From Pseudonocardia sp. SCN 73-27 (GTDB taxonomy: Bacteria > Actinomycetota > Actinomycetes > Mycobacteriales > Pseudonocardiaceae): a stretch of DNA of 47,286 bases. Below the pieces are notes generated by a model. It made no database searches and was not told the origin of the DNA. It worked only from the letters and a program-made list of their open reading frames with translations. The DNA is taken from positions 116,854 to 164,139 of the forward strand of contig MEGH01000017.1 in assembly GCA_001725415.1 (NCBI GenBank). The letters are read 5' to 3'. A program made the position numbers and the translations under genes. Below, in pieces: positions 1-47,286 of the stretch (position 1 is the stretch's first letter; each line of letters begins with the position of its first letter).

Positions 1-597
1 CCCATCGCCTGCGGCGCGGCGCTCGCCGGCCACCACGACGGCACCGACCGCGTCGCGCTCACCGTCTTCGGCGACGGCGCGATGAACCAGGGCGCGGTGC
101 ACGAGGCGATGAACTTCGCCGCCGCGTTCTCCCTGCCCGTGGTCTTCCTGTGCGAGAACAACTCCTGGTCCGAGCTCACCGCGATCGACGAGATGGTCGG
201 CGAGCCCGAGCTGTGGCGGCGCGCCGCCGGCTACGGGATGCCCGGCGAGCGCATCGACGGCAACGACCCCGAACAGGTCCGCGACCGGCTCGGCGACGCG
301 TTCGAGGTCGCCCGCGAGGGTGGCGGCCCGACCCTGGTCGAGGCGATGACGCAGCGGCTCGTCGGCCACTACATCGGCGACGCCGACCAGTACCGCCGCC
401 CCGGCGAGCGCGAACGTGACGCCGAGAACGAGCCCGTCGCCCTGCTGACGCGGCGGCTGCGCGGCGCCGGGGTGTCCGACGACGAGATCGCCGGCACCGA
501 ACGGGCCGCGCGCGAGGAGATGGACACGGCGTCGGCCGCGGCGCTCGCCGCCCCGCTCGCCGACCCCGCGACCGCGAAGGAACACCTCTATGCCTGA
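1..597 (+). CDS. Thiamine-diphosphate E1 alpha subunit, acetoin/2-oxoacid dehydrogenase type (5' partial)
   Basis: The reading frame is open from base 1, so the gene starts left of the window; 198 residues are visible. The ThDP/Mg site is clear: GDGAMNQG near visible residues 24-31, followed about 25 residues later by the ENN of the family's GDG-(x)n-NN motif. The last third has the usual GHYIGD segment of acetoin/pyruvate E1 alpha proteins. The family forms alpha2beta2 heterotetramers that decarboxylate a 2-oxoacid, or cleave an acyloin, and pass the acyl group to a lipoyl E2. It overlaps the E1 beta gene by 8 bases, so the two are translationally coupled. The substrate cannot be read from sequence. 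Confidence 0.9.
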   Translation, partial: PIACGAALAGHHDGTDRVALTVFGDGAMNQGAVHEAMNFAAAFSLPVVFLCENNSWSELTAIDEMVGEPELWRRAAGYGMPGERIDGNDPEQVRDRLGDAFEVAREGGGPTLVEAMTQRLVGHYIGDADQYRRPGERERDAENEPVALLTRRLRGAGVSDDEIAGTERAAREEMDTASAAALAAPLADPATAKEHLYA

Positions 598-1606
598 CAC
601 GGCCGTCTCACCGCCCGCCACCACGACGGAGACCCGGGAGCTCACCTACGGCGAGGCCGTCAACGCCGCGCTGCGCCGCTGCCTCGACGAGCTGCCCGAG
701 ACGCTGCTCTTCGGCGAGGACATCGCCAAGCCCGGCGGCGTCTTCGGTGTCACCCGCGGGCTGCGCCGCGACTTCGGCGACCGCGTCTTCGACACCCCGA
801 TCAGCGAGTCCGCCATCCTCGGCTCCGCGGTCGGGGCGGCGATGCTGGGCCGCCGCCCGATCGTCGAGATCATGTGGGTCGACTTCTCGCTGGTCGCGTT
901 CGACCAGGTCGTGAACCAGCTCGCCAACGTGCGCTACGTCAGCCGCGGCGAGCTCACCGCGCCCGTCACGATCCGCACCCAGCAGGGCAGCGCGCCCGGC
1001 GCGTGCGCCCAGCACAGCCAGAGCCTGGAGGCACTGTTCCTGCACGTCCCGGGCCTGCGGGTGTGCATGCCGTGGACGGCGCAGGACGCCTACGACCTGC
1101 TCGTCGCCGCCGTGCACAGCGACGACCCGGTGCTCGTGATCGAGAACCGGACGCTGTACCCGACGGGCAAGGGGCCGGTGCGGCTGGGCGGGCCGGCGCA
1201 GACGCCCGGCGGGCTGCGGGTGCGCCGCGAGGGCACCGACGCCACCGTCGTCACCTGGGGGGCCATGACCGCCCGCGTCCTGGAGGGCGCGGCCACGCTC
1301 GCCGACGAGGGCATCTCCCTGGAAGTGCTGGAGACGGTGTGGCTCAACCCGTTCCCGTCCGACCAGATCGTCGCGAGTGCCGGACGCACCGGTGCGCTGG
1401 CCGTCGTGCACGAGGCGAACGTGACCGGCGGGTTCGGCGCCGAGGTCGTCGCCCGCGTCGCCGGCCAGGGCGTGCCCCTGCGGGTGCCGCCGCTGCGCCT
1501 CGGCCTGCCCGACACCCGGGTCCCGGCCGCACCCAGCCTCGTCGCCGGGCTGCTGCCCGGCCCGGGCGACATCGCCGGCTCCGTACGGGCCTGGCTGCGG
1601 AACTGA
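590..1606 (+). CDS. Thiamine-diphosphate E1 beta subunit, acetoin/2-oxoacid dehydrogenase type
   Basis: 338 residues, normal length for a separate E1 beta chain. Visible family motifs are GED (residues 42-44), DTPISE (68-73, whose Glu73 matches the residue that contacts the ThDP aminopyrimidine), the VEIMWVDF and DQVVNQ segments and QHSQSLEA. The C-terminal transketolase-like domain is present. The ATG lies inside the end of the preceding E1 alpha gene. The protein pairs with that alpha chain to decarboxylate a 2-oxoacid or cleave an acyloin. No E2 or E3 gene is next to this pair; the only E2 in the window is at 14214. Confidence 0.92.
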   Translation: MPDTAVSPPATTTETRELTYGEAVNAALRRCLDELPETLLFGEDIAKPGGVFGVTRGLRRDFGDRVFDTPISESAILGSAVGAAMLGRRPIVEIMWVDFSLVAFDQVVNQLANVRYVSRGELTAPVTIRTQQGSAPGACAQHSQSLEALFLHVPGLRVCMPWTAQDAYDLLVAAVHSDDPVLVIENRTLYPTGKGPVRLGGPAQTPGGLRVRREGTDATVVTWGAMTARVLEGAATLADEGISLEVLETVWLNPFPSDQIVASAGRTGALAVVHEANVTGGFGAEVVARVAGQGVPLRVPPLRLGLPDTRVPAAPSLVAGLLPGPGDIAGSVRAWLRN

Positions 1607-1622
1607 GGAAAGGAACCGGACC

Positions 1623-2522
1623 GTGGACATCGTCCTGGGCGTCGACACGCTCTCCTACCACTGCCGCCTCGCGGCCGGCGAGATCTCCCTCGAGGACGTG
1701 CTGCGCGAGATCGCCGATCTCGGCTACACGTTCGTGCAGTTCAACGCCGTGCACGTGCGCGACCGCGACACCGCCGGCCTGGAGGGCCTGCGCGCGCTCG
1801 CCGACGACCTGGGGCTGGGGATCACGCTGTCCGGCGACGTCGTCGGCCGCGTCGGCAACGGCGACACCGTCGACGGCGGGGTCGAGCGCATCACAGCGTG
1901 GGTCGCCCTCGCCGAGACCATCGGCAGCCCGTTCGCCCGTGTCTCCTCCGGGTTCTACCGGGCCGAGCTGTTCGACGAACCCGGGCTCATCGCCGCCGAG
2001 CAGCGATACGTCACCGACACGTTGCGCCGCGCCGTCGACGAGGTGCCCGGGACCGTGCAGATCCTGCTGGAGAACCACTCCGACTTCACGGCCGACGAGT
2101 ACGCCGAGATCATCGAGGGCGTCGGCTCCGACCGGGTCGGGGTGTTCCTCGACCTGATCAACCCGATCTCGTCGCTGCAGGACCCGCTGCCGGTGATCAG
2201 CCGGTTGGCCCCGCTCGCGCCGTCGGGACACGTGAAGGACTTCCGGCTCGTCTCGCGCTACGTGGAGGACCGCTTCCACCGACGCGGGTTCGACGTGCAG
2301 TGGTGCTATCCGGGCGAAGGGGTCGCCGACCTCACCTCGCTCGTCGGCGTGCTGGCGGGATCCGCCGACCGCGCCGAGCCGTACCGGCTCTCCGTCGAGG
2401 GCCTGGACAACCACCCCGGCGTCGCCGACCAGCGTGAACGGCTCGCGGCCTCGCTGACCTTCCTCCGCAAGCTCATCACCGACGCCCCCGAGGCGGCGGC
2501 CACGTCAAGGGAGACGCGATGA
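1623..2522 (+). CDS. Sugar phosphate isomerase/epimerase-like TIM-barrel protein
   Basis: 299 residues, GTG start 16 bases after the E1 beta stop, preceded by a GAGGAAAGGA purine tract. It matches the xylose-isomerase-like/AP-endonuclease-2 TIM-barrel family: metal-binding candidates appear in order as Glu in LLENH, Asp in FLDLIN, His in GHVKDF and Glu near the C terminus in SVEGLD. The family includes isomerases, epimerases, dehydratases and decarboxylase-like members, so the exact reaction is open. Its stop overlaps the start of the next gene (ATGA). A second member of the family sits beside the E2/E1 genes at 15512, which suggests this fold has a recurring role alongside the E1 enzymes. 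Confidence 0.82.
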   Translation: MDIVLGVDTLSYHCRLAAGEISLEDVLREIADLGYTFVQFNAVHVRDRDTAGLEGLRALADDLGLGITLSGDVVGRVGNGDTVDGGVERITAWVALAETIGSPFARVSSGFYRAELFDEPGLIAAEQRYVTDTLRRAVDEVPGTVQILLENHSDFTADEYAEIIEGVGSDRVGVFLDLINPISSLQDPLPVISRLAPLAPSGHVKDFRLVSRYVEDRFHRRGFDVQWCYPGEGVADLTSLVGVLAGSADRAEPYRLSVEGLDNHPGVADQRERLAASLTFLRKLITDAPEAAATSRETR

Positions 2523-3775
2523 GAACCAGGATCGTCGGGACGGCAGCGGCCGCCGCCCTGCTCACACTCGCCACCGCCTGCGGCGGGATCGCCACCCAGA
2601 ACCAGGGTGGGCAGTCGGTCGACTGCGGCGACACCGTCAACATCGGTGCGCCCTATCCGCTGTCGGGCGTATGGGCGGAGAACGGCCAGAACTCGCTCAA
2701 CGGCATGCAGCTCGCCGCCGACGAGATCAACGCCGCGGGCGGCATCAAGGGCCTCAACGGCGCCAAGATCAAGGTCGTCAGCGGTGACACCAGCTCGGAC
2801 AACCCCGGCCAGGCCAAGACGGTCACCGAGAACCTGTTGCAGTCGGGCAACGTCTCGGCCGTCGTGGGCTCCTACCTGTCGAGCATGACGCTGACGACCG
2901 TCGTCGCCACCGAGACCAAGAAGGTCCCGCTGATCACGCAGTCGTTCGTCGACGACCTGACGGCCAAGGGCTACAAGTACCTGTTCCAGATCCCGCCGAA
3001 GGCCTCGGCGTTCGGCTCGGAGACGGTCACCGACGCCAAGGGCGTCTACGCCGCCCAGAACCGGCCGCTGCGCACCCTGGCCGTCGCCGGCTCCGACGAC
3101 GCCTCCACCAAGGCCCAGACCGCCGGTGTCGTCGCCGGAGCGGGCAAGGAGGGCGTGCAGGTCAAGGAACAGGTCATCTTCCCCAACGGCCTGTCCGACG
3201 CCACCGCGATCGTCAACCGCGTCTCCGACGCCAACGCCGACCTGATCGTGCTGGGCGGCAACGTCTCGGACCTGTCGCTGATCATCAAGGGCATCCGGGC
3301 CCGCGGCGTCACCACCCCGATCGCGACGTCCGGCGGCGGCGGCGCGCTCGCCCCGCAGTTCGCGAAGGCGCTCGGCGACTCGTCCAACGGGATCATGGCC
3401 TCGGCCGCCTGGAACTCCGACGTCACGCTGACCGGTGTGGCCGACGCGGCGAAGGAGTACCAGCAGAAGTACAACGCCTTCATGCCGCAGGAGGCCGGCG
3501 AGTCGTGGGCCGCGATCTACGAGCTCGCGCAGGTCATGGACCAGGGCAAGACGTGCGACCCGCAGAAGATCCGCGACGCCCTGTCGAGCACGGACTTCAC
3601 CACGGGCCAGGCCTCGGCCGTCCCGCCGGGCAAGGTCGGCTTCGACGCGACCGGCGCGAACAAGTACATCAAGCCGATCCTCGTGCAGTGGCAGAACGGG
3701 ACGCTCAAGACGGTGTTCCCGAAGGACGTCGCCTCCACCGAGGCGCTCCCGCTGGGTGCCGGGCCCGCCGCGTGA
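2519..3775 (+). CDS. ABC transporter substrate-binding lipoprotein, branched-chain amino acid (LivK) type
   Basis: 418 residues. The N terminus is a lipoprotein signal peptide: basic start, Ala/Leu core and a lipobox ending LATAC with Cys21 as the lipidated residue. The mature part opens with the family pattern VNIGAPYPLSG and continues with QLAADEINAAGGI, typical of periplasmic-binding-protein fold type I (Peripla_BP_6). Such proteins capture amino acids, amides or aromatic acids outside the membrane. No LivH/M permease or LivG/F ATPase occurs in the window, so it must work with transporter parts encoded elsewhere or act as a sensor. The ATG overlaps the isomerase stop, and a strong hairpin follows the gene. 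Confidence 0.9.
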   Translation: MRTRIVGTAAAAALLTLATACGGIATQNQGGQSVDCGDTVNIGAPYPLSGVWAENGQNSLNGMQLAADEINAAGGIKGLNGAKIKVVSGDTSSDNPGQAKTVTENLLQSGNVSAVVGSYLSSMTLTTVVATETKKVPLITQSFVDDLTAKGYKYLFQIPPKASAFGSETVTDAKGVYAAQNRPLRTLAVAGSDDASTKAQTAGVVAGAGKEGVQVKEQVIFPNGLSDATAIVNRVSDANADLIVLGGNVSDLSLIIKGIRARGVTTPIATSGGGGALAPQFAKALGDSSNGIMASAAWNSDVTLTGVADAAKEYQQKYNAFMPQEAGESWAAIYELAQVMDQGKTCDPQKIRDALSSTDFTTGQASAVPPGKVGFDATGANKYIKPILVQWQNGTLKTVFPKDVASTEALPLGAGPAA

Positions 3776-3797
3776 ACCGGTGACTCCCTGATCGTCC

Positions 3798-3833
3798 GGC
3801 CGCCGCGGTGCCGTTGACCCCACCGCGGCGGCC
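3798..3833 (+). terminator. Strong GC hairpin after the binding-protein gene
   Basis: A perfect 13-bp stem (GGCCGCCGCGGTG at 3798-3810 against CACCGCGGCGGCC at 3821-3833) encloses a 10-nt loop. It lies 22 bases past the LivK-type stop and 30 bases before the next start codon. There is no T tract, as is common for actinobacterial terminators. It could end transcription, or it could be a processing barrier that raises the level of the binding-protein part of the transcript relative to downstream genes. Confidence 0.65.
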
Positions 3834-3863
3834 CGGACCCCGTGACATCGAGAGAGGACGGCG

Positions 3864-4637
3864 ATGGACCTCGGCCTGGCCGGTACCCGGGCGCTCGTCA
3901 CCGCGGCGAGCTCGGGACTCGGCAGCGCGTGCGCCGCGTCCCTGGTCACGGAGGGGGCGCGCGTCGTCGTGTCCTCCCGCGACCCCGACAGGCTCGCCGC
4001 CGCCGCGCGCGACGTCGGCGCCGCCGGGTACGTCGCCGCCGACCTGGACTCCGCCGACGACATCGCCGCCCTCGTCGCCGGCACCGTCGCGAGGCTCGGC
4101 GGGCTCGACGTGCTCGTCGTCAACTGCGGGCCACCGCCCGCGGTCACCTTCGCCGAGTCCGGCGACGACGACTGGGACACCGGCCACCGCCAGGTCCTGA
4201 TGAGCGCCGTGCGGCTGCTGCGTGCGGCCCTGCCGCACCTCGTCGCGTCCGGCCGCGGGCGGGTCGTGGCCCTCACCGGCTACGGCGTGCGCGAGCCCAA
4301 GCCCGGGCTCGTGATCTCCGAGGCCACCCGCGCCGGGGTGACGGTGCTGGCCAAGGTCGTCGCCGACACCCACGCAGGCGACGGCGTCACCGTCAACACC
4401 ATCGCGCCCGGCCCGATCCTCACCGACCGGCTGCGCGAGCTGCAGGGCAAGGCCGCCGCCGCCGCGGGGATCGACCTCGACGAGCAGCTGCGCCGGCACG
4501 CCGCCGAGATCCCCGTCGGCCGGATCGGCCGGCCGTCCGAGGTCGGCGACCTCTGCGCGTTCCTGTGCTCGGCACAGGCCGGATACGTCACCGGGCAGAC
4601 GATCGTCGTCGACGGCGGCGTGAACAGGGCGATCTGA
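3864..4637 (+). CDS. Short-chain dehydrogenase/reductase-like protein with atypical catalytic site
   Basis: 257 residues with an SDR Rossmann fold. The nucleotide motif is degenerate, TAASSGLG at residues 13-20 instead of TGxxxGxG, and NAG reads NCG at 88-90. The usual Tyr-x3-Lys is absent: the aligned place reads Ile151-Ser-Glu-Ala-Thr155 followed by Arg156. The C-terminal PG and VDGG segments remain. This matches the known BKR-like subgroup of SDRs that lack a perfect cofactor motif and catalytic tetrad. GAGAGGA lies before the ATG. The stop overlaps the next start as TGATG. It may bind NAD(P) with different chemistry or be non-catalytic. Confidence 0.85.
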   Translation: MDLGLAGTRALVTAASSGLGSACAASLVTEGARVVVSSRDPDRLAAAARDVGAAGYVAADLDSADDIAALVAGTVARLGGLDVLVVNCGPPPAVTFAESGDDDWDTGHRQVLMSAVRLLRAALPHLVASGRGRVVALTGYGVREPKPGLVISEATRAGVTVLAKVVADTHAGDGVTVNTIAPGPILTDRLRELQGKAAAAAGIDLDEQLRRHAAEIPVGRIGRPSEVGDLCAFLCSAQAGYVTGQTIVVDGGVNRAI

Positions 4638-5644
4638 TGGCGCGCATGCGGATCGCGGTCACCGGGGCCGCCCACTGGCACCTCGACCTCTTCCTCCCCA
4701 CGCTGCAGGAGGAGGCCGACGTCGTCGCCGTCCACGACGCCGACCCGGTTGCGGCGCAGCGCATCGCCGACGGGCTCGGGGTGCGCGCCCACACCGACGT
4801 CGCCGCACTGCTCGAGGCCGCGAGACCCGACTTCGTCCTCGCCCTCGGCCCGCACGACGAGATGGCCGCCACCGCGCGGACGCTGATCGGGAACGACGTG
4901 CCGTTCGCGATGGAGAAGCCGTGCGGGCTGAACCCGCAGGAGGTCCACGACATCGCCGACCGGGCCCGCGACGCCGGCGTCTTCGCCGCCGTGCCGTTCG
5001 TGTGGCGCCAGTCGGAGCTGCTCGCCGTCATGCGCGAGCGGTTCGCCGACGCCGACCCGTCATACCTCTCGTTCCGCTGGATCGCAGGCCCACCGACGCG
5101 CTACCCCGCCTCCGGCTGCGGCTGGATGCTCGACCCCGCCCGCTCCGGCGGCGGCTGCACCGTCAACCTCGGCGTCCACTTCATCGACCTCGCCCGCGTC
5201 CTCTTCGGCGACGACGTGTGGGTCTCCTCGGCGACGATGTCCAACGCCGCCTACGGCCTTCCGATCGAGGACTACTCGCTGGTCACGCTGCGCTCGGGCG
5301 GGCGCGTGTTCGTCGGTGAGGTCGGCTACCTGATGCCCGCGCAGCACTCGGACTTCGATCTGCACTTCTCGATCAAGGCCCGCGACCACTACGTCATCGC
5401 GTCCTCGCCGACCGACGTCGAGATCGTCGCGCCCGACGGCAGCCGCGAGCACGTGAAGGCGCACACCACGAACGTCGACCACTACCCGGTGTTCGTGCGC
5501 GACGCGCTGCGCCGGGTCCGCGAGGGCGAGCCGCCGCTCGCCTCGCTCACCGACATGGCCGCGGTCATGGACCTGACCCGCGACGCCTACGCACTGGCCG
5601 GACCCCTCCCGGTCCGCCCCCCAGCTCAGGAGGTCTCCGCGTGA
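4637..5644 (+). CDS. Gfo/Idh/MocA family oxidoreductase
   Basis: 335 residues from the ATG that overlaps the preceding stop (TGATG). The N-terminal Rossmann domain begins RIAVTGAAHW, and the family's EKP motif is present as MEKPCG, where the Lys is normally the catalytic residue that also contacts the nicotinamide. The C-terminal alpha/beta domain contains GVHFIDLAR, matching the conserved H-x2-D region. Members oxidise or reduce sugars, inositols and related polyols with NAD(P). Its place between an SDR and an EthD-like gene gives no firm substrate. A longer open frame upstream has no plausible start signals and overlaps the SDR, so I rejected the extension. Confidence 0.88.
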   Translation: MARMRIAVTGAAHWHLDLFLPTLQEEADVVAVHDADPVAAQRIADGLGVRAHTDVAALLEAARPDFVLALGPHDEMAATARTLIGNDVPFAMEKPCGLNPQEVHDIADRARDAGVFAAVPFVWRQSELLAVMRERFADADPSYLSFRWIAGPPTRYPASGCGWMLDPARSGGGCTVNLGVHFIDLARVLFGDDVWVSSATMSNAAYGLPIEDYSLVTLRSGGRVFVGEVGYLMPAQHSDFDLHFSIKARDHYVIASSPTDVEIVAPDGSREHVKAHTTNVDHYPVFVRDALRRVREGEPPLASLTDMAAVMDLTRDAYALAGPLPVRPPAQEVSA

Positions 5645-6006
5645 CCGCGCCGACAACGGCCAAGGGCCTGCTGCTCGTCCTGATCGACATCGATCCGGAG
5701 TACGAGCAGGAGTTCAACCGCTGGTACACCGAGGAACACTTCCCGGAGCGGGTGCAGTGCCCGGGGTTCCTCACCGCGCGGCGGTTCGTGTCCGTCGAGG
5801 GCGAGCCGAAGTACCTGGCGCTCTACGACCTCGACGACCCCGAGGTGCTCGAGACCGAGGAGTACCGGCGCATCCGGCCGCCGAGCGAGTGGACCAAGAA
5901 GCTGCAGCCGCACTTCACGACCATGGTCCGCAACGTCTACCGCGAGATCACACCCGACATCCCCGAGGGCTACGAGGTGCACGCCGTCCGCGAGCCGGAG
6001 GCATGA
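5641..6006 (+). CDS. EthD/DUF4286-like small alpha-beta barrel protein
   Basis: 121 residues, GTG start overlapping the previous stop (GTGA). The sequence fits a dimeric ferredoxin-like alpha/beta barrel: a first strand LLLVLIDIDP, then FNRWYTEEHFPERV, PGFLTARRF and YLALYDLDDPEVL. This WYxxEHxPER pattern resembles EthD-type and related small proteins that act as decarboxylases, isomerases or lyases on phenolic or polyketide substrates. The N-terminal half of the protein at 10008 shares the same pattern, so the two are probably paralogues. No catalytic role is proven for this branch. Confidence 0.7.
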   Translation: MTAPTTAKGLLLVLIDIDPEYEQEFNRWYTEEHFPERVQCPGFLTARRFVSVEGEPKYLALYDLDDPEVLETEEYRRIRPPSEWTKKLQPHFTTMVRNVYREITPDIPEGYEVHAVREPEA

Positions 6007-6007
6007 C

Positions 6008-6724
6008 GTGACCGTCCTGTTCCTGCACCCCGTCGGGCTCGACCGTGACGCCGCCCGGTTCCTCGACCTCGGCGACGTGGGCGTCGGCGTCCACGCGATC
6101 ACCTTCCCCGGCCACGGCGACCGCCGCCGCGCCCGGCCCGGGCTCACCCTCGACGACATGGCCGACGAGATCGCCGGCCACGCCACCGGACCCTTCGACG
6201 TCGTCGGCGCCTCGTTGGGCGGCATGGTCGCCATGCACCTCGCGCTCGACCATCCCGGCCTCGTGCGCTCGCTGGTGCTGGCCTGCACCACGCCCGACGG
6301 TGTCACCGACGTCATGGAGGCCCGCGCCGCCGCCACCGAGGAACGCGGGTCCGCGGGCATGCTGGACGACACCATGACCCGCTGGTTCACCGCCGACGGC
6401 CTGGCGTCGGGCGCGCCGTACCTGGACCATGCGCGCGAGCGGCTGCTCGCGATGGACCCCGGCGCGCTCGCCGACACCTGGCGGGCGATCGGCACCCACC
6501 ACGTCCTCGACCGGCTCGGCGAGATCAGCGTGCCGACGACGTGCATCGCCGGCCGCGTCGACGCCTCGACCCCGCTCGATGTGATGCGCGACCTCGACGC
6601 GCGGCTGCCGAAGTCGCGGCTCGTCGAGCTGGACGCCCCGCACATGGCCTTCATGGAGAACGCCGACGAGTTCACCGCCGCCGTACGCACCCATCTGGAA
6701 TGGGTGGGAGGGGAGAACCAGTGA
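6008..6724 (+). CDS. Alpha/beta hydrolase, 3-oxoadipate enol-lactonase-like
   Basis: 238 residues with a GTG start one base after the preceding stop. The catalytic triad is readable: nucleophile Ser69 in GASLGG, Asp in AGRVDASTP and His in APHMAF. Length and layout resemble PcaD-type enol-lactonases and small ester or C-C hydrolases. It ends in the GTGA junction with the amidohydrolase gene. The operon also has an amidohydrolase and a cyclase-family gene, so three hydrolytic enzymes of different folds are made together, which suggests stepwise lactone, ester or amide opening. The exact substrate is unknown. Confidence 0.85.
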   Translation: MTVLFLHPVGLDRDAARFLDLGDVGVGVHAITFPGHGDRRRARPGLTLDDMADEIAGHATGPFDVVGASLGGMVAMHLALDHPGLVRSLVLACTTPDGVTDVMEARAAATEERGSAGMLDDTMTRWFTADGLASGAPYLDHARERLLAMDPGALADTWRAIGTHHVLDRLGEISVPTTCIAGRVDASTPLDVMRDLDARLPKSRLVELDAPHMAFMENADEFTAAVRTHLEWVGGENQ

Positions 6725-7626
6725 TCATCGACCTGCACCGGCACCTCTGGTCGATCTTCGAGCGCTACGCCGTGGTCCGGGAGATCGCCGCGCGCGGCAC
6801 CGCCGTCGGGCACGCCCACGGCGACGGCGCCGTCCAGGACGTGGAGGTCCGGGCCGGGGAGATCCGCGCCGAGATGGAGAAGGCCGGCGTCGACCGCTCG
6901 TGCCTGCTGCTCGGTGACTACGGGCTGCGCCTCGGGGAGGGCGACCGCTCCATCGCCGAGGAGAACCGGCTGGCCACCGACCTCGCCCGGTCCGATCCCG
7001 ACCACTTCATCGCGTTCTTCGGCGTCGACCCCCGCCGCCCCGACGCGGCCGACCTGTTCCGCGACGCGCTCGACGCCGGCGCGAAGGGCCTCAAGCTGCA
7101 CCCCTGCTCCGGGTTCTCCCCGGCCGACCCGGTGTGCCGCCCGCTCTACGAGCTCGCCCGCGAGTACGCGGTGCCCGTCGTGTCGCACACCGGGCCGCTG
7201 GCCGCGCCGCTGGTCAGCACCTACTGCAGCCCGTTGCACCTCGACGAGCCCGCCGCCGACTTCCCCGACGTGAACTTCGTGATCCTGCACGCCGGGCAGC
7301 GCGCCTACTTCGACCTCGCCCTCGACATGGCGCGCTGGAAGCCGAACCTCTACCTGGAGCTGTCGCTGTGGCAGGGCCTGTTCCTGGAGGACGAGGCCCG
7401 CTTCATCGCCCGCGTCGCCGAGATCCGCCACGGCATCGGCCTGGAGCGGGTCGTCTTCGGCAGCGACTGCCCCGGCGTCTCGACGGTCATGCCGCTCGAC
7501 GGCTGGGTCGACACGTTCCGCAACCTCCCGGAGATCGCCGCCCGCCACGGCGCCACGGTCACCGACGACGACGTCACCGCCATGCTGGGCGGCACCGCGT
7601 CGCGGCTGCTGGGGCTGGGGTCGTGA
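6721..7626 (+). CDS. Amidohydrolase-2 family metal-dependent hydrolase
   Basis: 301 residues from the GTG that overlaps the hydrolase stop. The TIM-barrel metal site is visible: HRH at residues 6-8, then GLKLHP, SHTG, LHAGQ and the terminal Asp in FGSDCP. This is the PF04909 family, which includes decarboxylases (gamma-resorcylate, ACMSD), lactonases and hydratases such as LigJ, as well as hydrolases. Either decarboxylation of an aromatic acid or lactone opening is possible. Its stop overlaps the next start as GTGA. Confidence 0.87.
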   Translation: MIIDLHRHLWSIFERYAVVREIAARGTAVGHAHGDGAVQDVEVRAGEIRAEMEKAGVDRSCLLLGDYGLRLGEGDRSIAEENRLATDLARSDPDHFIAFFGVDPRRPDAADLFRDALDAGAKGLKLHPCSGFSPADPVCRPLYELAREYAVPVVSHTGPLAAPLVSTYCSPLHLDEPAADFPDVNFVILHAGQRAYFDLALDMARWKPNLYLELSLWQGLFLEDEARFIARVAEIRHGIGLERVVFGSDCPGVSTVMPLDGWVDTFRNLPEIAARHGATVTDDDVTAMLGGTASRLLGLGS

Positions 7627-8342
7627 GCGAGCTCGTGAGCCGTCCCGTCGGGACGGGGGAGTGGGTCGACCTCTCCCAGCCGATGTACGAGGAGATGCCC
7701 CGCGCGCTGCCGGAGAGCCAGGTCTGCTTCACCCCGCAGTACATCGGGACCGGCCCGCCGGAGTCGGCGGTGCGGATCACCCACCTCACGCTGTCGACGC
7801 ACGTCGGCACCCACATCGACGCCGCCCTGCACTTCCTGCCCGGCGGGAAGTCGATCGAGCAGTACCCCGTCGACGCTTTCGTCGGGCCCGGCATCGTGAT
7901 CGACGCCCGCCGCGACGGCGTCGTCCCCGTGACCCTCGCCGAGATCGAGGCGATGGACCCCGACGTGCGCGAGGGCGACATCGTGTTCTTCTGCTTCGGC
8001 TACGGCCGCCGCTTCGGCACGCCGGAGTACCGCGACCACCCCTACCTGGGCGACGACACCGCCGTCTGGCTCGCCGAGCGCGGCGTGAAGATGGTCGGCG
8101 TCGACACCACGACGCCCGACCTCGGCGGCAAGCACCGCCCGCCCGACTACTCCTACCCCGTGCACATGACGTTGCTGCCCCGCGACATCCTGATCGTCGA
8201 GCACCTCGGGCCGCGCCTGGAGGAGCTGGCCGGACGGCGCGTCGAGATCAACGCGGTCCCACTGCCGATCCGCGGTGGCGACGGCGCCCCTGCACCGGTG
8301 ATCGCCCGCCCCGTCCCTGACTCCGTCGAGGAGAACCCATGA
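7623..8342 (+). CDS. Cyclase family protein (kynurenine-formamidase-like hydrolase)
   Basis: 239 residues from GTG 7623, which overlaps the amidohydrolase stop; GTG 7635 is a possible later start. The diagnostic metal motif HVGTHIDAALH is at residues 60-70, matching HxGTHxDxxxH of the PF04199 family. Known members hydrolyse N-formylkynurenine, cyclic imides or isatin. The stop overlaps the next ATG as ATGA. The family and the neighbouring amidohydrolase suggest cleavage of a cyclic or acyl amide or lactone in the same pathway. Confidence 0.85.
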   Translation: MSELVSRPVGTGEWVDLSQPMYEEMPRALPESQVCFTPQYIGTGPPESAVRITHLTLSTHVGTHIDAALHFLPGGKSIEQYPVDAFVGPGIVIDARRDGVVPVTLAEIEAMDPDVREGDIVFFCFGYGRRFGTPEYRDHPYLGDDTAVWLAERGVKMVGVDTTTPDLGGKHRPPDYSYPVHMTLLPRDILIVEHLGPRLEELAGRRVEINAVPLPIRGGDGAPAPVIARPVPDSVEENP

Positions 8343-9153
8343 CCGCCCCCGGCCTGGACGCCGCTCTGCCCAACTCCGAGCCCAACCCGCGCCGGCTCGA
8401 CGGCAGGATCGCGATCGTCACCGGCGGCGGCTCACGCGGCGAGGGCATCGGCACCGGCCGGGCCGCCGCGATCCTGTTGGCGCGAAGGTGCTCGTCGTCG
8501 ACCGCGACACCGCGGCGGCGAAGGCCACCGTCGACGGCATCGAGTCCGAGGGCGGGGAGGCGGTCGCGTTCGAGGCCGACCTCACCTCGGCCGCGGACTG
8601 CGAGGCGATGGCCGCGGCGGCCGTCGAGCGCTGGGGCCGCATCGACATCCTCGACAACAACGTCGGCACCGAGGGCGCGGGCACGATCCTGCAGACCACC
8701 GACGAGGACTGGGACCGCGTCATCACGGTCAACCTACGGACCGTCGTGTCGGCGAGCCGCGCCGTCATCCCGGTCATGGCCGACGGCGGGGGCGGCGCCA
8801 TCGTCAACCTGTCGTCGATCTCCGCGATCCGCCCGCGCGGCCTGACCCCGTACACGACGGCCAAGGGTGGCGTCATCGCGCTGACCAAGGCCATGGCGAT
8901 CGACCATGCGGCACAAGGAATCCGCGTCAACGCGATCCTGCCCGGGCCGATCTACACGCCGATGGTCGCCTCCGAGGGGATGGACCCGTCGCTGCGCGAC
9001 AAGCGCCGCGGCGCATCCCCGCTCGGCATCGAGGGGACCGGCTGGGACGTCGGCTACACCGCACTGTTCCTGGTGTCGGACGAAGCCCGCTACATCACAG
9101 GGACGACACTGCCCGTCGACGGCGGCGTCTCGGTCCGCAGCCCGGACCGCTGA
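8339..9153 (+). pseudogene. SDR oxidoreductase interrupted by a frameshift near 8479
   Basis: The N-terminal part is read from ATG 8339 in one frame (VTGGGSRGEGIG, the cofactor motif, through AAAILLA). From about 8479 the protein continues in the next frame (GAKVLVVDRD to the stop at 9153) with NNVG, LSSIS, YTTAK and VDGGVS, all ordinary SDR segments. The joint lacks the residues expected between LLA and GAK. The simplest repair is a lost 10-nt unit between two GGCGCG repeats. Unrepaired, the first frame ends at 8845 with 168 residues and a nonsense C-terminal part. A restart at GTG 8488 would lack the cofactor motif. It may be a true pseudogene or a sequence error. Confidence 0.85.
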
Positions 9154-9190
9154 GCGCACCCGCACGGACGAACCACGACGAGGACGGCAC

Positions 9191-9997
9191 ATGGCGGACG
9201 AGACACGAACCGGCACCAGGATCCAGTCGGTGTCGCGCGCTGCGCAGCTGCTGATGCTCATCGCGTCGCTGCCCGAGGCCGAACGCTCGGTGAACCGCAT
9301 GGCCGCCGAGCTCGGCACGTCCGTGCCGACGGTGTACCACCTGCTCAACACGTTGGTCGACGCCAAGCTGCTCACCCGCGACGAGCGCAAGCAGTACCGC
9401 TTCGGGCTGGCCATGGAGGTGCTGTCGGTCGCCTACGCCCAACAGACCGTGCCGCCGCCCGAGCTGGTCGCGCCGTTGCGGCGGATCATCGAGGAGACCG
9501 GTGAGAGCGCCTACCTGACGGCGTGGCGCAACGGGAACCCCGTCGTGCTCGCGCACCTGTCGGGGACGCACGCGGTGCAGGTGACCAACCTGCGGCCCGG
9601 CTACCGGGGCGTCGCCAACGCCCGTGCCTCCGGGAAGGTGCTGCTGGCCTTCGCCGAACCGGAGGACCGGGAGCGCTATCTCGCGATGCACCCCCTCACC
9701 GCCGTCACGGACCGGACGATCACCGATCCCGACGTGTTCGCCAAGGAGCTCGCCCAGGTGGCGCGCAACGGCTACGCCACCGAGGTCGAGGAGTTCTCGG
9801 CGGGCGTCGCCTGCATCGCGGTCCCGATATGGCGCAACGGGATGCTCATGGGCTGCTACACCGTCTCCGCGCCGGTGGAGCGGTACCGCAAGCAGCGCAC
9901 CGGGTACCTCGCGGCACTGCGCGAGGCCGTGGCGATGCTCGACTCGGACGACGCCGTCGCCGACGTCGCCGGTGCGCCGATGACCGGAGGGGAGTGA
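9191..9997 (+). CDS. IclR family transcriptional regulator
   Basis: 268 residues from ATG 9191, preceded by GAGGACGG. An N-terminal winged helix-turn-helix occupies about residues 10-75 (SVSRAAQLLMLI, then the recognition-helix stretch TSVPTVYHLLNTL). The C-terminal IclR effector domain follows, with RPGYRGVANARASGK and AVPIW typical of the ligand pocket. Such regulators commonly control aromatic or aliphatic acid catabolic genes. It lies 37 bases after the frameshifted SDR gene on the same strand, so it is probably transcribed with the operon it controls. Longer upstream frames overlap the SDR gene and were rejected. Confidence 0.92.
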   Translation: MADETRTGTRIQSVSRAAQLLMLIASLPEAERSVNRMAAELGTSVPTVYHLLNTLVDAKLLTRDERKQYRFGLAMEVLSVAYAQQTVPPPELVAPLRRIIEETGESAYLTAWRNGNPVVLAHLSGTHAVQVTNLRPGYRGVANARASGKVLLAFAEPEDRERYLAMHPLTAVTDRTITDPDVFAKELAQVARNGYATEVEEFSAGVACIAVPIWRNGMLMGCYTVSAPVERYRKQRTGYLAALREAVAMLDSDDAVADVAGAPMTGGE

Positions 9998-10007
9998 GCC
10001 GATCCCC

Positions 10008-10721
10008 GTGCGACCGACCTCCGCCCCGCTGCGCCCCGGCCTGCTCGGCCGCGGGCTGCTCGTCGTGCACGGGCCCGGCGACCCGGCCCGCGACCCGGGG
10101 TTCGACGCCTGGTACACCCACGAGCACCTGCCCGAACGTGTCGCGACGCCGGGGTTCCGGCGGGCGCGGCGCTGGGTCTCGTCCGGGAACCCGCCCGTCT
10201 ACCTCGCCGTCTACGAGACCGAGGATGCCGCCGTCCTGCGCTCGCCCGCGTACCTGGCCGCGCTCGACGACCCGACGCCCGGTACCGCGCGCTGGGTACC
10301 GGTGATGTCGCGGATGAGCCGCACCGTCTGCGACGTCGTGCACTCCGTTGCCCGCGGCGAAGGCGGTGACCTCGTCCTGGCGGAGTTCGATGCCGATCGA
10401 GACTCGATGCGCGACACCGTGATCGGCACGCTCGCGCCAGGGCTGCTCGCTGCGTCCGGGACGCTCGCCGTGCACGTCGCCGAGGTCGACCTCGCCACCA
10501 CGACCGCCCGCGACGCCACCGGTACCTACCGCGACGTCCCCACCGGCGTCGGACGCCGCTTCCTGCTCGTCGAGGGCGCCTGGCCCGACCCGGCCGCCGC
10601 CGACGCCGCCCGTACCGCAGCGGTCGAGGGCCTCATCGACGCCGGTGCCGACATCGGCACCGTCGTCGCGATGCGGCTGCTCGCCCGGATCACCCACGAC
10701 CAGGTCGTGCCCGATGCCTGA
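10008..10721 (+). CDS. EthD-like alpha-beta barrel protein, double-length
   Basis: 237 residues, GTG start. The first half repeats the pattern of the 121-residue protein at 5641: FDAWYTHEHLPERV, PGFRRARR, YLAVYETED and VLRSPAY. The second half (about residues 120-235) can be read as another alpha/beta unit of similar size with little sequence identity, so the chain may fold as an intramolecular two-barrel version of the homodimer. I do not recognise a named family for the full length. It sits between IclR and a D-2-hydroxyacid dehydrogenase in the same direction, with short gaps. Confidence 0.65.
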   Translation: MRPTSAPLRPGLLGRGLLVVHGPGDPARDPGFDAWYTHEHLPERVATPGFRRARRWVSSGNPPVYLAVYETEDAAVLRSPAYLAALDDPTPGTARWVPVMSRMSRTVCDVVHSVARGEGGDLVLAEFDADRDSMRDTVIGTLAPGLLAASGTLAVHVAEVDLATTTARDATGTYRDVPTGVGRRFLLVEGAWPDPAAADAARTAAVEGLIDAGADIGTVVAMRLLARITHDQVVPDA

Positions 10722-10730
10722 GGAGAAGAC

Positions 10731-11684
10731 GTGACCCTGCGCTGTGCCGTGCTCGACGACTACCAGGGCGTCGCGCTCACCTCCGCCGACTGGTCGGGGC
10801 TCGCCGCGGCGGTCGACGTCTTCCGCGACCACGTCGCCGACGAGGGCGCCCTCGTCGAGAGGCTGGCCGGCTACGACGCCGTCGTGCTGATGCGCGAGCG
10901 CACACCGTTCCCGCGCAGCGTGCTCGAGAAGCTGCCCGACCTGCGGCTGCTGATCACGACGGGGATGCGCAACGCGTCGGTCGACGTCGCCGCCGCCACC
11001 GAACGCGGCGTCGTCGTCTGTGGGACGGGCGGGCTCACGACGTCGACGGTCGAGCTGACCTGGGCACTGATCACCGGACTCGCCCGCAGCGTCGTCGTCG
11101 AGAACACCGGTCTCCGGTCGAACGGGCCGTGGCAGCAGAGCGTCGGCGTCGACCTCGCCGGCGCCACCCTCGGCGTGCTGGGCCTCGGGCGGATCGGCTC
11201 GCTCGTCGCCAAGGTCGGTCTGGCGTTCGGGATGGACGTCGTCGCCTGGAGCCAGAACCTCACGGCCGACGCGGCCGCGGCCGCGGGGACGCGCCTCGCA
11301 CCGTCGAAGGCCGAGCTGGTCGCGGCCGCCGACTTCCTGACCGTCCACCTCGTGCTGTCCGAGCGCAGCCGCGGCCTCGTCGGAGCCGACGACCTCGCCG
11401 CGATGAAGCCGTCGGCGTTCCTCGTGAACACCTCGCGGGCGCCGATCGTCGACCAGGATGCGCTGGTCACGGCCCTGCGCGAGGGACGGATCGCCGGGGC
11501 CGGGCTCGATGTGTACGACGTCGAACCGCTGCCCGCCGATCACCCCTTCCGCACCCTGCCGAACGTCCTTGCCACCCCGCACCTGGGCTACGTCACCCGC
11601 GGCGGGTATGCGATCTTCTGGCGCGAGGTCGTCGAGGACATCGCGGCGTTCATCGACGGTGCGCCTGTCCGGACGATCACGTGA
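10731..11684 (+). CDS. D-2-hydroxyacid dehydrogenase family protein
   Basis: 317 residues, GTG start preceded by GGAGAAG. The NAD-binding loop GLGRIG is at residues 151-156. The catalytic trio of the family is in place: Arg236 in NTSRAP, Glu265 in DVEPLP and His284 in TPHLGY. The enzyme would interconvert a 2-oxoacid and a D-2-hydroxyacid with NAD(P). This fits a pathway that also has E1 enzymes acting on 2-oxoacids. It is the last gene of the first + strand block and converges with the alcohol dehydrogenase gene, leaving only 5 bases between the stops. Confidence 0.9.
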   Translation: MTLRCAVLDDYQGVALTSADWSGLAAAVDVFRDHVADEGALVERLAGYDAVVLMRERTPFPRSVLEKLPDLRLLITTGMRNASVDVAAATERGVVVCGTGGLTTSTVELTWALITGLARSVVVENTGLRSNGPWQQSVGVDLAGATLGVLGLGRIGSLVAKVGLAFGMDVVAWSQNLTADAAAAAGTRLAPSKAELVAAADFLTVHLVLSERSRGLVGADDLAAMKPSAFLVNTSRAPIVDQDALVTALREGRIAGAGLDVYDVEPLPADHPFRTLPNVLATPHLGYVTRGGYAIFWREVVEDIAAFIDGAPVRTIT

Positions 11685-11689
11685 GCGGG

Positions 11690-12742
11690 CTATCGGGTGG
11701 TGACCAGCACCTTCACCGACGCGTTCGCGTCGAGCTGCGCCTCGAACGCCTCCTGCACCCGCTCCAGCGGGAGCCGGTGGCTGAGCAGCGGCGCCGTGGC
11801 CACCGCCCCGGACCCGATCAGCTCGATGGCGTCGCGGAAGTCGTCCGGGGTGACGTTCGCGCTGCCGCGCAGCACCACCTCGCGCTGCACCGCGCGCATC
11901 GGCTCGATCGTCGCCGGGGAGTGGTAGAGCGCCACCAGCACGACGGTCCCGCGCGGCCGGACGATCTCCATCGCCGCGGCGACGAGCGCACCCACCCCGC
12001 TGGCCTCGACCACGATGTCGGCCTCGGCGTCCCCGGTCAGCGCGCACAGTGTTCCGGCCAGGGCGTCGTCGCCGACCGTCGGGTCGACCGTGACGATGCC
12101 CAGCTCCTCCGCGACCGCGCGCCGCACCGGCGACGGATCGACCCCGACCACGGGGCCGCACCTCTTGGCGCGCAACGTCTGCGCGGCCTGCAGGCCGATC
12201 GTCCCCAGCCCGATGACGACGGCGCTGCGCCCCTGCGCCGGCTCGGCCAGCCGGACCGCGTGGACCGCGACGGACAGCGGCTCGACGAGCGTCCCCGCGT
12301 CCAGGACCGCGTCGGGCGTGGCGCCGGCGATGTCGGGCAGCCGGTGCACGTTCGCGCCCAGCCGGGCCTCGGGGATGCGCAGCTTCTCCGCGAACCCGCC
12401 GGGCAGCCCGAACGCGATGCTGCGCGTCGTCCACCGCTCGCACAGGTGCGCGAGCCCCGCGCGGCAGCGGCGGCAGTCACCACACGGCTGGATCGGCAGG
12501 CCCGTCAGCAGGTCGCCCTCGGCGATGCCCTCGACCCGCGCGCCGACCTCGACGACCCTGCCCGCGAACTCGTGACCCATGACCTGGCCGTCGCGGGCGC
12601 TGCCCGCGCGGAACTGGCCGACGTCGGAGCCGCACACCCCGCAGCCGTGGACGTCGAGCACGACGTCGCCCGCGCCGGCGACGGGATCGGGGACGTCCTC
12701 GACCTCGATCCGGCCCTTGCCGCGGAACACCCCGGCACGCAT
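11690..12742 (-). CDS. Zinc-dependent medium-chain alcohol/polyol dehydrogenase
   Basis: 350 residues. The catalytic zinc site is shown by Cys37 in GCGVCGSD and His57-Glu58 in GHEFAG. The structural zinc loop has four Cys in CGDCRRC and the following LAHLC. The Rossmann motif GLGTIG follows in the second domain. It resembles sorbitol, threonine and aryl/alkyl alcohol dehydrogenases of the MDR superfamily. It is transcribed away from the AraC gene, so the 227-base gap between them is a shared regulatory region. Confidence 0.92.
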   Translation of the reverse strand: MRAGVFRGKGRIEVEDVPDPVAGAGDVVLDVHGCGVCGSDVGQFRAGSARDGQVMGHEFAGRVVEVGARVEGIAEGDLLTGLPIQPCGDCRRCRAGLAHLCERWTTRSIAFGLPGGFAEKLRIPEARLGANVHRLPDIAGATPDAVLDAGTLVEPLSVAVHAVRLAEPAQGRSAVVIGLGTIGLQAAQTLRAKRCGPVVGVDPSPVRRAVAEELGIVTVDPTVGDDALAGTLCALTGDAEADIVVEASGVGALVAAAMEIVRPRGTVVLVALYHSPATIEPMRAVQREVVLRGSANVTPDDFRDAIELIGSGAVATAPLLSHRLPLERVQEAFEAQLDANASVKVLVTTR

Positions 12743-12969
12743 TCAGCCTCCTCGCCGGCCGCTTCCCGACACGCCGGTCGCGGCGGACGCTACCGGCGCC
12801 GCCGCGGCCCGCGCGCCGGTCCGGCGTGGATGCACACACATCCGTGCACGCGGAGCCAAACCGCGCACCCGGGCCCGCGTCCCGGCTTGAACCGGTGCGG
12901 GCCCGTGGGTCACGCTGGACAGGTGGCTCCGGGCGACGGCCGGACGACCACGACGGAAGGGGCGAGGCC
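12743..12969. promoter_or_regulatory. Divergent promoter region between alcohol dehydrogenase and AraC genes
   Basis: This 227-base gap holds no convincing gene. It has an inverted repeat, GGATG at 12828-12832 and CATCC at 12839-12843, around a CACACA centre, a reasonable operator candidate. A possible -35 for the AraC gene is TTGAAC at 12887-12892, but the -10 at the right spacing is poor. AAGGGGCGAGG just before 12970 serves as the ribosome-binding site. The assignment as a control region rests mainly on gene orientation. Confidence 0.4.
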
Positions 12970-13974
12970 ATGACGGCCCTGTCGACACCGATGTCGACCA
13001 GCACGTTCACCACGTCCGACAGCGCGTCGGAGAGCTGGGAGGTCGACTCCGCGTCGGCCCGGCCCGTGCCGGAGTGGGAGGACGTGCTCGCCGCGACCCA
13101 CGTGGCGTTCGACGTCAAGCTGCCCGACATCGGACGCTTCGCCGGCCGTGTCGAACGCCGCCGGCTCGGGGCGCTCGACCTCGTCGAGTGCTCCTGTACC
13201 CCGTTCGCCGGGCGTCGCACCAGCGCGCTGATGGGTGACCCGGGGGAGGACCACATCGGCCTGCAGATGGTGCTGCACGGCGCGGAGAAGGTCATCCGCT
13301 CCCGCACCGAGCACCACGTCCTGGAGGCCGGCGCCATCGGGCTCTGGGACGGGGCCCGCGCCGTCGGCGTCGAGGTCGTCGAACCCTTCACCAAACGCAC
13401 GCTGATCTTCCCGCGCGACCTCGTGCACTCCGTCAGCCCGCGGCTGGCCGACGTCGGATCGGTGTCGTCGCTGGAACGCCGGCCCGGGGCGCGGCTGCTG
13501 GTCCGCTACGTCGACGCGCTCGCCGCCGAGCTCCCGCTGCTCGACGAACGCACCGGCGCCGCGGCCGCCGACGTCGTACTGGAGCTGCTGCGCGCGGTCG
13601 TCGAACCCGGGATGCCCGAGACCCGTGAGGCCCGCCGCGAGGCGCTGCGCGTCCGCGTCCGCCGCTACGTCCGGGCCAACCTGCCCGACCCCGCGCTGGG
13701 TCCGGAGTCGATCGCCAAGGTGCTGTCGGTGTCGGTGCGGACCCTGCACTCGGCGTTCGAGGACACGGGTGAGTCGGTCGCCGCGCTGGTGCGCAGGTCG
13801 CGGCTCGCGCGGTGTCGCGAGGACCTCGAGGAGCCGACCGCAGGCACCGTCACCGAGATCGCGTTCCGCTGGGGTTTCTCCGACGCCACGCACTTCTCGC
13901 ACGTCTTCAAGCGGGAGTACGGCATGTCCCCGCGCGACGTCCGCCGCGCCGCCCGGGACGTCGCCGCGAGCTGA
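12970..13974 (+). CDS. AraC family transcriptional regulator
   Basis: 334 residues from ATG 12970, chosen because of the AAGGGGCGAGG tract before it; open frame continues upstream to 12826 without a better start. The N-terminal 200 residues resemble the AraC-binding-like domain 2 found in regulators of aromatic and alkane catabolism. The C-terminal pair of helix-turn-helix motifs is clear, with VRTLHSAFEDTG in the first and TEIAFRWGFSDATHFSHVFK in the second. It probably regulates the divergent alcohol dehydrogenase, the E2/E1 operon downstream, or both. Confidence 0.9.
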   Translation: MTALSTPMSTSTFTTSDSASESWEVDSASARPVPEWEDVLAATHVAFDVKLPDIGRFAGRVERRRLGALDLVECSCTPFAGRRTSALMGDPGEDHIGLQMVLHGAEKVIRSRTEHHVLEAGAIGLWDGARAVGVEVVEPFTKRTLIFPRDLVHSVSPRLADVGSVSSLERRPGARLLVRYVDALAAELPLLDERTGAAAADVVLELLRAVVEPGMPETREARREALRVRVRRYVRANLPDPALGPESIAKVLSVSVRTLHSAFEDTGESVAALVRRSRLARCREDLEEPTAGTVTEIAFRWGFSDATHFSHVFKREYGMSPRDVRRAARDVAAS

Positions 13975-13978
13975 CAGG

Positions 13979-14020
13979 CCCTGCCCCGCAGGGGATTGCA
14001 CGGTCCCTGCCCCGCAGGGG
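13979..14020. repeat. Two tandem copies of a 16-nt hairpin unit
   Basis: CCCTGCCCCGCAGGGG occurs at 13979-13994 and again at 14005-14020, exactly 26 bases apart. Each copy is self-complementary (CCCTGC/GCAGGG with a 3-nt loop), and each is followed by a TGCAC. The pair lies just after the AraC stop and about 190 bases before the E2 start. It could be a regulator-binding array at the head of the E2 operon or a small terminator pair for the AraC gene. Confidence 0.7.
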
Positions 14021-14038
14021 TGCACGCATCGACAGGTA

Positions 14039-14056
14039 ATCGGGCGCGCACCCGAT
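14039..14056. promoter_or_regulatory. Inverted repeat upstream of the E2 gene
   Basis: ATCGGG at 14039-14044 and CCCGAT at 14051-14056 form a 6-bp inverted repeat around CGCGCA. It follows the two hairpin units in the 239-base gap between the AraC and E2 genes. It is a possible operator; I could not identify a confident promoter in this gap. Confidence 0.35.
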
Positions 14057-14213
14057 GGCTCCCACCCGCCCCTCCCGGCGACGCTTCTCCTACCCCGTGA
14101 CGCGGTGTGCAACCGTCGACGCCCACCGCGTCGCGGGGTCCGTCAAGGGCGTTCCGGGAGAAGCGGGCGAGGAGTGCGGTGACGACGACGTGGGTCCCGA
14201 AGGCGGCCGGTCG

Positions 14214-15515
14214 ATGACCGGCACGGGGGTCGACGTGCGGATGCCGCGGCTGTCGGAGTCGATGGCCGAGGGCACGATCGTCCGCTGGCTGCACGCCTCC
14301 GGCGCGGCCGTCGCCCGTGGCGAGGAGCTCGCCGAGATCGAGACCGACAAGGCGACGGTGACCTTCGAGGCCGACGCCGACGGGGTGCTGCACATCCTCG
14401 CCGCCGAGGGCCAGACGGTGCCCGTCGGCGCGGTGATCGCGACCGTCGGCGGCGCCCCGGGAACGGTGACGAGCACGACCCCGGCGACGGACCCGCCGGC
14501 CCCCACGGACACCCCGCGGGCCGACGGCAGGGGTCCCGCCGGCACTGACTTCGGTGCGCAAGGACAGGGCGAGGGGCCCACGTCCGCAGCACCGGGGACG
14601 GCCGCACCCGGTGCGGTGTCCGGGGCGGAGCCCGGACCCGCCCGGGTGCGTGTCCCGTCGTCCCCACTCGCCCGCCGCCGCGCCCGCGAGCTGGGCGTCG
14701 ACCTCGCCACCGTGACCGGCACCGGCCCCAACGGCCGGGTCGTGCGCGCGGACATCGACGCCGCCGCGGCAGCCGCCCCGGCAGCGTCGCCCGGTGCCGG
14801 CGGTGCGCGCGGGGCCGCGACCCCATTGCCGCGCAGCCGGACCCAGCACCTCACCGCCGAGCGCATGGTGCGGTCCAACCGGGACGTCCCGGCGTTCGTC
14901 CTCACCGCCGACGCCGACGTGACCGCGGCCCTCGACCTGCGCGCCGCCCTCGCGGCCGCGGCCGACCACGTCCCCGGTGCCGTCGTCCCGACCCTCACCG
15001 ATCTCGTCGTCGCCGCCTCCGGACGCGCGCTGCGCCGCCACCCCCACGTCAACGCAGGCGTCCCCGACGACGCCGACACCCCCGCCGCCTACAGCCGGAT
15101 CAACGTCGGCGTCGCCGTCGAGACGCCCGCCGGGCTCGTCGTCCCCGTCGTCACCGACGCCGGCACCCGCGCCCTCAACACGATCGCCGCCGCGTCCCGC
15201 GGGCTCGTCGGACGCGCCCGCGACGGCCGGCTCACACCCACCGACCTCGACGGTGCGACGTTCACCGTCTCCAACCTGGGGATGTTCGGGGTCCGGGAGT
15301 TCAGCGCGGTCGTGATCCCGGGCCAGGCCGCGATCCTGGCGGTCGGTGCGGTCCGTCGCGAACCCTGCACCGACCGGCGGGTCATGACGGTGACCCTCTC
15401 CTGTGACCACCGCGTCCTCGACGGCGCCGAGGGTGCCCGTTTCCTGCGTGATCTCGTCGACCTGCTCACCCACCCGCACGCACTGCTGCTCGACCCCGGG
15501 AGTGACGACACGTGA
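14214..15515 (+). CDS. Dihydrolipoamide acyltransferase (E2) with one lipoyl domain
   Basis: 433 residues from ATG 14214, chosen because the lipoyl domain begins directly after it; GTG 14190 is an alternative. Domains in order: lipoyl domain at about 5-80 with Lys46 in ETDKA as the lipoylation site, an Ala/Pro/Thr-rich linker, a peripheral subunit-binding domain near 147-183, and the acyltransferase domain with His399 and Asp403 in DHRVLDG. It moves the acyl group from E1 to CoA. It is the only E2 in a window with three E1 pairs. No E3 is seen. The stop overlaps the next GTG. Confidence 0.92.
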   Translation: MTGTGVDVRMPRLSESMAEGTIVRWLHASGAAVARGEELAEIETDKATVTFEADADGVLHILAAEGQTVPVGAVIATVGGAPGTVTSTTPATDPPAPTDTPRADGRGPAGTDFGAQGQGEGPTSAAPGTAAPGAVSGAEPGPARVRVPSSPLARRRARELGVDLATVTGTGPNGRVVRADIDAAAAAAPAASPGAGGARGAATPLPRSRTQHLTAERMVRSNRDVPAFVLTADADVTAALDLRAALAAAADHVPGAVVPTLTDLVVAASGRALRRHPHVNAGVPDDADTPAAYSRINVGVAVETPAGLVVPVVTDAGTRALNTIAAASRGLVGRARDGRLTPTDLDGATFTVSNLGMFGVREFSAVVIPGQAAILAVGAVRREPCTDRRVMTVTLSCDHRVLDGAEGARFLRDLVDLLTHPHALLLDPGSDDT

Positions 15516-16393
15516 CGACCTCGGACGTCCTCGGCTCCTACTGGACCGTCGCCGGTCCCGTGGAGATCGGGACCGGCCGCGAGTGGAGCCTGTTCGACTG
15601 GCCCGAACGCTGCGCCCAGGCCGCGCGCGTCGGCCTCACCGGGCTCGGCATCTGGCACAGCGACCTCGAACACCTCCTCGAGGAGCGCACCCTCGGCGAG
15701 ATCCGGTCGATCTTCGTCGACGCCGGCCTGCGCGACCTCGAGATCGAGTTCCTCAACGACTGGTTCGTCGCCCCCGGCGACCCTCGCCGCACCGCATCCG
15801 ACGCCCAGCGCGACCTGCTGTTCACCGCCGCCGTCGAACTGGGCGCCCACCACGTCAAGCTGGGCAACCTGAAGCGCACGACGGCGTCGATGACGCAGCT
15901 GACCGACGGGTTCGCCGCCATGTGCGCCGACGCCGCGGACCGCGGGGTGCCGCCCCTGGCCTACGAGCTGATGCCCTTCGACGTCAACGCGCCCTCGATC
16001 GCCGGGGTCGTCGAGATCGTGTCGGCGTCGGACCCCGCGCAGGGCGGGATCGCGATCGACACCTGGCACCTCGGCAAGCTCGCCATCACTCCTGACGACC
16101 TGGCGGCGATCCCGCCGGAGCGGCTCACGTTCGTCGAGCTGTCCGACGGGCAGCTCGAGAACATGCCCGACCACAGCCGCGAGACCACCCGGCACCGGCG
16201 GCTGCCCGGCGAGGGCGAGTTCGACATCACCGGCTACGTCGCCGCGCTCCGCGGGCTCGGCTACGCCGGGCCGTGGGGCGTCGAGGTTCTCTCCGATGCG
16301 CTGCGCGCGTTGCCGATCGACGAGATCTTCGACCGGACGGCGGCGACGACGTCCGCAGCACTGGCCGCGCCCGTCGCGGCAGAAGGAGCGTGA
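15512..16393 (+). CDS. Sugar phosphate isomerase/epimerase-like TIM-barrel protein
   Basis: 293 residues, GTG overlapping the E2 stop. It has the AP-endonuclease-2/xylose-isomerase-like fold: Glu in AYELMPF, Asp in AIDTWHLG and Glu in GVEVLS are likely metal ligands, and the family's RRLPGEGEFD segment is intact. It is clearly different in sequence from the family member at 1623. Both sit directly beside E1 or E2 genes, which suggests a paired function in preparing or consuming the substrate of the dehydrogenase complex. The reaction itself cannot be assigned. Confidence 0.82.
   Translation: MTTSDVLGSYWTVAGPVEIGTGREWSLFDWPERCAQAARVGLTGLGIWHSDLEHLLEERTLGEIRSIFVDAGLRDLEIEFLNDWFVAPGDPRRTASDAQRDLLFTAAVELGAHHVKLGNLKRTTASMTQLTDGFAAMCADAADRGVPPLAYELMPFDVNAPSIAGVVEIVSASDPAQGGIAIDTWHLGKLAITPDDLAAIPPERLTFVELSDGQLENMPDHSRETTRHRRLPGEGEFDITGYVAALRGLGYAGPWGVEVLSDALRALPIDEIFDRTAATTSAALAAPVAAEGA
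16381..16388 (+). promoter_or_regulatory. Shine-Dalgarno site that decides the E1 alpha start
   Basis: AGAAGGAG ends one base before GTG 16390 but 10 bases before GTG 16399. A ribosome could not use it for the first GTG, so 16399 is the more likely start despite the GTGA overlap at 16390. Confidence 0.5.
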
Positions 16394-16398
16394 CCGCT

Positions 16399-17403
16399 GT
16401 GGACCGTACCGCGATGTACCGGGCCATGGTGCGCATCCGCGAGTTCGAGGAGCGCGTCAAGCGGACCTTCGCCGAGCACCCCGGCGTCATCCGCGGGCAC
16501 ACCCACCTCGCCGACGGCGCCGAGGCGTCGATCGTCGGGTCGATCGCCGCGATCCGCCCCGGCGACCACGTGATGGCCACCTACCGCTGCCACGGCTATC
16601 CCATCGCCCTGGGCAGCGACACCACCGCGATGATGGCCGAGATCTACGGCCGCGCGAACGGGCTCTGCGGCGGCTACGGCGGCTCGATGCACCTCGCCGA
16701 TCCCGAGCGCGGGTTCCTCGGCACCTCGGGGATCGTCGGCCAGTCCATCCCGCAGGCCACCGGCGCGGCGTACGCCGCGCAGGTCCGTGGCGCCGGGGAC
16801 GTGGTCCTCTGCTTCTTCGGCGACGGTGCCAGCAAGCAGGGCGCGTTCCACGAGTCGCTCAACATCGCGTCGCTGTGGAAGCTCCCGATCGTCTTCGTCA
16901 TGGAGAACAACAGCTACAGCGTGTCGGTGCGCGTCGAGCAGGAGGACGCCAACGCCGCGGCCGGGGAACCGTTGGCCACCAAGGCGGTGGCCTACAGCAT
17001 GCCCGGCGTCACGATCGACGGCGGCGACCCCGACCTCGTCCACACGACCGTCGCCGAGGCCGTCGCCCGCGCCCGCGCGGGGGAGGGGCCGACGCTCGTC
17101 GAGTCCCTGGTCTACCGGCTCTCCGCGCACGGCAACTCCATCGCCCCGCCCGGGGTGCCGCTGCACTATCCCGAGCACGAGGCCGTCACGGTGTTCGGCG
17201 ACGTCGCCGAGTACGAGGCCGCACTGCGGGGCGACCCCGTCCCGCGGTTCCGCGGCGCGCTCGTCACGAGCGGTGCCCTCGACGCCGCCACGGCCGACGC
17301 GATCGCCGCCGAGGCCGCCGACGAGATGCAGCGCGCGGTCGACGGGGCGCTGGCCGGGCCGGACCCGGACCCCGCCGACGCCCTGCGCTTCGTCGTCGCC
17401 TGA
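16399..17403 (+). CDS. Thiamine-diphosphate E1 alpha subunit
   Basis: 334 residues from GTG 16399. Typical E1 alpha motifs are present: YRCHGYP near 62-68, GGYGGSMHL near 91-99, GDGASKQG at 141-148 and ENNSYS near 169-174. It forms the alpha chain of a ThDP-dependent dehydrogenase with the beta chain that follows 31 bases later. The C-terminal region differs from the other two alpha chains (no GHYxGDP segment but SAHGNSIAPPG), so this pair probably has another substrate. Confidence 0.9.
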   Translation: MDRTAMYRAMVRIREFEERVKRTFAEHPGVIRGHTHLADGAEASIVGSIAAIRPGDHVMATYRCHGYPIALGSDTTAMMAEIYGRANGLCGGYGGSMHLADPERGFLGTSGIVGQSIPQATGAAYAAQVRGAGDVVLCFFGDGASKQGAFHESLNIASLWKLPIVFVMENNSYSVSVRVEQEDANAAAGEPLATKAVAYSMPGVTIDGGDPDLVHTTVAEAVARARAGEGPTLVESLVYRLSAHGNSIAPPGVPLHYPEHEAVTVFGDVAEYEAALRGDPVPRFRGALVTSGALDAATADAIAAEAADEMQRAVDGALAGPDPDPADALRFVVA

Positions 17404-17434
17404 CCTGTCCTGGAAGAACCCGAGGGAGCACGAG

Positions 17435-18433
17435 ATGGCCCGCGAGATCACCTACATCGCCGCGATCATGGAGGGCATCCACCAGGAGATGGCCCGCGAC
17501 GACGACGTCCTGCTGATCGGGCAGAGCGTCGGCGGGAGCCCGGAGGACCCGTTCGTCGCCGCCTTCGGCCCCGACCGTGTGCGCGTCACCCCGATCTCGG
17601 AGACCGCGGAGATCGGCATGGCCGCCGGTGCGGCACTCGCGGGCAAGCGGCCCGTCGTCGACTGCACGATGGCCGAGTTCCTGCTCGTCGCCATGGACCA
17701 GGTCGTGAACGAGGCCAACCGGTTCCACTACATGTCCGGCGGCCGGGTGACGGCGCCGCTCGTGCTCAAGGCCGGCTACGGGTTCACCGCCGGCTGGGCC
17801 GGGCAGCACACCGGCTCGATCTACGGGATGTTCATGGGCGTCCCCGGGCTCAAGGTGGCGCTGCCCTCGACCCCCGCGGACGCCAAGGGGCTCATGGCCA
17901 CCGCGATCCGCGACGACAACCCTGTGCTCTTCCTGCACCACTACCTGCTCACCCTGGAGGCCGGCGACGTCCCCGAGGGCGAGCACCTGGTGCCCTTCGG
18001 GCAGGCCGCCGTCGTCCGTCCCGGTCACGACGTCACCCTCGTCGCGACGGGCTGGACCGTGCACCGGGCGCTGGAGGCGGCCGAGGAGCTCGCCGCCGAG
18101 GGAGTGTCTGTCGAGGTGATCGACCCGCGCACCATCGCACCGCTCGACGTCGACACGATTTTGGCGTCGGTCGAGCGCACCGGCAGGCTCGCGCTGGTCG
18201 ACCAGGCCACGAAGCACGCCTCGGTGTCGGCGATCATCGCCGCCGAGGTCGCCGAGGCCGGGTTCGCGTCGCTTCGCGCGCCGATCGTGCAGGTCACGGC
18301 CCTGGACGCGCCGATCGCCTACGCGAAGCCGATGGAGGACTTCGTGCTCCCGGACGTCGGCAAGATCGTCGCCGGAGTGCGCAGGGTGGTCGACGCGACG
18401 GTGTCCGGGCACAACACGGCGGCCGCGAGGTGA
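17435..18433 (+). CDS. Thiamine-diphosphate E1 beta subunit, divergent
   Basis: 332 residues from ATG 17435 with GAGGGAGCACGAG before it. The Glu that contacts ThDP is kept in TPISE, and MDQVVNEANRFHYMSGG, GQHTGS and PGLKVALPS follow the family. The usual GED near residue 30 is GQS (29-31), unlike the other two beta chains. It pairs with the alpha chain at 16399. The upstream frame is open for a long way but overlaps that alpha gene and lacks a start signal. The stop overlaps the next GTG (GTGA). Confidence 0.9.
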   Translation: MAREITYIAAIMEGIHQEMARDDDVLLIGQSVGGSPEDPFVAAFGPDRVRVTPISETAEIGMAAGAALAGKRPVVDCTMAEFLLVAMDQVVNEANRFHYMSGGRVTAPLVLKAGYGFTAGWAGQHTGSIYGMFMGVPGLKVALPSTPADAKGLMATAIRDDNPVLFLHHYLLTLEAGDVPEGEHLVPFGQAAVVRPGHDVTLVATGWTVHRALEAAEELAAEGVSVEVIDPRTIAPLDVDTILASVERTGRLALVDQATKHASVSAIIAAEVAEAGFASLRAPIVQVTALDAPIAYAKPMEDFVLPDVGKIVAGVRRVVDATVSGHNTAAAR

Positions 18434-19386
18434 CCACCGCGGTCTCGGTGGACACGCAGGTCCTGCGTGACCTCCTCGCCACCATGTGGCGCATCCGGGC
18501 CTTCGAGGAGCGGGTGGGCGCGCTCAAGCGTGCCGACGAGGTCCACGGTCTCATCCACCTCTCCATCGGCGGCGAGGGTGTCGCCGCGGCCGTGTGCCGG
18601 CAGCTGCGCGACGACGACGCCGTCTACTCCGGTCACCGCGCCCACGGCCACGCCGTTGCCAAGGGCGCGCCGCTCGGCCGCGCGATGGCCGAGCTGATGG
18701 GCCGCGGGGGCGGGCTCTGCCAGGGGATGGGCGGGTCGATGCACCTCGTCGACGTCGCGCACGGTTTCCTCGGCGCCACAGGGGTCGTCGGCGGCAACAT
18801 CCCGCTCGCGCTCGGCTCCGCGCTCGCCGCTCGCCAGCAGGGCAGCGACGCCGTGGCGGTCGTGTTCTTCGGCGACGGCGCCGTGCAGGCCGGGTTGTTC
18901 ACCGAGTCGGTCAACCTGGCCACGCTGTGGCGGCTCCCGGTGCTGCTGGTGTGCGAGAACAACGGCTTCGCCGAGTTCACGCCGCGCTCGGCGCACACCA
19001 CGGTCGAGCGGGTCAGCGACGTCGTCGCGCCCTACCCGCTGCCGCGCCAGACCGTCGACGGGAACGAGGTCGCCGACGTCTGGACGGCCTTCTCCGGGCT
19101 GCTGGCGCGTGCTCGCCGAGGGGAGGGGCCGGCGTTGCTGGAGTGCCTCACGCACCGGCTGCGCGGCCACTACGAGGGCGACCCCGACCGCTACCGCGAG
19201 GCCGTCTCCGCCGAGGACCGGCAGCGCAAGGACCCGATCCTGCGGCTGCAGCGCGCAGGCCACGAGGCGGGCTGGCTGACCGGTTCGGAGTCCTTCGAGT
19301 CGGACGCCCGTGCCGAGGTCGAGGAAGCCGTGACCTGGGCCCGGTCGAGCCCGTTCCCGTCGTCCGTACCGGAAGAGCTCCGATGA
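18430..19386 (+). CDS. Thiamine-diphosphate E1 alpha subunit
   Basis: 318 residues, GTG start overlapping the preceding stop. Motifs: HRAHGHAVAKG near 69-79, GQ/GMGGSMH near 98-105, GDGAVQAG at 148-155 and ENNGFAEF near 176-183. The later GHYEGDPDRYR segment matches acetoin-dehydrogenase-type alpha chains and the partial alpha chain at the left edge. It pairs with the beta chain at 19383, with which it overlaps by 4 bases (ATGA). Confidence 0.92.
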   Translation: MTTAVSVDTQVLRDLLATMWRIRAFEERVGALKRADEVHGLIHLSIGGEGVAAAVCRQLRDDDAVYSGHRAHGHAVAKGAPLGRAMAELMGRGGGLCQGMGGSMHLVDVAHGFLGATGVVGGNIPLALGSALAARQQGSDAVAVVFFGDGAVQAGLFTESVNLATLWRLPVLLVCENNGFAEFTPRSAHTTVERVSDVVAPYPLPRQTVDGNEVADVWTAFSGLLARARRGEGPALLECLTHRLRGHYEGDPDRYREAVSAEDRQRKDPILRLQRAGHEAGWLTGSESFESDARAEVEEAVTWARSSPFPSSVPEELR

Positions 19387-20363
19387 CCCGCGAACTCACC
19401 TACGCCACGGCGATCTCCACGACGATCGCCCAGGCCATGCGCGCCGACCCCGACGTGTTCGTCCTCGGCGAGGACGTCTCGGCCGGCGGCCCCTTCACGA
19501 CGACCGCGGGCCTGGTCGAGGAGTTCGGCGCCGGCCGCGTCATCGACACCCCGATCAGCGAGGCCGCCATCTGCGGCGTCGCCGTCGGGGCCGCCCAGTC
19601 GGGGCTTCGGCCGGTCCTGGAGATCATGTACGTCGACTTCATCACCCTGGCGCTGGACCAGCTGGTGAACCAGGCGGCCAAGGCGCACTTCATGTCCGGC
19701 GGCCAGCTCACCGTCCCGATGGTGCTGCGCACCCAGGGCGGCGCCGGGCAGCGCGCGGCCGCGCAGCACTCGCAGAGCCTCGAGGCGTGGCTGACCCACG
19801 TGCCCGGCCTGACCGTGGTCATGCCGTCGGGGGCGGCCGACGCGGCCGGGCTCCTCGCGAGTGCGATCGCCTCGCCCGGGCCGGTGGTCGTCGTGGAGAA
19901 CAAGGTCCTCTACTTCCGCCGCGAACCCGTGCCCGATCCCGTACAGCCGGTCCCGCTGGGGAAGGCCGCGATCCGCCGCCCGGGCCGCGACGTCACCGTC
20001 GTCGCCCTGTCCCGCATGGTCGGCGAGGCCCTCGCCGCGGCCGAGGACCTCGCGGCGGAGGGGATCGAGGTCGAGGTCATCGACCCGCGCACCCTCGTCC
20101 CGCTCGACCTGGAGACGATCGTGGAGTCGGTGCGGCGCACCAACCGCCTCGTCGTCGCGCACGAGGCCGTCCTGCACGGCGGGTTCGGTGCCGAGGTCGC
20201 GGCGGCGGTACAGCATGCGGCGTTCGACGACCTCGACGCCCCCGTCGAACGCGTCGGCGCCCCGTTCCAGCCGATCCCGCTCAGCCCGCCCCTGGAGGAC
20301 GCCTACCTCCCCGGCGCCGCCGAGATCCGCTCCGCGGTACTGGCCACCCTGGGCCGAAGATGA
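19383..20363 (+). CDS. Thiamine-diphosphate E1 beta subunit
   Basis: 326 residues from ATG 19383. GED is present at 29-31, then DTPISEAAI, MYVDFITLALDQLVNQAAKAHF (conserved helix), RTQGGAGQRAAAQHSQSLEAW and the C-terminal VIDPRTLVPLD. This pair looks most like canonical acetoin/pyruvate-type E1. It ends the second + strand operon. Five bases after the stop begins the first of two 40-nt palindromes, which would serve as a terminator shared with the converging hydrolase gene. Confidence 0.92.
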   Translation: MTRELTYATAISTTIAQAMRADPDVFVLGEDVSAGGPFTTTAGLVEEFGAGRVIDTPISEAAICGVAVGAAQSGLRPVLEIMYVDFITLALDQLVNQAAKAHFMSGGQLTVPMVLRTQGGAGQRAAAQHSQSLEAWLTHVPGLTVVMPSGAADAAGLLASAIASPGPVVVVENKVLYFRREPVPDPVQPVPLGKAAIRRPGRDVTVVALSRMVGEALAAAEDLAAEGIEVEVIDPRTLVPLDLETIVESVRRTNRLVVAHEAVLHGGFGAEVAAAVQHAAFDDLDAPVERVGAPFQPIPLSPPLEDAYLPGAAEIRSAVLATLGRR

Positions 20364-20367
20364 CCCT

Positions 20368-20407
20368 GTGAGCGGGAATGGTCGCTACAGCGACCATTCC
20401 CGCTCAC
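20368..20407. repeat. 40-nt palindrome, copy 1 (possible bidirectional terminator)
   Basis: GTGAGCGGGAATGGTCGCT at 20368-20386 is the exact reverse complement of 20389-20407, leaving a 2-nt centre. It sits between the converging E1 beta and hydrolase genes and contributes the hydrolase stop codon (TGA on the - strand at 20406-20404). A near copy is at 21204-21243. The position fits a bidirectional terminator; the recurrence suggests a dispersed palindromic element. Confidence 0.9.
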
Positions 20408-21183
20408 GACCCCAGGAACGTCGCGATCGCCGAGCCGAGCGCGTCGGAGCGGTTCGCCGCGCTGATGTGGTCGCCCTTCACCGTGGCGAACGTGCTGTGC
20501 GGCAACACGTCTGCGAGCGCGCGGGCGTCGGCGGGGTCGTCGCGGTCGCCGCACACCACCAGCGTCGGGACGTCGATGCGGGCCAGGTCGGCGGCCGGGG
20601 TGTCGACTGCCGTGCCCAGGGCGAGCCGCAGCGCCGTCCGGTCGGCCCCGATGCGCGCGACGAAGTCGGTGATCCGCCCCTCCGGGCTGCCCGGTGGGAA
20701 CGTGCCGTCGGCCGGCGGCGGATCGGTGAGGACCTGCAGGAACACGTCGGCGAACGAGTGCCCGCTCATCTTCGTGGTCCCGGCGAGCCCCATGCCGGCG
20801 ACGACGAGCCTTCCCGGCCGGGCACCTCGGACGACGGCGCGCAGCGAGGTGCGTCCGCCGAGCGAGTAGCCGCCGAGGTCGAACTCGTCGTCGACGAGCT
20901 TCAGGTGCTCGAGCAGGGCGAACACGTCGTCGGTGACGACGTCGGGCGGGTAGTCGGCCGGGTCGTGGCTGCGGTCGCTGTCGCCGTGTCCGCGCAGGTC
21001 GGGCAGGATCACCCGCCGCCCGGCGGCGGCGACGGCCGCCGCGTGGCCGGGCGTGATCCAGTTGATGACGGCGGTGGAGGAGAACCCGTGCAGCAGCACG
21101 ACGGGCGCGCCCTCGCCGATCTCCCGGTAGGCGAGCCGCACCCCGTCAGGAGTGGTGAAGAAGGAGGGTGCGGAAACGGTCAC
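20404..21183 (-). CDS. Alpha/beta hydrolase
   Basis: 259 residues from GTG at 21183. The fold is clear: HGFSS oxyanion segment near 32-36, DLRGHGDSD near 62-70, nucleophile Ser107 in GYSLGG, Asp in CGDRDDPAD and His in GDHISA. It resembles esterases, enol-lactonases and C-C bond hydrolases. Both ends are bordered by the two palindromes: one supplies its stop, the other lies about 20 bases before its start. That framing suggests the gene may be transcriptionally separate from the ThDP enzyme gene upstream. The frame continues open upstream through the palindrome but without meaningful sequence. Confidence 0.88.
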   Translation of the reverse strand: MTVSAPSFFTTPDGVRLAYREIGEGAPVVLLHGFSSTAVINWITPGHAAAVAAAGRRVILPDLRGHGDSDRSHDPADYPPDVVTDDVFALLEHLKLVDDEFDLGGYSLGGRTSLRAVVRGARPGRLVVAGMGLAGTTKMSGHSFADVFLQVLTDPPPADGTFPPGSPEGRITDFVARIGADRTALRLALGTAVDTPAADLARIDVPTLVVCGDRDDPADARALADVLPHSTFATVKGDHISAANRSDALGSAIATFLGS

Positions 21184-21203
21184 CGGCCCATCCAACAGGC
21201 CTC

Positions 21204-21243
21204 GTGAGTGGCAATGGTCGCTATAGCGACCATTGCCACTCAC
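21204..21243. repeat. 40-nt palindrome, copy 2
   Basis: GTGAGTGGCAATGGTCGCT at 21204-21222 pairs perfectly with 21225-21243 around an AT centre. It differs from copy 1 at two places in each arm, and both changes are matched in the opposite arm so pairing is kept. It lies between the stop of the ThDP enzyme gene (21252) and the start of the hydrolase gene (21183). Confidence 0.9.
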
Positions 21244-21251
21244 AGGCGCCG

Positions 21252-22961
21252 TCAGGCGCACTCCACGTTCACCAAGGCCTGGCGGCCTTCCTCGCGGACC
21301 ACGCGCAGCGCCTTCTCCAGGGCCGGGACGAGCTCGGCGCGGGAGCGGACGCGGACGCCGAAGCCGCCGGAGGCCTCGGCGTAGGTCTCGAACGCCGGGA
21401 CCGGGTCGAGCCGGGCCAGCGGCGAGAGGTCGGCCGACGCGGCGGCGTGCCCGTCGGGGTGCACCTTGAGCGCCGAGGCCTGCACCGCGCCCCAGTGGTT
21501 GTTGCTGCAGACGATCGTCAGCACCGGCAGCCCGTGCATCGCCATGGCCTGGTGGCAGGCGGCCGGGTTGGCGAAGAGGTACGCGCCGTCGCCGAGCGTC
21601 GAGATGACCGTGGCGTCGGGGCGGGCGAGCTTGACCCCGATCGCCGCGGGCAGCCCCCAGCCGAGCCCACCGGCGGGCGGGGTTCCCAGGTAGGAGCCGG
21701 GGACGGTCGGGGCGAGCACCTCGGCCTGTGCCCAGTACTCGTTGACGACGACGGTCTCCCGGTCGTCGGAGCCGATCACCGAGGCCAGGGCGGCGTTCAT
21801 GGCCGCCTTCGTGATCGGCGCATCCGATGCGCCGGTCTCGGCGTCGAGCAGCGCCTGCCGACGGGTCCGCCAGCGACCACCCAGCTCCTCGATGCGCGAC
21901 GTGCGGCCGGTGTCGATCCGGTCGGCGCGCGCCTCCAGGGCCGGCCCGAGCGCGGCGATGAGCGGGCCGCAGCCCGCTGTGATCGTCAGGTCGGAGCGGT
22001 GCGAGCGGATCGGGTAGCGGCTGAAGTGCGGGTCGGGTCCCACCTGCACGACGACGGCGTCGTCGGCGGGGGAGACCGCGGCCGGCAGCCACGGGACGTC
22101 GAGGTCGAGGGTGACGACGACGTCGGCCTGGGCCAGGACCTCACCGGGCCGGTAGCCCAGGTGCATGGGGTGGTCGGCGGGCATGCTGACGTGCCGCGGC
22201 CCGCTCTCCACGACCCCGATGCCGTAGCGGCCGGCCAGGTCGGCGAGCGCGGCCACGGTGGCGTGCTCGGCGCCCGAGTCGCCGGTGACGATCAGCGGGA
22301 ACCGGGCCGTCGCCAGGTGCTCGGCGAGCGTGTCGACGGCGGCCGGGTCGGGATGGGCGCGCGTCGGCACCGGGGCGGCCGCCGCGGCGGGCGCGGCGAA
22401 CGTCGGCGCGGCGAGCACCTCGCGCGGCAGCGACAGGTACACCGGGCCGGGCGGGTCGGTGCGGGCCCGGTCGAGCGCCCGGTCGACGACCTCGCGGACC
22501 TGGGCGCCGTCGCGCAGCTCGTAGTCCCACTTCACCAGCTCGCGCAGCATCCCGGCCTGGTCGAACATCTCCTGGGCCCAGTGGATGCCGTAGTCGCGCG
22601 AGCCCAGGATGCCGTTCTCGAACAGCGGGGTGCGCCCCGCCGACAGCAGCACCGGCACCCGGGCGCTGGCGGCGTTGGACACCGCGCACACGGCGTTGGC
22701 CGAGCCGACGCTGGTGTGCAGCATGACCGCCTGCACCCGGCCGTCGCCCAGGTAGGAGCCGTGGGCCATCGACACGGCGAGGTTCTCGTGCGAGCACACG
22801 ATCACGTCGGGAAGGCCGAGACCCGACTCCTTCTGCCGGGCGTAGGCCTCGACGATCGTCGCGAAGTCGGTGCCCGCGTTGACGAACAGCCGGTCGACGC
22901 CGCGGTCGCGCAGGGCGACGAGGAACGCCTCGGCAACGGTCTCGGGCGAGCCCACCTTCAC
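21252..22961 (-). CDS. Thiamine-diphosphate-dependent decarboxylase/lyase, acetolactate-synthase-like
   Basis: 569 residues from GTG 22961, which overlaps the previous stop (GTGA). The three-domain ThDP fold is visible: the N-terminal pyrimidine domain with Glu59 in CSHENLAVSMAHG (the conserved activating Glu), a central domain, and the C-terminal GDGAYLFANP near residue 453 followed by CSNNHW. The family includes acetolactate synthase, benzoylformate decarboxylase, benzaldehyde lyase and oxalyl/hydroxyacyl-CoA lyases. No FAD evidence is visible. In this neighbourhood a 2-oxoacid decarboxylase or acyloin lyase is more likely than branched-chain biosynthesis. Confidence 0.88.
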   Translation of the reverse strand: MKVGSPETVAEAFLVALRDRGVDRLFVNAGTDFATIVEAYARQKESGLGLPDVIVCSHENLAVSMAHGSYLGDGRVQAVMLHTSVGSANAVCAVSNAASARVPVLLSAGRTPLFENGILGSRDYGIHWAQEMFDQAGMLRELVKWDYELRDGAQVREVVDRALDRARTDPPGPVYLSLPREVLAAPTFAAPAAAAAPVPTRAHPDPAAVDTLAEHLATARFPLIVTGDSGAEHATVAALADLAGRYGIGVVESGPRHVSMPADHPMHLGYRPGEVLAQADVVVTLDLDVPWLPAAVSPADDAVVVQVGPDPHFSRYPIRSHRSDLTITAGCGPLIAALGPALEARADRIDTGRTSRIEELGGRWRTRRQALLDAETGASDAPITKAAMNAALASVIGSDDRETVVVNEYWAQAEVLAPTVPGSYLGTPPAGGLGWGLPAAIGVKLARPDATVISTLGDGAYLFANPAACHQAMAMHGLPVLTIVCSNNHWGAVQASALKVHPDGHAAASADLSPLARLDPVPAFETYAEASGGFGVRVRSRAELVPALEKALRVVREEGRQALVNVECA

Positions 22962-23233
22962 TGCTCCTGCGGATGCGTCGCGACGGCCTCGACGGTGATG
23001 TCCATCCACGGGAACATCGGCAGCGACGCGAGGACGTCGTGCAGCTCGGTGGCGTCGGCGACCTCGTACAGGCCGATCGTCGCGTTGCGCCCGGGGACCC
23101 GCCACAACCGCTTGAGGTTGCCGGCGGCACGCAGCTCGTCGGCCCGGGCGCGCTCGCCCTTCTTCAGACGGGCGCGCTCCTCCTCGGGGGTGTCGACGGG
23201 CAGCCTGTTCTCGGCGCGGACCAGGAACTCCAT
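22958..23233 (-). CDS. Muconolactone delta-isomerase-like protein
   Basis: 91 residues, essentially the length of muconolactone isomerase. Matching features are MEFLVRAENRLP, the RARADELRAAG helix, LWRVPGR and SLPMFPWMDITVEAVATHP, close to the CatC consensus LP-LFP-MDI. CatC moves the double bond of muconolactone in the catechol branch of the beta-ketoadipate pathway. No catA or catB is near, so it may act on another lactone or be a ferredoxin-like-fold protein of different function. It overlaps the ThDP enzyme gene. Confidence 0.82.
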   Translation of the reverse strand: MEFLVRAENRLPVDTPEEERARLKKGERARADELRAAGNLKRLWRVPGRNATIGLYEVADATELHDVLASLPMFPWMDITVEAVATHPQEQ

Positions 23234-23259
23234 TGTTCGCCTCCAGAAGTGCGGGCGGG

Positions 23260-23982
23260 CTACGCCGCCGCGGCGGTGGCCATGGCCGCCGAGAGCAGGG
23301 ACTTGGCCAGTGCCTCGGGCGCGGTGACCATCGCCTCGTGGCCGGTGGGGATGGTGGAGACGGGCCAGCCGGCCGCCTCGGCGCGGGCGGCGTGCGCGGC
23401 GAAGGCCCGCATCCAGTCGGTGCACTCGACGAAGTGCGCGGGGACGTCGGCGTGATCGCCGGTGAGCTCGAGGCGCTGGGTGTAGGTGCGCCACGGGTGC
23501 GGGGTGAGCCGCGGCGAGAGCCACGACAGGTCGGCGTCGTCGGTGACGCCGAGGACGTGCAGCGAGCGCTGCGGGATCAGCCACCCGAAGCCGGCCGTCG
23601 CGACCGACTCGCGGTAGTGCGCGGCGACTTCCTCCGGGAGCAGGTCGATCGCCGCGTCGCCGTCGCCGCCGACGAACGCGTCGAGATAGACGCGCAGGGC
23701 CAGGCGCTCGGGGCGGCGGTCGGCCACCCCGGTCACGACCTGCCCCGCGTAGCTGTGCCCGACGAGGATTGCGTCGTGGCAGTCCTCGGCGTCCAGCAGC
23801 GCGACGACGTCCTGGATGTGGGTGTCGAGCCCGACGGCGGGGCTGAGCAGGTGCGCGCGCTCGCTCAGCCCCGTGAGGGTGGGCGTGAGCACGTCGTGCC
23901 CCGCCTCGCGCAGGTACGGCTCGACACGCCGCCACACCCAACCGCCGTGCCATGCTCCGTGCAGGAGTACGAACGTGCTCAC
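23260..23982 (-). CDS. Alpha/beta hydrolase, esterase/hydroxynitrile-lyase-like
   Basis: 240 residues, GTG start. It begins FVLLHGAWHGGWVW, a hallmark of the plant-type methylesterase/hydroxynitrile lyase branch that is also common in actinobacteria. Ser77 in GHSYAG is the nucleophile and the His of PTGHEAM completes the triad. It lies 7 bases after the MetE-like gene and 26 bases before the CatC-like gene in the same direction. Ester hydrolysis is the safest guess. Confidence 0.85.
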   Translation of the reverse strand: MSTFVLLHGAWHGGWVWRRVEPYLREAGHDVLTPTLTGLSERAHLLSPAVGLDTHIQDVVALLDAEDCHDAILVGHSYAGQVVTGVADRRPERLALRVYLDAFVGGDGDAAIDLLPEEVAAHYRESVATAGFGWLIPQRSLHVLGVTDDADLSWLSPRLTPHPWRTYTQRLELTGDHADVPAHFVECTDWMRAFAAHAARAEAAGWPVSTIPTGHEAMVTAPEALAKSLLSAAMATAAAA

Positions 23983-23989
23983 GCGTTGA

Positions 23990-25132
23990 TCACCAGAGTT
24001 TCTCGGTCGCGATCTCGGCGCCCCGGACGAGGGAGCGCATCTTCTCCCACGCGAGCTCGACGACGACGCCGCCCCAGCCCGCGAAGGTGCCGAACCCGCA
24101 GTCCGTGCCGGCCATCACGCGCTCGCGACCGACGATGTCGGTGTAGCGCAGGATGCGTTCGGCGACGAGCCCGGGATGCTCGACGAAGTTGGTGGTGGTG
24201 TCGATGACACCCGGACAGAAGACCTTGTCGTCGGGAATCTTCGCCGCTGCCCAGCCGGCCCAGTCGTGGCCGTGGCGCGGGTTGGCGGCCTCGCACAGCA
24301 GGGTCGCGGGCTTGGCGCTCAGTACGACGTCGGCGATCTTCTCGACCTCGATGTCGAACGTGTGCGGACCCTCGTAGTTGCCCCAGCACAGGTGCATGCG
24401 CACCTTCTCGGCGGGGACGTCGCGCAGGGCGTGGTTGAGCACCTCGACCTGGACCTCGGCGCGCTTGAGGAAGTCGGCGTCGGACAGGTTCTTGAACTTG
24501 TTGTGCCGGCCCATGCCGAGGTCGGGTGCGTCGATCTGCAGGTCGAACCCGGCGGCGACGATCGCGTCGTACTCGGTCTTCATCGTCTCGGCGATCGCGT
24601 TCAGGTACGAGTCCTCGTCGGGGTAGAACTCGTTGGGCTGGAACAGGGCCACGATCCCCGGTGAGGGCGCGTTCATGAACCCGCCGGTGACCTGCACCGC
24701 ACCCACCGCGTCCTTCAGGTTCGCGAGGTCGGTGTCGAGCGGGCCGCGGTCGACGTAGGCGAGCTCGGCACGGCAGATCGGGCGCAGGTAGGCCACGGTG
24801 TCGCCGGAGGCGTGCAGACGGTCGCGGTAGCCGGGGTACTTGTCGAGGTCGGCCGGGGTCGCCCGGGGCGCGTCGCCGATCTCGAAACCGGAGATGCGGT
24901 GCCGCAGGTAGGTGGCGTAGCCGATCTTGCTCATCTCGCCGTCGGACACGACGTCGATCCCGACCTCGGCCTGCCGCGCGACCTGGTCGCGCACGGCGTC
25001 GCGCACCGCGTCGGCGAGCGTCGTCGGGTCGACGCCCTCGCCGCGGTCGTCGGCGTTGAGCAGGTCGAGCAGGTGCTCGGGCCGGGGGAGGCTACCGACG
25101 TGCGTGGTCAGAATCCGATCGGTCTGGGGCAT
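23990..25132 (-). CDS. MetE-like cobalamin-independent methyltransferase family protein
   Basis: 380 residues from ATG 25132, chosen because AGGAG lies upstream and HVGSLPRP follows shortly after. It corresponds to the C-terminal zinc domain of MetE only. The zinc ligands are conserved: His247 and Cys249 in MHLCWGN, Glu281 in LLCEAAN and Cys345 in GTDCGFG. Single-domain members transfer methyl groups to thiols, and the related epoxyalkane:coenzyme M transferase opens epoxides with the same zinc site. In a catabolic cluster it may demethylate a substrate or use a thiol cofactor; methionine synthesis is less likely. Confidence 0.85.
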   Translation of the reverse strand: MPQTDRILTTHVGSLPRPEHLLDLLNADDRGEGVDPTTLADAVRDAVRDQVARQAEVGIDVVSDGEMSKIGYATYLRHRISGFEIGDAPRATPADLDKYPGYRDRLHASGDTVAYLRPICRAELAYVDRGPLDTDLANLKDAVGAVQVTGGFMNAPSPGIVALFQPNEFYPDEDSYLNAIAETMKTEYDAIVAAGFDLQIDAPDLGMGRHNKFKNLSDADFLKRAEVQVEVLNHALRDVPAEKVRMHLCWGNYEGPHTFDIEVEKIADVVLSAKPATLLCEAANPRHGHDWAGWAAAKIPDDKVFCPGVIDTTTNFVEHPGLVAERILRYTDIVGRERVMAGTDCGFGTFAGWGGVVVELAWEKMRSLVRGAEIATEKLW

Positions 25133-25158
25133 CCTTGCTCCTGTCCTCGATCTGGTCG

Positions 25159-25207
25159 TCCGGCACATCGGTGTGCCGGACGCGGCGGGCGAGCGGCGCC
25201 GCCCGCC
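25159..25207 (-). terminator. Two consecutive hairpins between GntR and MetE-like genes
   Basis: The first has a perfect 9-bp stem (TCCGGCACA at 25159-25167, TGTGCCGGA at 25172-25180, loop TCGG). The second has an 8-bp stem (GGCGGGCG at 25184-25191, CGCCCGCC at 25200-25207). Both are in the 78-base gap after the GntR stop. They could partly end the GntR transcript and set the ratio of regulator to enzyme expression. Confidence 0.6.
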
Positions 25208-25210
25208 CGC

Positions 25211-25894
25211 TCACCACTGGTGAAGGTTCTTGTCGAGCTGGTGGAGGGCGTCGACGACGCTCATGAGGTGTGCGCGCATGGTCTGCTCGGCGAGGTCGGC
25301 GTCGCCGGAGCACACGCTCTCGATGACCTCGATGTGCTCGGCCATGCCGACAGCGGGCCGGCCGGGCAGCAGCGCGACGGTGTAGTGGTAGCGCACGCTC
25401 TGAGTACGCAGCCGGTCGAGCATGATGCCCGCGGTCTCGTGCCGGGAGATGTCGCGGATCGCGCGGTGCACCTCCTGGTTCGCGCGCGTGTAGGCCATGA
25501 CGTCGCCGCCCTCGACGGCGGTGCGCAGCTCGTCGCTGAGCGCGCGCAGGCTCGTCCGTTCGTCGGCGGTGATGCGCTGGGCCGCCTTGGCCGCGCACAA
25601 CCCCTCGACGACCGCGCGCGCCTCGGTGATCTCGACGGCCTCGTCGAGCGAGATGGGGCGCACGCGGGCGCCGCGGTTGCGCTCGCGCAGCACGATCCCC
25701 TCGCTCTCCAGCTGGGCCAGCGCGGTGCGCACGGCGCCGCGTGAGGCCTGGTAGAGCGAGACGAGATCGGCTTCGGGCAGGCGTTGGCCGGGCGCGTATC
25801 GGCCCTGCATGATGCCGTCGCGGACGGCCGTCACGACGCCGTCGACCGTCGCGGTCGACGGCTCGTCGGACGCCGTCTCGAAGCTCGCGGCCAT
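25211..25894 (-). CDS. GntR family (FCD subfamily) transcriptional regulator
   Basis: 227 residues. The N-terminal winged helix covers about residues 15-80, with PGQRLPEADLVSLY and SRGAVRTALAQLESEGIV. The all-helical FCD effector domain follows with the metal-binding histidines in NQEVHRAI, AEHIEVIE and MRAHL. FCD regulators typically respond to organic acids and repress catabolic operons. The gene is divergent from the GalB-like operon, and a perfect palindrome of the GT-N-AC type lies between them, so it probably represses both directions. Confidence 0.92.
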   Translation of the reverse strand: MAASFETASDEPSTATVDGVVTAVRDGIMQGRYAPGQRLPEADLVSLYQASRGAVRTALAQLESEGIVLRERNRGARVRPISLDEAVEITEARAVVEGLCAAKAAQRITADERTSLRALSDELRTAVEGGDVMAYTRANQEVHRAIRDISRHETAGIMLDRLRTQSVRYHYTVALLPGRPAVGMAEHIEVIESVCSGDADLAEQTMRAHLMSVVDALHQLDKNLHQW

Positions 25895-25941
25895 GCGGTT
25901 CCCCCTGTGTCGGACCCCGGGTCGGGTTCGGTACCGGGGAC

Positions 25942-25970
25942 ACGCTACTCGTAACCAAGATTGTTAACAA
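25942..25970 (-). promoter_or_regulatory. Promoter for the GntR gene
   Basis: Read on the - strand, a -35 TTGTTA (25970-25965) is followed after 17 bases by a -10 TAGCGT (25947-25942), about 48 bases before the start codon. The -35 lies inside the palindromic operator, which fits autoregulation. Confidence 0.55.
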
Positions 25971-25973
25971 TCT
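25958..25973. promoter_or_regulatory. Probable GntR operator, 16-bp perfect palindrome
   Basis: AGATTGTTAACAATCT is perfectly self-complementary. The core TTGTTAACAA fits the FadR/FCD operator scheme of GT and AC half sites around a short centre. It overlaps the -35 of the GntR promoter and ends 2 bases before the -35 of the GalB-like operon promoter, so one bound dimer could block both. It is also an AT-rich island in very GC-rich DNA. Confidence 0.75.
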
Positions 25974-25975
25974 AG

Positions 25976-26005
25976 TTGCCACTATCGCGAACACGGGGCT
26001 ATGGT
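25976..26005 (+). promoter_or_regulatory. Promoter for the GalB-like/Rieske operon
   Basis: A -35 TTGCCA (25976-25981) and a -10 TATGGT (26000-26005) are separated by 18 bases. Transcription would start near 26012 and leave a leader of about 143 bases before ATG 26155. The leader has no obvious structure or convincing upstream gene. Confidence 0.6.
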
Positions 26006-26154
26006 CCGAGCCACACCGAGTGTCGACGGAGCCCGTCCGCAGCGGGAGTCCGCAGGCCGACGAGGGCGTCGCGACGGCAGTCGCCACGCGCCGGAGGCCG
26101 GCTCGGCGAACAGTACGACGGCAAGCACAACTGCACGCCGGGGAGAGGACGTCG

Positions 26155-26898
26155 ATGAGGACTTCCGTCGAGAGCGGCGGACCGCGGGTCGTGGTCGTGA
26201 GCGCCCACGCAGCGGACTTCGTGTGGCGCGCGGGCGGGGCCATCGCCCGCAGCGTGGAGGACGGCGGATCGGTCACGGTCCTGTGCCTGAGCTACGGGGA
26301 ACGCGGCGAGTCCGCCGCCCTGTGGCGCGAGCCGGGGGCCACGCTCGAGACCGTCAAGGCAGCCCGGCACCAGGAGGCGACCAACGCCGCCGAGACCCTG
26401 GGCGCCGAGATCGAGTTCCTGGACGCGGGCGACTACCCGCTGCAGGTCACCGACGAGGTGCTCGACGCGGTCGTCGCCCTGTTCCGCCGGGTCCAGCCCG
26501 ACGTGATCCTCACCCACGCGGCGCGCGACCCCTACAACCTCGACCACGCGCTGACCCACGAGCTCGTGCTCCGGGCGCGGATGGTCGCCCAGGCCCACGG
26601 CCTGCCCGACCGCGAGACCAAGCCGCTCGGGGCGTCGCAGGTGCTGGCGTTCGAGCCGCACCAGCCCGAGCAGTGCGACTTCAAGCCCGACCACCTGCTC
26701 GACATCACCTCGGTGTTCGAGAAGAAGCACGCGGCCATGAAGTGCATGGGCGGCGCACAGGGCCACCTCGTCGACTACTACGTCGACCTCGCGACCCGGC
26801 GCGGCGTCCAGGCGGTGCGCAACGGTGCGCCGAAGTCGGTCGCCCAGGCCGAGGCCTACATGCGGACCTTCCCGACGGTCGGAAGCAGCATCTGGTGA
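26155..26898 (+). CDS. PIG-L family protein, 4-oxalomesaconate hydratase (GalB)-like
   Basis: 247 residues from ATG 26155, chosen for GGGAGAGG six bases before it; an in-frame ATG at 26020 exists but lacks such a site. It has the PIG-L/LmbE fold, but the AHPDD deacetylase motif reads SAHAAD (His18, Asp21), losing the Asp that serves as general base in deacetylases. The second metal site is around DHALTH (131-135). From memory, GalB hydratases of gallate degradation share this altered motif, SYGERGESxxLW and FEPHQPE. The next gene is a CHA-aldolase homologue, the next enzyme of that route, which supports the call. Confidence 0.8.
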   Translation: MRTSVESGGPRVVVVSAHAADFVWRAGGAIARSVEDGGSVTVLCLSYGERGESAALWREPGATLETVKAARHQEATNAAETLGAEIEFLDAGDYPLQVTDEVLDAVVALFRRVQPDVILTHAARDPYNLDHALTHELVLRARMVAQAHGLPDRETKPLGASQVLAFEPHQPEQCDFKPDHLLDITSVFEKKHAAMKCMGGAQGHLVDYYVDLATRRGVQAVRNGAPKSVAQAEAYMRTFPTVGSSIW

Positions 26899-27590
26899 GC
26901 CGCCACGTCGTGGTCCGCTCCACCGCCGCCCCCGACGCGGCGGCGGTCAAGGAGCTGCGCACCCAGGGCGTGGCCACCGTCCACGAGGCCCAGGGCCGCC
27001 GCGGGCTGCTCGACCCGCGCGTCCAGCCCCGCCAGCAGGGCGCCGCGATCGCCGGCCGCGCGGTCACCGTGCTGTCCCACCCCGGCGACAACCTGATGAT
27101 CCACGCCGCCGTCGAGCAGTGCGAACCCGGCGACGTCCTCGTCGTCACCACCACCTCCGACTCCACCGACGGCATGTTCGGCGAGCTGCTCGCGGTCTCG
27201 TTGGCCGCCCGCGGGGTCGTCGGCCTCGTCACCGGCGCCGGCGTCCGCGACACCGCGGAGCTGCGCGCCATGGGCTTCCCCGTCTGGTCGCGCGCCGTGA
27301 GCGCCCAGGGCACCGTCAAGAACAGCCCCGGGTCGGTCAACGTTCCGATCGTCGTCGCCGGCGCCCGCGTCGAGCCCGGCGACGTGATCGTGGCCGACGA
27401 CGACGGTGTCGTCGTCGTCGCCCGCGAGGAGGCCCCCGAGGTCGCCGCCGCCGGCAACGCGCGGCTGCGCTCGGAGGAGGAGAAACGGGCCCGGTTCGCC
27501 GCAGGCGAGCTCGGCCTGGACATGTACGGGCTGCGCGCCGACCTCGAGCGCCTCGGCGTCACCTACACCGACGCCCCACCCGGTTCCTGA
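26895..27590 (+). CDS. RraA-like class II aldolase, 4-carboxy-4-hydroxy-2-oxoadipate (CHA/HMG) aldolase type
   Basis: 231 residues, GTG overlapping the previous stop. The RraA fold is recognisable, with GELLAVSLAARGV and the active-site Arg118-Asp119 in GAGVRD, as in HMG/CHA aldolases that bind a divalent metal and pyruvate enolate. In the protocatechuate 4,5-cleavage and gallate routes this enzyme cleaves CHA to pyruvate and oxaloacetate, directly after the GalB step. RraA-fold proteins can also be RNase E inhibitors, but the catalytic pair and context argue against that here. Confidence 0.85.
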   Translation: MSRHVVVRSTAAPDAAAVKELRTQGVATVHEAQGRRGLLDPRVQPRQQGAAIAGRAVTVLSHPGDNLMIHAAVEQCEPGDVLVVTTTSDSTDGMFGELLAVSLAARGVVGLVTGAGVRDTAELRAMGFPVWSRAVSAQGTVKNSPGSVNVPIVVAGARVEPGDVIVADDDGVVVVAREEAPEVAAAGNARLRSEEEKRARFAAGELGLDMYGLRADLERLGVTYTDAPPGS

Positions 27591-27603
27591 CGATCGGCCG
27601 GCC

Positions 27604-27620
27604 GCCCGCGACCCGCGGGC
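27604..27620 (+). other. Intercistronic hairpin before the Rieske oxygenase gene
   Basis: GCCCGCG and CGCGGGC form a perfect 7-bp stem around a 3-nt loop in the 78-base gap between aldolase and oxygenase genes. It could be an mRNA stabiliser or weak attenuator within the operon. Confidence 0.5.
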
Positions 27621-27668
27621 GACCGGCCCCACCACCGGCCGACCACCGATCCGGAAAGAAGGACGACG

Positions 27669-29024
27669 ATGCTGTCAGCGGAGGACAACGACCTCATGTG
27701 CCGGGTCGGCCCCGGCACGCCCATGGGAGACCTGCTGCGCCGCTACTGGACCCCGGCGCTGCTCGTCAGCGAGGCGCCCACCCCCGACGGCGACCCCGTC
27801 CGAGTGCGTCTGCTCGGCGAGGACCTGGTCGCGTTCCGTGACACCGACGGCAAGATCGGGCTCGTCCAGGAGAACTGCCCCCACCGCGGCGCGTCGCTGT
27901 GGTTCGGGCGCAACGAGGAGTGCGGGCTGCGTTGCCCGTACCACGGCTGGAAGTTCGACCGCGACGGCAACTGCGTGGACATGCCCAGCGAGCCGCCGCA
28001 GAGCGTGTTCAAGGACAAGGTCAAGATCACGAGCTACCCGACACACGAGTCCGGTGGCGTCGTGTGGACCTACATGGGCCCGCGCGACCAGATGACCCCG
28101 TTCCGCGACTTCGGCACCGAGACGCTCGCGCCCGAGCACGTGTCCGCCACCAAGCTGCACACCACCTGCAACTGGGTGCAGGCCATGGAGGGCAACCTCG
28201 ACACCTCCCACATCTCGTGGCTGCACCAGTTCCACGCCGTCCCGGACATCCCCGACGACGGCAGCGACAAGCCCGGCTACCCGTCGAACCCGCAGTCCTG
28301 GAAGTTCTGGCTGCACGACCGCGCGCCGCGCCTCGAGATCGAGGACACCTGGTACGGGTTCAAGTACGTCGGCATCCGGACGACGCCCAACGGGCACAAG
28401 CACGTCCGCATGAGCGCGTTCTGCTTCCCGTACATCACCGCGATCGCCACCGTCCCGTGGGGCTGCCGGCTCGGCATCTTCGTCCCCATCGACGACGAGA
28501 ACTGCTGGCGCTACAGCATCACCACCCGTGAGGTGATCAACCCGCGCGACATCGGTGGCCCCAACCTGTTCTCGGTGAGCCCCTTCAAGTTCGGGCGCGC
28601 GGAGGTCGACGGCAACGGGATCATCCCGCGCGAGTACACCGCCGAGAACGACTACGGCATCGACCGCGAGCACCAGCGGAACTTCAGCTTCTCCGGTGTG
28701 GCCGAGTTCGTCAGCCAGGACCTCATGGTCACCGAGTCGATGGGCCCGATCTACGACCGCACCCAGGAGCGCCTCGGCACCTCCGACAAGGCGATCATCC
28801 GGATGCGGCGCCAGCTCATCGCGGCCGCCAAGAAGGTCCGCGAGGGTGGCGAGGCGCCCGCTGTCGCCGGCGACCTCGACTACCGCACCATCCGGTCGGC
28901 CGAGAAGATCCTCGAGACCGACGAGGACTGGCGCATCCTCGGCACCAACGAGGACCCGACGGTCATCGAGATGGACGTCGACGGCATCCGCGACCGCGAC
29001 CCGCTGCCCTCGGCAGGCAACTGA
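27669..29024 (+). CDS. Rieske non-heme iron oxygenase, phthalate 4,5-dioxygenase-like oxygenase subunit
   Basis: 451 residues, ATG preceded by AAAGAAGGA. The Rieske cluster ligands are Cys70 and His72 in CPHRGA and Cys89 and His92 in CPYHGW (CxH-x16-CxxH). The mononuclear iron facial triad begins at Asp178-x2-His181-x4-His186. The opening GTPMGDLLRRYWTPAL and VRVRLLGEDLVAFRD are typical of the phthalate dioxygenase oxygenase (type IA) branch, which dihydroxylates or O-demethylates aromatic acids. Such oxygenases take electrons from a reductase; none is seen here, though a ferredoxin gene is downstream. Confidence 0.93.
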   Translation: MLSAEDNDLMCRVGPGTPMGDLLRRYWTPALLVSEAPTPDGDPVRVRLLGEDLVAFRDTDGKIGLVQENCPHRGASLWFGRNEECGLRCPYHGWKFDRDGNCVDMPSEPPQSVFKDKVKITSYPTHESGGVVWTYMGPRDQMTPFRDFGTETLAPEHVSATKLHTTCNWVQAMEGNLDTSHISWLHQFHAVPDIPDDGSDKPGYPSNPQSWKFWLHDRAPRLEIEDTWYGFKYVGIRTTPNGHKHVRMSAFCFPYITAIATVPWGCRLGIFVPIDDENCWRYSITTREVINPRDIGGPNLFSVSPFKFGRAEVDGNGIIPREYTAENDYGIDREHQRNFSFSGVAEFVSQDLMVTESMGPIYDRTQERLGTSDKAIIRMRRQLIAAAKKVREGGEAPAVAGDLDYRTIRSAEKILETDEDWRILGTNEDPTVIEMDVDGIRDRDPLPSAGN

Positions 29025-29108
29025 CACGCGGACGGGGGACGCGCCGGCGCGCCGCGCAGCCGTCACGGCCGGCGTGCCGGCATCCCCCGTTCCCGCATCC
29101 GGACCGGA

Positions 29109-29125
29109 CGGCCCCTCGGGGGCCG
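29109..29125 (+). other. Hairpin in the gap before the binding-protein gene
   Basis: CGGCCCC and GGGGCCG pair over 7 bp around TCG. It lies in the 193-base gap between the oxygenase and transporter parts of the operon, together with a 12-bp palindrome GTGCACGTGCAC at 29159-29170. It may be a terminator or processing signal separating the two parts. Confidence 0.45.
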
Positions 29126-29179
29126 GGGCTGCCCGGTCGATCCGGTGCCCACCCCACCGTGCACGTGCACCACCCGACC

Positions 29180-29196
29180 CGCGCGCGGAGCGCGCG
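29180..29196 (+). other. Hairpin just upstream of the binding-protein gene
   Basis: CGCGCGC and GCGCGCG form a 7-bp stem around GGA, ending 21 bases before the start codon at 29218. It could protect the 5' end of the binding-protein mRNA, which must be made in excess over the membrane parts. Confidence 0.45.
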
Positions 29197-29217
29197 ACGA
29201 ACTCGATGGAGAGTCAC

Positions 29218-30843
29218 ATGGGGATCCGTCCCGTGCGGACCCGGTCGGCCGGGAGAGTCGTCACGATCCTCGTGGCGCTGCTCGGCCTGCTCGTCGTCGC
29301 CGCCTGTGGCGCGGCCGGCGGCGGCAAGCCCAACGACGGCGGCCCGATCGCCGCGGTGAACCCGTACGGCTCCGACCTCGCGGCCGACGGGACAGCCAAG
29401 AACGGCGGCACGCTGGTCCTGGGCATGGACCGCGAGATCGTCAGCTACGACCCGACGGTCCAGAACTCGAACATGGCCGCGATGGCGGTCTACGACTCGC
29501 TGATGAAGCTGACCCCCGACGGCAAGGCCGAGCCGTTCATGGCGAAGTCCATGACCTCGCCCGACCAGGGGAAGACCTGGGACCTCGCGCTGCGTCCCGA
29601 GGTGAAGTTCTCCGACGGCACCCCGCTCGACGCGCAGGCCGTCATCACCAACGTGCAGCGCCACATCGACAAGGTCTCCTCGCCGGCGCACGCCTACGCC
29701 GCGCAGATCGCGTCGATGACCGCGACCGACCCGTACACGGTGCGCTTCGCGCTGAAGGCGCCGCTGGGCGTGTTCCCGACGGTGTTCGCCCAGCCGATCA
29801 CCTACGGCAGCCTCGGTCTGATCGTGTCGCCGGCGGCGCTGCAGCAGTACGGCAACGACATCGGCCGCCACCCCGTCGGCGCCGGCCCCTTCACCTTCGT
29901 CGAGTGGATCCCGGACTCGCACGCCACGTTCCAGAAGAACCCGACGTACTGGCAGCAAGGCCTGCCGCACCTCGACAAGCTCGAGTTCCGGCCGATCCCC
30001 GACACCGACTCGCGGCTCGCCTCCATTCAGAACGGTGACGTCGACGTCGCGTTCGGCGGCTACAGCCAGGAGCTCGTGCCGGCGCTGAACAACCCGAACC
30101 TGAAGGTCTACTACGGCCCGGGCAACGCGGGGGAGTACCTGTACTTCAACTTCGCCAAGGCGCCCTTCGACGACCGGCGCATGCGCGAGGCGATCATCCG
30201 CGGCCTCGACCTCAACGCGCTGGGCGCGAGCCAGTACAACAACCGGCTCGTCAAGGCCGACAGCCTCTTCGAGGAGGCCAGCCCGTACCACACCGACGCC
30301 GCCTCCCAGGAGTGGCCGGCCTACGACCCGGCCAAGGCGAAGGCGCTCGTCGAGGAGTACAAGGCCTCGGGCGGCAACCCGGTCTTCACGTTCAAGACGA
30401 CGACCGCCCGCCGCGCGATGGGCGAGTTCATCCAGGCGCAGATGGCCGCCATCGGCATCACGATCGACGTCCAGTACTACGACCTCGCGCAGTTCTCGTC
30501 GAAGGTCGTGCAGAGCAACGACTTCCAGCTGACCACGTGGGTCGGTGGCTTCGACTCGGCCTACCCGGGCGCGTCGCGGCTGCTGCGCACCGGCGGCAAC
30601 ACGAACTACGGCAAGTACTCCAACCCGCAGGTCGACCAGCTGCTGGACCAGGCCGCCGCGACCAGCGACGACACCGCCCGCACGCAGGCCTACCAGCAGA
30701 TCGAGTCGATCGTCGGCAAGGACCTGCCGGTGGCGTTCTTCAGCCGCAGCTACCTGTCGACGATCACGAAACCCCAGGTCAAGGGCATCGACCGGTACAC
30801 CTCGCGCGACATGTTCTACGCCAACACCTGGCTCGACCGGTGA
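29218..30843 (+). CDS. ABC transporter substrate-binding lipoprotein, peptide/nickel (SBP_bac_5) family
   Basis: 541 residues from ATG 29218, preferred over ATG 29206 because GGAGAG lies 6 bases before it. A lipoprotein signal peptide ends in VVAAC with Cys30. The mature part follows family 5: GGTLVLGMDREIVSYDP, EVKFSDGTPLDAQAV, GAGPFTFVEW, LYFNFAKAPFDDRRMREAI and a C-terminal dipeptide-binding lobe. It hands substrate to the permeases at 31224 and 32260. Although named for peptides, this family also carries sugars, opines and aromatic acids, and its place behind a Rieske oxygenase suggests an aromatic substrate. Confidence 0.92.
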   Translation: MGIRPVRTRSAGRVVTILVALLGLLVVAACGAAGGGKPNDGGPIAAVNPYGSDLAADGTAKNGGTLVLGMDREIVSYDPTVQNSNMAAMAVYDSLMKLTPDGKAEPFMAKSMTSPDQGKTWDLALRPEVKFSDGTPLDAQAVITNVQRHIDKVSSPAHAYAAQIASMTATDPYTVRFALKAPLGVFPTVFAQPITYGSLGLIVSPAALQQYGNDIGRHPVGAGPFTFVEWIPDSHATFQKNPTYWQQGLPHLDKLEFRPIPDTDSRLASIQNGDVDVAFGGYSQELVPALNNPNLKVYYGPGNAGEYLYFNFAKAPFDDRRMREAIIRGLDLNALGASQYNNRLVKADSLFEEASPYHTDAASQEWPAYDPAKAKALVEEYKASGGNPVFTFKTTTARRAMGEFIQAQMAAIGITIDVQYYDLAQFSSKVVQSNDFQLTTWVGGFDSAYPGASRLLRTGGNTNYGKYSNPQVDQLLDQAAATSDDTARTQAYQQIESIVGKDLPVAFFSRSYLSTITKPQVKGIDRYTSRDMFYANTWLDR

Positions 30844-30871
30844 CCACGCCCGAGCTGAGAGGAGAGGCCCG

Positions 30872-31216
30872 ATGACGTACCTCATCGCCGAACCGTGCGT
30901 CGACCTGATGGACCGCAGCTGTGTGGACGTCTGTCCCGTCGACTGCATCTACCAGGGCGAACGCAAGCTCTACATCAACCCGGCCGAGTGCATCGAGTGC
31001 GGCGCGTGCGAACCGGAGTGCCCGGTCGACGCGATCGTCCTCGAACAGGAGCTCACCGACGACGAACGCCCGCACCTGGCCGACAACGCCGCCTTCTTCT
31101 ACGACACCCTCCCCGGCCGGGACGCCCCTCTGGGCGACCCCGGCGGGGCGAGCACGGTAGGACCCGTCGCCATCGACACCCCGCTGGTCGCAGCGTTGCC
31201 GCCGCGGGAGAGCTGA
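30872..31216 (+). CDS. 7Fe ferredoxin ([3Fe-4S][4Fe-4S])
   Basis: 114 residues with GAGAGGAGAGG upstream. Eight Cys occur at 9, 17, 21, 25, 40, 43, 46 and 50. The pattern matches the 7Fe ferredoxins (Cys9, 17, 50 for the 3Fe cluster and Cys21, 40, 43, 46 for the 4Fe cluster) with a Glu/Pro-rich tail. It carries electrons in the cytoplasm. It is placed between the binding protein and permease genes of an ABC importer, so it is probably there as a redox partner of the oxygenase at 27669 rather than for transport. Confidence 0.92.
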   Translation: MTYLIAEPCVDLMDRSCVDVCPVDCIYQGERKLYINPAECIECGACEPECPVDAIVLEQELTDDERPHLADNAAFFYDTLPGRDAPLGDPGGASTVGPVAIDTPLVAALPPRES

Positions 31217-31223
31217 GGCCGCC

Positions 31224-32267
31224 ATGGCAGAGATGACCATCTCGACACCACCGACCACGGCCGCGCCACCCGGCGAGACGCCGGGCAAGGCGCCGCGCGG
31301 GGGCCGGCGCAAGGCGGCCGTGCGAAGGGTCCGGCGCCGGCTGGTCCACCTGCTCATCGTGCTGATCGCGGTGACGTTCCTGTCGTTCGTCGTGATCGAC
31401 CTGCTCCCCGGCGACGCCGCCGTCGTCGTCGCCGGTGACAACGCCACCCCCGCGCAGGTCGCACAGGTGCGCACCGACCTCGGCCTCGACCGGCCGATGC
31501 TCGTGCGCTACGTCGACTGGCTCGGCGGCGTCGTCACCGGCGACCTCGGCCGCTCGTTCCGGACCGGCCAGCCCGTCACCGAGGCGCTCGCACAACGCAT
31601 CCCGGTGACGTTCGAGCTGACGATCATCGCCCAGGTCCTGGCGCTGCTGATCGCGGTGCCGCTGGCCATCTACTCGGCCTACCGGCCGGGCCGCTTCGTC
31701 GACCGCACCTCGATGACCCTCGGGTTCGGCGCCGCGGCGATGCCGCAGTTCGTGTTCGGCATGGTCCTGATCGTGCTGTTCGCCGGCGGGCTCACCAGCA
31801 TCCTGCCCGCCACCGGCTACACGAGCTTCTTCACCGACCCGCTCGGGAACCTGAGAACGATCATCCTGCCCTGCCTGACGCTGATGATCGCGGAGGCGGC
31901 GGTCTACCGACAACTCCTGAGATCGGACATGATCTCGACGCTGCAGGAGGACTACATCCTGATGGCGCGGTCCAAGGGCCTCGGACCGCGGACCATCCTG
32001 CTGCGCCACGCACTGCGGCCCTCGTCGTTCTCGCTGATCACGCTCTCCGGCGTGAACATCGGACGGCTCCTGGGCGGGACCGTGATCGTGGAGACGCTCT
32101 TCGCGATCCCGGGCCTGGGCCAGATGATCGTGCAGGCGGTGTTCAACCGCGACTACATGCTGCTGCAGGGCGGACTGCTCTTCGTCGCGGTGGCCTACGT
32201 CGTGATCAACATGATCATCGACCTGCTCTACCTCGTCCTCGACCCACGGGTGCGCCGCGATGCCTGA
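31224..32267 (+). CDS. ABC transporter permease, DppB/OppB type
   Basis: 347 residues, ATG seven bases after the ferredoxin stop. A cytoplasmic N-terminal region of about 45 residues is followed by about six membrane helices. The permease EAA loop that contacts the ATPase is visible in EDYILMARSKGLGP and the following ILLRHALRPS. The family pattern PGD (LLPGDAA) is near the first helix. It forms the membrane channel with the DppC-type partner, which it overlaps by 8 bases. Confidence 0.93.
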   Translation: MAEMTISTPPTTAAPPGETPGKAPRGGRRKAAVRRVRRRLVHLLIVLIAVTFLSFVVIDLLPGDAAVVVAGDNATPAQVAQVRTDLGLDRPMLVRYVDWLGGVVTGDLGRSFRTGQPVTEALAQRIPVTFELTIIAQVLALLIAVPLAIYSAYRPGRFVDRTSMTLGFGAAAMPQFVFGMVLIVLFAGGLTSILPATGYTSFFTDPLGNLRTIILPCLTLMIAEAAVYRQLLRSDMISTLQEDYILMARSKGLGPRTILLRHALRPSSFSLITLSGVNIGRLLGGTVIVETLFAIPGLGQMIVQAVFNRDYMLLQGGLLFVAVAYVVINMIIDLLYLVLDPRVRRDA

Positions 32268-33228
32268 CAGCCCGAAGACGACCACCACCACGAGCCTGGA
32301 GAAGGCGGCCGTCACCGACCGTGACGCCATCGACTCGGAGATCACCTCCGCGGACCTCGACCTCGTCGAGCCCATCACCGGGGCCACGGCGACCGAGCCG
32401 GCCAAGGCACGCCGCTCACGGACGCCGTTCGGCTGGTACCTGGCGTGGTTCTGGATCGCCGCCATCGTGATCTCGGCGATCTTCGCCCCGCTGCTGCCGC
32501 TGTGGGACCCCGCCGTCCCCGACTACAACAACGTGTTCGGCGGCATCACCCCGCAGCACTGGCTGGGCGGCGACACCCTCGGCCGTGACAACCTGTCGCG
32601 CATCATCTACGGCGCCAGGGCGTCGCTGCTCGTCGGCCTGTGCGCGGTGCTGCTCGGCGCGATCGTCGGCGGCATCCTCGGCATGGTCGCGGGCTACTTC
32701 CGCGGCCGCACCGAACGCGTCCTCGCCCTGATCACCGACGTCGTCCTCGCGTTCCCGGGCCTCGTCCTGATCATCGCGATCGTCGCCATCCTCGGCGCCA
32801 GCCTCACCAACCTGATCGTCGGCCTCGCGATCCTCTCGGTGCCGACCTTCATCCGGCTCTCCCGCGCGACGACGCTCGTCGTCACCCAGCGGGAGTTCGT
32901 GCAGGCCGCCCGCGCCTACGGGTGCAGACCGATGCGGATCATCCTGCGTGAGATCGCGCCCAACGTCGTCATGCCGGTCGCGGCGTACGGCTTCATCATG
33001 GTCGGCGTGTTCATCGTCGTGGAGGGCTCGCTGAGCTTCCTCGGCCTGGGCATCCCGCCGCCCACCCCCTCGTGGGGCGGCATGATCGCCGGCGGGCGCA
33101 CCCAGCTGATCGAGTACCCGCACATCTCGCTGATCCCCGCCGCGGTCATGTTCCTGACCGTGCTGTCCATCAACTACGTCGGCGAGCGCAGCCGCAAGCT
33201 GTTCGAGGTCAGGGAGAGCAACCTGTGA
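32260..33228 (+). CDS. ABC transporter permease, DppC/OppC type
   Basis: 322 residues. It has a charged cytoplasmic N terminus of about 55 residues, one helix, the family segment HWLGGDTLGRDNLSRIIYGAR and a further five helices with the EAA loop REFVQAARAYGCRPMRII. It pairs with the DppB-type permease. The start overlaps the preceding stop region and the stop overlaps the next ATG (TGATG). Confidence 0.93.
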   Translation: MPDSPKTTTTTSLEKAAVTDRDAIDSEITSADLDLVEPITGATATEPAKARRSRTPFGWYLAWFWIAAIVISAIFAPLLPLWDPAVPDYNNVFGGITPQHWLGGDTLGRDNLSRIIYGARASLLVGLCAVLLGAIVGGILGMVAGYFRGRTERVLALITDVVLAFPGLVLIIAIVAILGASLTNLIVGLAILSVPTFIRLSRATTLVVTQREFVQAARAYGCRPMRIILREIAPNVVMPVAAYGFIMVGVFIVVEGSLSFLGLGIPPPTPSWGGMIAGGRTQLIEYPHISLIPAAVMFLTVLSINYVGERSRKLFEVRESNL

Positions 33229-34391
33229 TGCGCCCGACGACGCCCCAGGCCGAGAAGGCCCCCACCACCGCTGCTCCCGGCAGGCACGCCCGCCGCGAAG
33301 GCTTCGAGGACGGTGCACTGCTGACCGTCGAGGACGTCCACGTCCGGTTCCACACCCGCAACGGCGTCGTGCACGCCGTCGAGGGCGTGTCGCTGGAGCT
33401 GTCCGAGGGCGAGGTGCTCGCCGTCGTCGGCGAGTCCGGCTCGGGCAAGACCGTCTTCACCCGACGCGTCATGGGTCTCATCGCCGGCAGCCGCGACACC
33501 GAGGTCAGCGGCACCGTGACCTTCGACGGCATCACGCTCTCCGAACTCGACGCCAAGGGCCTGTCCAAGGTGTGGGGCAAGGAGATCGCGCTGGTCCTGC
33601 AGGACCCCATGACCTCGCTCAACCCGGTCAAGCGGATCGGCGCCCAGATCACCGAGACGCTGATCCTGCACCAGAAGCTCTCCAAGCAGGACGCGAACGC
33701 CCGCGCGATCGAGCTGCTGCGCTCGGTCGGGCTGTCCGAGCCCGAGCGCCGGGTGCGCCAGTACCCGCACGAGCTCTCCGGCGGCATGCGCCAGCGCGTC
33801 ACCATTGCGATCGCGCTGTCGTGCAGCCCCCGGCTGCTGCTCGCCGACGAGCCCACCACGGCCCTCGACGTCACCGTCCAGGCCCAGATTCTCGACCTGC
33901 TGGGTGACCTGCAGTCGCGGCTGGGCATGGCGATGCTGCTGGTCACCCACGACCTGCGGGTCGTGCGCAGCCGCAGCGACCGGATCGCGGTCATGTACGC
34001 GGGCCGGATCGTCGAGACCGCGCCGACGAAGGACCTGTTCGACTCGCCCCGGATGCCCTACACCGAGGCGCTGATGAACGCCGTCCCGCCGATCACCGGG
34101 CCCAACCACGTCCGGCTCGCCGTCATCCCGGGCCGCCCGCCGGACCTGCTGGCCCCGCCCAAGGGCTGCCGGTTCAGCCCGCGCTGCCCGTACGCGCAGG
34201 ACAGGTGCCTCACCGAGGAACCGCCCCTGCGCGACGCGGCAGACCTGCCCGACGGCTCCGCCGTCGAGCACTCCTACCGGTGCTGGTACCCGGTGGGGAC
34301 ACCCGAGAACGCCGAGGCGCGCCGGGTCAACGTCGAACGCGGCGAGACCGCCGCCGGGACGCCGGTGACGGGGGAGATGGTGCCCGCATGA
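33228..34391 (+). CDS. ABC transporter ATP-binding protein, DppD/OppD type
   Basis: 387 residues from ATG 33228 (GTG 33225 is also in frame). Walker A GESGSGKT is at 68-75, the signature LSGGMRQRV and Walker B LLLADEPT follow, and the C-terminal oligopeptide/dipeptide domain is shown by GCRFSPRCPYAQDRC, with Cys residues that in some relatives bind an iron-sulfur cluster. It powers the importer as a heterodimer with the next protein. Confidence 0.94.
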   Translation: MRPTTPQAEKAPTTAAPGRHARREGFEDGALLTVEDVHVRFHTRNGVVHAVEGVSLELSEGEVLAVVGESGSGKTVFTRRVMGLIAGSRDTEVSGTVTFDGITLSELDAKGLSKVWGKEIALVLQDPMTSLNPVKRIGAQITETLILHQKLSKQDANARAIELLRSVGLSEPERRVRQYPHELSGGMRQRVTIAIALSCSPRLLLADEPTTALDVTVQAQILDLLGDLQSRLGMAMLLVTHDLRVVRSRSDRIAVMYAGRIVETAPTKDLFDSPRMPYTEALMNAVPPITGPNHVRLAVIPGRPPDLLAPPKGCRFSPRCPYAQDRCLTEEPPLRDAADLPDGSAVEHSYRCWYPVGTPENAEARRVNVERGETAAGTPVTGEMVPA

Positions 34392-35473
34392 GCAGCACGA
34401 CCGACAGCAGCGTCGTCCTGGAGAAGCCGGCCGAGGACAAGCCGAGCGAGGACGTCGTCCTGCGGCTGGAGGACCTCGTCGTCGAGTTCCCCGCGGGCGC
34501 AGGACAGATCGTCCACGCCGTGTCCGGGATCAACCTGGAGGTCCGCCGCGGCGAGACCCTCGGGCTGGTCGGCGAGTCCGGCTGCGGCAAATCCACGACC
34601 GGGCGCGCCATCATGCAGCTGCCCAAGCCGACCAGCGGCTCGGTCCACTTCGACGGCCGCGACCTGGCGTCGCTGTCGTCGGAGGAGGTCCGCAAGCTGC
34701 GGCCCAAGCTGCAGATGATCTTCCAGGACCCCATCTCGTCGCTGAACCCGCGACGGCGGATCCCCGACATCGTCGGCGACCCGCTCGTCGTCTGGGGCCG
34801 CGGCGCCGAGAAGGCCAAGGTCGTCCCCGAGGTGCTGCGCGCCGTCGGGCTCGACCCCGAGCAGGTCGCCGACCGGCGCCCGCACCAGTTCTCCGGCGGC
34901 CAGTGCCAGCGTGTCTCGATCGCGCGGGCCCTGGTGCTCGAGCCCGAGGTGCTGATCTGCGACGAGCCCGTCTCGGCGCTCGACGTGTCCGTGCAGGCCC
35001 AGATCCTCAACCTGCTCGAGGACATGAAGGCACGCTACGGCCTCACCCTGGTGTTCATCGCCCACGACCTGGGCGTCGTCCGCAACATCAGCGACCGCGT
35101 CGCCGTCATGTACCTGGGGCGGATCTGCGAGCTCGGACCCACCGAGGCGCTCTTCGACGCCCCCGTGCACCCGTACACGCGGCTGCTCGTCTCCTCGATC
35201 CCGTCGATGGAGGGCGCGCAGCGCGGCGAGGTCGGCACCGGCGAGATGCCCTCGCCCGTCTCGCCGCCCAGCGGGTGCCGGTTCCGCACCCGCTGCCCGC
35301 TGGCCACCGACCGGTGCGCCTCCGAGGTGCCCGAGATGCGGGAGGTGGCGCCCGGCCGCTTCACCGCCTGCCACCACCCGATCCTCGACACACCCGTCGA
35401 GGCACCGCTGCCGGCCGCCGTCGCAGGCGACCACTCGACAAACGGGACCGCTCCGGCCCCCGCGGACAGCTGA
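34388..35473 (+). CDS. ABC transporter ATP-binding protein, DppF/OppF type
   Basis: 361 residues, ATG overlapping the previous stop (ATGA). Walker A GESGCGKST is at 62-70, the signature FSGGQCQR and Walker B LICDEPVSALD follow, and the C-terminal domain has GCRFRTRCPLATDRC. It completes a five-part importer (binding protein, two permeases, two ATPases) with the ferredoxin as the only extra gene. Confidence 0.94.
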   Translation: MSSTTDSSVVLEKPAEDKPSEDVVLRLEDLVVEFPAGAGQIVHAVSGINLEVRRGETLGLVGESGCGKSTTGRAIMQLPKPTSGSVHFDGRDLASLSSEEVRKLRPKLQMIFQDPISSLNPRRRIPDIVGDPLVVWGRGAEKAKVVPEVLRAVGLDPEQVADRRPHQFSGGQCQRVSIARALVLEPEVLICDEPVSALDVSVQAQILNLLEDMKARYGLTLVFIAHDLGVVRNISDRVAVMYLGRICELGPTEALFDAPVHPYTRLLVSSIPSMEGAQRGEVGTGEMPSPVSPPSGCRFRTRCPLATDRCASEVPEMREVAPGRFTACHHPILDTPVEAPLPAAVAGDHSTNGTAPAPADS

Positions 35474-35529
35474 GCACCGGCCGGGCCCGGCCCCTGTCCG
35501 CATCGTCGCGGCAGGGGTCGGGCTGGGGT

Positions 35530-36819
35530 GTGGTCGTCGCAGGCTCGGTACTGCTGCTCGTCCAGACCGGGTGCGTGATCAGCGCGTTCGGCGCCTACCT
35601 CGTCGCGATCACCGCCGACACCGGCTGGAGCCCCGGCATCGTCGCCGTCGCGTTCGCGATCATCCAGCTCGGCAACGGCACCATCTCGCCCGTCACCGGC
35701 TGGGCCTGCGACCGCTTCGGCACCCGCGCCGTCGCCGCCCTCGGGACCCTGCTCACCGCCGCAGGCTGCGTCATGGTCGCCCAGGCCGGCAGCTCCGGCG
35801 GGTTCATCGGCGCCGTCGTCGTGGTCTCCCTCGGCTGCTCGGCCGCCGGGATCACGCCGCTGACCGTCGCCGTCGTCCAGTCGCTCACCGACCGGCGCAC
35901 CCTCGCGCTCGGCCTGCTGCCCAGTGGCATCGCGCTCGGCGGGCTGCTCGTCCCCGCCGTCGTGTGGCTGCTCGACACCGCGGGCTGGCGCACCGCGTTC
36001 CTCGTCGTCGCCGCCGTGACGACCGTCGTCGGCCTGGTGGCGTGCATCTGGCTGCCGGGGCCCCTCGCCTCGTCGTCGTCGCGGCGTCGCCTGCGGAGGC
36101 GCCGGGTCGCCGTCGCCGCCCCCGACGCCGCCGTTTCCGCCGTCGCCGCGCCCGGACCGGTTGCCGGGCCCGACATGGACCTGCGCGCCGCCGTCCGCAC
36201 CTCCGCGTTCTGGCTGCTCGTCGTCGGGCACGGGTGCGCGCTCGTGGCCGTCGGCGCCATGAACCTGCACCTCGTCCCGCTCATGACCCACGGCCGCGGG
36301 TTCGACCTCGCCGTCGCCGGGCTGGCCGTCGCCGGCATGTCCGTCACCCAGCTCATCGGCCAGCTCGTCACCGGCGTCGTCGGCGACCGCTTCGACAAAC
36401 GCCGCCTCGCCGCCGGCTGCATGGCGCTGCAGACGGCCGTCCTCGTCGTGCTCGCGCTGTCGTCGAACCTGGTGGTCGTGTTCGCCGCAGCGATGCTGCA
36501 CGGCCTGGCCTGGGGGCTGCGCGGCCCCGCCATGAACGCCATCCGCGCCGACTACTTCGGCACCCGCGCCTTCGGCACCATCACCGGCTGGTCGATGGGG
36601 TTCGTGTCGCTGGGGATGGTGGGCGGGCCGCTGCTCGTCTCCGTGTTCGCCGAGGGTCCGGGTGGCTACCCGGTCGGCTTCCTCGCCGCGACGGCCGCGA
36701 CCGTCGCCGGGCTCGTCGCGTTCCTCGTGGTGCGCCCGCCACGTCCGCGTGAGCCGGTCACCAGCACCGTCCCGGCCGCCGGCTGCGGCTGCTCGGCCGC
36801 GCCCGAGTCGGCGGCCTGA
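35530..36819 (+). CDS. Major facilitator superfamily transporter
   Basis: At least 429 residues with about 12 membrane helices in two six-helix halves, joined by an Arg-rich loop near residue 180. The helix 2-3 loop has DRFGTR and the matching place in the second half has DRFDKRR, both typical of MFS. The start is uncertain: the frame stays open far upstream, and GTG 35530 falls at the first helix without a strong ribosome-binding site. CTG 35470 overlapping the DppF stop would add a short polar N terminus. The fold resembles the oxalate/formate and monocarboxylate-type carriers, so uptake or export of an organic acid is likely. It ends with a Cys-rich GCGCSAAP tail. Confidence 0.82.
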   Translation: MVVAGSVLLLVQTGCVISAFGAYLVAITADTGWSPGIVAVAFAIIQLGNGTISPVTGWACDRFGTRAVAALGTLLTAAGCVMVAQAGSSGGFIGAVVVVSLGCSAAGITPLTVAVVQSLTDRRTLALGLLPSGIALGGLLVPAVVWLLDTAGWRTAFLVVAAVTTVVGLVACIWLPGPLASSSSRRRLRRRRVAVAAPDAAVSAVAAPGPVAGPDMDLRAAVRTSAFWLLVVGHGCALVAVGAMNLHLVPLMTHGRGFDLAVAGLAVAGMSVTQLIGQLVTGVVGDRFDKRRLAAGCMALQTAVLVVLALSSNLVVVFAAAMLHGLAWGLRGPAMNAIRADYFGTRAFGTITGWSMGFVSLGMVGGPLLVSVFAEGPGGYPVGFLAATAATVAGLVAFLVVRPPRPREPVTSTVPAAGCGCSAAPESAA

Positions 36820-36844
36820 CCCGGCGGCAGACCCTCAGCGTGCC

Positions 36845-37303
36845 TCAGCGTGCTTCGGCCGCCCGGTCGAACCCGTCGGCCAGGTCCTCCAACGCCGGAA
36901 GGGCCGCGAGCAGCGCCGTCGTCATCTCCTCCGGCATCTCGGCCAGGATCGCCGTCACCGTCGCCGACCGCTTCTCCCGGATGCGCACCGTCGTCGCCCG
37001 GCCCGCGTCGGTGGCCTCCAGCAGCGCGGCGCGCTGGTCGGTGGGGTGCGGGGTGCGCCGGATCAGCCCCGCCGCGTCGAGCTTCGTGACGATCCGCGAC
37101 AGCATCGTCGGGTTGATGCCCTCGAAGCGCGCCACCTCCGTCGGCCCGATCGGGCCCCGGAACCCGATGATCGCCAGCACCGACGCCTGGCTCGGCGTCA
37201 GGTCCTCGCTCATCGCCGCCGCGTTGAGCACGCGCGCCAGCCGCACGATCGCCCGGCGCAGGCGCGCGACGGACTCCGGGTCGAACGTCACGGGGTCGGA
37301 CAC
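36845..37303 (-). CDS. MarR family transcriptional regulator
   Basis: 152 residues, GTG start. The winged helix-turn-helix is clear: LTPSQASVLAIIG, GPIGPTEVARFEGINPTMLSRIV (helix 3-4) and the wing with DQRAAL. MarR proteins are dimeric repressors relieved by small phenolic or organic ligands. The gene converges with the MFS transporter, which is a likely target. An 8-bp palindrome GTCATGAC at 37334-37341 lies about 30 bases before the start and could be part of an operator. Confidence 0.92.
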   Translation of the reverse strand: MSDPVTFDPESVARLRRAIVRLARVLNAAAMSEDLTPSQASVLAIIGFRGPIGPTEVARFEGINPTMLSRIVTKLDAAGLIRRTPHPTDQRAALLEATDAGRATTVRIREKRSATVTAILAEMPEEMTTALLAALPALEDLADGFDRAAEAR

Positions 37304-37343
37304 GCCTGGCTCCTCGCAGACCGCGGTTGGTGCGTCATGACTA

Positions 37344-37901
37344 TCAGGGCCGGCCCGCTCGCGTGGCGCCCGGGGCGAGGGACCTGCTCATGCGTGCGAG
37401 CGGGATCACGACACCGGTCGACGAATCGGTCAGCTCCTCGTCGACGACGTAGCCCGCCGCCTCGTAGAGCGGGCGGCCCGCGACCGTCGCCATCAGCTGG
37501 ACGCGGGTGAACCCCGCCGCCGCCGCGGCCGCCTCGCACAGCTGCAGGACGAGGCGCCCGACGCCGCGGCGGGTGTGGTCGGGATGGGTGTACATGGCGC
37601 GGATCCGGGCGGGCTGGGTCGCCGGGTCGAGCAGCGCGTCGTCGCGGCCCTCGGTGTGGTCGCCGCCGTAGAGGGTCGCGCGCCGGCTCCAGCCGCCGCA
37701 GCCCGCGAGGGACCCGTCGTCCTCGACGACGAAGTACGTGCCGTCGTCGACGAGCCGGGTGTCGACGCCCATGATCGCCCGGCTCGCCTCGACCTGCGCC
37801 GCGTCGAGCCAGGGGGACAGCAGCCGGCCGATCGCGGCATCGACGAGCGGGGTCAGCGCGGGCAGGTCGGCGGGGGTCGCGAGCCTGCTGGTCAGCGCCA
37901 T
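37344..37901 (-). CDS. GNAT family N-acetyltransferase
   Basis: 185 residues from ATG 37901. The acetyl-CoA pyrophosphate loop is in RRGVGRLV, preceded by the strand AMYTHPDH and followed by the motif B segment RPLYEAAGY. The acceptor is unknown. It lies between PucR and MarR genes on the same strand. The long upstream frame overlaps the PucR gene and is not coding. Confidence 0.88.
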   Translation of the reverse strand: MALTSRLATPADLPALTPLVDAAIGRLLSPWLDAAQVEASRAIMGVDTRLVDDGTYFVVEDDGSLAGCGGWSRRATLYGGDHTEGRDDALLDPATQPARIRAMYTHPDHTRRGVGRLVLQLCEAAAAAAGFTRVQLMATVAGRPLYEAAGYVVDEELTDSSTGVVIPLARMSRSLAPGATRAGRP

Positions 37902-37971
37902 GCGGCGATCATGCCACCGGCGGCTTCTCGCTCCGGACGAGCTGTCCGCTCCGTCGGGCGGTGGGTGGGCC

Positions 37972-39477
37972 TCAGACCTGCAGGGCGAACCACAGTTCGG
38001 CGCGCACGCCGGGGGAGTCGAGGTCGCGGTCCAGCAGCCGGGCGGCCTTGTCGATGCGGGTGCGCAGCGTGTGCCGGTGCACGCCCAGTGCGGTCGCGGC
38101 CGGGTCCCACTGCCCGTGGTGGGTGAGCCATGCCCGCACCGACTCGACGAGCTCGCCGCGGCGGTGCTCGTCGTGGCGCACGAGCGGGCGCAGCAGCGAC
38201 TCCGCGAACCCGGCCGCGTCGCCCGCCGGGACCAGCTCGTGCAGCCCGGCACCCGCGAGCTCGCCGAACCGCACGACGGGCAGGTGCCGACGGTGGGCGG
38301 CGTCGAGGGCGTGGACGGCCTGGTCGACGGCCTGCCCGACCGGGGTCCGCCCCGGCGTCGCGCCACCGGCAGACGGATCGCCGGCGATCGGGTCGGACAC
38401 CCCGGCGTGCACGTCCGGCCAGGTCGCGGCCGCGCGCAGCACCGCGTCGGACTCGCCCGGCTCGGCCAGCACGAGGACCGCGTCGCCCCGGGCCGCCGCG
38501 AACGGTGGCCTGCGGTCGCGTCCCTCCAGCGCGTCGAGCAGGTCGTCGGTGCGGCCGTCGCGGCGGCGCAGCGCGAGCGCGTGCGCACCCGCGCCGGGCG
38601 GGCGTCCCCACAGTGGCTCCGCGATGTCGGCGGCCCCGGTACCGGGGGCCGTGAGCATCAGTTCCAGCAGCGCGCCGCGCAGGTCGCGCTCCGCGCGGGC
38701 GACCGCCGTCCCGCGGGCATGCAGCAGTGTCAGCACCGAGACCGCCGAGCCGACGACCTGCGTGTCGGCGGGGGAGAACGGCGTCGACCGACCGACCGCC
38801 AGGACGCCGCGCCCGGGCAGCCGGACCGTCTGGAGCACGACATGGCCCTCGCCCCCGGAGATCGTCAGGCTCGTCGTGCCCCGCCGGGCCAGGACCCGGC
38901 GGGTCTCGCCGCGCAGCCCGGCGGCGCGGCGGCCGGCGCCGCGCGGCGCCGCGTGCCGGACGACGTGCGTCGCGTCGACGACCAGCGCCCAGGCGTCGAG
39001 CAGCTCGGCGAGGGTACGCAGCACGCCGGTGGTCCCGCGTGCCGCCGCGGCCGTGAGCGCCCGTTGCGCCTCGTCGGAGCGCACCACCTGCGCGTACGCA
39101 TCGGCCGCGAGCGCCGCCGACACCGCCTTGGTGATCGCGATGAACGGGGTGCGCTCGGGCACCTCCAACAGCGGCAGCCGCACCCGCTCGCACGCCTCGG
39201 CCAGCGCGGCGGGGATCGTCGCCCAGCCCAGACCGACGCCGAACCCGAGACCCGCGAGCCCGTGCGCGGCCAGCCGGCCCGCGTAGGCGGCCGGATCGGT
39301 CGCCCGGATGGGCAGTCCTGTGGTCAGCAGGAGCTCGCCGCCGTCGAGATACCGGGTCGGGTCGGCGAGCTCGCTGCTGTGGGCCCAGCTGACCTCGCGA
39401 TCCAGATCTGCGGAGGGACACGCCGGGCGGAGTCCGAGACTGCGGTCGGACACCAGTTCGGTGAGGGTCGCGGGCAC
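37972..39477 (-). CDS. PucR/CdaR family transcriptional regulator
   Basis: 501 residues from GTG 39477, chosen because GGAGG lies 7 bases before it; GTG 39501 would add eight residues. The N-terminal PucR domain begins TLTELVSDRSLGL and contains LDGGELLLTTGL. A GGDEF-like middle region follows. The C-terminal HTH_30 helix-turn-helix is in DPAATALGVHRHTLRTRI. PucR proteins regulate purine, amino acid and organic acid catabolism. The gene is divergent from a molybdenum hydroxylase gene of the xanthine dehydrogenase family, its likely target. Confidence 0.92.
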   Translation of the reverse strand: MPATLTELVSDRSLGLRPACPSADLDREVSWAHSSELADPTRYLDGGELLLTTGLPIRATDPAAYAGRLAAHGLAGLGFGVGLGWATIPAALAEACERVRLPLLEVPERTPFIAITKAVSAALAADAYAQVVRSDEAQRALTAAAARGTTGVLRTLAELLDAWALVVDATHVVRHAAPRGAGRRAAGLRGETRRVLARRGTTSLTISGGEGHVVLQTVRLPGRGVLAVGRSTPFSPADTQVVGSAVSVLTLLHARGTAVARAERDLRGALLELMLTAPGTGAADIAEPLWGRPPGAGAHALALRRRDGRTDDLLDALEGRDRRPPFAAARGDAVLVLAEPGESDAVLRAAATWPDVHAGVSDPIAGDPSAGGATPGRTPVGQAVDQAVHALDAAHRRHLPVVRFGELAGAGLHELVPAGDAAGFAESLLRPLVRHDEHRRGELVESVRAWLTHHGQWDPAATALGVHRHTLRTRIDKAARLLDRDLDSPGVRAELWFALQV

Positions 39478-39484
39478 GGTCGCA

Positions 39485-39489
39485 CCTCC
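39485..39489 (-). promoter_or_regulatory. Shine-Dalgarno site of the PucR gene
   Basis: GGAGG on the - strand lies exactly 7 bases before GTG 39477 and falls within the coding frame of the longer version from GTG 39501. This favours the shorter protein. Confidence 0.55.
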
Positions 39490-39521
39490 AGGAGCCGTCA
39501 CCGAAGGTGGACACGTCGTCG

Positions 39522-39575
39522 GGTTCGGCCTCCGGAACGGGACGAACTGGACACTACCCCCGAACCGTGTTCCGG
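39522..39575. promoter_or_regulatory. Nested inverted repeats between PucR and CoxL-like genes
   Basis: GGTTCGG (39522-39528) pairs with CCGAACC (39560-39566), and CCGGAAC (39532-39538) pairs with GTTCCGG (39569-39575). The two inverted pairs interleave in the divergent promoter region. They are candidate binding sites for the PucR-type regulator. I found no confident -10 or -35. Confidence 0.4.
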
Positions 39576-39632
39576 ATCACCCTGGCGGTACGCGTGCGCC
39601 CACCACCCTGCACAGCAGAAGGACGTGATCCG

Positions 39633-42002
39633 GTGACCCAGACCGCCCCGCGGTACGTCGGCCAGAGCTTGCCCCGCAAGGAGGACGCGGCGCTGCTGAC
39701 CGGGAACGGGACCTGGACCGACGACATCACCCCGGCCGCGACGCTGCACATGGCCGTCGTGCGCAGCCCCGTCCCGCACGCCCGCATCCGCGGCATCGAC
39801 ACCACCGCCGCCCGCGCCCTGCCCGGCGTCGTGCACGTCCTCACCGGGAAGGACCTGGCCGGGGAGTTCGTCGCCGGCATCCCCTGCGGCTGGCCCGTCA
39901 CCGAGGACATCAAGATCCCCGAGCACCACGCGATCGCCGTGGGCGAGGTCAACCACGTCGGCGACGGCGTCGCGGTCGTGCTCGCCACCAGCGCCACCGC
40001 GGCCCGCGACGCCGTCGACCTCGTCGAGGTCGACTACGACCCGCTGCCCGCCGTCGTCGACATCGAGGCGGCGATGGAACCGGGCGCACCGCTCGTCCAC
40101 GAGGAGCTGGGCACCAACCACTGCTACACGTGGCCGCTGGCCACCGGCGACGTCGACGCCGCGTTCGCGCAGGCCGACGTCGTCGTCGAGGGCCGCTACC
40201 TGCAGCAGCGCGTCATCGCCTCACCGATGGAGCCGCGCGCGGTCGTCGTCACCCCCGACCCGGTCGGTGGCGGCTACACGATGTACACCGCGACGCAGGT
40301 GCCGCACTTCGTCCGCGACATCCTCGCCGCGATCTGCTCGGTACCCGATACGAAGCTGCGCGTCGTCGCCCCCGACGTCGGCGGCGGCTTCGGCGCCAAG
40401 CTCAACGTCTACGCCGAGGAGGCCCTTGCGCTCGTCCTCGCGCGGCACACCGGGCGTCCCGTGAAGTGGACGGAGAGCCGGTCGGAGCACCACCTGGCGA
40501 CCACGCACGGCCGCGGCCAGGTCCAGCACATCGCCGTCGCCGCCACCCGCGACGGGCGCATCCTCGGCATGAAGGTGAACCTGCTCGCCGACATGGGCGC
40601 CTACCTGCAGCTGCTCACCCCGGGCATCGCGGTGTTCGGCGCGTTCACCTACTGCGGCCTCTACGACTTCGGCGCGTACTCCTTCGAGTGCAGGGGCGTG
40701 TTCACCAATCTCACCCCGACCGACGCCTACCGCGGCGCAGGCCGGTCCGAGGCCGCCTACGCCCACGAGCGGATCATGGACGACCTGGCTCGTGAGCTGG
40801 GCATGGACCCGGCCGAGGTGCGGCTGCGCAACCTGCACCCGCCCTTCGACGAGCCGCGCGTCGTCCCGTCCGGGGTGCTGTACGACTCGGGCGACTACGA
40901 GCGGTGCATGCGCCGGGCGCTCGACCTCGTCGGCTACGACGAGGTGCGCGCCGAGCAGGCCCGCCGACGCGAGTCCGAAGACCCCGTCCAGATCGGCATC
41001 GGGATCGGCAACTTCACCGAGAGCGGCGGGCTGTCGCCGTCGAAGGTCGCCGCGGGGGTGCGGCTGCAGTCGGGCGGCTGGGAGGCCGCGACCGTGCGGA
41101 TGACCACGAGCGGCAAGGTCGAGGTCGTCACCGGGACCTCGCCGCACGGGCAGGGGCACGAGACGGCGTGGGCGCAGATCGTCGCCGACCGGCTCGGCGT
41201 GGACCCGGCCGACGTCGAGGTCCTGCACGGCGACACCATGATCGCCCCCTTCGGCCGCGACACCTACGGCTCGCGCAGCCTCGCCGTCGGCGGCACCGCC
41301 GTGCACCTCGCGGCCGGCAAGGTGCGCGACAAGGCCATGACGATCGCGGCGCACCTGCTGGAAGCCGACGAGTCCGACCTGGAGTTCGCGGGCGGCCTGT
41401 TCGCCGTCGCAGGGACGGGCGGGGCCGGTGTCACCATCCAGGAGGTGGCCGGCGCGGCGTCGCTGGCGGCGAACCTGCCCGACGGCATGGAGCCCAACCT
41501 CACCGCCGACCACCACTTCGACCCGCCCAACTTCACCTGGCCCTTCGGCACCCACATCTGCGTCACCCACGTCGACACCGACACCGGGTTCGTGCGCATC
41601 CACCGCTACGTCGCCGTCGACGACTGCGGGCACCTGGTGAACCCGCAGATCGTCGAGGGCCAGCTGCACGGCGGCATCGCCCAGGGCATCGGGCAGGCCC
41701 TGTTCGAGCACGCCACCTTCGACGCCGACGGCAACCCGACGACGGGCACGCTCGCCGACTACACGATCCCGTCGGCCACCGACCTGCCGATGTTCGAGCT
41801 CGACCAGACCGTCACCCCGTCGCCCACGAACCCCATGGGGGTCAAGGGAATCGGCGAGTCCGGCGCGATCGGGTCGTCGCCGGCCGTCGTCAACTCGGTG
41901 ATCGACGCCGTCGCCCACCTCGGCGTCACCCACCTGGACATGCCGGCAACCCCGCAGGCGGTGTGGCGGGCGATCAGCGCCGCGAGGGGCGAGACTCGGT
42001 GA
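39633..42002 (+). CDS. Xanthine dehydrogenase/CoxL family molybdopterin-binding subunit (form II type)
   Basis: 789 residues from GTG 39633, preceded by GAAGGA. The two molybdopterin domains are complete: GxxxxRxED opening (GQSLPRKED), GGGFGAK, and AYRGAGR at 365-371, the form II signature (form I CO dehydrogenases have AYxCSFR). The catalytic Glu742 is in GIGESG. It would hydroxylate or oxidise a heterocycle or aldehyde using a molybdenum cofactor. The normal partners, a 2Fe-2S small subunit and a FAD subunit, are not in the window. It is followed by the Pxp/biotin genes, 61 bases away. Confidence 0.92.
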   Translation: MTQTAPRYVGQSLPRKEDAALLTGNGTWTDDITPAATLHMAVVRSPVPHARIRGIDTTAARALPGVVHVLTGKDLAGEFVAGIPCGWPVTEDIKIPEHHAIAVGEVNHVGDGVAVVLATSATAARDAVDLVEVDYDPLPAVVDIEAAMEPGAPLVHEELGTNHCYTWPLATGDVDAAFAQADVVVEGRYLQQRVIASPMEPRAVVVTPDPVGGGYTMYTATQVPHFVRDILAAICSVPDTKLRVVAPDVGGGFGAKLNVYAEEALALVLARHTGRPVKWTESRSEHHLATTHGRGQVQHIAVAATRDGRILGMKVNLLADMGAYLQLLTPGIAVFGAFTYCGLYDFGAYSFECRGVFTNLTPTDAYRGAGRSEAAYAHERIMDDLARELGMDPAEVRLRNLHPPFDEPRVVPSGVLYDSGDYERCMRRALDLVGYDEVRAEQARRRESEDPVQIGIGIGNFTESGGLSPSKVAAGVRLQSGGWEAATVRMTTSGKVEVVTGTSPHGQGHETAWAQIVADRLGVDPADVEVLHGDTMIAPFGRDTYGSRSLAVGGTAVHLAAGKVRDKAMTIAAHLLEADESDLEFAGGLFAVAGTGGAGVTIQEVAGAASLAANLPDGMEPNLTADHHFDPPNFTWPFGTHICVTHVDTDTGFVRIHRYVAVDDCGHLVNPQIVEGQLHGGIAQGIGQALFEHATFDADGNPTTGTLADYTIPSATDLPMFELDQTVTPSPTNPMGVKGIGESGAIGSSPAVVNSVIDAVAHLGVTHLDMPATPQAVWRAISAARGETR

Positions 42003-42011
42003 CGGGCGAGG

Positions 42012-42038
42012 TGACCGGCGACACATGACCGGCGACAC
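42012..42038 (+). repeat. Tandem 13-nt direct repeat before pxpA
   Basis: TGACCGGCGACAC occurs at 42012-42024 and 42026-42038. The pair fills the gap between the CoxL-like stop and the PxpA start and may be a local duplication; no role is evident. Confidence 0.6.
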
Positions 42039-42063
42039 CGCGACGGGGGAGGAGACCCGACAC

Positions 42064-42789
42064 ATGGTGGCCATCAACTGCGACATGGGCGAGTCGTTCA
42101 GCATCTACCACTGCGGCGACGACGAGGGGCTGATGCCCTTCATCACGATCGCGAACGTGGCGTGCGGGTTCCACGCCTCCGACCCGCGCGTCATGGCGAA
42201 GACCGTGAAGCTGGCGAAGGAACACGGCGTGAAGGTCGGGGCGCACCCGTCGCTGCCCGACCGCGAGGGCTTCGGCCGTCGTGAGATGAAGATGGACCGC
42301 GACGAGCTGACCGCGGCCGTCATCTACCAGATCGGTGCGCTCGAAGGGTTCCTGCGCGCCGAGGGCATGGAGCTCAACCACGTCAAACCGCACGGCTCGC
42401 TCTACGGCATGGCCGCCCGCGACCCCGAGGTCGCCGGGGCCGTCGCCGACGCCGCCGACGTCTTCGGCGTCCCGCTCATGGGCATGTCGGGCACCGTCCA
42501 CGAGCAGGTGTGGGGCGAGCGGGAACCCGGCTTCATCTCCGAGTACTACGCCGACCTCGACTACCGCGACGACGGCTCGCTGATCATCACCCGCGAGCAC
42601 CTGCCGTTCGACCCGGCGACGTCGGCGCAGGGCGCGGTGCGGGCGGTGACCGAGGGCAAGGCGTCGTCGGTCAACGGCAACGACCTCGCCGTGCGCGCCG
42701 ACTGCGTGTGCGTCCACTCCGACACCCCGAACGCCGTCGAGCTGGCCCGGGCCGTGCACGACGCGCTGCAGCCGTACCTGACCACCTGA
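42064..42789 (+). CDS. pxpA: 5-oxoprolinase subunit A-like protein (LamB/YcsF family)
   Basis: 241 residues from ATG 42064, chosen because GGAGGAG lies 9 bases before it and relatives begin with the same INCDMGE-type strand; ATG 42025 would add 13 unrelated residues. Family features are NCDMGES, NVACGFHASDP, VGAHPSLPDREGFGRR and VKPHGSLYG. With PxpB and PxpC it forms the bacterial ATP-dependent 5-oxoprolinase. Here PxpA is separated from PxpBC by a biotin carrier and a biotin carboxylase, so the substrate could be 5-oxoproline or another lactam or cyclic amide. Confidence 0.88.
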   Translation: MVAINCDMGESFSIYHCGDDEGLMPFITIANVACGFHASDPRVMAKTVKLAKEHGVKVGAHPSLPDREGFGRREMKMDRDELTAAVIYQIGALEGFLRAEGMELNHVKPHGSLYGMAARDPEVAGAVADAADVFGVPLMGMSGTVHEQVWGEREPGFISEYYADLDYRDDGSLIITREHLPFDPATSAQGAVRAVTEGKASSVNGNDLAVRADCVCVHSDTPNAVELARAVHDALQPYLTT

Positions 42790-42818
42790 CAGACTCGACC
42801 GCTCCGACCACTCTGGAC

Positions 42819-42825
42819 GAAGGAG
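42819..42825 (+). promoter_or_regulatory. Shine-Dalgarno site supporting a TTG start
   Basis: GAAGGAG ends 5 bases before TTG 42831. No ATG or GTG in this frame gives a protein that starts at the edge of the biotinyl domain, so the TTG is the best start. Confidence 0.6.
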
Positions 42826-42830
42826 TCCCG

Positions 42831-43076
42831 TTGCCGCGTCACGAGGTCGTCTCCCCGATCCCCGGTGTGTTCTACCGGCGACCCGACCCCGACAGCCCAC
42901 CGTTCGTCGAGGACGGCGGCACCGTCGCCGCCGACCAGGCCGTCGGGCTCGTCGAGGTCATGAAGTCGTTCCACCAGGTCGCCGCCGGCGCCGAGGGGAC
43001 ACTCGTCGAGTTCCTCGTCGGCGACGAGGACGAGGTCGACGCCGGCCAGCCCGTCGCGGTGGTGGAGACGGGGTGA
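42831..43076 (+). CDS. Biotin carboxyl carrier protein (biotin/lipoyl attachment domain)
   Basis: 81 residues from TTG 42831. It is a bare biotinyl domain: SPIPGVFYRRP opens the first strand and EVMKSFHQ holds the biotinylated Lys (motif MK), with the second half-barrel GTLVEFLV and GDEDEVDAGQPVAVVE. The Pro/Ala-rich N-terminal arm of acetyl-CoA carboxylase carriers is missing. It is coupled by GTGA overlap to the biotin carboxylase. The MK-S-F form differs from the usual AMKM and suggests a specialised carrier. Confidence 0.85.
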   Translation: MPRHEVVSPIPGVFYRRPDPDSPPFVEDGGTVAADQAVGLVEVMKSFHQVAAGAEGTLVEFLVGDEDEVDAGQPVAVVETG

Positions 43077-44428
43077 AGCGCCTGCTCGTCGCCAACCGCG
43101 GCGAGATCGCGGTCCGCATCATCCGGGCGGCGCGCGACCTCGGCATCGCGACCGTCGCCGTGCACAGCAAGGCCGACGCCGACGCCCTGCACACCCGCCT
43201 CGCCGACACCGCGACCGAGATCGGGCCCTCGCCCGCCTCGAAGAGCTACCTGGTGATCGACGCGATCCTGGCGGCGGCGAAGGAGTCCGGTGCCGACGCC
43301 GTGCACCCCGGCTACGGGTTCCTGTCCGAACGCGCCGGGTTCGCGGCGGCCGTCGCCGACGCCGGTCTGACGTTCGTCGGCCCCGACGCGTCGGTGATCG
43401 AGAGGATGGGGGACAAGGTCGCCGCGCGGGAGATCGCCCGCGCGGCCGGGGTCCCGACGGTGCCCGGTACCCCCGGTGGGGTCGCGGATGTCGACGAGGC
43501 GCTCGCCGCCGCCGAGGACGTCGGCTACCCGGTGATGCTCAAGGCCGCGGCCGGTGGGGGTGGGCGCGGCATCCGGGTCGTCGACGACGCCGACGCACTG
43601 CGCACCGCGTTCGGGCAGGCCTCGCAGGAAGCGGCGAAGGCGTTCGGCGACGGCACGATGTACCTGGAACGGTTCGTCACCCACGCCCGCCACGTCGAGG
43701 TCCAGGTCCTCGGCGACGGCAGCGACGCCGTGCACCTGCTCGACCGCGAGTGCTCGCTGCAGCGGCGCCGCCAGAAGATGGTCGAGGAGGCAGTCGCACC
43801 CGGCGTGTCCGACACGCTGCGCAAACGTATGACCGAGGCGTCGGTCGCACTGTGCCGGCAGGTCGGCTACCGCAGCGCCGGCACCGTCGAGTACCTCGTC
43901 GACGACGACACCGGCGAGTTCTTCTTCATCGAGATGAACACCCGCATCCAGGTCGAGCACCCGGCGACCGAGCTCGTCACCGGCCTCGACATCGTCGCCG
44001 ACCAGCTGCGCATCGCCGCGGGGGAGCCGCTGCGGTTCGTCCAGGACGACGTCACCGCCCGCGGGCACGCCATCGAGTTCCGGGTGTGCGCCGAGGACCC
44101 CGCGAACAACTTCCTGCCCGCCCCCGGCGCCCTCGGCCGCGTCACGCTGCCCGCCGGGCCGTGGGTCCGCTGCGACACATGGGCCGAGCCCGACGGGAAG
44201 GTCCCGCCGTTCTACGACTCGTTGCTGGCCAAGGTGATCGTCTGGGGCGCCGACCGCGAGGAGGCGATCCGCCGCTCCCGCCGCGCCCTCGCCGAGTTCT
44301 CCGTCGCCGGCGTCGCCACCACCGCCGGGCTGTTCGGCGAGCTGCTCGACGAGGACTGGTTCACCGCCGGTGAGTTCCACACCGGGACGCTCGAGCAATG
44401 GCTCGCCACCAGGGAGGGGAACGCGTGA
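43073..44428 (+). CDS. Biotin carboxylase (ATP-grasp)
   Basis: 451 residues, GTG start overlapping the carrier gene. The N-terminal domain starts RLLVANRGEIAVRI, the ATP-grasp glycine loop is KAAAGGGGRGI, and catalytic residues appear in HVEVQVLGD, ECSLQRRRQK and FIEMNTRIQVEHP. It carboxylates biotin on the carrier with ATP and bicarbonate. No acyl-CoA carboxyltransferase gene is near; instead the following PxpB and PxpC are homologous to the carboxyltransferase domain of urea carboxylase. The stop overlaps the PxpB start. Confidence 0.92.
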   Translation: MKRLLVANRGEIAVRIIRAARDLGIATVAVHSKADADALHTRLADTATEIGPSPASKSYLVIDAILAAAKESGADAVHPGYGFLSERAGFAAAVADAGLTFVGPDASVIERMGDKVAAREIARAAGVPTVPGTPGGVADVDEALAAAEDVGYPVMLKAAAGGGGRGIRVVDDADALRTAFGQASQEAAKAFGDGTMYLERFVTHARHVEVQVLGDGSDAVHLLDRECSLQRRRQKMVEEAVAPGVSDTLRKRMTEASVALCRQVGYRSAGTVEYLVDDDTGEFFFIEMNTRIQVEHPATELVTGLDIVADQLRIAAGEPLRFVQDDVTARGHAIEFRVCAEDPANNFLPAPGALGRVTLPAGPWVRCDTWAEPDGKVPPFYDSLLAKVIVWGADREEAIRRSRRALAEFSVAGVATTAGLFGELLDEDWFTAGEFHTGTLEQWLATREGNA

Positions 44429-45312
44429 GCACCGCTGTCCAGGACGCCCGCTACAGCTGGGGCGGCGACGAGTTCGTGTTCGTCGAGCTGGCCGAGGAGA
44501 TGAGCCTGCAGGCCAACTTCCGGGCCATGGCGATCACGTCGCGGCTGCGCGACGAACGCCCCGACGGAATCGTCGACATCTGCCCGGCCAACGCCTCCTA
44601 CCAGGTCCACTACGACCCCGACGTGCTCGACCCGCGGGAGCTGCTCGCGCACCTGCAGGACCTCGAACGGGCCGTCGGCGACGCCCTCGACGTCAGCCTG
44701 CCCAGCCGCGTCCTCGACATCCCGGTGCTCTACCGCGACCCGTGGACCACCGAGACGCTGATGCGCTTCCGCGACCGCCACCAGGACCCCGACGCCACCG
44801 ACATCGAGTACGCGGCCCGCATCAACGGCTACACCGACGTCGACGAGTTCATCGCCGCCCACTCCGGCTCCCCGTGGTTCACCTCGATGGTCGGGTTCGT
44901 CGCCGGGCTGCCGTTCACGTTCCAGATGGTGCCGAGGGACCGCCAGATCGTCGTCCCGAAGTACCTGCGGCCCCGCACCGACACACCGAAGCAGACCGTC
45001 GGCTACGGCGGCTGCTTCTCCTGCATCTACTCGGTCCGCGGCGCGGGCGGCTACCAGATGTTCGGGATCACGCCGGCGCCCATCTACGACCCGACGCAGT
45101 CGCTGCCCGACTTCACCGACTTCCTCGTCCTGTTCCGGCCGGGTGACATCGTGAAGTTCACCCCGATCGACCGCGACCAGTACGACGACGCCGTCGCCCA
45201 GGTCGAGGCGGGCACGTTCCGGGTCACCGCGCACGACGTCGACTTCGCGCTCGAACCGTTCCTCGCCGACCCCGACAGCTACAACGCCCGGCTGCTGGAG
45301 GTGCTGGCATGA
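44425..45312 (+). CDS. pxpB: 5-oxoprolinase subunit B-like protein (KipI/allophanate-hydrolase subunit 1 family)
   Basis: 295 residues from GTG 44425 with AGGGAGGGGA before it. Family features: an N-terminal small domain, then DIPVLY, FTSMVGFVAGLPF, VPKYLRPRTDTPK and GYGGCFSCIYSVRGAGGYQMFG, close to the KipI consensus G-vg-ggG--tgiYp---PGGW-liG. Together with the next protein it corresponds to the carboxyltransferase part of urea carboxylase. It is longer at the N terminus than many PxpB proteins. It overlaps PxpC (ATGA). Confidence 0.87.
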   Translation: MSTAVQDARYSWGGDEFVFVELAEEMSLQANFRAMAITSRLRDERPDGIVDICPANASYQVHYDPDVLDPRELLAHLQDLERAVGDALDVSLPSRVLDIPVLYRDPWTTETLMRFRDRHQDPDATDIEYAARINGYTDVDEFIAAHSGSPWFTSMVGFVAGLPFTFQMVPRDRQIVVPKYLRPRTDTPKQTVGYGGCFSCIYSVRGAGGYQMFGITPAPIYDPTQSLPDFTDFLVLFRPGDIVKFTPIDRDQYDDAVAQVEAGTFRVTAHDVDFALEPFLADPDSYNARLLEVLA

Positions 45313-46280
45313 CAGCGTCGATCGAGGTGCGCAAGCCCGGACTGTCGACGACAGTGCAGGACGGCGGCCGGCCCGGCTACTACCACCTGGGCATCCCGCC
45401 GTCGGGCGGGCTCGACCAGTACTCCCTCGCCGCGGCGAACCTGCTCGTCGGCAACGACGCCGGTGCCGCGGCGCTGGAGATCGTCTACATGGGGCCTGAG
45501 CTGCTGTTCACCGCCCCGGCGACGGTCGCCGTCACGGGCGCGACCATGCAGCCGCGCGTGAACGGCGAGGACCGGCCGCTGTGGGAGTCCTTCGACGTCG
45601 CCGAGGGCGACGTCCTCGGCTTCGGGTACCTCACCGCCGGGGCCCGCGCCTACCTCGCGGTCTCCGGCGGCGTCGACGTCCCCGACGTGCTCGGCAGCCG
45701 CTCCACCTACGGCCTCGGCGGACTCGGCGGGTTCTCCGGACGCCCGCTCGCCGAGGGCGACGTCCTCCCGCTCCGCGGCGGCACCGGCCGCACAGGGCTC
45801 GTCGTCCCCGGCGACCTGCGGCGCCCCATGTCCAAGGACGTCGAGGTCCGCGTCGTCATGGGCCTCTACGACCACCGCCTCACCGACCAGGGCCGCGCCA
45901 CGTTCCTCGACACGACATGGACGCTCACGCCCGTCGCCGACCGGATCGGGTTCCGCTACACCGGCGCCGAGCTGGAGACCGTCGACCGGGAGCCGCCGTT
46001 CGGGGCCGGCCAGGACCCGTCCAACATCGTCGACGCGCCCTACCCGATCGGGTCCATCCAGGTCCCGGGCGGTGTGGAGCCGATCGTGCTCCACCGCGAC
46101 GCCGTGTCCGGTGGCGGCTACATGATGGTGGCGACGGTGGTGTCCTGCGATCTCGACGTCGTCGCCCAGTCGGCGCCACGCACCCGGACCCGGTTCGTGG
46201 AGGTCGACCTCGACGGCGCCCTCGCTGCCCGGGCCGAGCAGCGGGACCGGGCCCGCCGCTTGCGGGAGGCACTCGGCTGA
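45309..46280 (+). CDS. pxpC: 5-oxoprolinase subunit C-like protein (KipA/allophanate-hydrolase subunit 2 family)
   Basis: 323 residues, ATG overlapping the PxpB stop. It opens IEVRKPGLSTTVQDGGRPG, the KipA/biotin-dependent carboxyltransferase-2 hallmark, and continues with GIPPSGGLDQYSLAAANLLVGN, AYLAVSGGVDVP and PGGVEPIVL. PxpB and PxpC form one complex. In urea carboxylase the homologous domain carries out carboxyl transfer from biotin to an amide nitrogen, which makes the neighbouring biotin genes meaningful. Confidence 0.9.
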   Translation: MTASIEVRKPGLSTTVQDGGRPGYYHLGIPPSGGLDQYSLAAANLLVGNDAGAAALEIVYMGPELLFTAPATVAVTGATMQPRVNGEDRPLWESFDVAEGDVLGFGYLTAGARAYLAVSGGVDVPDVLGSRSTYGLGGLGGFSGRPLAEGDVLPLRGGTGRTGLVVPGDLRRPMSKDVEVRVVMGLYDHRLTDQGRATFLDTTWTLTPVADRIGFRYTGAELETVDREPPFGAGQDPSNIVDAPYPIGSIQVPGGVEPIVLHRDAVSGGGYMMVATVVSCDLDVVAQSAPRTRTRFVEVDLDGALAARAEQRDRARRLREALG

Positions 46281-46337
46281 CTCGCCCGTTCGTCAGGTTG
46301 CGCGCGGGGTGTGGGGCGCGTGCGGGAGGATCACCGG

Positions 46338-46787
46338 GTGACCACGCCCACCCAGCCGACGGTCCTCGTACTCAACGGCCCCAACCTCAACCTGCTCGGC
46401 ACCCGCACGCCGGAGGTCTACGGCTCGACGACGCTCGACGACGTCGCCGCCCTCTGCCGCTCGGAGGCCGCCGAGCACGGCTGGGCCGTCGACCTGCGAC
46501 AGTCCAACCACGAGGGCGAGCTCGTCGACTGGCTCCACGAAGCCGGCCGCGCCGACGGCTGCCCCGGGGTCGTGCTCAATGCGGGCGCCTACACCCACAC
46601 CTCGGTCGCGCTGCACGACGCGATCGAGGCGATCGACGTGCCCGTCGTCGAGGTGCACATCTCGAACGTGCACAAGCGTGAGGCGTTCCGGCACCACTCG
46701 TACCTGTCGCCCGTGGCGGCGGGGATCGTCGTCGGGTTCGGGGTGGCGGGCTACGCCCTGGCGGTCCGCGGCCTCGCCACCCGCTGA
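46338..46787 (+). CDS. aroQ: Type II 3-dehydroquinate dehydratase
   Basis: 149 residues from GTG 46338, preceded by GGGAGG. All type II features are present: [12 protein letters not shown], catalytic Tyr28 in PEVYGS, Asn81 in [10 protein letters not shown] and His107 in VEVHISN, then [10 protein letters not shown]. It interconverts 3-dehydroquinate and 3-dehydroshikimate as a dodecamer in the cytoplasm. It may belong to shikimate synthesis, but in a catabolic island it could also serve quinate degradation towards protocatechuate. It ends the + strand run; a 57-base gap separates it from PxpC. Confidence 0.93.
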
Positions 46788-46814
46788 GCCCCGGACAGCG
46801 CAGGTCGGCACCGC

Positions 46815-47286
46815 TCAGTGGGGGTCGAAGCGGCGGGAGAGGCGGGCGAAGGTCGCGGGGATCGCGCCGTGCACCCGCGAGCCCAGGGTCAACCAGCGCG
46901 GGACGAACACCTCGGACCGGTTGCGCCCCACCGCGGCCACGACCGCGGCGGCCACCCGGTCGGCGCTGACGGGGCGGGGGAACGAGCGGTGGTAGGCCGC
47001 GCCCCGGCGCGCGAAGTAGGGGGTGTCGACGGCGCCGGGCAGGACCGTGGTGACCCCGACGCCCGACTCGAGCCGGACAGCGTCGGCGAACCCGCGCAGC
47101 CCCGCCTTGGTCGCCGAGTAGACGGCCTCCCCGCCGACGCCGATCGCCGCCACCGAGGCGACGAACACGACGTGCCCGTCGAGCGTGCGCAGCGTGGGCA
47201 GCAGCGCGGTGGTGAGCCGGATCGGGGCGGCGAGGTTCACGGCGAGCATCTCGTCGGTGGTCGCGGGCGGGGTGTCCTGCACCGGG
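46815..47286 (-). CDS. Short-chain dehydrogenase/reductase, 5' partial at the right edge
   Basis: About 157 residues of the C-terminal part are visible; the N-terminal cofactor motif lies beyond the window. Seen are NLAAPIRLTTALLP, FVASVAAIG with the catalytic Ser, YSATK with the Tyr and Lys, and PGAVDTP. The C-terminal segment (SADRVAAAVVAAV, EVFVPRW) is typical of the SDR branch that includes membrane-associated lipid or steroid reductases. It converges with the dehydratase gene and gives no clear link to the pathway. Confidence 0.9.
   Translation of the reverse strand, partial: PVQDTPPATTDEMLAVNLAAPIRLTTALLPTLRTLDGHVVFVASVAAIGVGGEAVYSATKAGLRGFADAVRLESGVGVTTVLPGAVDTPYFARRGAAYHRSFPRPVSADRVAAAVVAAVGRNRSEVFVPRWLTLGSRVHGAIPATFARLSRRFDPH

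Follow-up and report, generated by a model that had tools for sequence, protein, structure and literature searches.

A five-gene cluster of Pseudonocardia sp. SCN 73-27 predicted to encode a split biotin-dependent carboxylase-hydrolase with a carboxyltransferase of the urea carboxylase type

The window, a stretch of 47,286 nucleotides from Pseudonocardia sp. SCN 73-27 analysed as a whole, was found to carry five adjacent genes that probably (a probability of about 0.7) specify one split biotin-dependent carboxylase-hydrolase, in which a lactam would be carboxylated on nitrogen and then opened by a PxpA-like protein. Gene content and order, homology, conserved residues and neighbouring genes are computed results; the assembly of a complex, carboxylation on nitrogen, opening of the ring and a lactam as substrate are predicted from homology and gene context. 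In the proposed scheme, a biotin carboxylase (BC) would use ATP and bicarbonate to carboxylate biotin on a small carrier (BCCP), and the PxpB- and PxpC-like subunits, as a carboxyltransferase (CT) of the urea carboxylase type, would pass the carboxyl group on to the lactam at its amide nitrogen. Hydrolysis of the weakened ring by the PxpA-like protein would leave an N-carboxy amino acid, from which loss of CO2 would give an omega-amino acid. The logic would be that of urea amidolyase, with a LamB/YcsF hydrolase replacing allophanate hydrolase. No enzyme assay of a window-type system was found in searches of an open-access library, in agreement with the preliminary description of this DNA, which knew of no settled biochemistry for the biotin partners.

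The arrangement PxpA-BCCP-BC-PxpB-PxpC, first described from the sequence at 42064 to 46280, was confirmed by the coordinates (Table 1) and by Pfam, which found LamB_YcsF, Biotin_lipoyl, CT_C_D and CT_A_B domains and a complete three-domain biotin carboxylase, all over cut-off. The genes are as tightly packed as had been stated, three junctions being 4-base overlaps and the one between PxpA and BCCP a gap of 41 bases. A search with two PxpB peptide patterns, neither of which includes Lys179, gave 581 confirmed stretches, and gene order and strand were kept in 73 of the best 80 of these, so that the grouping is beyond chance; similar groupings in other bacteria, mentioned in the preliminary description, do occur. 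The five genes are a genuine, widespread unit. One of the 73 loci (L142) has a gap of ~6.5 kb within the cluster, and among the seven exceptions five (L079, L108, L131, L132 and L150) lie close to a contig end and two (L087 and L139) are without BC. Pairing of BC and BCCP with PxpB and PxpC was kept in Actinomycetota, Pseudomonadota and the two haloarchaeal plasmids read. With 13 further stretches, the best 80 make up the 93 window-type loci referred to below. An Rfam scan of the window returned no match at gathering scores.

Table 1 Features of the cluster and its upstream neighbours, in window coordinates.
Feature	Position	Strand	Basis
PucR-family regulator, divergent from the molybdenum hydroxylase gene	37972..39501	-	PF07905 and PF13556
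Xanthine-dehydrogenase-family molybdenum hydroxylase large subunit (open frame from 39507)	39630..42002	+	MoCoBD_1, MoCoBD_2, Ald_Xan_dh_C
PxpA-like (LamB/YcsF) hydrolase subunit, 241 aa, ATG	42064..42789	+	PF03746, 296.6 bits
Stand-alone BCCP, 81 aa, TTG start behind AAGGAG	42831..43076	+	NF005457, 117.4 (cut-off 87)
Codon of the expected biotinyl Lys (K45) of BCCP	42963..42965	+	Sequence and column conservation
Biotin carboxylase, 451 aa, GTG	43073..44428	+	Three Pfam domains, motifs located
PxpB-like CT subunit (subdomains C, D), 295 aa, GTG	44425..45312	+	PF02682, 133 bits
Codon of PxpB Lys179, aligned with KlUA Lys1605	44959..44961	+	Alignment counted by hand
PxpC-like CT subunit (subdomains A, B), 323 aa, ATG	45309..46280	+	PF02626, 282.9 bits

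As judged by domains and conserved residues, all parts of a biotin-dependent carboxylase are present, namely a carrier with a predicted biotinyl lysine, a complete BC and a CT. The carrier has the motif EVMKSF and the expected biotinyl Lys45, which was present in 87 of 87 rows; its PF00364 score (50.4 bits) refers to a longer reading of the same frame. The sequences of solved structure nearest to the BC are biotin carboxylases, and motifs were located in it. The PxpA-like protein exceeded two NCBIfam subfamily cut-offs (NF003814, 266.3 against 226; NF003816, 224.8 against 213), fell below all three PxpA equivalog models, and retains, in the alignment columns, D, E, H and K residues that classical PxpA proteins also conserve. 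In Pfam none of the five cluster proteins matched families of the HyuA/HyuB type, and a scan of the eight proteins encoded from 37972 to 46784 gave no amidase.

PxpB and PxpC had been said to be homologous to the CT of urea carboxylase, and sequence, tree and fold all placed them nearest to it. PxpB scored 128.5 bits with the urea_carbox model and 78.6 with the PxpB model TIGR00370, under the cut-off of the latter (145.55), and its residues 9-281 of 295 align with the urea carboxylase CT. PxpC reached 192.3 with the equivalog NF045499, under the cut-off of 500, and passed the broad domain model TIGR00724 (239 against 230.2); with its solved relatives it scored 166 and 165 bits (urea carboxylase/amidolyase), 142.8 (YbgK) and 109.1 (M. 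smegmatis). The urea carboxylase model TIGR02712 was not reached, the highest score being 539.2 (BC alone) against a cut-off of 1303.85. Urea amidolyase was the best fold match of both single-chain models, with TM 0.72-0.75 for PxpB (0.53 for YbgJ), the model of which is weak at residues 184-209, and TM 0.90 for PxpC (0.84 for YbgK). Quick trees, for which 24 of the 94 window-type rows were taken and 20 of the 36 or 37 classical ones, joined the window type with the urea carboxylase type, with an SH-aLRT value of 99.2 for PxpB, where long branches were flagged, and of 76, unstarred, for PxpC; grouping the window type with PxpB of the f27 loci instead was not rejected (p-AU 0.122). It is well supported that these proteins form a CT nearest to that of urea amidolyase and are not ordinary 5-oxoprolinase subunits. 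The preliminary claim that the system is something other than a plain 5-oxoprolinase stood as far as PxpB and PxpC are the CT of BC and BCCP, which is well supported by linkage, the affinity to urea carboxylase, Lys179, the BioY or BioB genes for biotin uptake or synthesis near some loci and a separate plain pxpABC carried by the host genome. The names PxpB and PxpC were too generous, since both proteins are under the NCBIfam equivalog cut-offs for 5-oxoprolinase subunits.

For the CT of urea carboxylase, Lys1605 of KlUA, the Kluyveromyces lactis urea amidolyase, is the general base proposed in PMC5770610. Its counterpart Lys179 was found in 94/94 window-type PxpB rows, in 13 of 14 distinct urea-carboxylase-type loci (17 rows, three loci occurring twice) and in all ten of the plasmid loci read, among them L194, which is identical with L059, whereas Arg takes this position in 37/37 classical and 6/6 biotin-adjacent classical rows (43/43). 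The 43 classical controls, all actinobacterial, consist of 40 hand-chosen from a longer PF02682 list and of L071, L068 and L069. A strict rule by which Lys means a biotin neighbourhood was ruled out by six classical loci of one family (f27), which have BC and BCCP beside PxpBC and yet Arg, and by a Paenarthrobacter stretch (L196) with a Lys-type PxpBC pair and neither BC nor BCCP. Lys-type PxpB occurs without a nearby BC at L054, L087 and L139, and L186 has only BC. These exceptions speak against the proposed reading.

Neighbouring genes were counted against these actinobacterial controls, while 61 of the 93 window-type loci are from Pseudomonadota, and the reference proteins for GABA, BioY and BioB genes came from window-type loci themselves; on this basis BioY or BioB lay nearby in 26/93 window-type and 0/43 classical loci, a GABA transaminase in 16/93 and 0/43 (77/93 being without one at the cut-offs applied, 42% identity and 250 bits), and a succinic semialdehyde dehydrogenase (SSADH) in 8/93 and 0/43. 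The seven transaminases and four SSADHs tested passed NCBIfam cut-offs. That all class III aminotransferase neighbours are GABA transaminases was rejected; several are ~30% identical and were left out of the count because they may be BioA or others. Transaminase linkage was seen in alpha-, beta- and gammaproteobacterial, one myxococcal and several Rubrobacteraceae loci. Among 13 relatives, each with a single BioY per genome, this gene is at most ~1 kb from PxpB in six and ~6 kb away in one; the sole GABA transaminase (E 1e-100) is ~3-5 kb from PxpB in six of the 13, and in the other seven it is elsewhere in six (15 kb away in one) and absent in one. GABA is the apparent product in a number of relatives, and for the family as a whole the opening of 2-pyrrolidone to GABA is therefore the leading guess. 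For the host, GABA was rejected as a settled product, since with the GABA transaminase model TIGR00700 the best score in its genome was 244.6, under the cut-off of 506.65.

The molybdenum hydroxylase encoded upstream is a likely functional partner, and an oxidising enzyme in this place would probably make the lactam or its precursor. A neighbour 65-83% identical to the window enzyme was present at 12 of the 93 window-type loci, and a large subunit lay nearby at 16 (classical, 0/43), including the weak cases L080 (a distant match, 28%) and L136 (41%, cut by the contig end); with this count, the hydroxylase was rejected as a required part. It has no adjacent small subunits in the window; on plasmids of Diaphorobacter and Sulfitobacter, genes for all three of its subunits come after the cluster. 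Some relatives have a diiron monooxygenase in place of the molybdenum hydroxylase. The PucR-family protein is likely to be the regulator of the cluster, and the family was found near it in eight other actinobacterial loci. NCBIfam at E 1e-30 gave no match for this protein or for three proteins of one diiron monooxygenase locus.

It seems improbable that the cluster encodes a 5-oxoprolinase after all, either coupled to biotin or as a plain PxpABC with bystander biotin genes. The subfamily scores of PxpA, the pair at L196 and 12 window-type genomes of Rubrobacteraceae (f19), which have one PF02682 match each and therefore no second PxpB, would fit such an enzyme, as would the need of C. glutamicum for pxpTABC to grow on 5-oxoproline, reported in PMC13274462. 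However, the equivalog scores of PxpB and PxpC, the plain pxpABC elsewhere in the host and the Arg of all 37 sampled plain PxpB argue otherwise, and glutamate, the product from 5-oxoproline, needs no GABA transaminase or SSADH, which are linked in some loci. Another acceptor, such as an open-chain amide, a urea-like compound or an N-heterocycle, with carboxylation as the purpose and a role other than lactam hydrolysis for the PxpA-like protein, is unlikely in view of the residues retained by PxpA, the lack of an amidase-family protein in the five-gene unit and the transaminase linkage in proteobacterial, myxococcal and Rubrobacteraceae loci. Amidases do adjoin the cluster in some loci, and the several kinds of transporter near clusters argue for more than one substrate. 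Guanidine is also a substrate of CTs of the urea carboxylase type. The type acts on urea according to PMC5770610, which is consistent with such an acceptor.

Public annotation names BC and BCCP as parts of acetyl-CoA carboxylase, and nine PF01039 carboxyltransferases are encoded in the host genome, so that the two proteins might serve an acyl-CoA carboxylase whose CT is encoded elsewhere, PxpABC being unrelated passengers. All nine are on other contigs; the stated absence of an acyl-CoA carboxyltransferase from the cluster extends to the window's contig, on which no PF01039 gene was found. This absence and the pairing with PxpB and PxpC conserved across Actinomycetota, Pseudomonadota and the haloarchaeal plasmids led to rejection of BC and BCCP as lone acyl-CoA carboxylase parts, and with the window-type carrier motif EVMKxF, unlike EAMKxM of the f27 carriers, they make this explanation very improbable.

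The split carboxylase-hydrolase may further represent a third chemical route to the opening of unactivated lactams, for which the odds are slightly below even: biotin-borne CO2 would be placed on the lactam nitrogen, followed by hydrolysis and CO2 release. The route would probably serve hundreds of species of bacteria, and some haloarchaea, chiefly to turn 2-pyrrolidone-type lactams into GABA, and in many cases the lactam would be supplied from a cyclic imine or N-heterocycle by a molybdenum hydroxylase. If so, a large gene family that is often annotated as acetyl-CoA carboxylase, allophanate hydrolase and 5-oxoprolinase would be defined as a biotin enzyme, with a substrate open to testing, and bicarbonate-driven breakage of an amide bond would be added to the known routes. 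The BioY and BioB genes beside some clusters would be explained, and the CT of urea carboxylase and PxpBC of oxoprolinase would be related through a single Lys/Arg difference in the active site.

Among known systems, the caprolactamase CapAB and OplBA of the hydantoinase family open unactivated lactams at the expense of ATP, as proposed here, although they are of the HyuA/HyuB type and unrelated to the window proteins. In the available parts of the reports on them, a role of bicarbonate is discussed for CapAB (PMC8453981), an aminotransferase step follows these lactamases (PMC6061476), and no biotin cofactor is mentioned. According to its title and chain list, PDB entry 9yx5 contains the M. 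smegmatis long-chain acyl-CoA carboxylase and MSMEG_0435-0436, a biotin carboxylase complex to which PxpBC is bound; the PxpB of this pair is a short protein of 210 aa in which Arg aligns with Lys179. Prokaryotic 5-oxoprolinase PxpABC has homologues of the window PxpA, PxpB and PxpC, to which the window adds BC and BCCP, and the window PxpB is longer (295 aa) and has Lys179 in place of the Arg of the 43 sampled classical proteins. Urea amidolyase and urea carboxylase (KlUA and KlUC; PDB 5i8i and 3va7) share with the window BC, BCCP and a CT of the same two subdomain pairs, with identities in structural alignments of ~20% for PxpB and 32-34% for PxpC. They are single chains with an amidase-type allophanate hydrolase in the amidolyase, whereas the window encodes five separate proteins with a LamB/YcsF hydrolase; the general-base Lys of the CT is common to both, and carboxylation followed by hydrolysis would be as well.

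The five genes of the cluster encode proteins that matched, in Pfam, LamB_YcsF (PxpA-like), Biotin_lipoyl (the carrier, BCCP), a complete biotin carboxylase (BC), CT_C_D (PxpB-like) and CT_A_B (PxpC-like), and they are as tightly packed as the preliminary description had stated. The carrier is a bare biotinyl domain of 81 residues with the motif EVMKSF, and the BC includes KAAAGGGGRG, RHVEVQ, DRECSLQRRRQK, EMNTRIQVEH and GHAIEFR, which we take to be biotin carboxylase active-site motifs. It is very likely (probability about 0.9) that PxpB and PxpC are the carboxyltransferase (CT) of this BC and BCCP. The dehydroquinase gene downstream is probably unrelated to the cluster.

Features of the window in and around the five-gene cluster.
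Feature	Position	Strand	Remarks
Catabolic island	26001-36816		upstream; RraA-like, LigXa-type Rieske oxygenase, MFS transporter, and a peptide-type ABC importer (binding protein, two permeases, two ATPases)
Xanthine-dehydrogenase-family molybdenum subunit	39630-42002	+	upstream of the five genes; Pfam
PucR-family regulator			divergent from the molybdenum subunit gene; Pfam
Five-gene cluster	42064-46280	+	three 4-base overlaps, one 41-base gap
Type II dehydroquinase	46311-46787		downstream of the five genes; Pfam

The host genome (6.95 Mb) was found to carry ten biotin carboxylase domains. The nine acyl-CoA carboxyltransferases found in it all lie on contigs other than that of the window, which agrees with the earlier observation that the cluster is devoid of such an enzyme. 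A second, plain pxpABC is present on contig C50, where the stretch read contains neither BC nor BCCP. Another stand-alone BCCP-BC pair occurs on contig C60 (locus L070, 3613-11560), with a CoA transferase before it and amidase and amidohydrolase domains after it. Neither kind of carboxyltransferase was found at this locus, which is possibly another biotin-plus-hydrolase system.

Using PxpB of the window as the query, 31 of 296 genomes of the phylum gave a match at an E value of 1e-20 or better; identity was at least 54% in 14 of these, the host counted, while the remaining 17 matched only through urea-carboxylase-like or classical proteins (29-34%). At the order level a relative was detected in 15 of 200 genomes at E 1e-60, two of them only 45% identical. 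The scan of named genomes confirmed at least 581 stretches, and the best 80, among which the nearest PxpB relatives were from Pseudonocardia (85%), were kept. PxpC was present in all 80, BC in 78, BCCP in 76 and PxpA in 75, and 73 had all five genes in a single order and strand, one of them (L142) with a gap of ~6.5 kb, and the preliminary description had already mentioned such groupings in other bacteria; five of the 80 are incomplete sets cut by contig ends. Together with 13 stretches from phylum genomes, these form 93 window-type loci, carrying PxpC (93), BC (90), PxpA (88) and BCCP (87). In Rubrobacteraceae the same parts are rearranged and the BC is divergent; at the exception in this family, L054, no BC was found within ~9 kb upstream. 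In the plasmid collection, 89 records, some haloarchaeal, contained a relative at E 1e-40, and the set was complete in nine of the ten plasmid loci read. Two haloarchaeal plasmids (Haladaptatus, Natronorubrum) have complete sets in rearranged order, and on plasmid pRHL2 of Rhodococcus jostii RHA1 a Lys-type PxpB (46% identical) and PxpC adjoin shell genes of a bacterial microcompartment; PxpA, BCCP and BC lie at a distance of 6-7 kb.

Judged from sequence, PxpB and PxpC of the window are not ordinary PxpBC. PxpC is nearest to the K. lactis urea carboxylase/amidolyase (166 and 165 bits), followed by YbgK (142.8 bits) and an M. smegmatis protein (109.1 bits); for PxpB the top match by bits is P. 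horikoshii PH0987 (69.7), with urea carboxylase second (63.2) over residues 9-281. Among the NCBIfam models, urea_carbox (128.5) outscored the PxpB model (78.6, cut-off 145.55), and PxpC reached 192.3 with the PxpC equivalog, far under the cut-off of 500, and just passed the broad domain model TIGR00724 (239 versus 230.2). In quick trees on subsets, window-type PxpB formed a clade (99) grouping with the urea-carboxylase type (SH-aLRT 99.2), and the corresponding split in the PxpC tree reached only 76. Foldseek with predicted models gave urea amidolyase as top match for both proteins. The K. lactis matches, NCBIfam, the PxpB tree and Foldseek all point to an affinity with the CT of urea carboxylase.

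Lys1605 of the K. lactis urea amidolyase, most likely an essential residue that acts as general base in the CT (PMC5770610), corresponds to Lys179 of PxpB by counting along the printed alignment. This position is Lys in 94/94 window-type rows, in 10/10 plasmid loci (two haloarchaeal; L194 is the same place as L059) and in 15/17 urea-carboxylase-type rows, that is 13/14 distinct loci with genome G100 as the exception, whereas it is Arg in 37/37 classical and 6/6 biotin-adjacent classical rows. P237, N239, D242 and Y245 of PxpC recur in urea carboxylase; at these positions the classical rows differ. Window-type PxpA retains residues conserved across classical PxpA.

BioY was nearby in 15 and BioB in 11 of the 93 window-type loci (either in 26), and in none of 43 actinobacterial classical controls, 40 of them hand-picked. 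BioY directly follows PxpC in four alphaproteobacterial loci; BioB lies upstream of PxpA in four Burkholderia loci and after PxpC in L087-L089 and L139. Each of 13 relatives searched (12 Rubrobacteraceae, one of family f35) has a single BioY, located within ~1 kb of PxpB in six, ~6 kb away in G283 and elsewhere in the other six.

GABA transaminase (called when at least 42% identical to either of two references) was nearby in 16 of the 93 and SSADH in eight, each in 0/43 controls; seven transaminases and four SSADHs tested exceeded the cut-offs of TIGR00700 and TIGR01780, respectively. Both directly follow PxpC in Grimontia, as does the transaminase alone in L140. The six Rubrobacteraceae genomes with BioY next to PxpB have their sole GABA transaminase (E 1e-100) ~3-5 kb from PxpB; six further genomes searched have it elsewhere, one copy in G062 being 15 kb off on the same contig, and G283 gave none at that threshold. 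No GABA transaminase over the cut-off was found in the host genome.

A molybdenum hydroxylase large subunit was nearby in 16 of the 93 loci (15 without a distant match in L080) and in 0/43 controls. On plasmids of Diaphorobacter and Sulfitobacter, the full trio of hydroxylase subunits comes after the TorT-like ABC importer of the cluster, and in L145, an alphaproteobacterial locus, ~13 kb hold PxpA-BCCP-BC-PxpB-PxpC, BioY, three hydroxylase subunits, a Pfam-blank stretch, GABA transaminase and SSADH. In the loci of Pseudonocardia and Rubrobacteraceae, neither an FAD nor a 2Fe-2S subunit was found next to the large subunit. Of 18 Fer2_2 domains in the host genome, one is on the contig of the window, ~60 kb away. 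In six actinobacterial relatives a diiron monooxygenase (by Pfam in L080 and L081, by sequence clustering in the others) replaces the molybdenum hydroxylase upstream of PxpA. The PucR family includes purine and other regulators. GabR, the activator of C. glutamicum gabTDP, is also a member (PMC7652997). Transporters vary by group (TorT-like ABC, a permease with a weak, sub-cut-off cytosine/purine match, others), and substrates may therefore vary too.

Several results cut against the model. In most of the 93 window-type loci, neither GABA transaminase nor hydroxylase lies in the neighbourhood. In six classical loci of one actinobacterial family, f27, Arg-type PxpBC lie close to BC and BCCP, with PxpA further off, and grouping of their PxpB with the window type was not rejected (p-AU 0.122); this is a different, perhaps independent, link with biotin. 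Their carriers have the motif EAMKxM. One classical locus, L186, has BC only. PDB entry 9yx5, by its title, has MSMEG_0435-0436 of M. smegmatis (PxpC/PxpB homologues) bound to a long-chain acyl-CoA carboxylase complex; Arg-type PxpBC may therefore be connected with biotin in their own way. Conversely, four Lys-type loci (L054, L087, L139, L196) have no BC nearby: L087 and L139, from acidimicrobial genomes, keep PxpA, BCCP, PxpB and PxpC and have BioB in addition, and their BC domains lie in other parts of the genome; L196, the exception among the plasmids (Paenarthrobacter sp. YJN-5, pYJN5-2), has Lys-type PxpB, PxpC and PxpA with neither BC nor BCCP in the stretch. Its neighbours are a glutamine-synthetase-family gene, a class III aminotransferase and an aldehyde dehydrogenase.

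Databases already contain this gene grouping, as NCBI models exist for the small carrier and such biotin carboxylases, under the name acetyl-CoA carboxylase. No paper that treats these five genes as encoding a biotin enzyme was found in full-text searches of an open-access library, in line with the earlier remark that the biotin partners have no settled biochemistry. The enzyme is predicted to carboxylate its substrate, rather likely a lactam, at nitrogen in a biotin-dependent step, after which hydrolysis of the PxpA type would follow; the chances that GABA or a close analogue is the family's main product are about even. CapAB is a known case of ATP-dependent lactam opening, and a role of bicarbonate is discussed for it (PMC8453981, PMC6061476).
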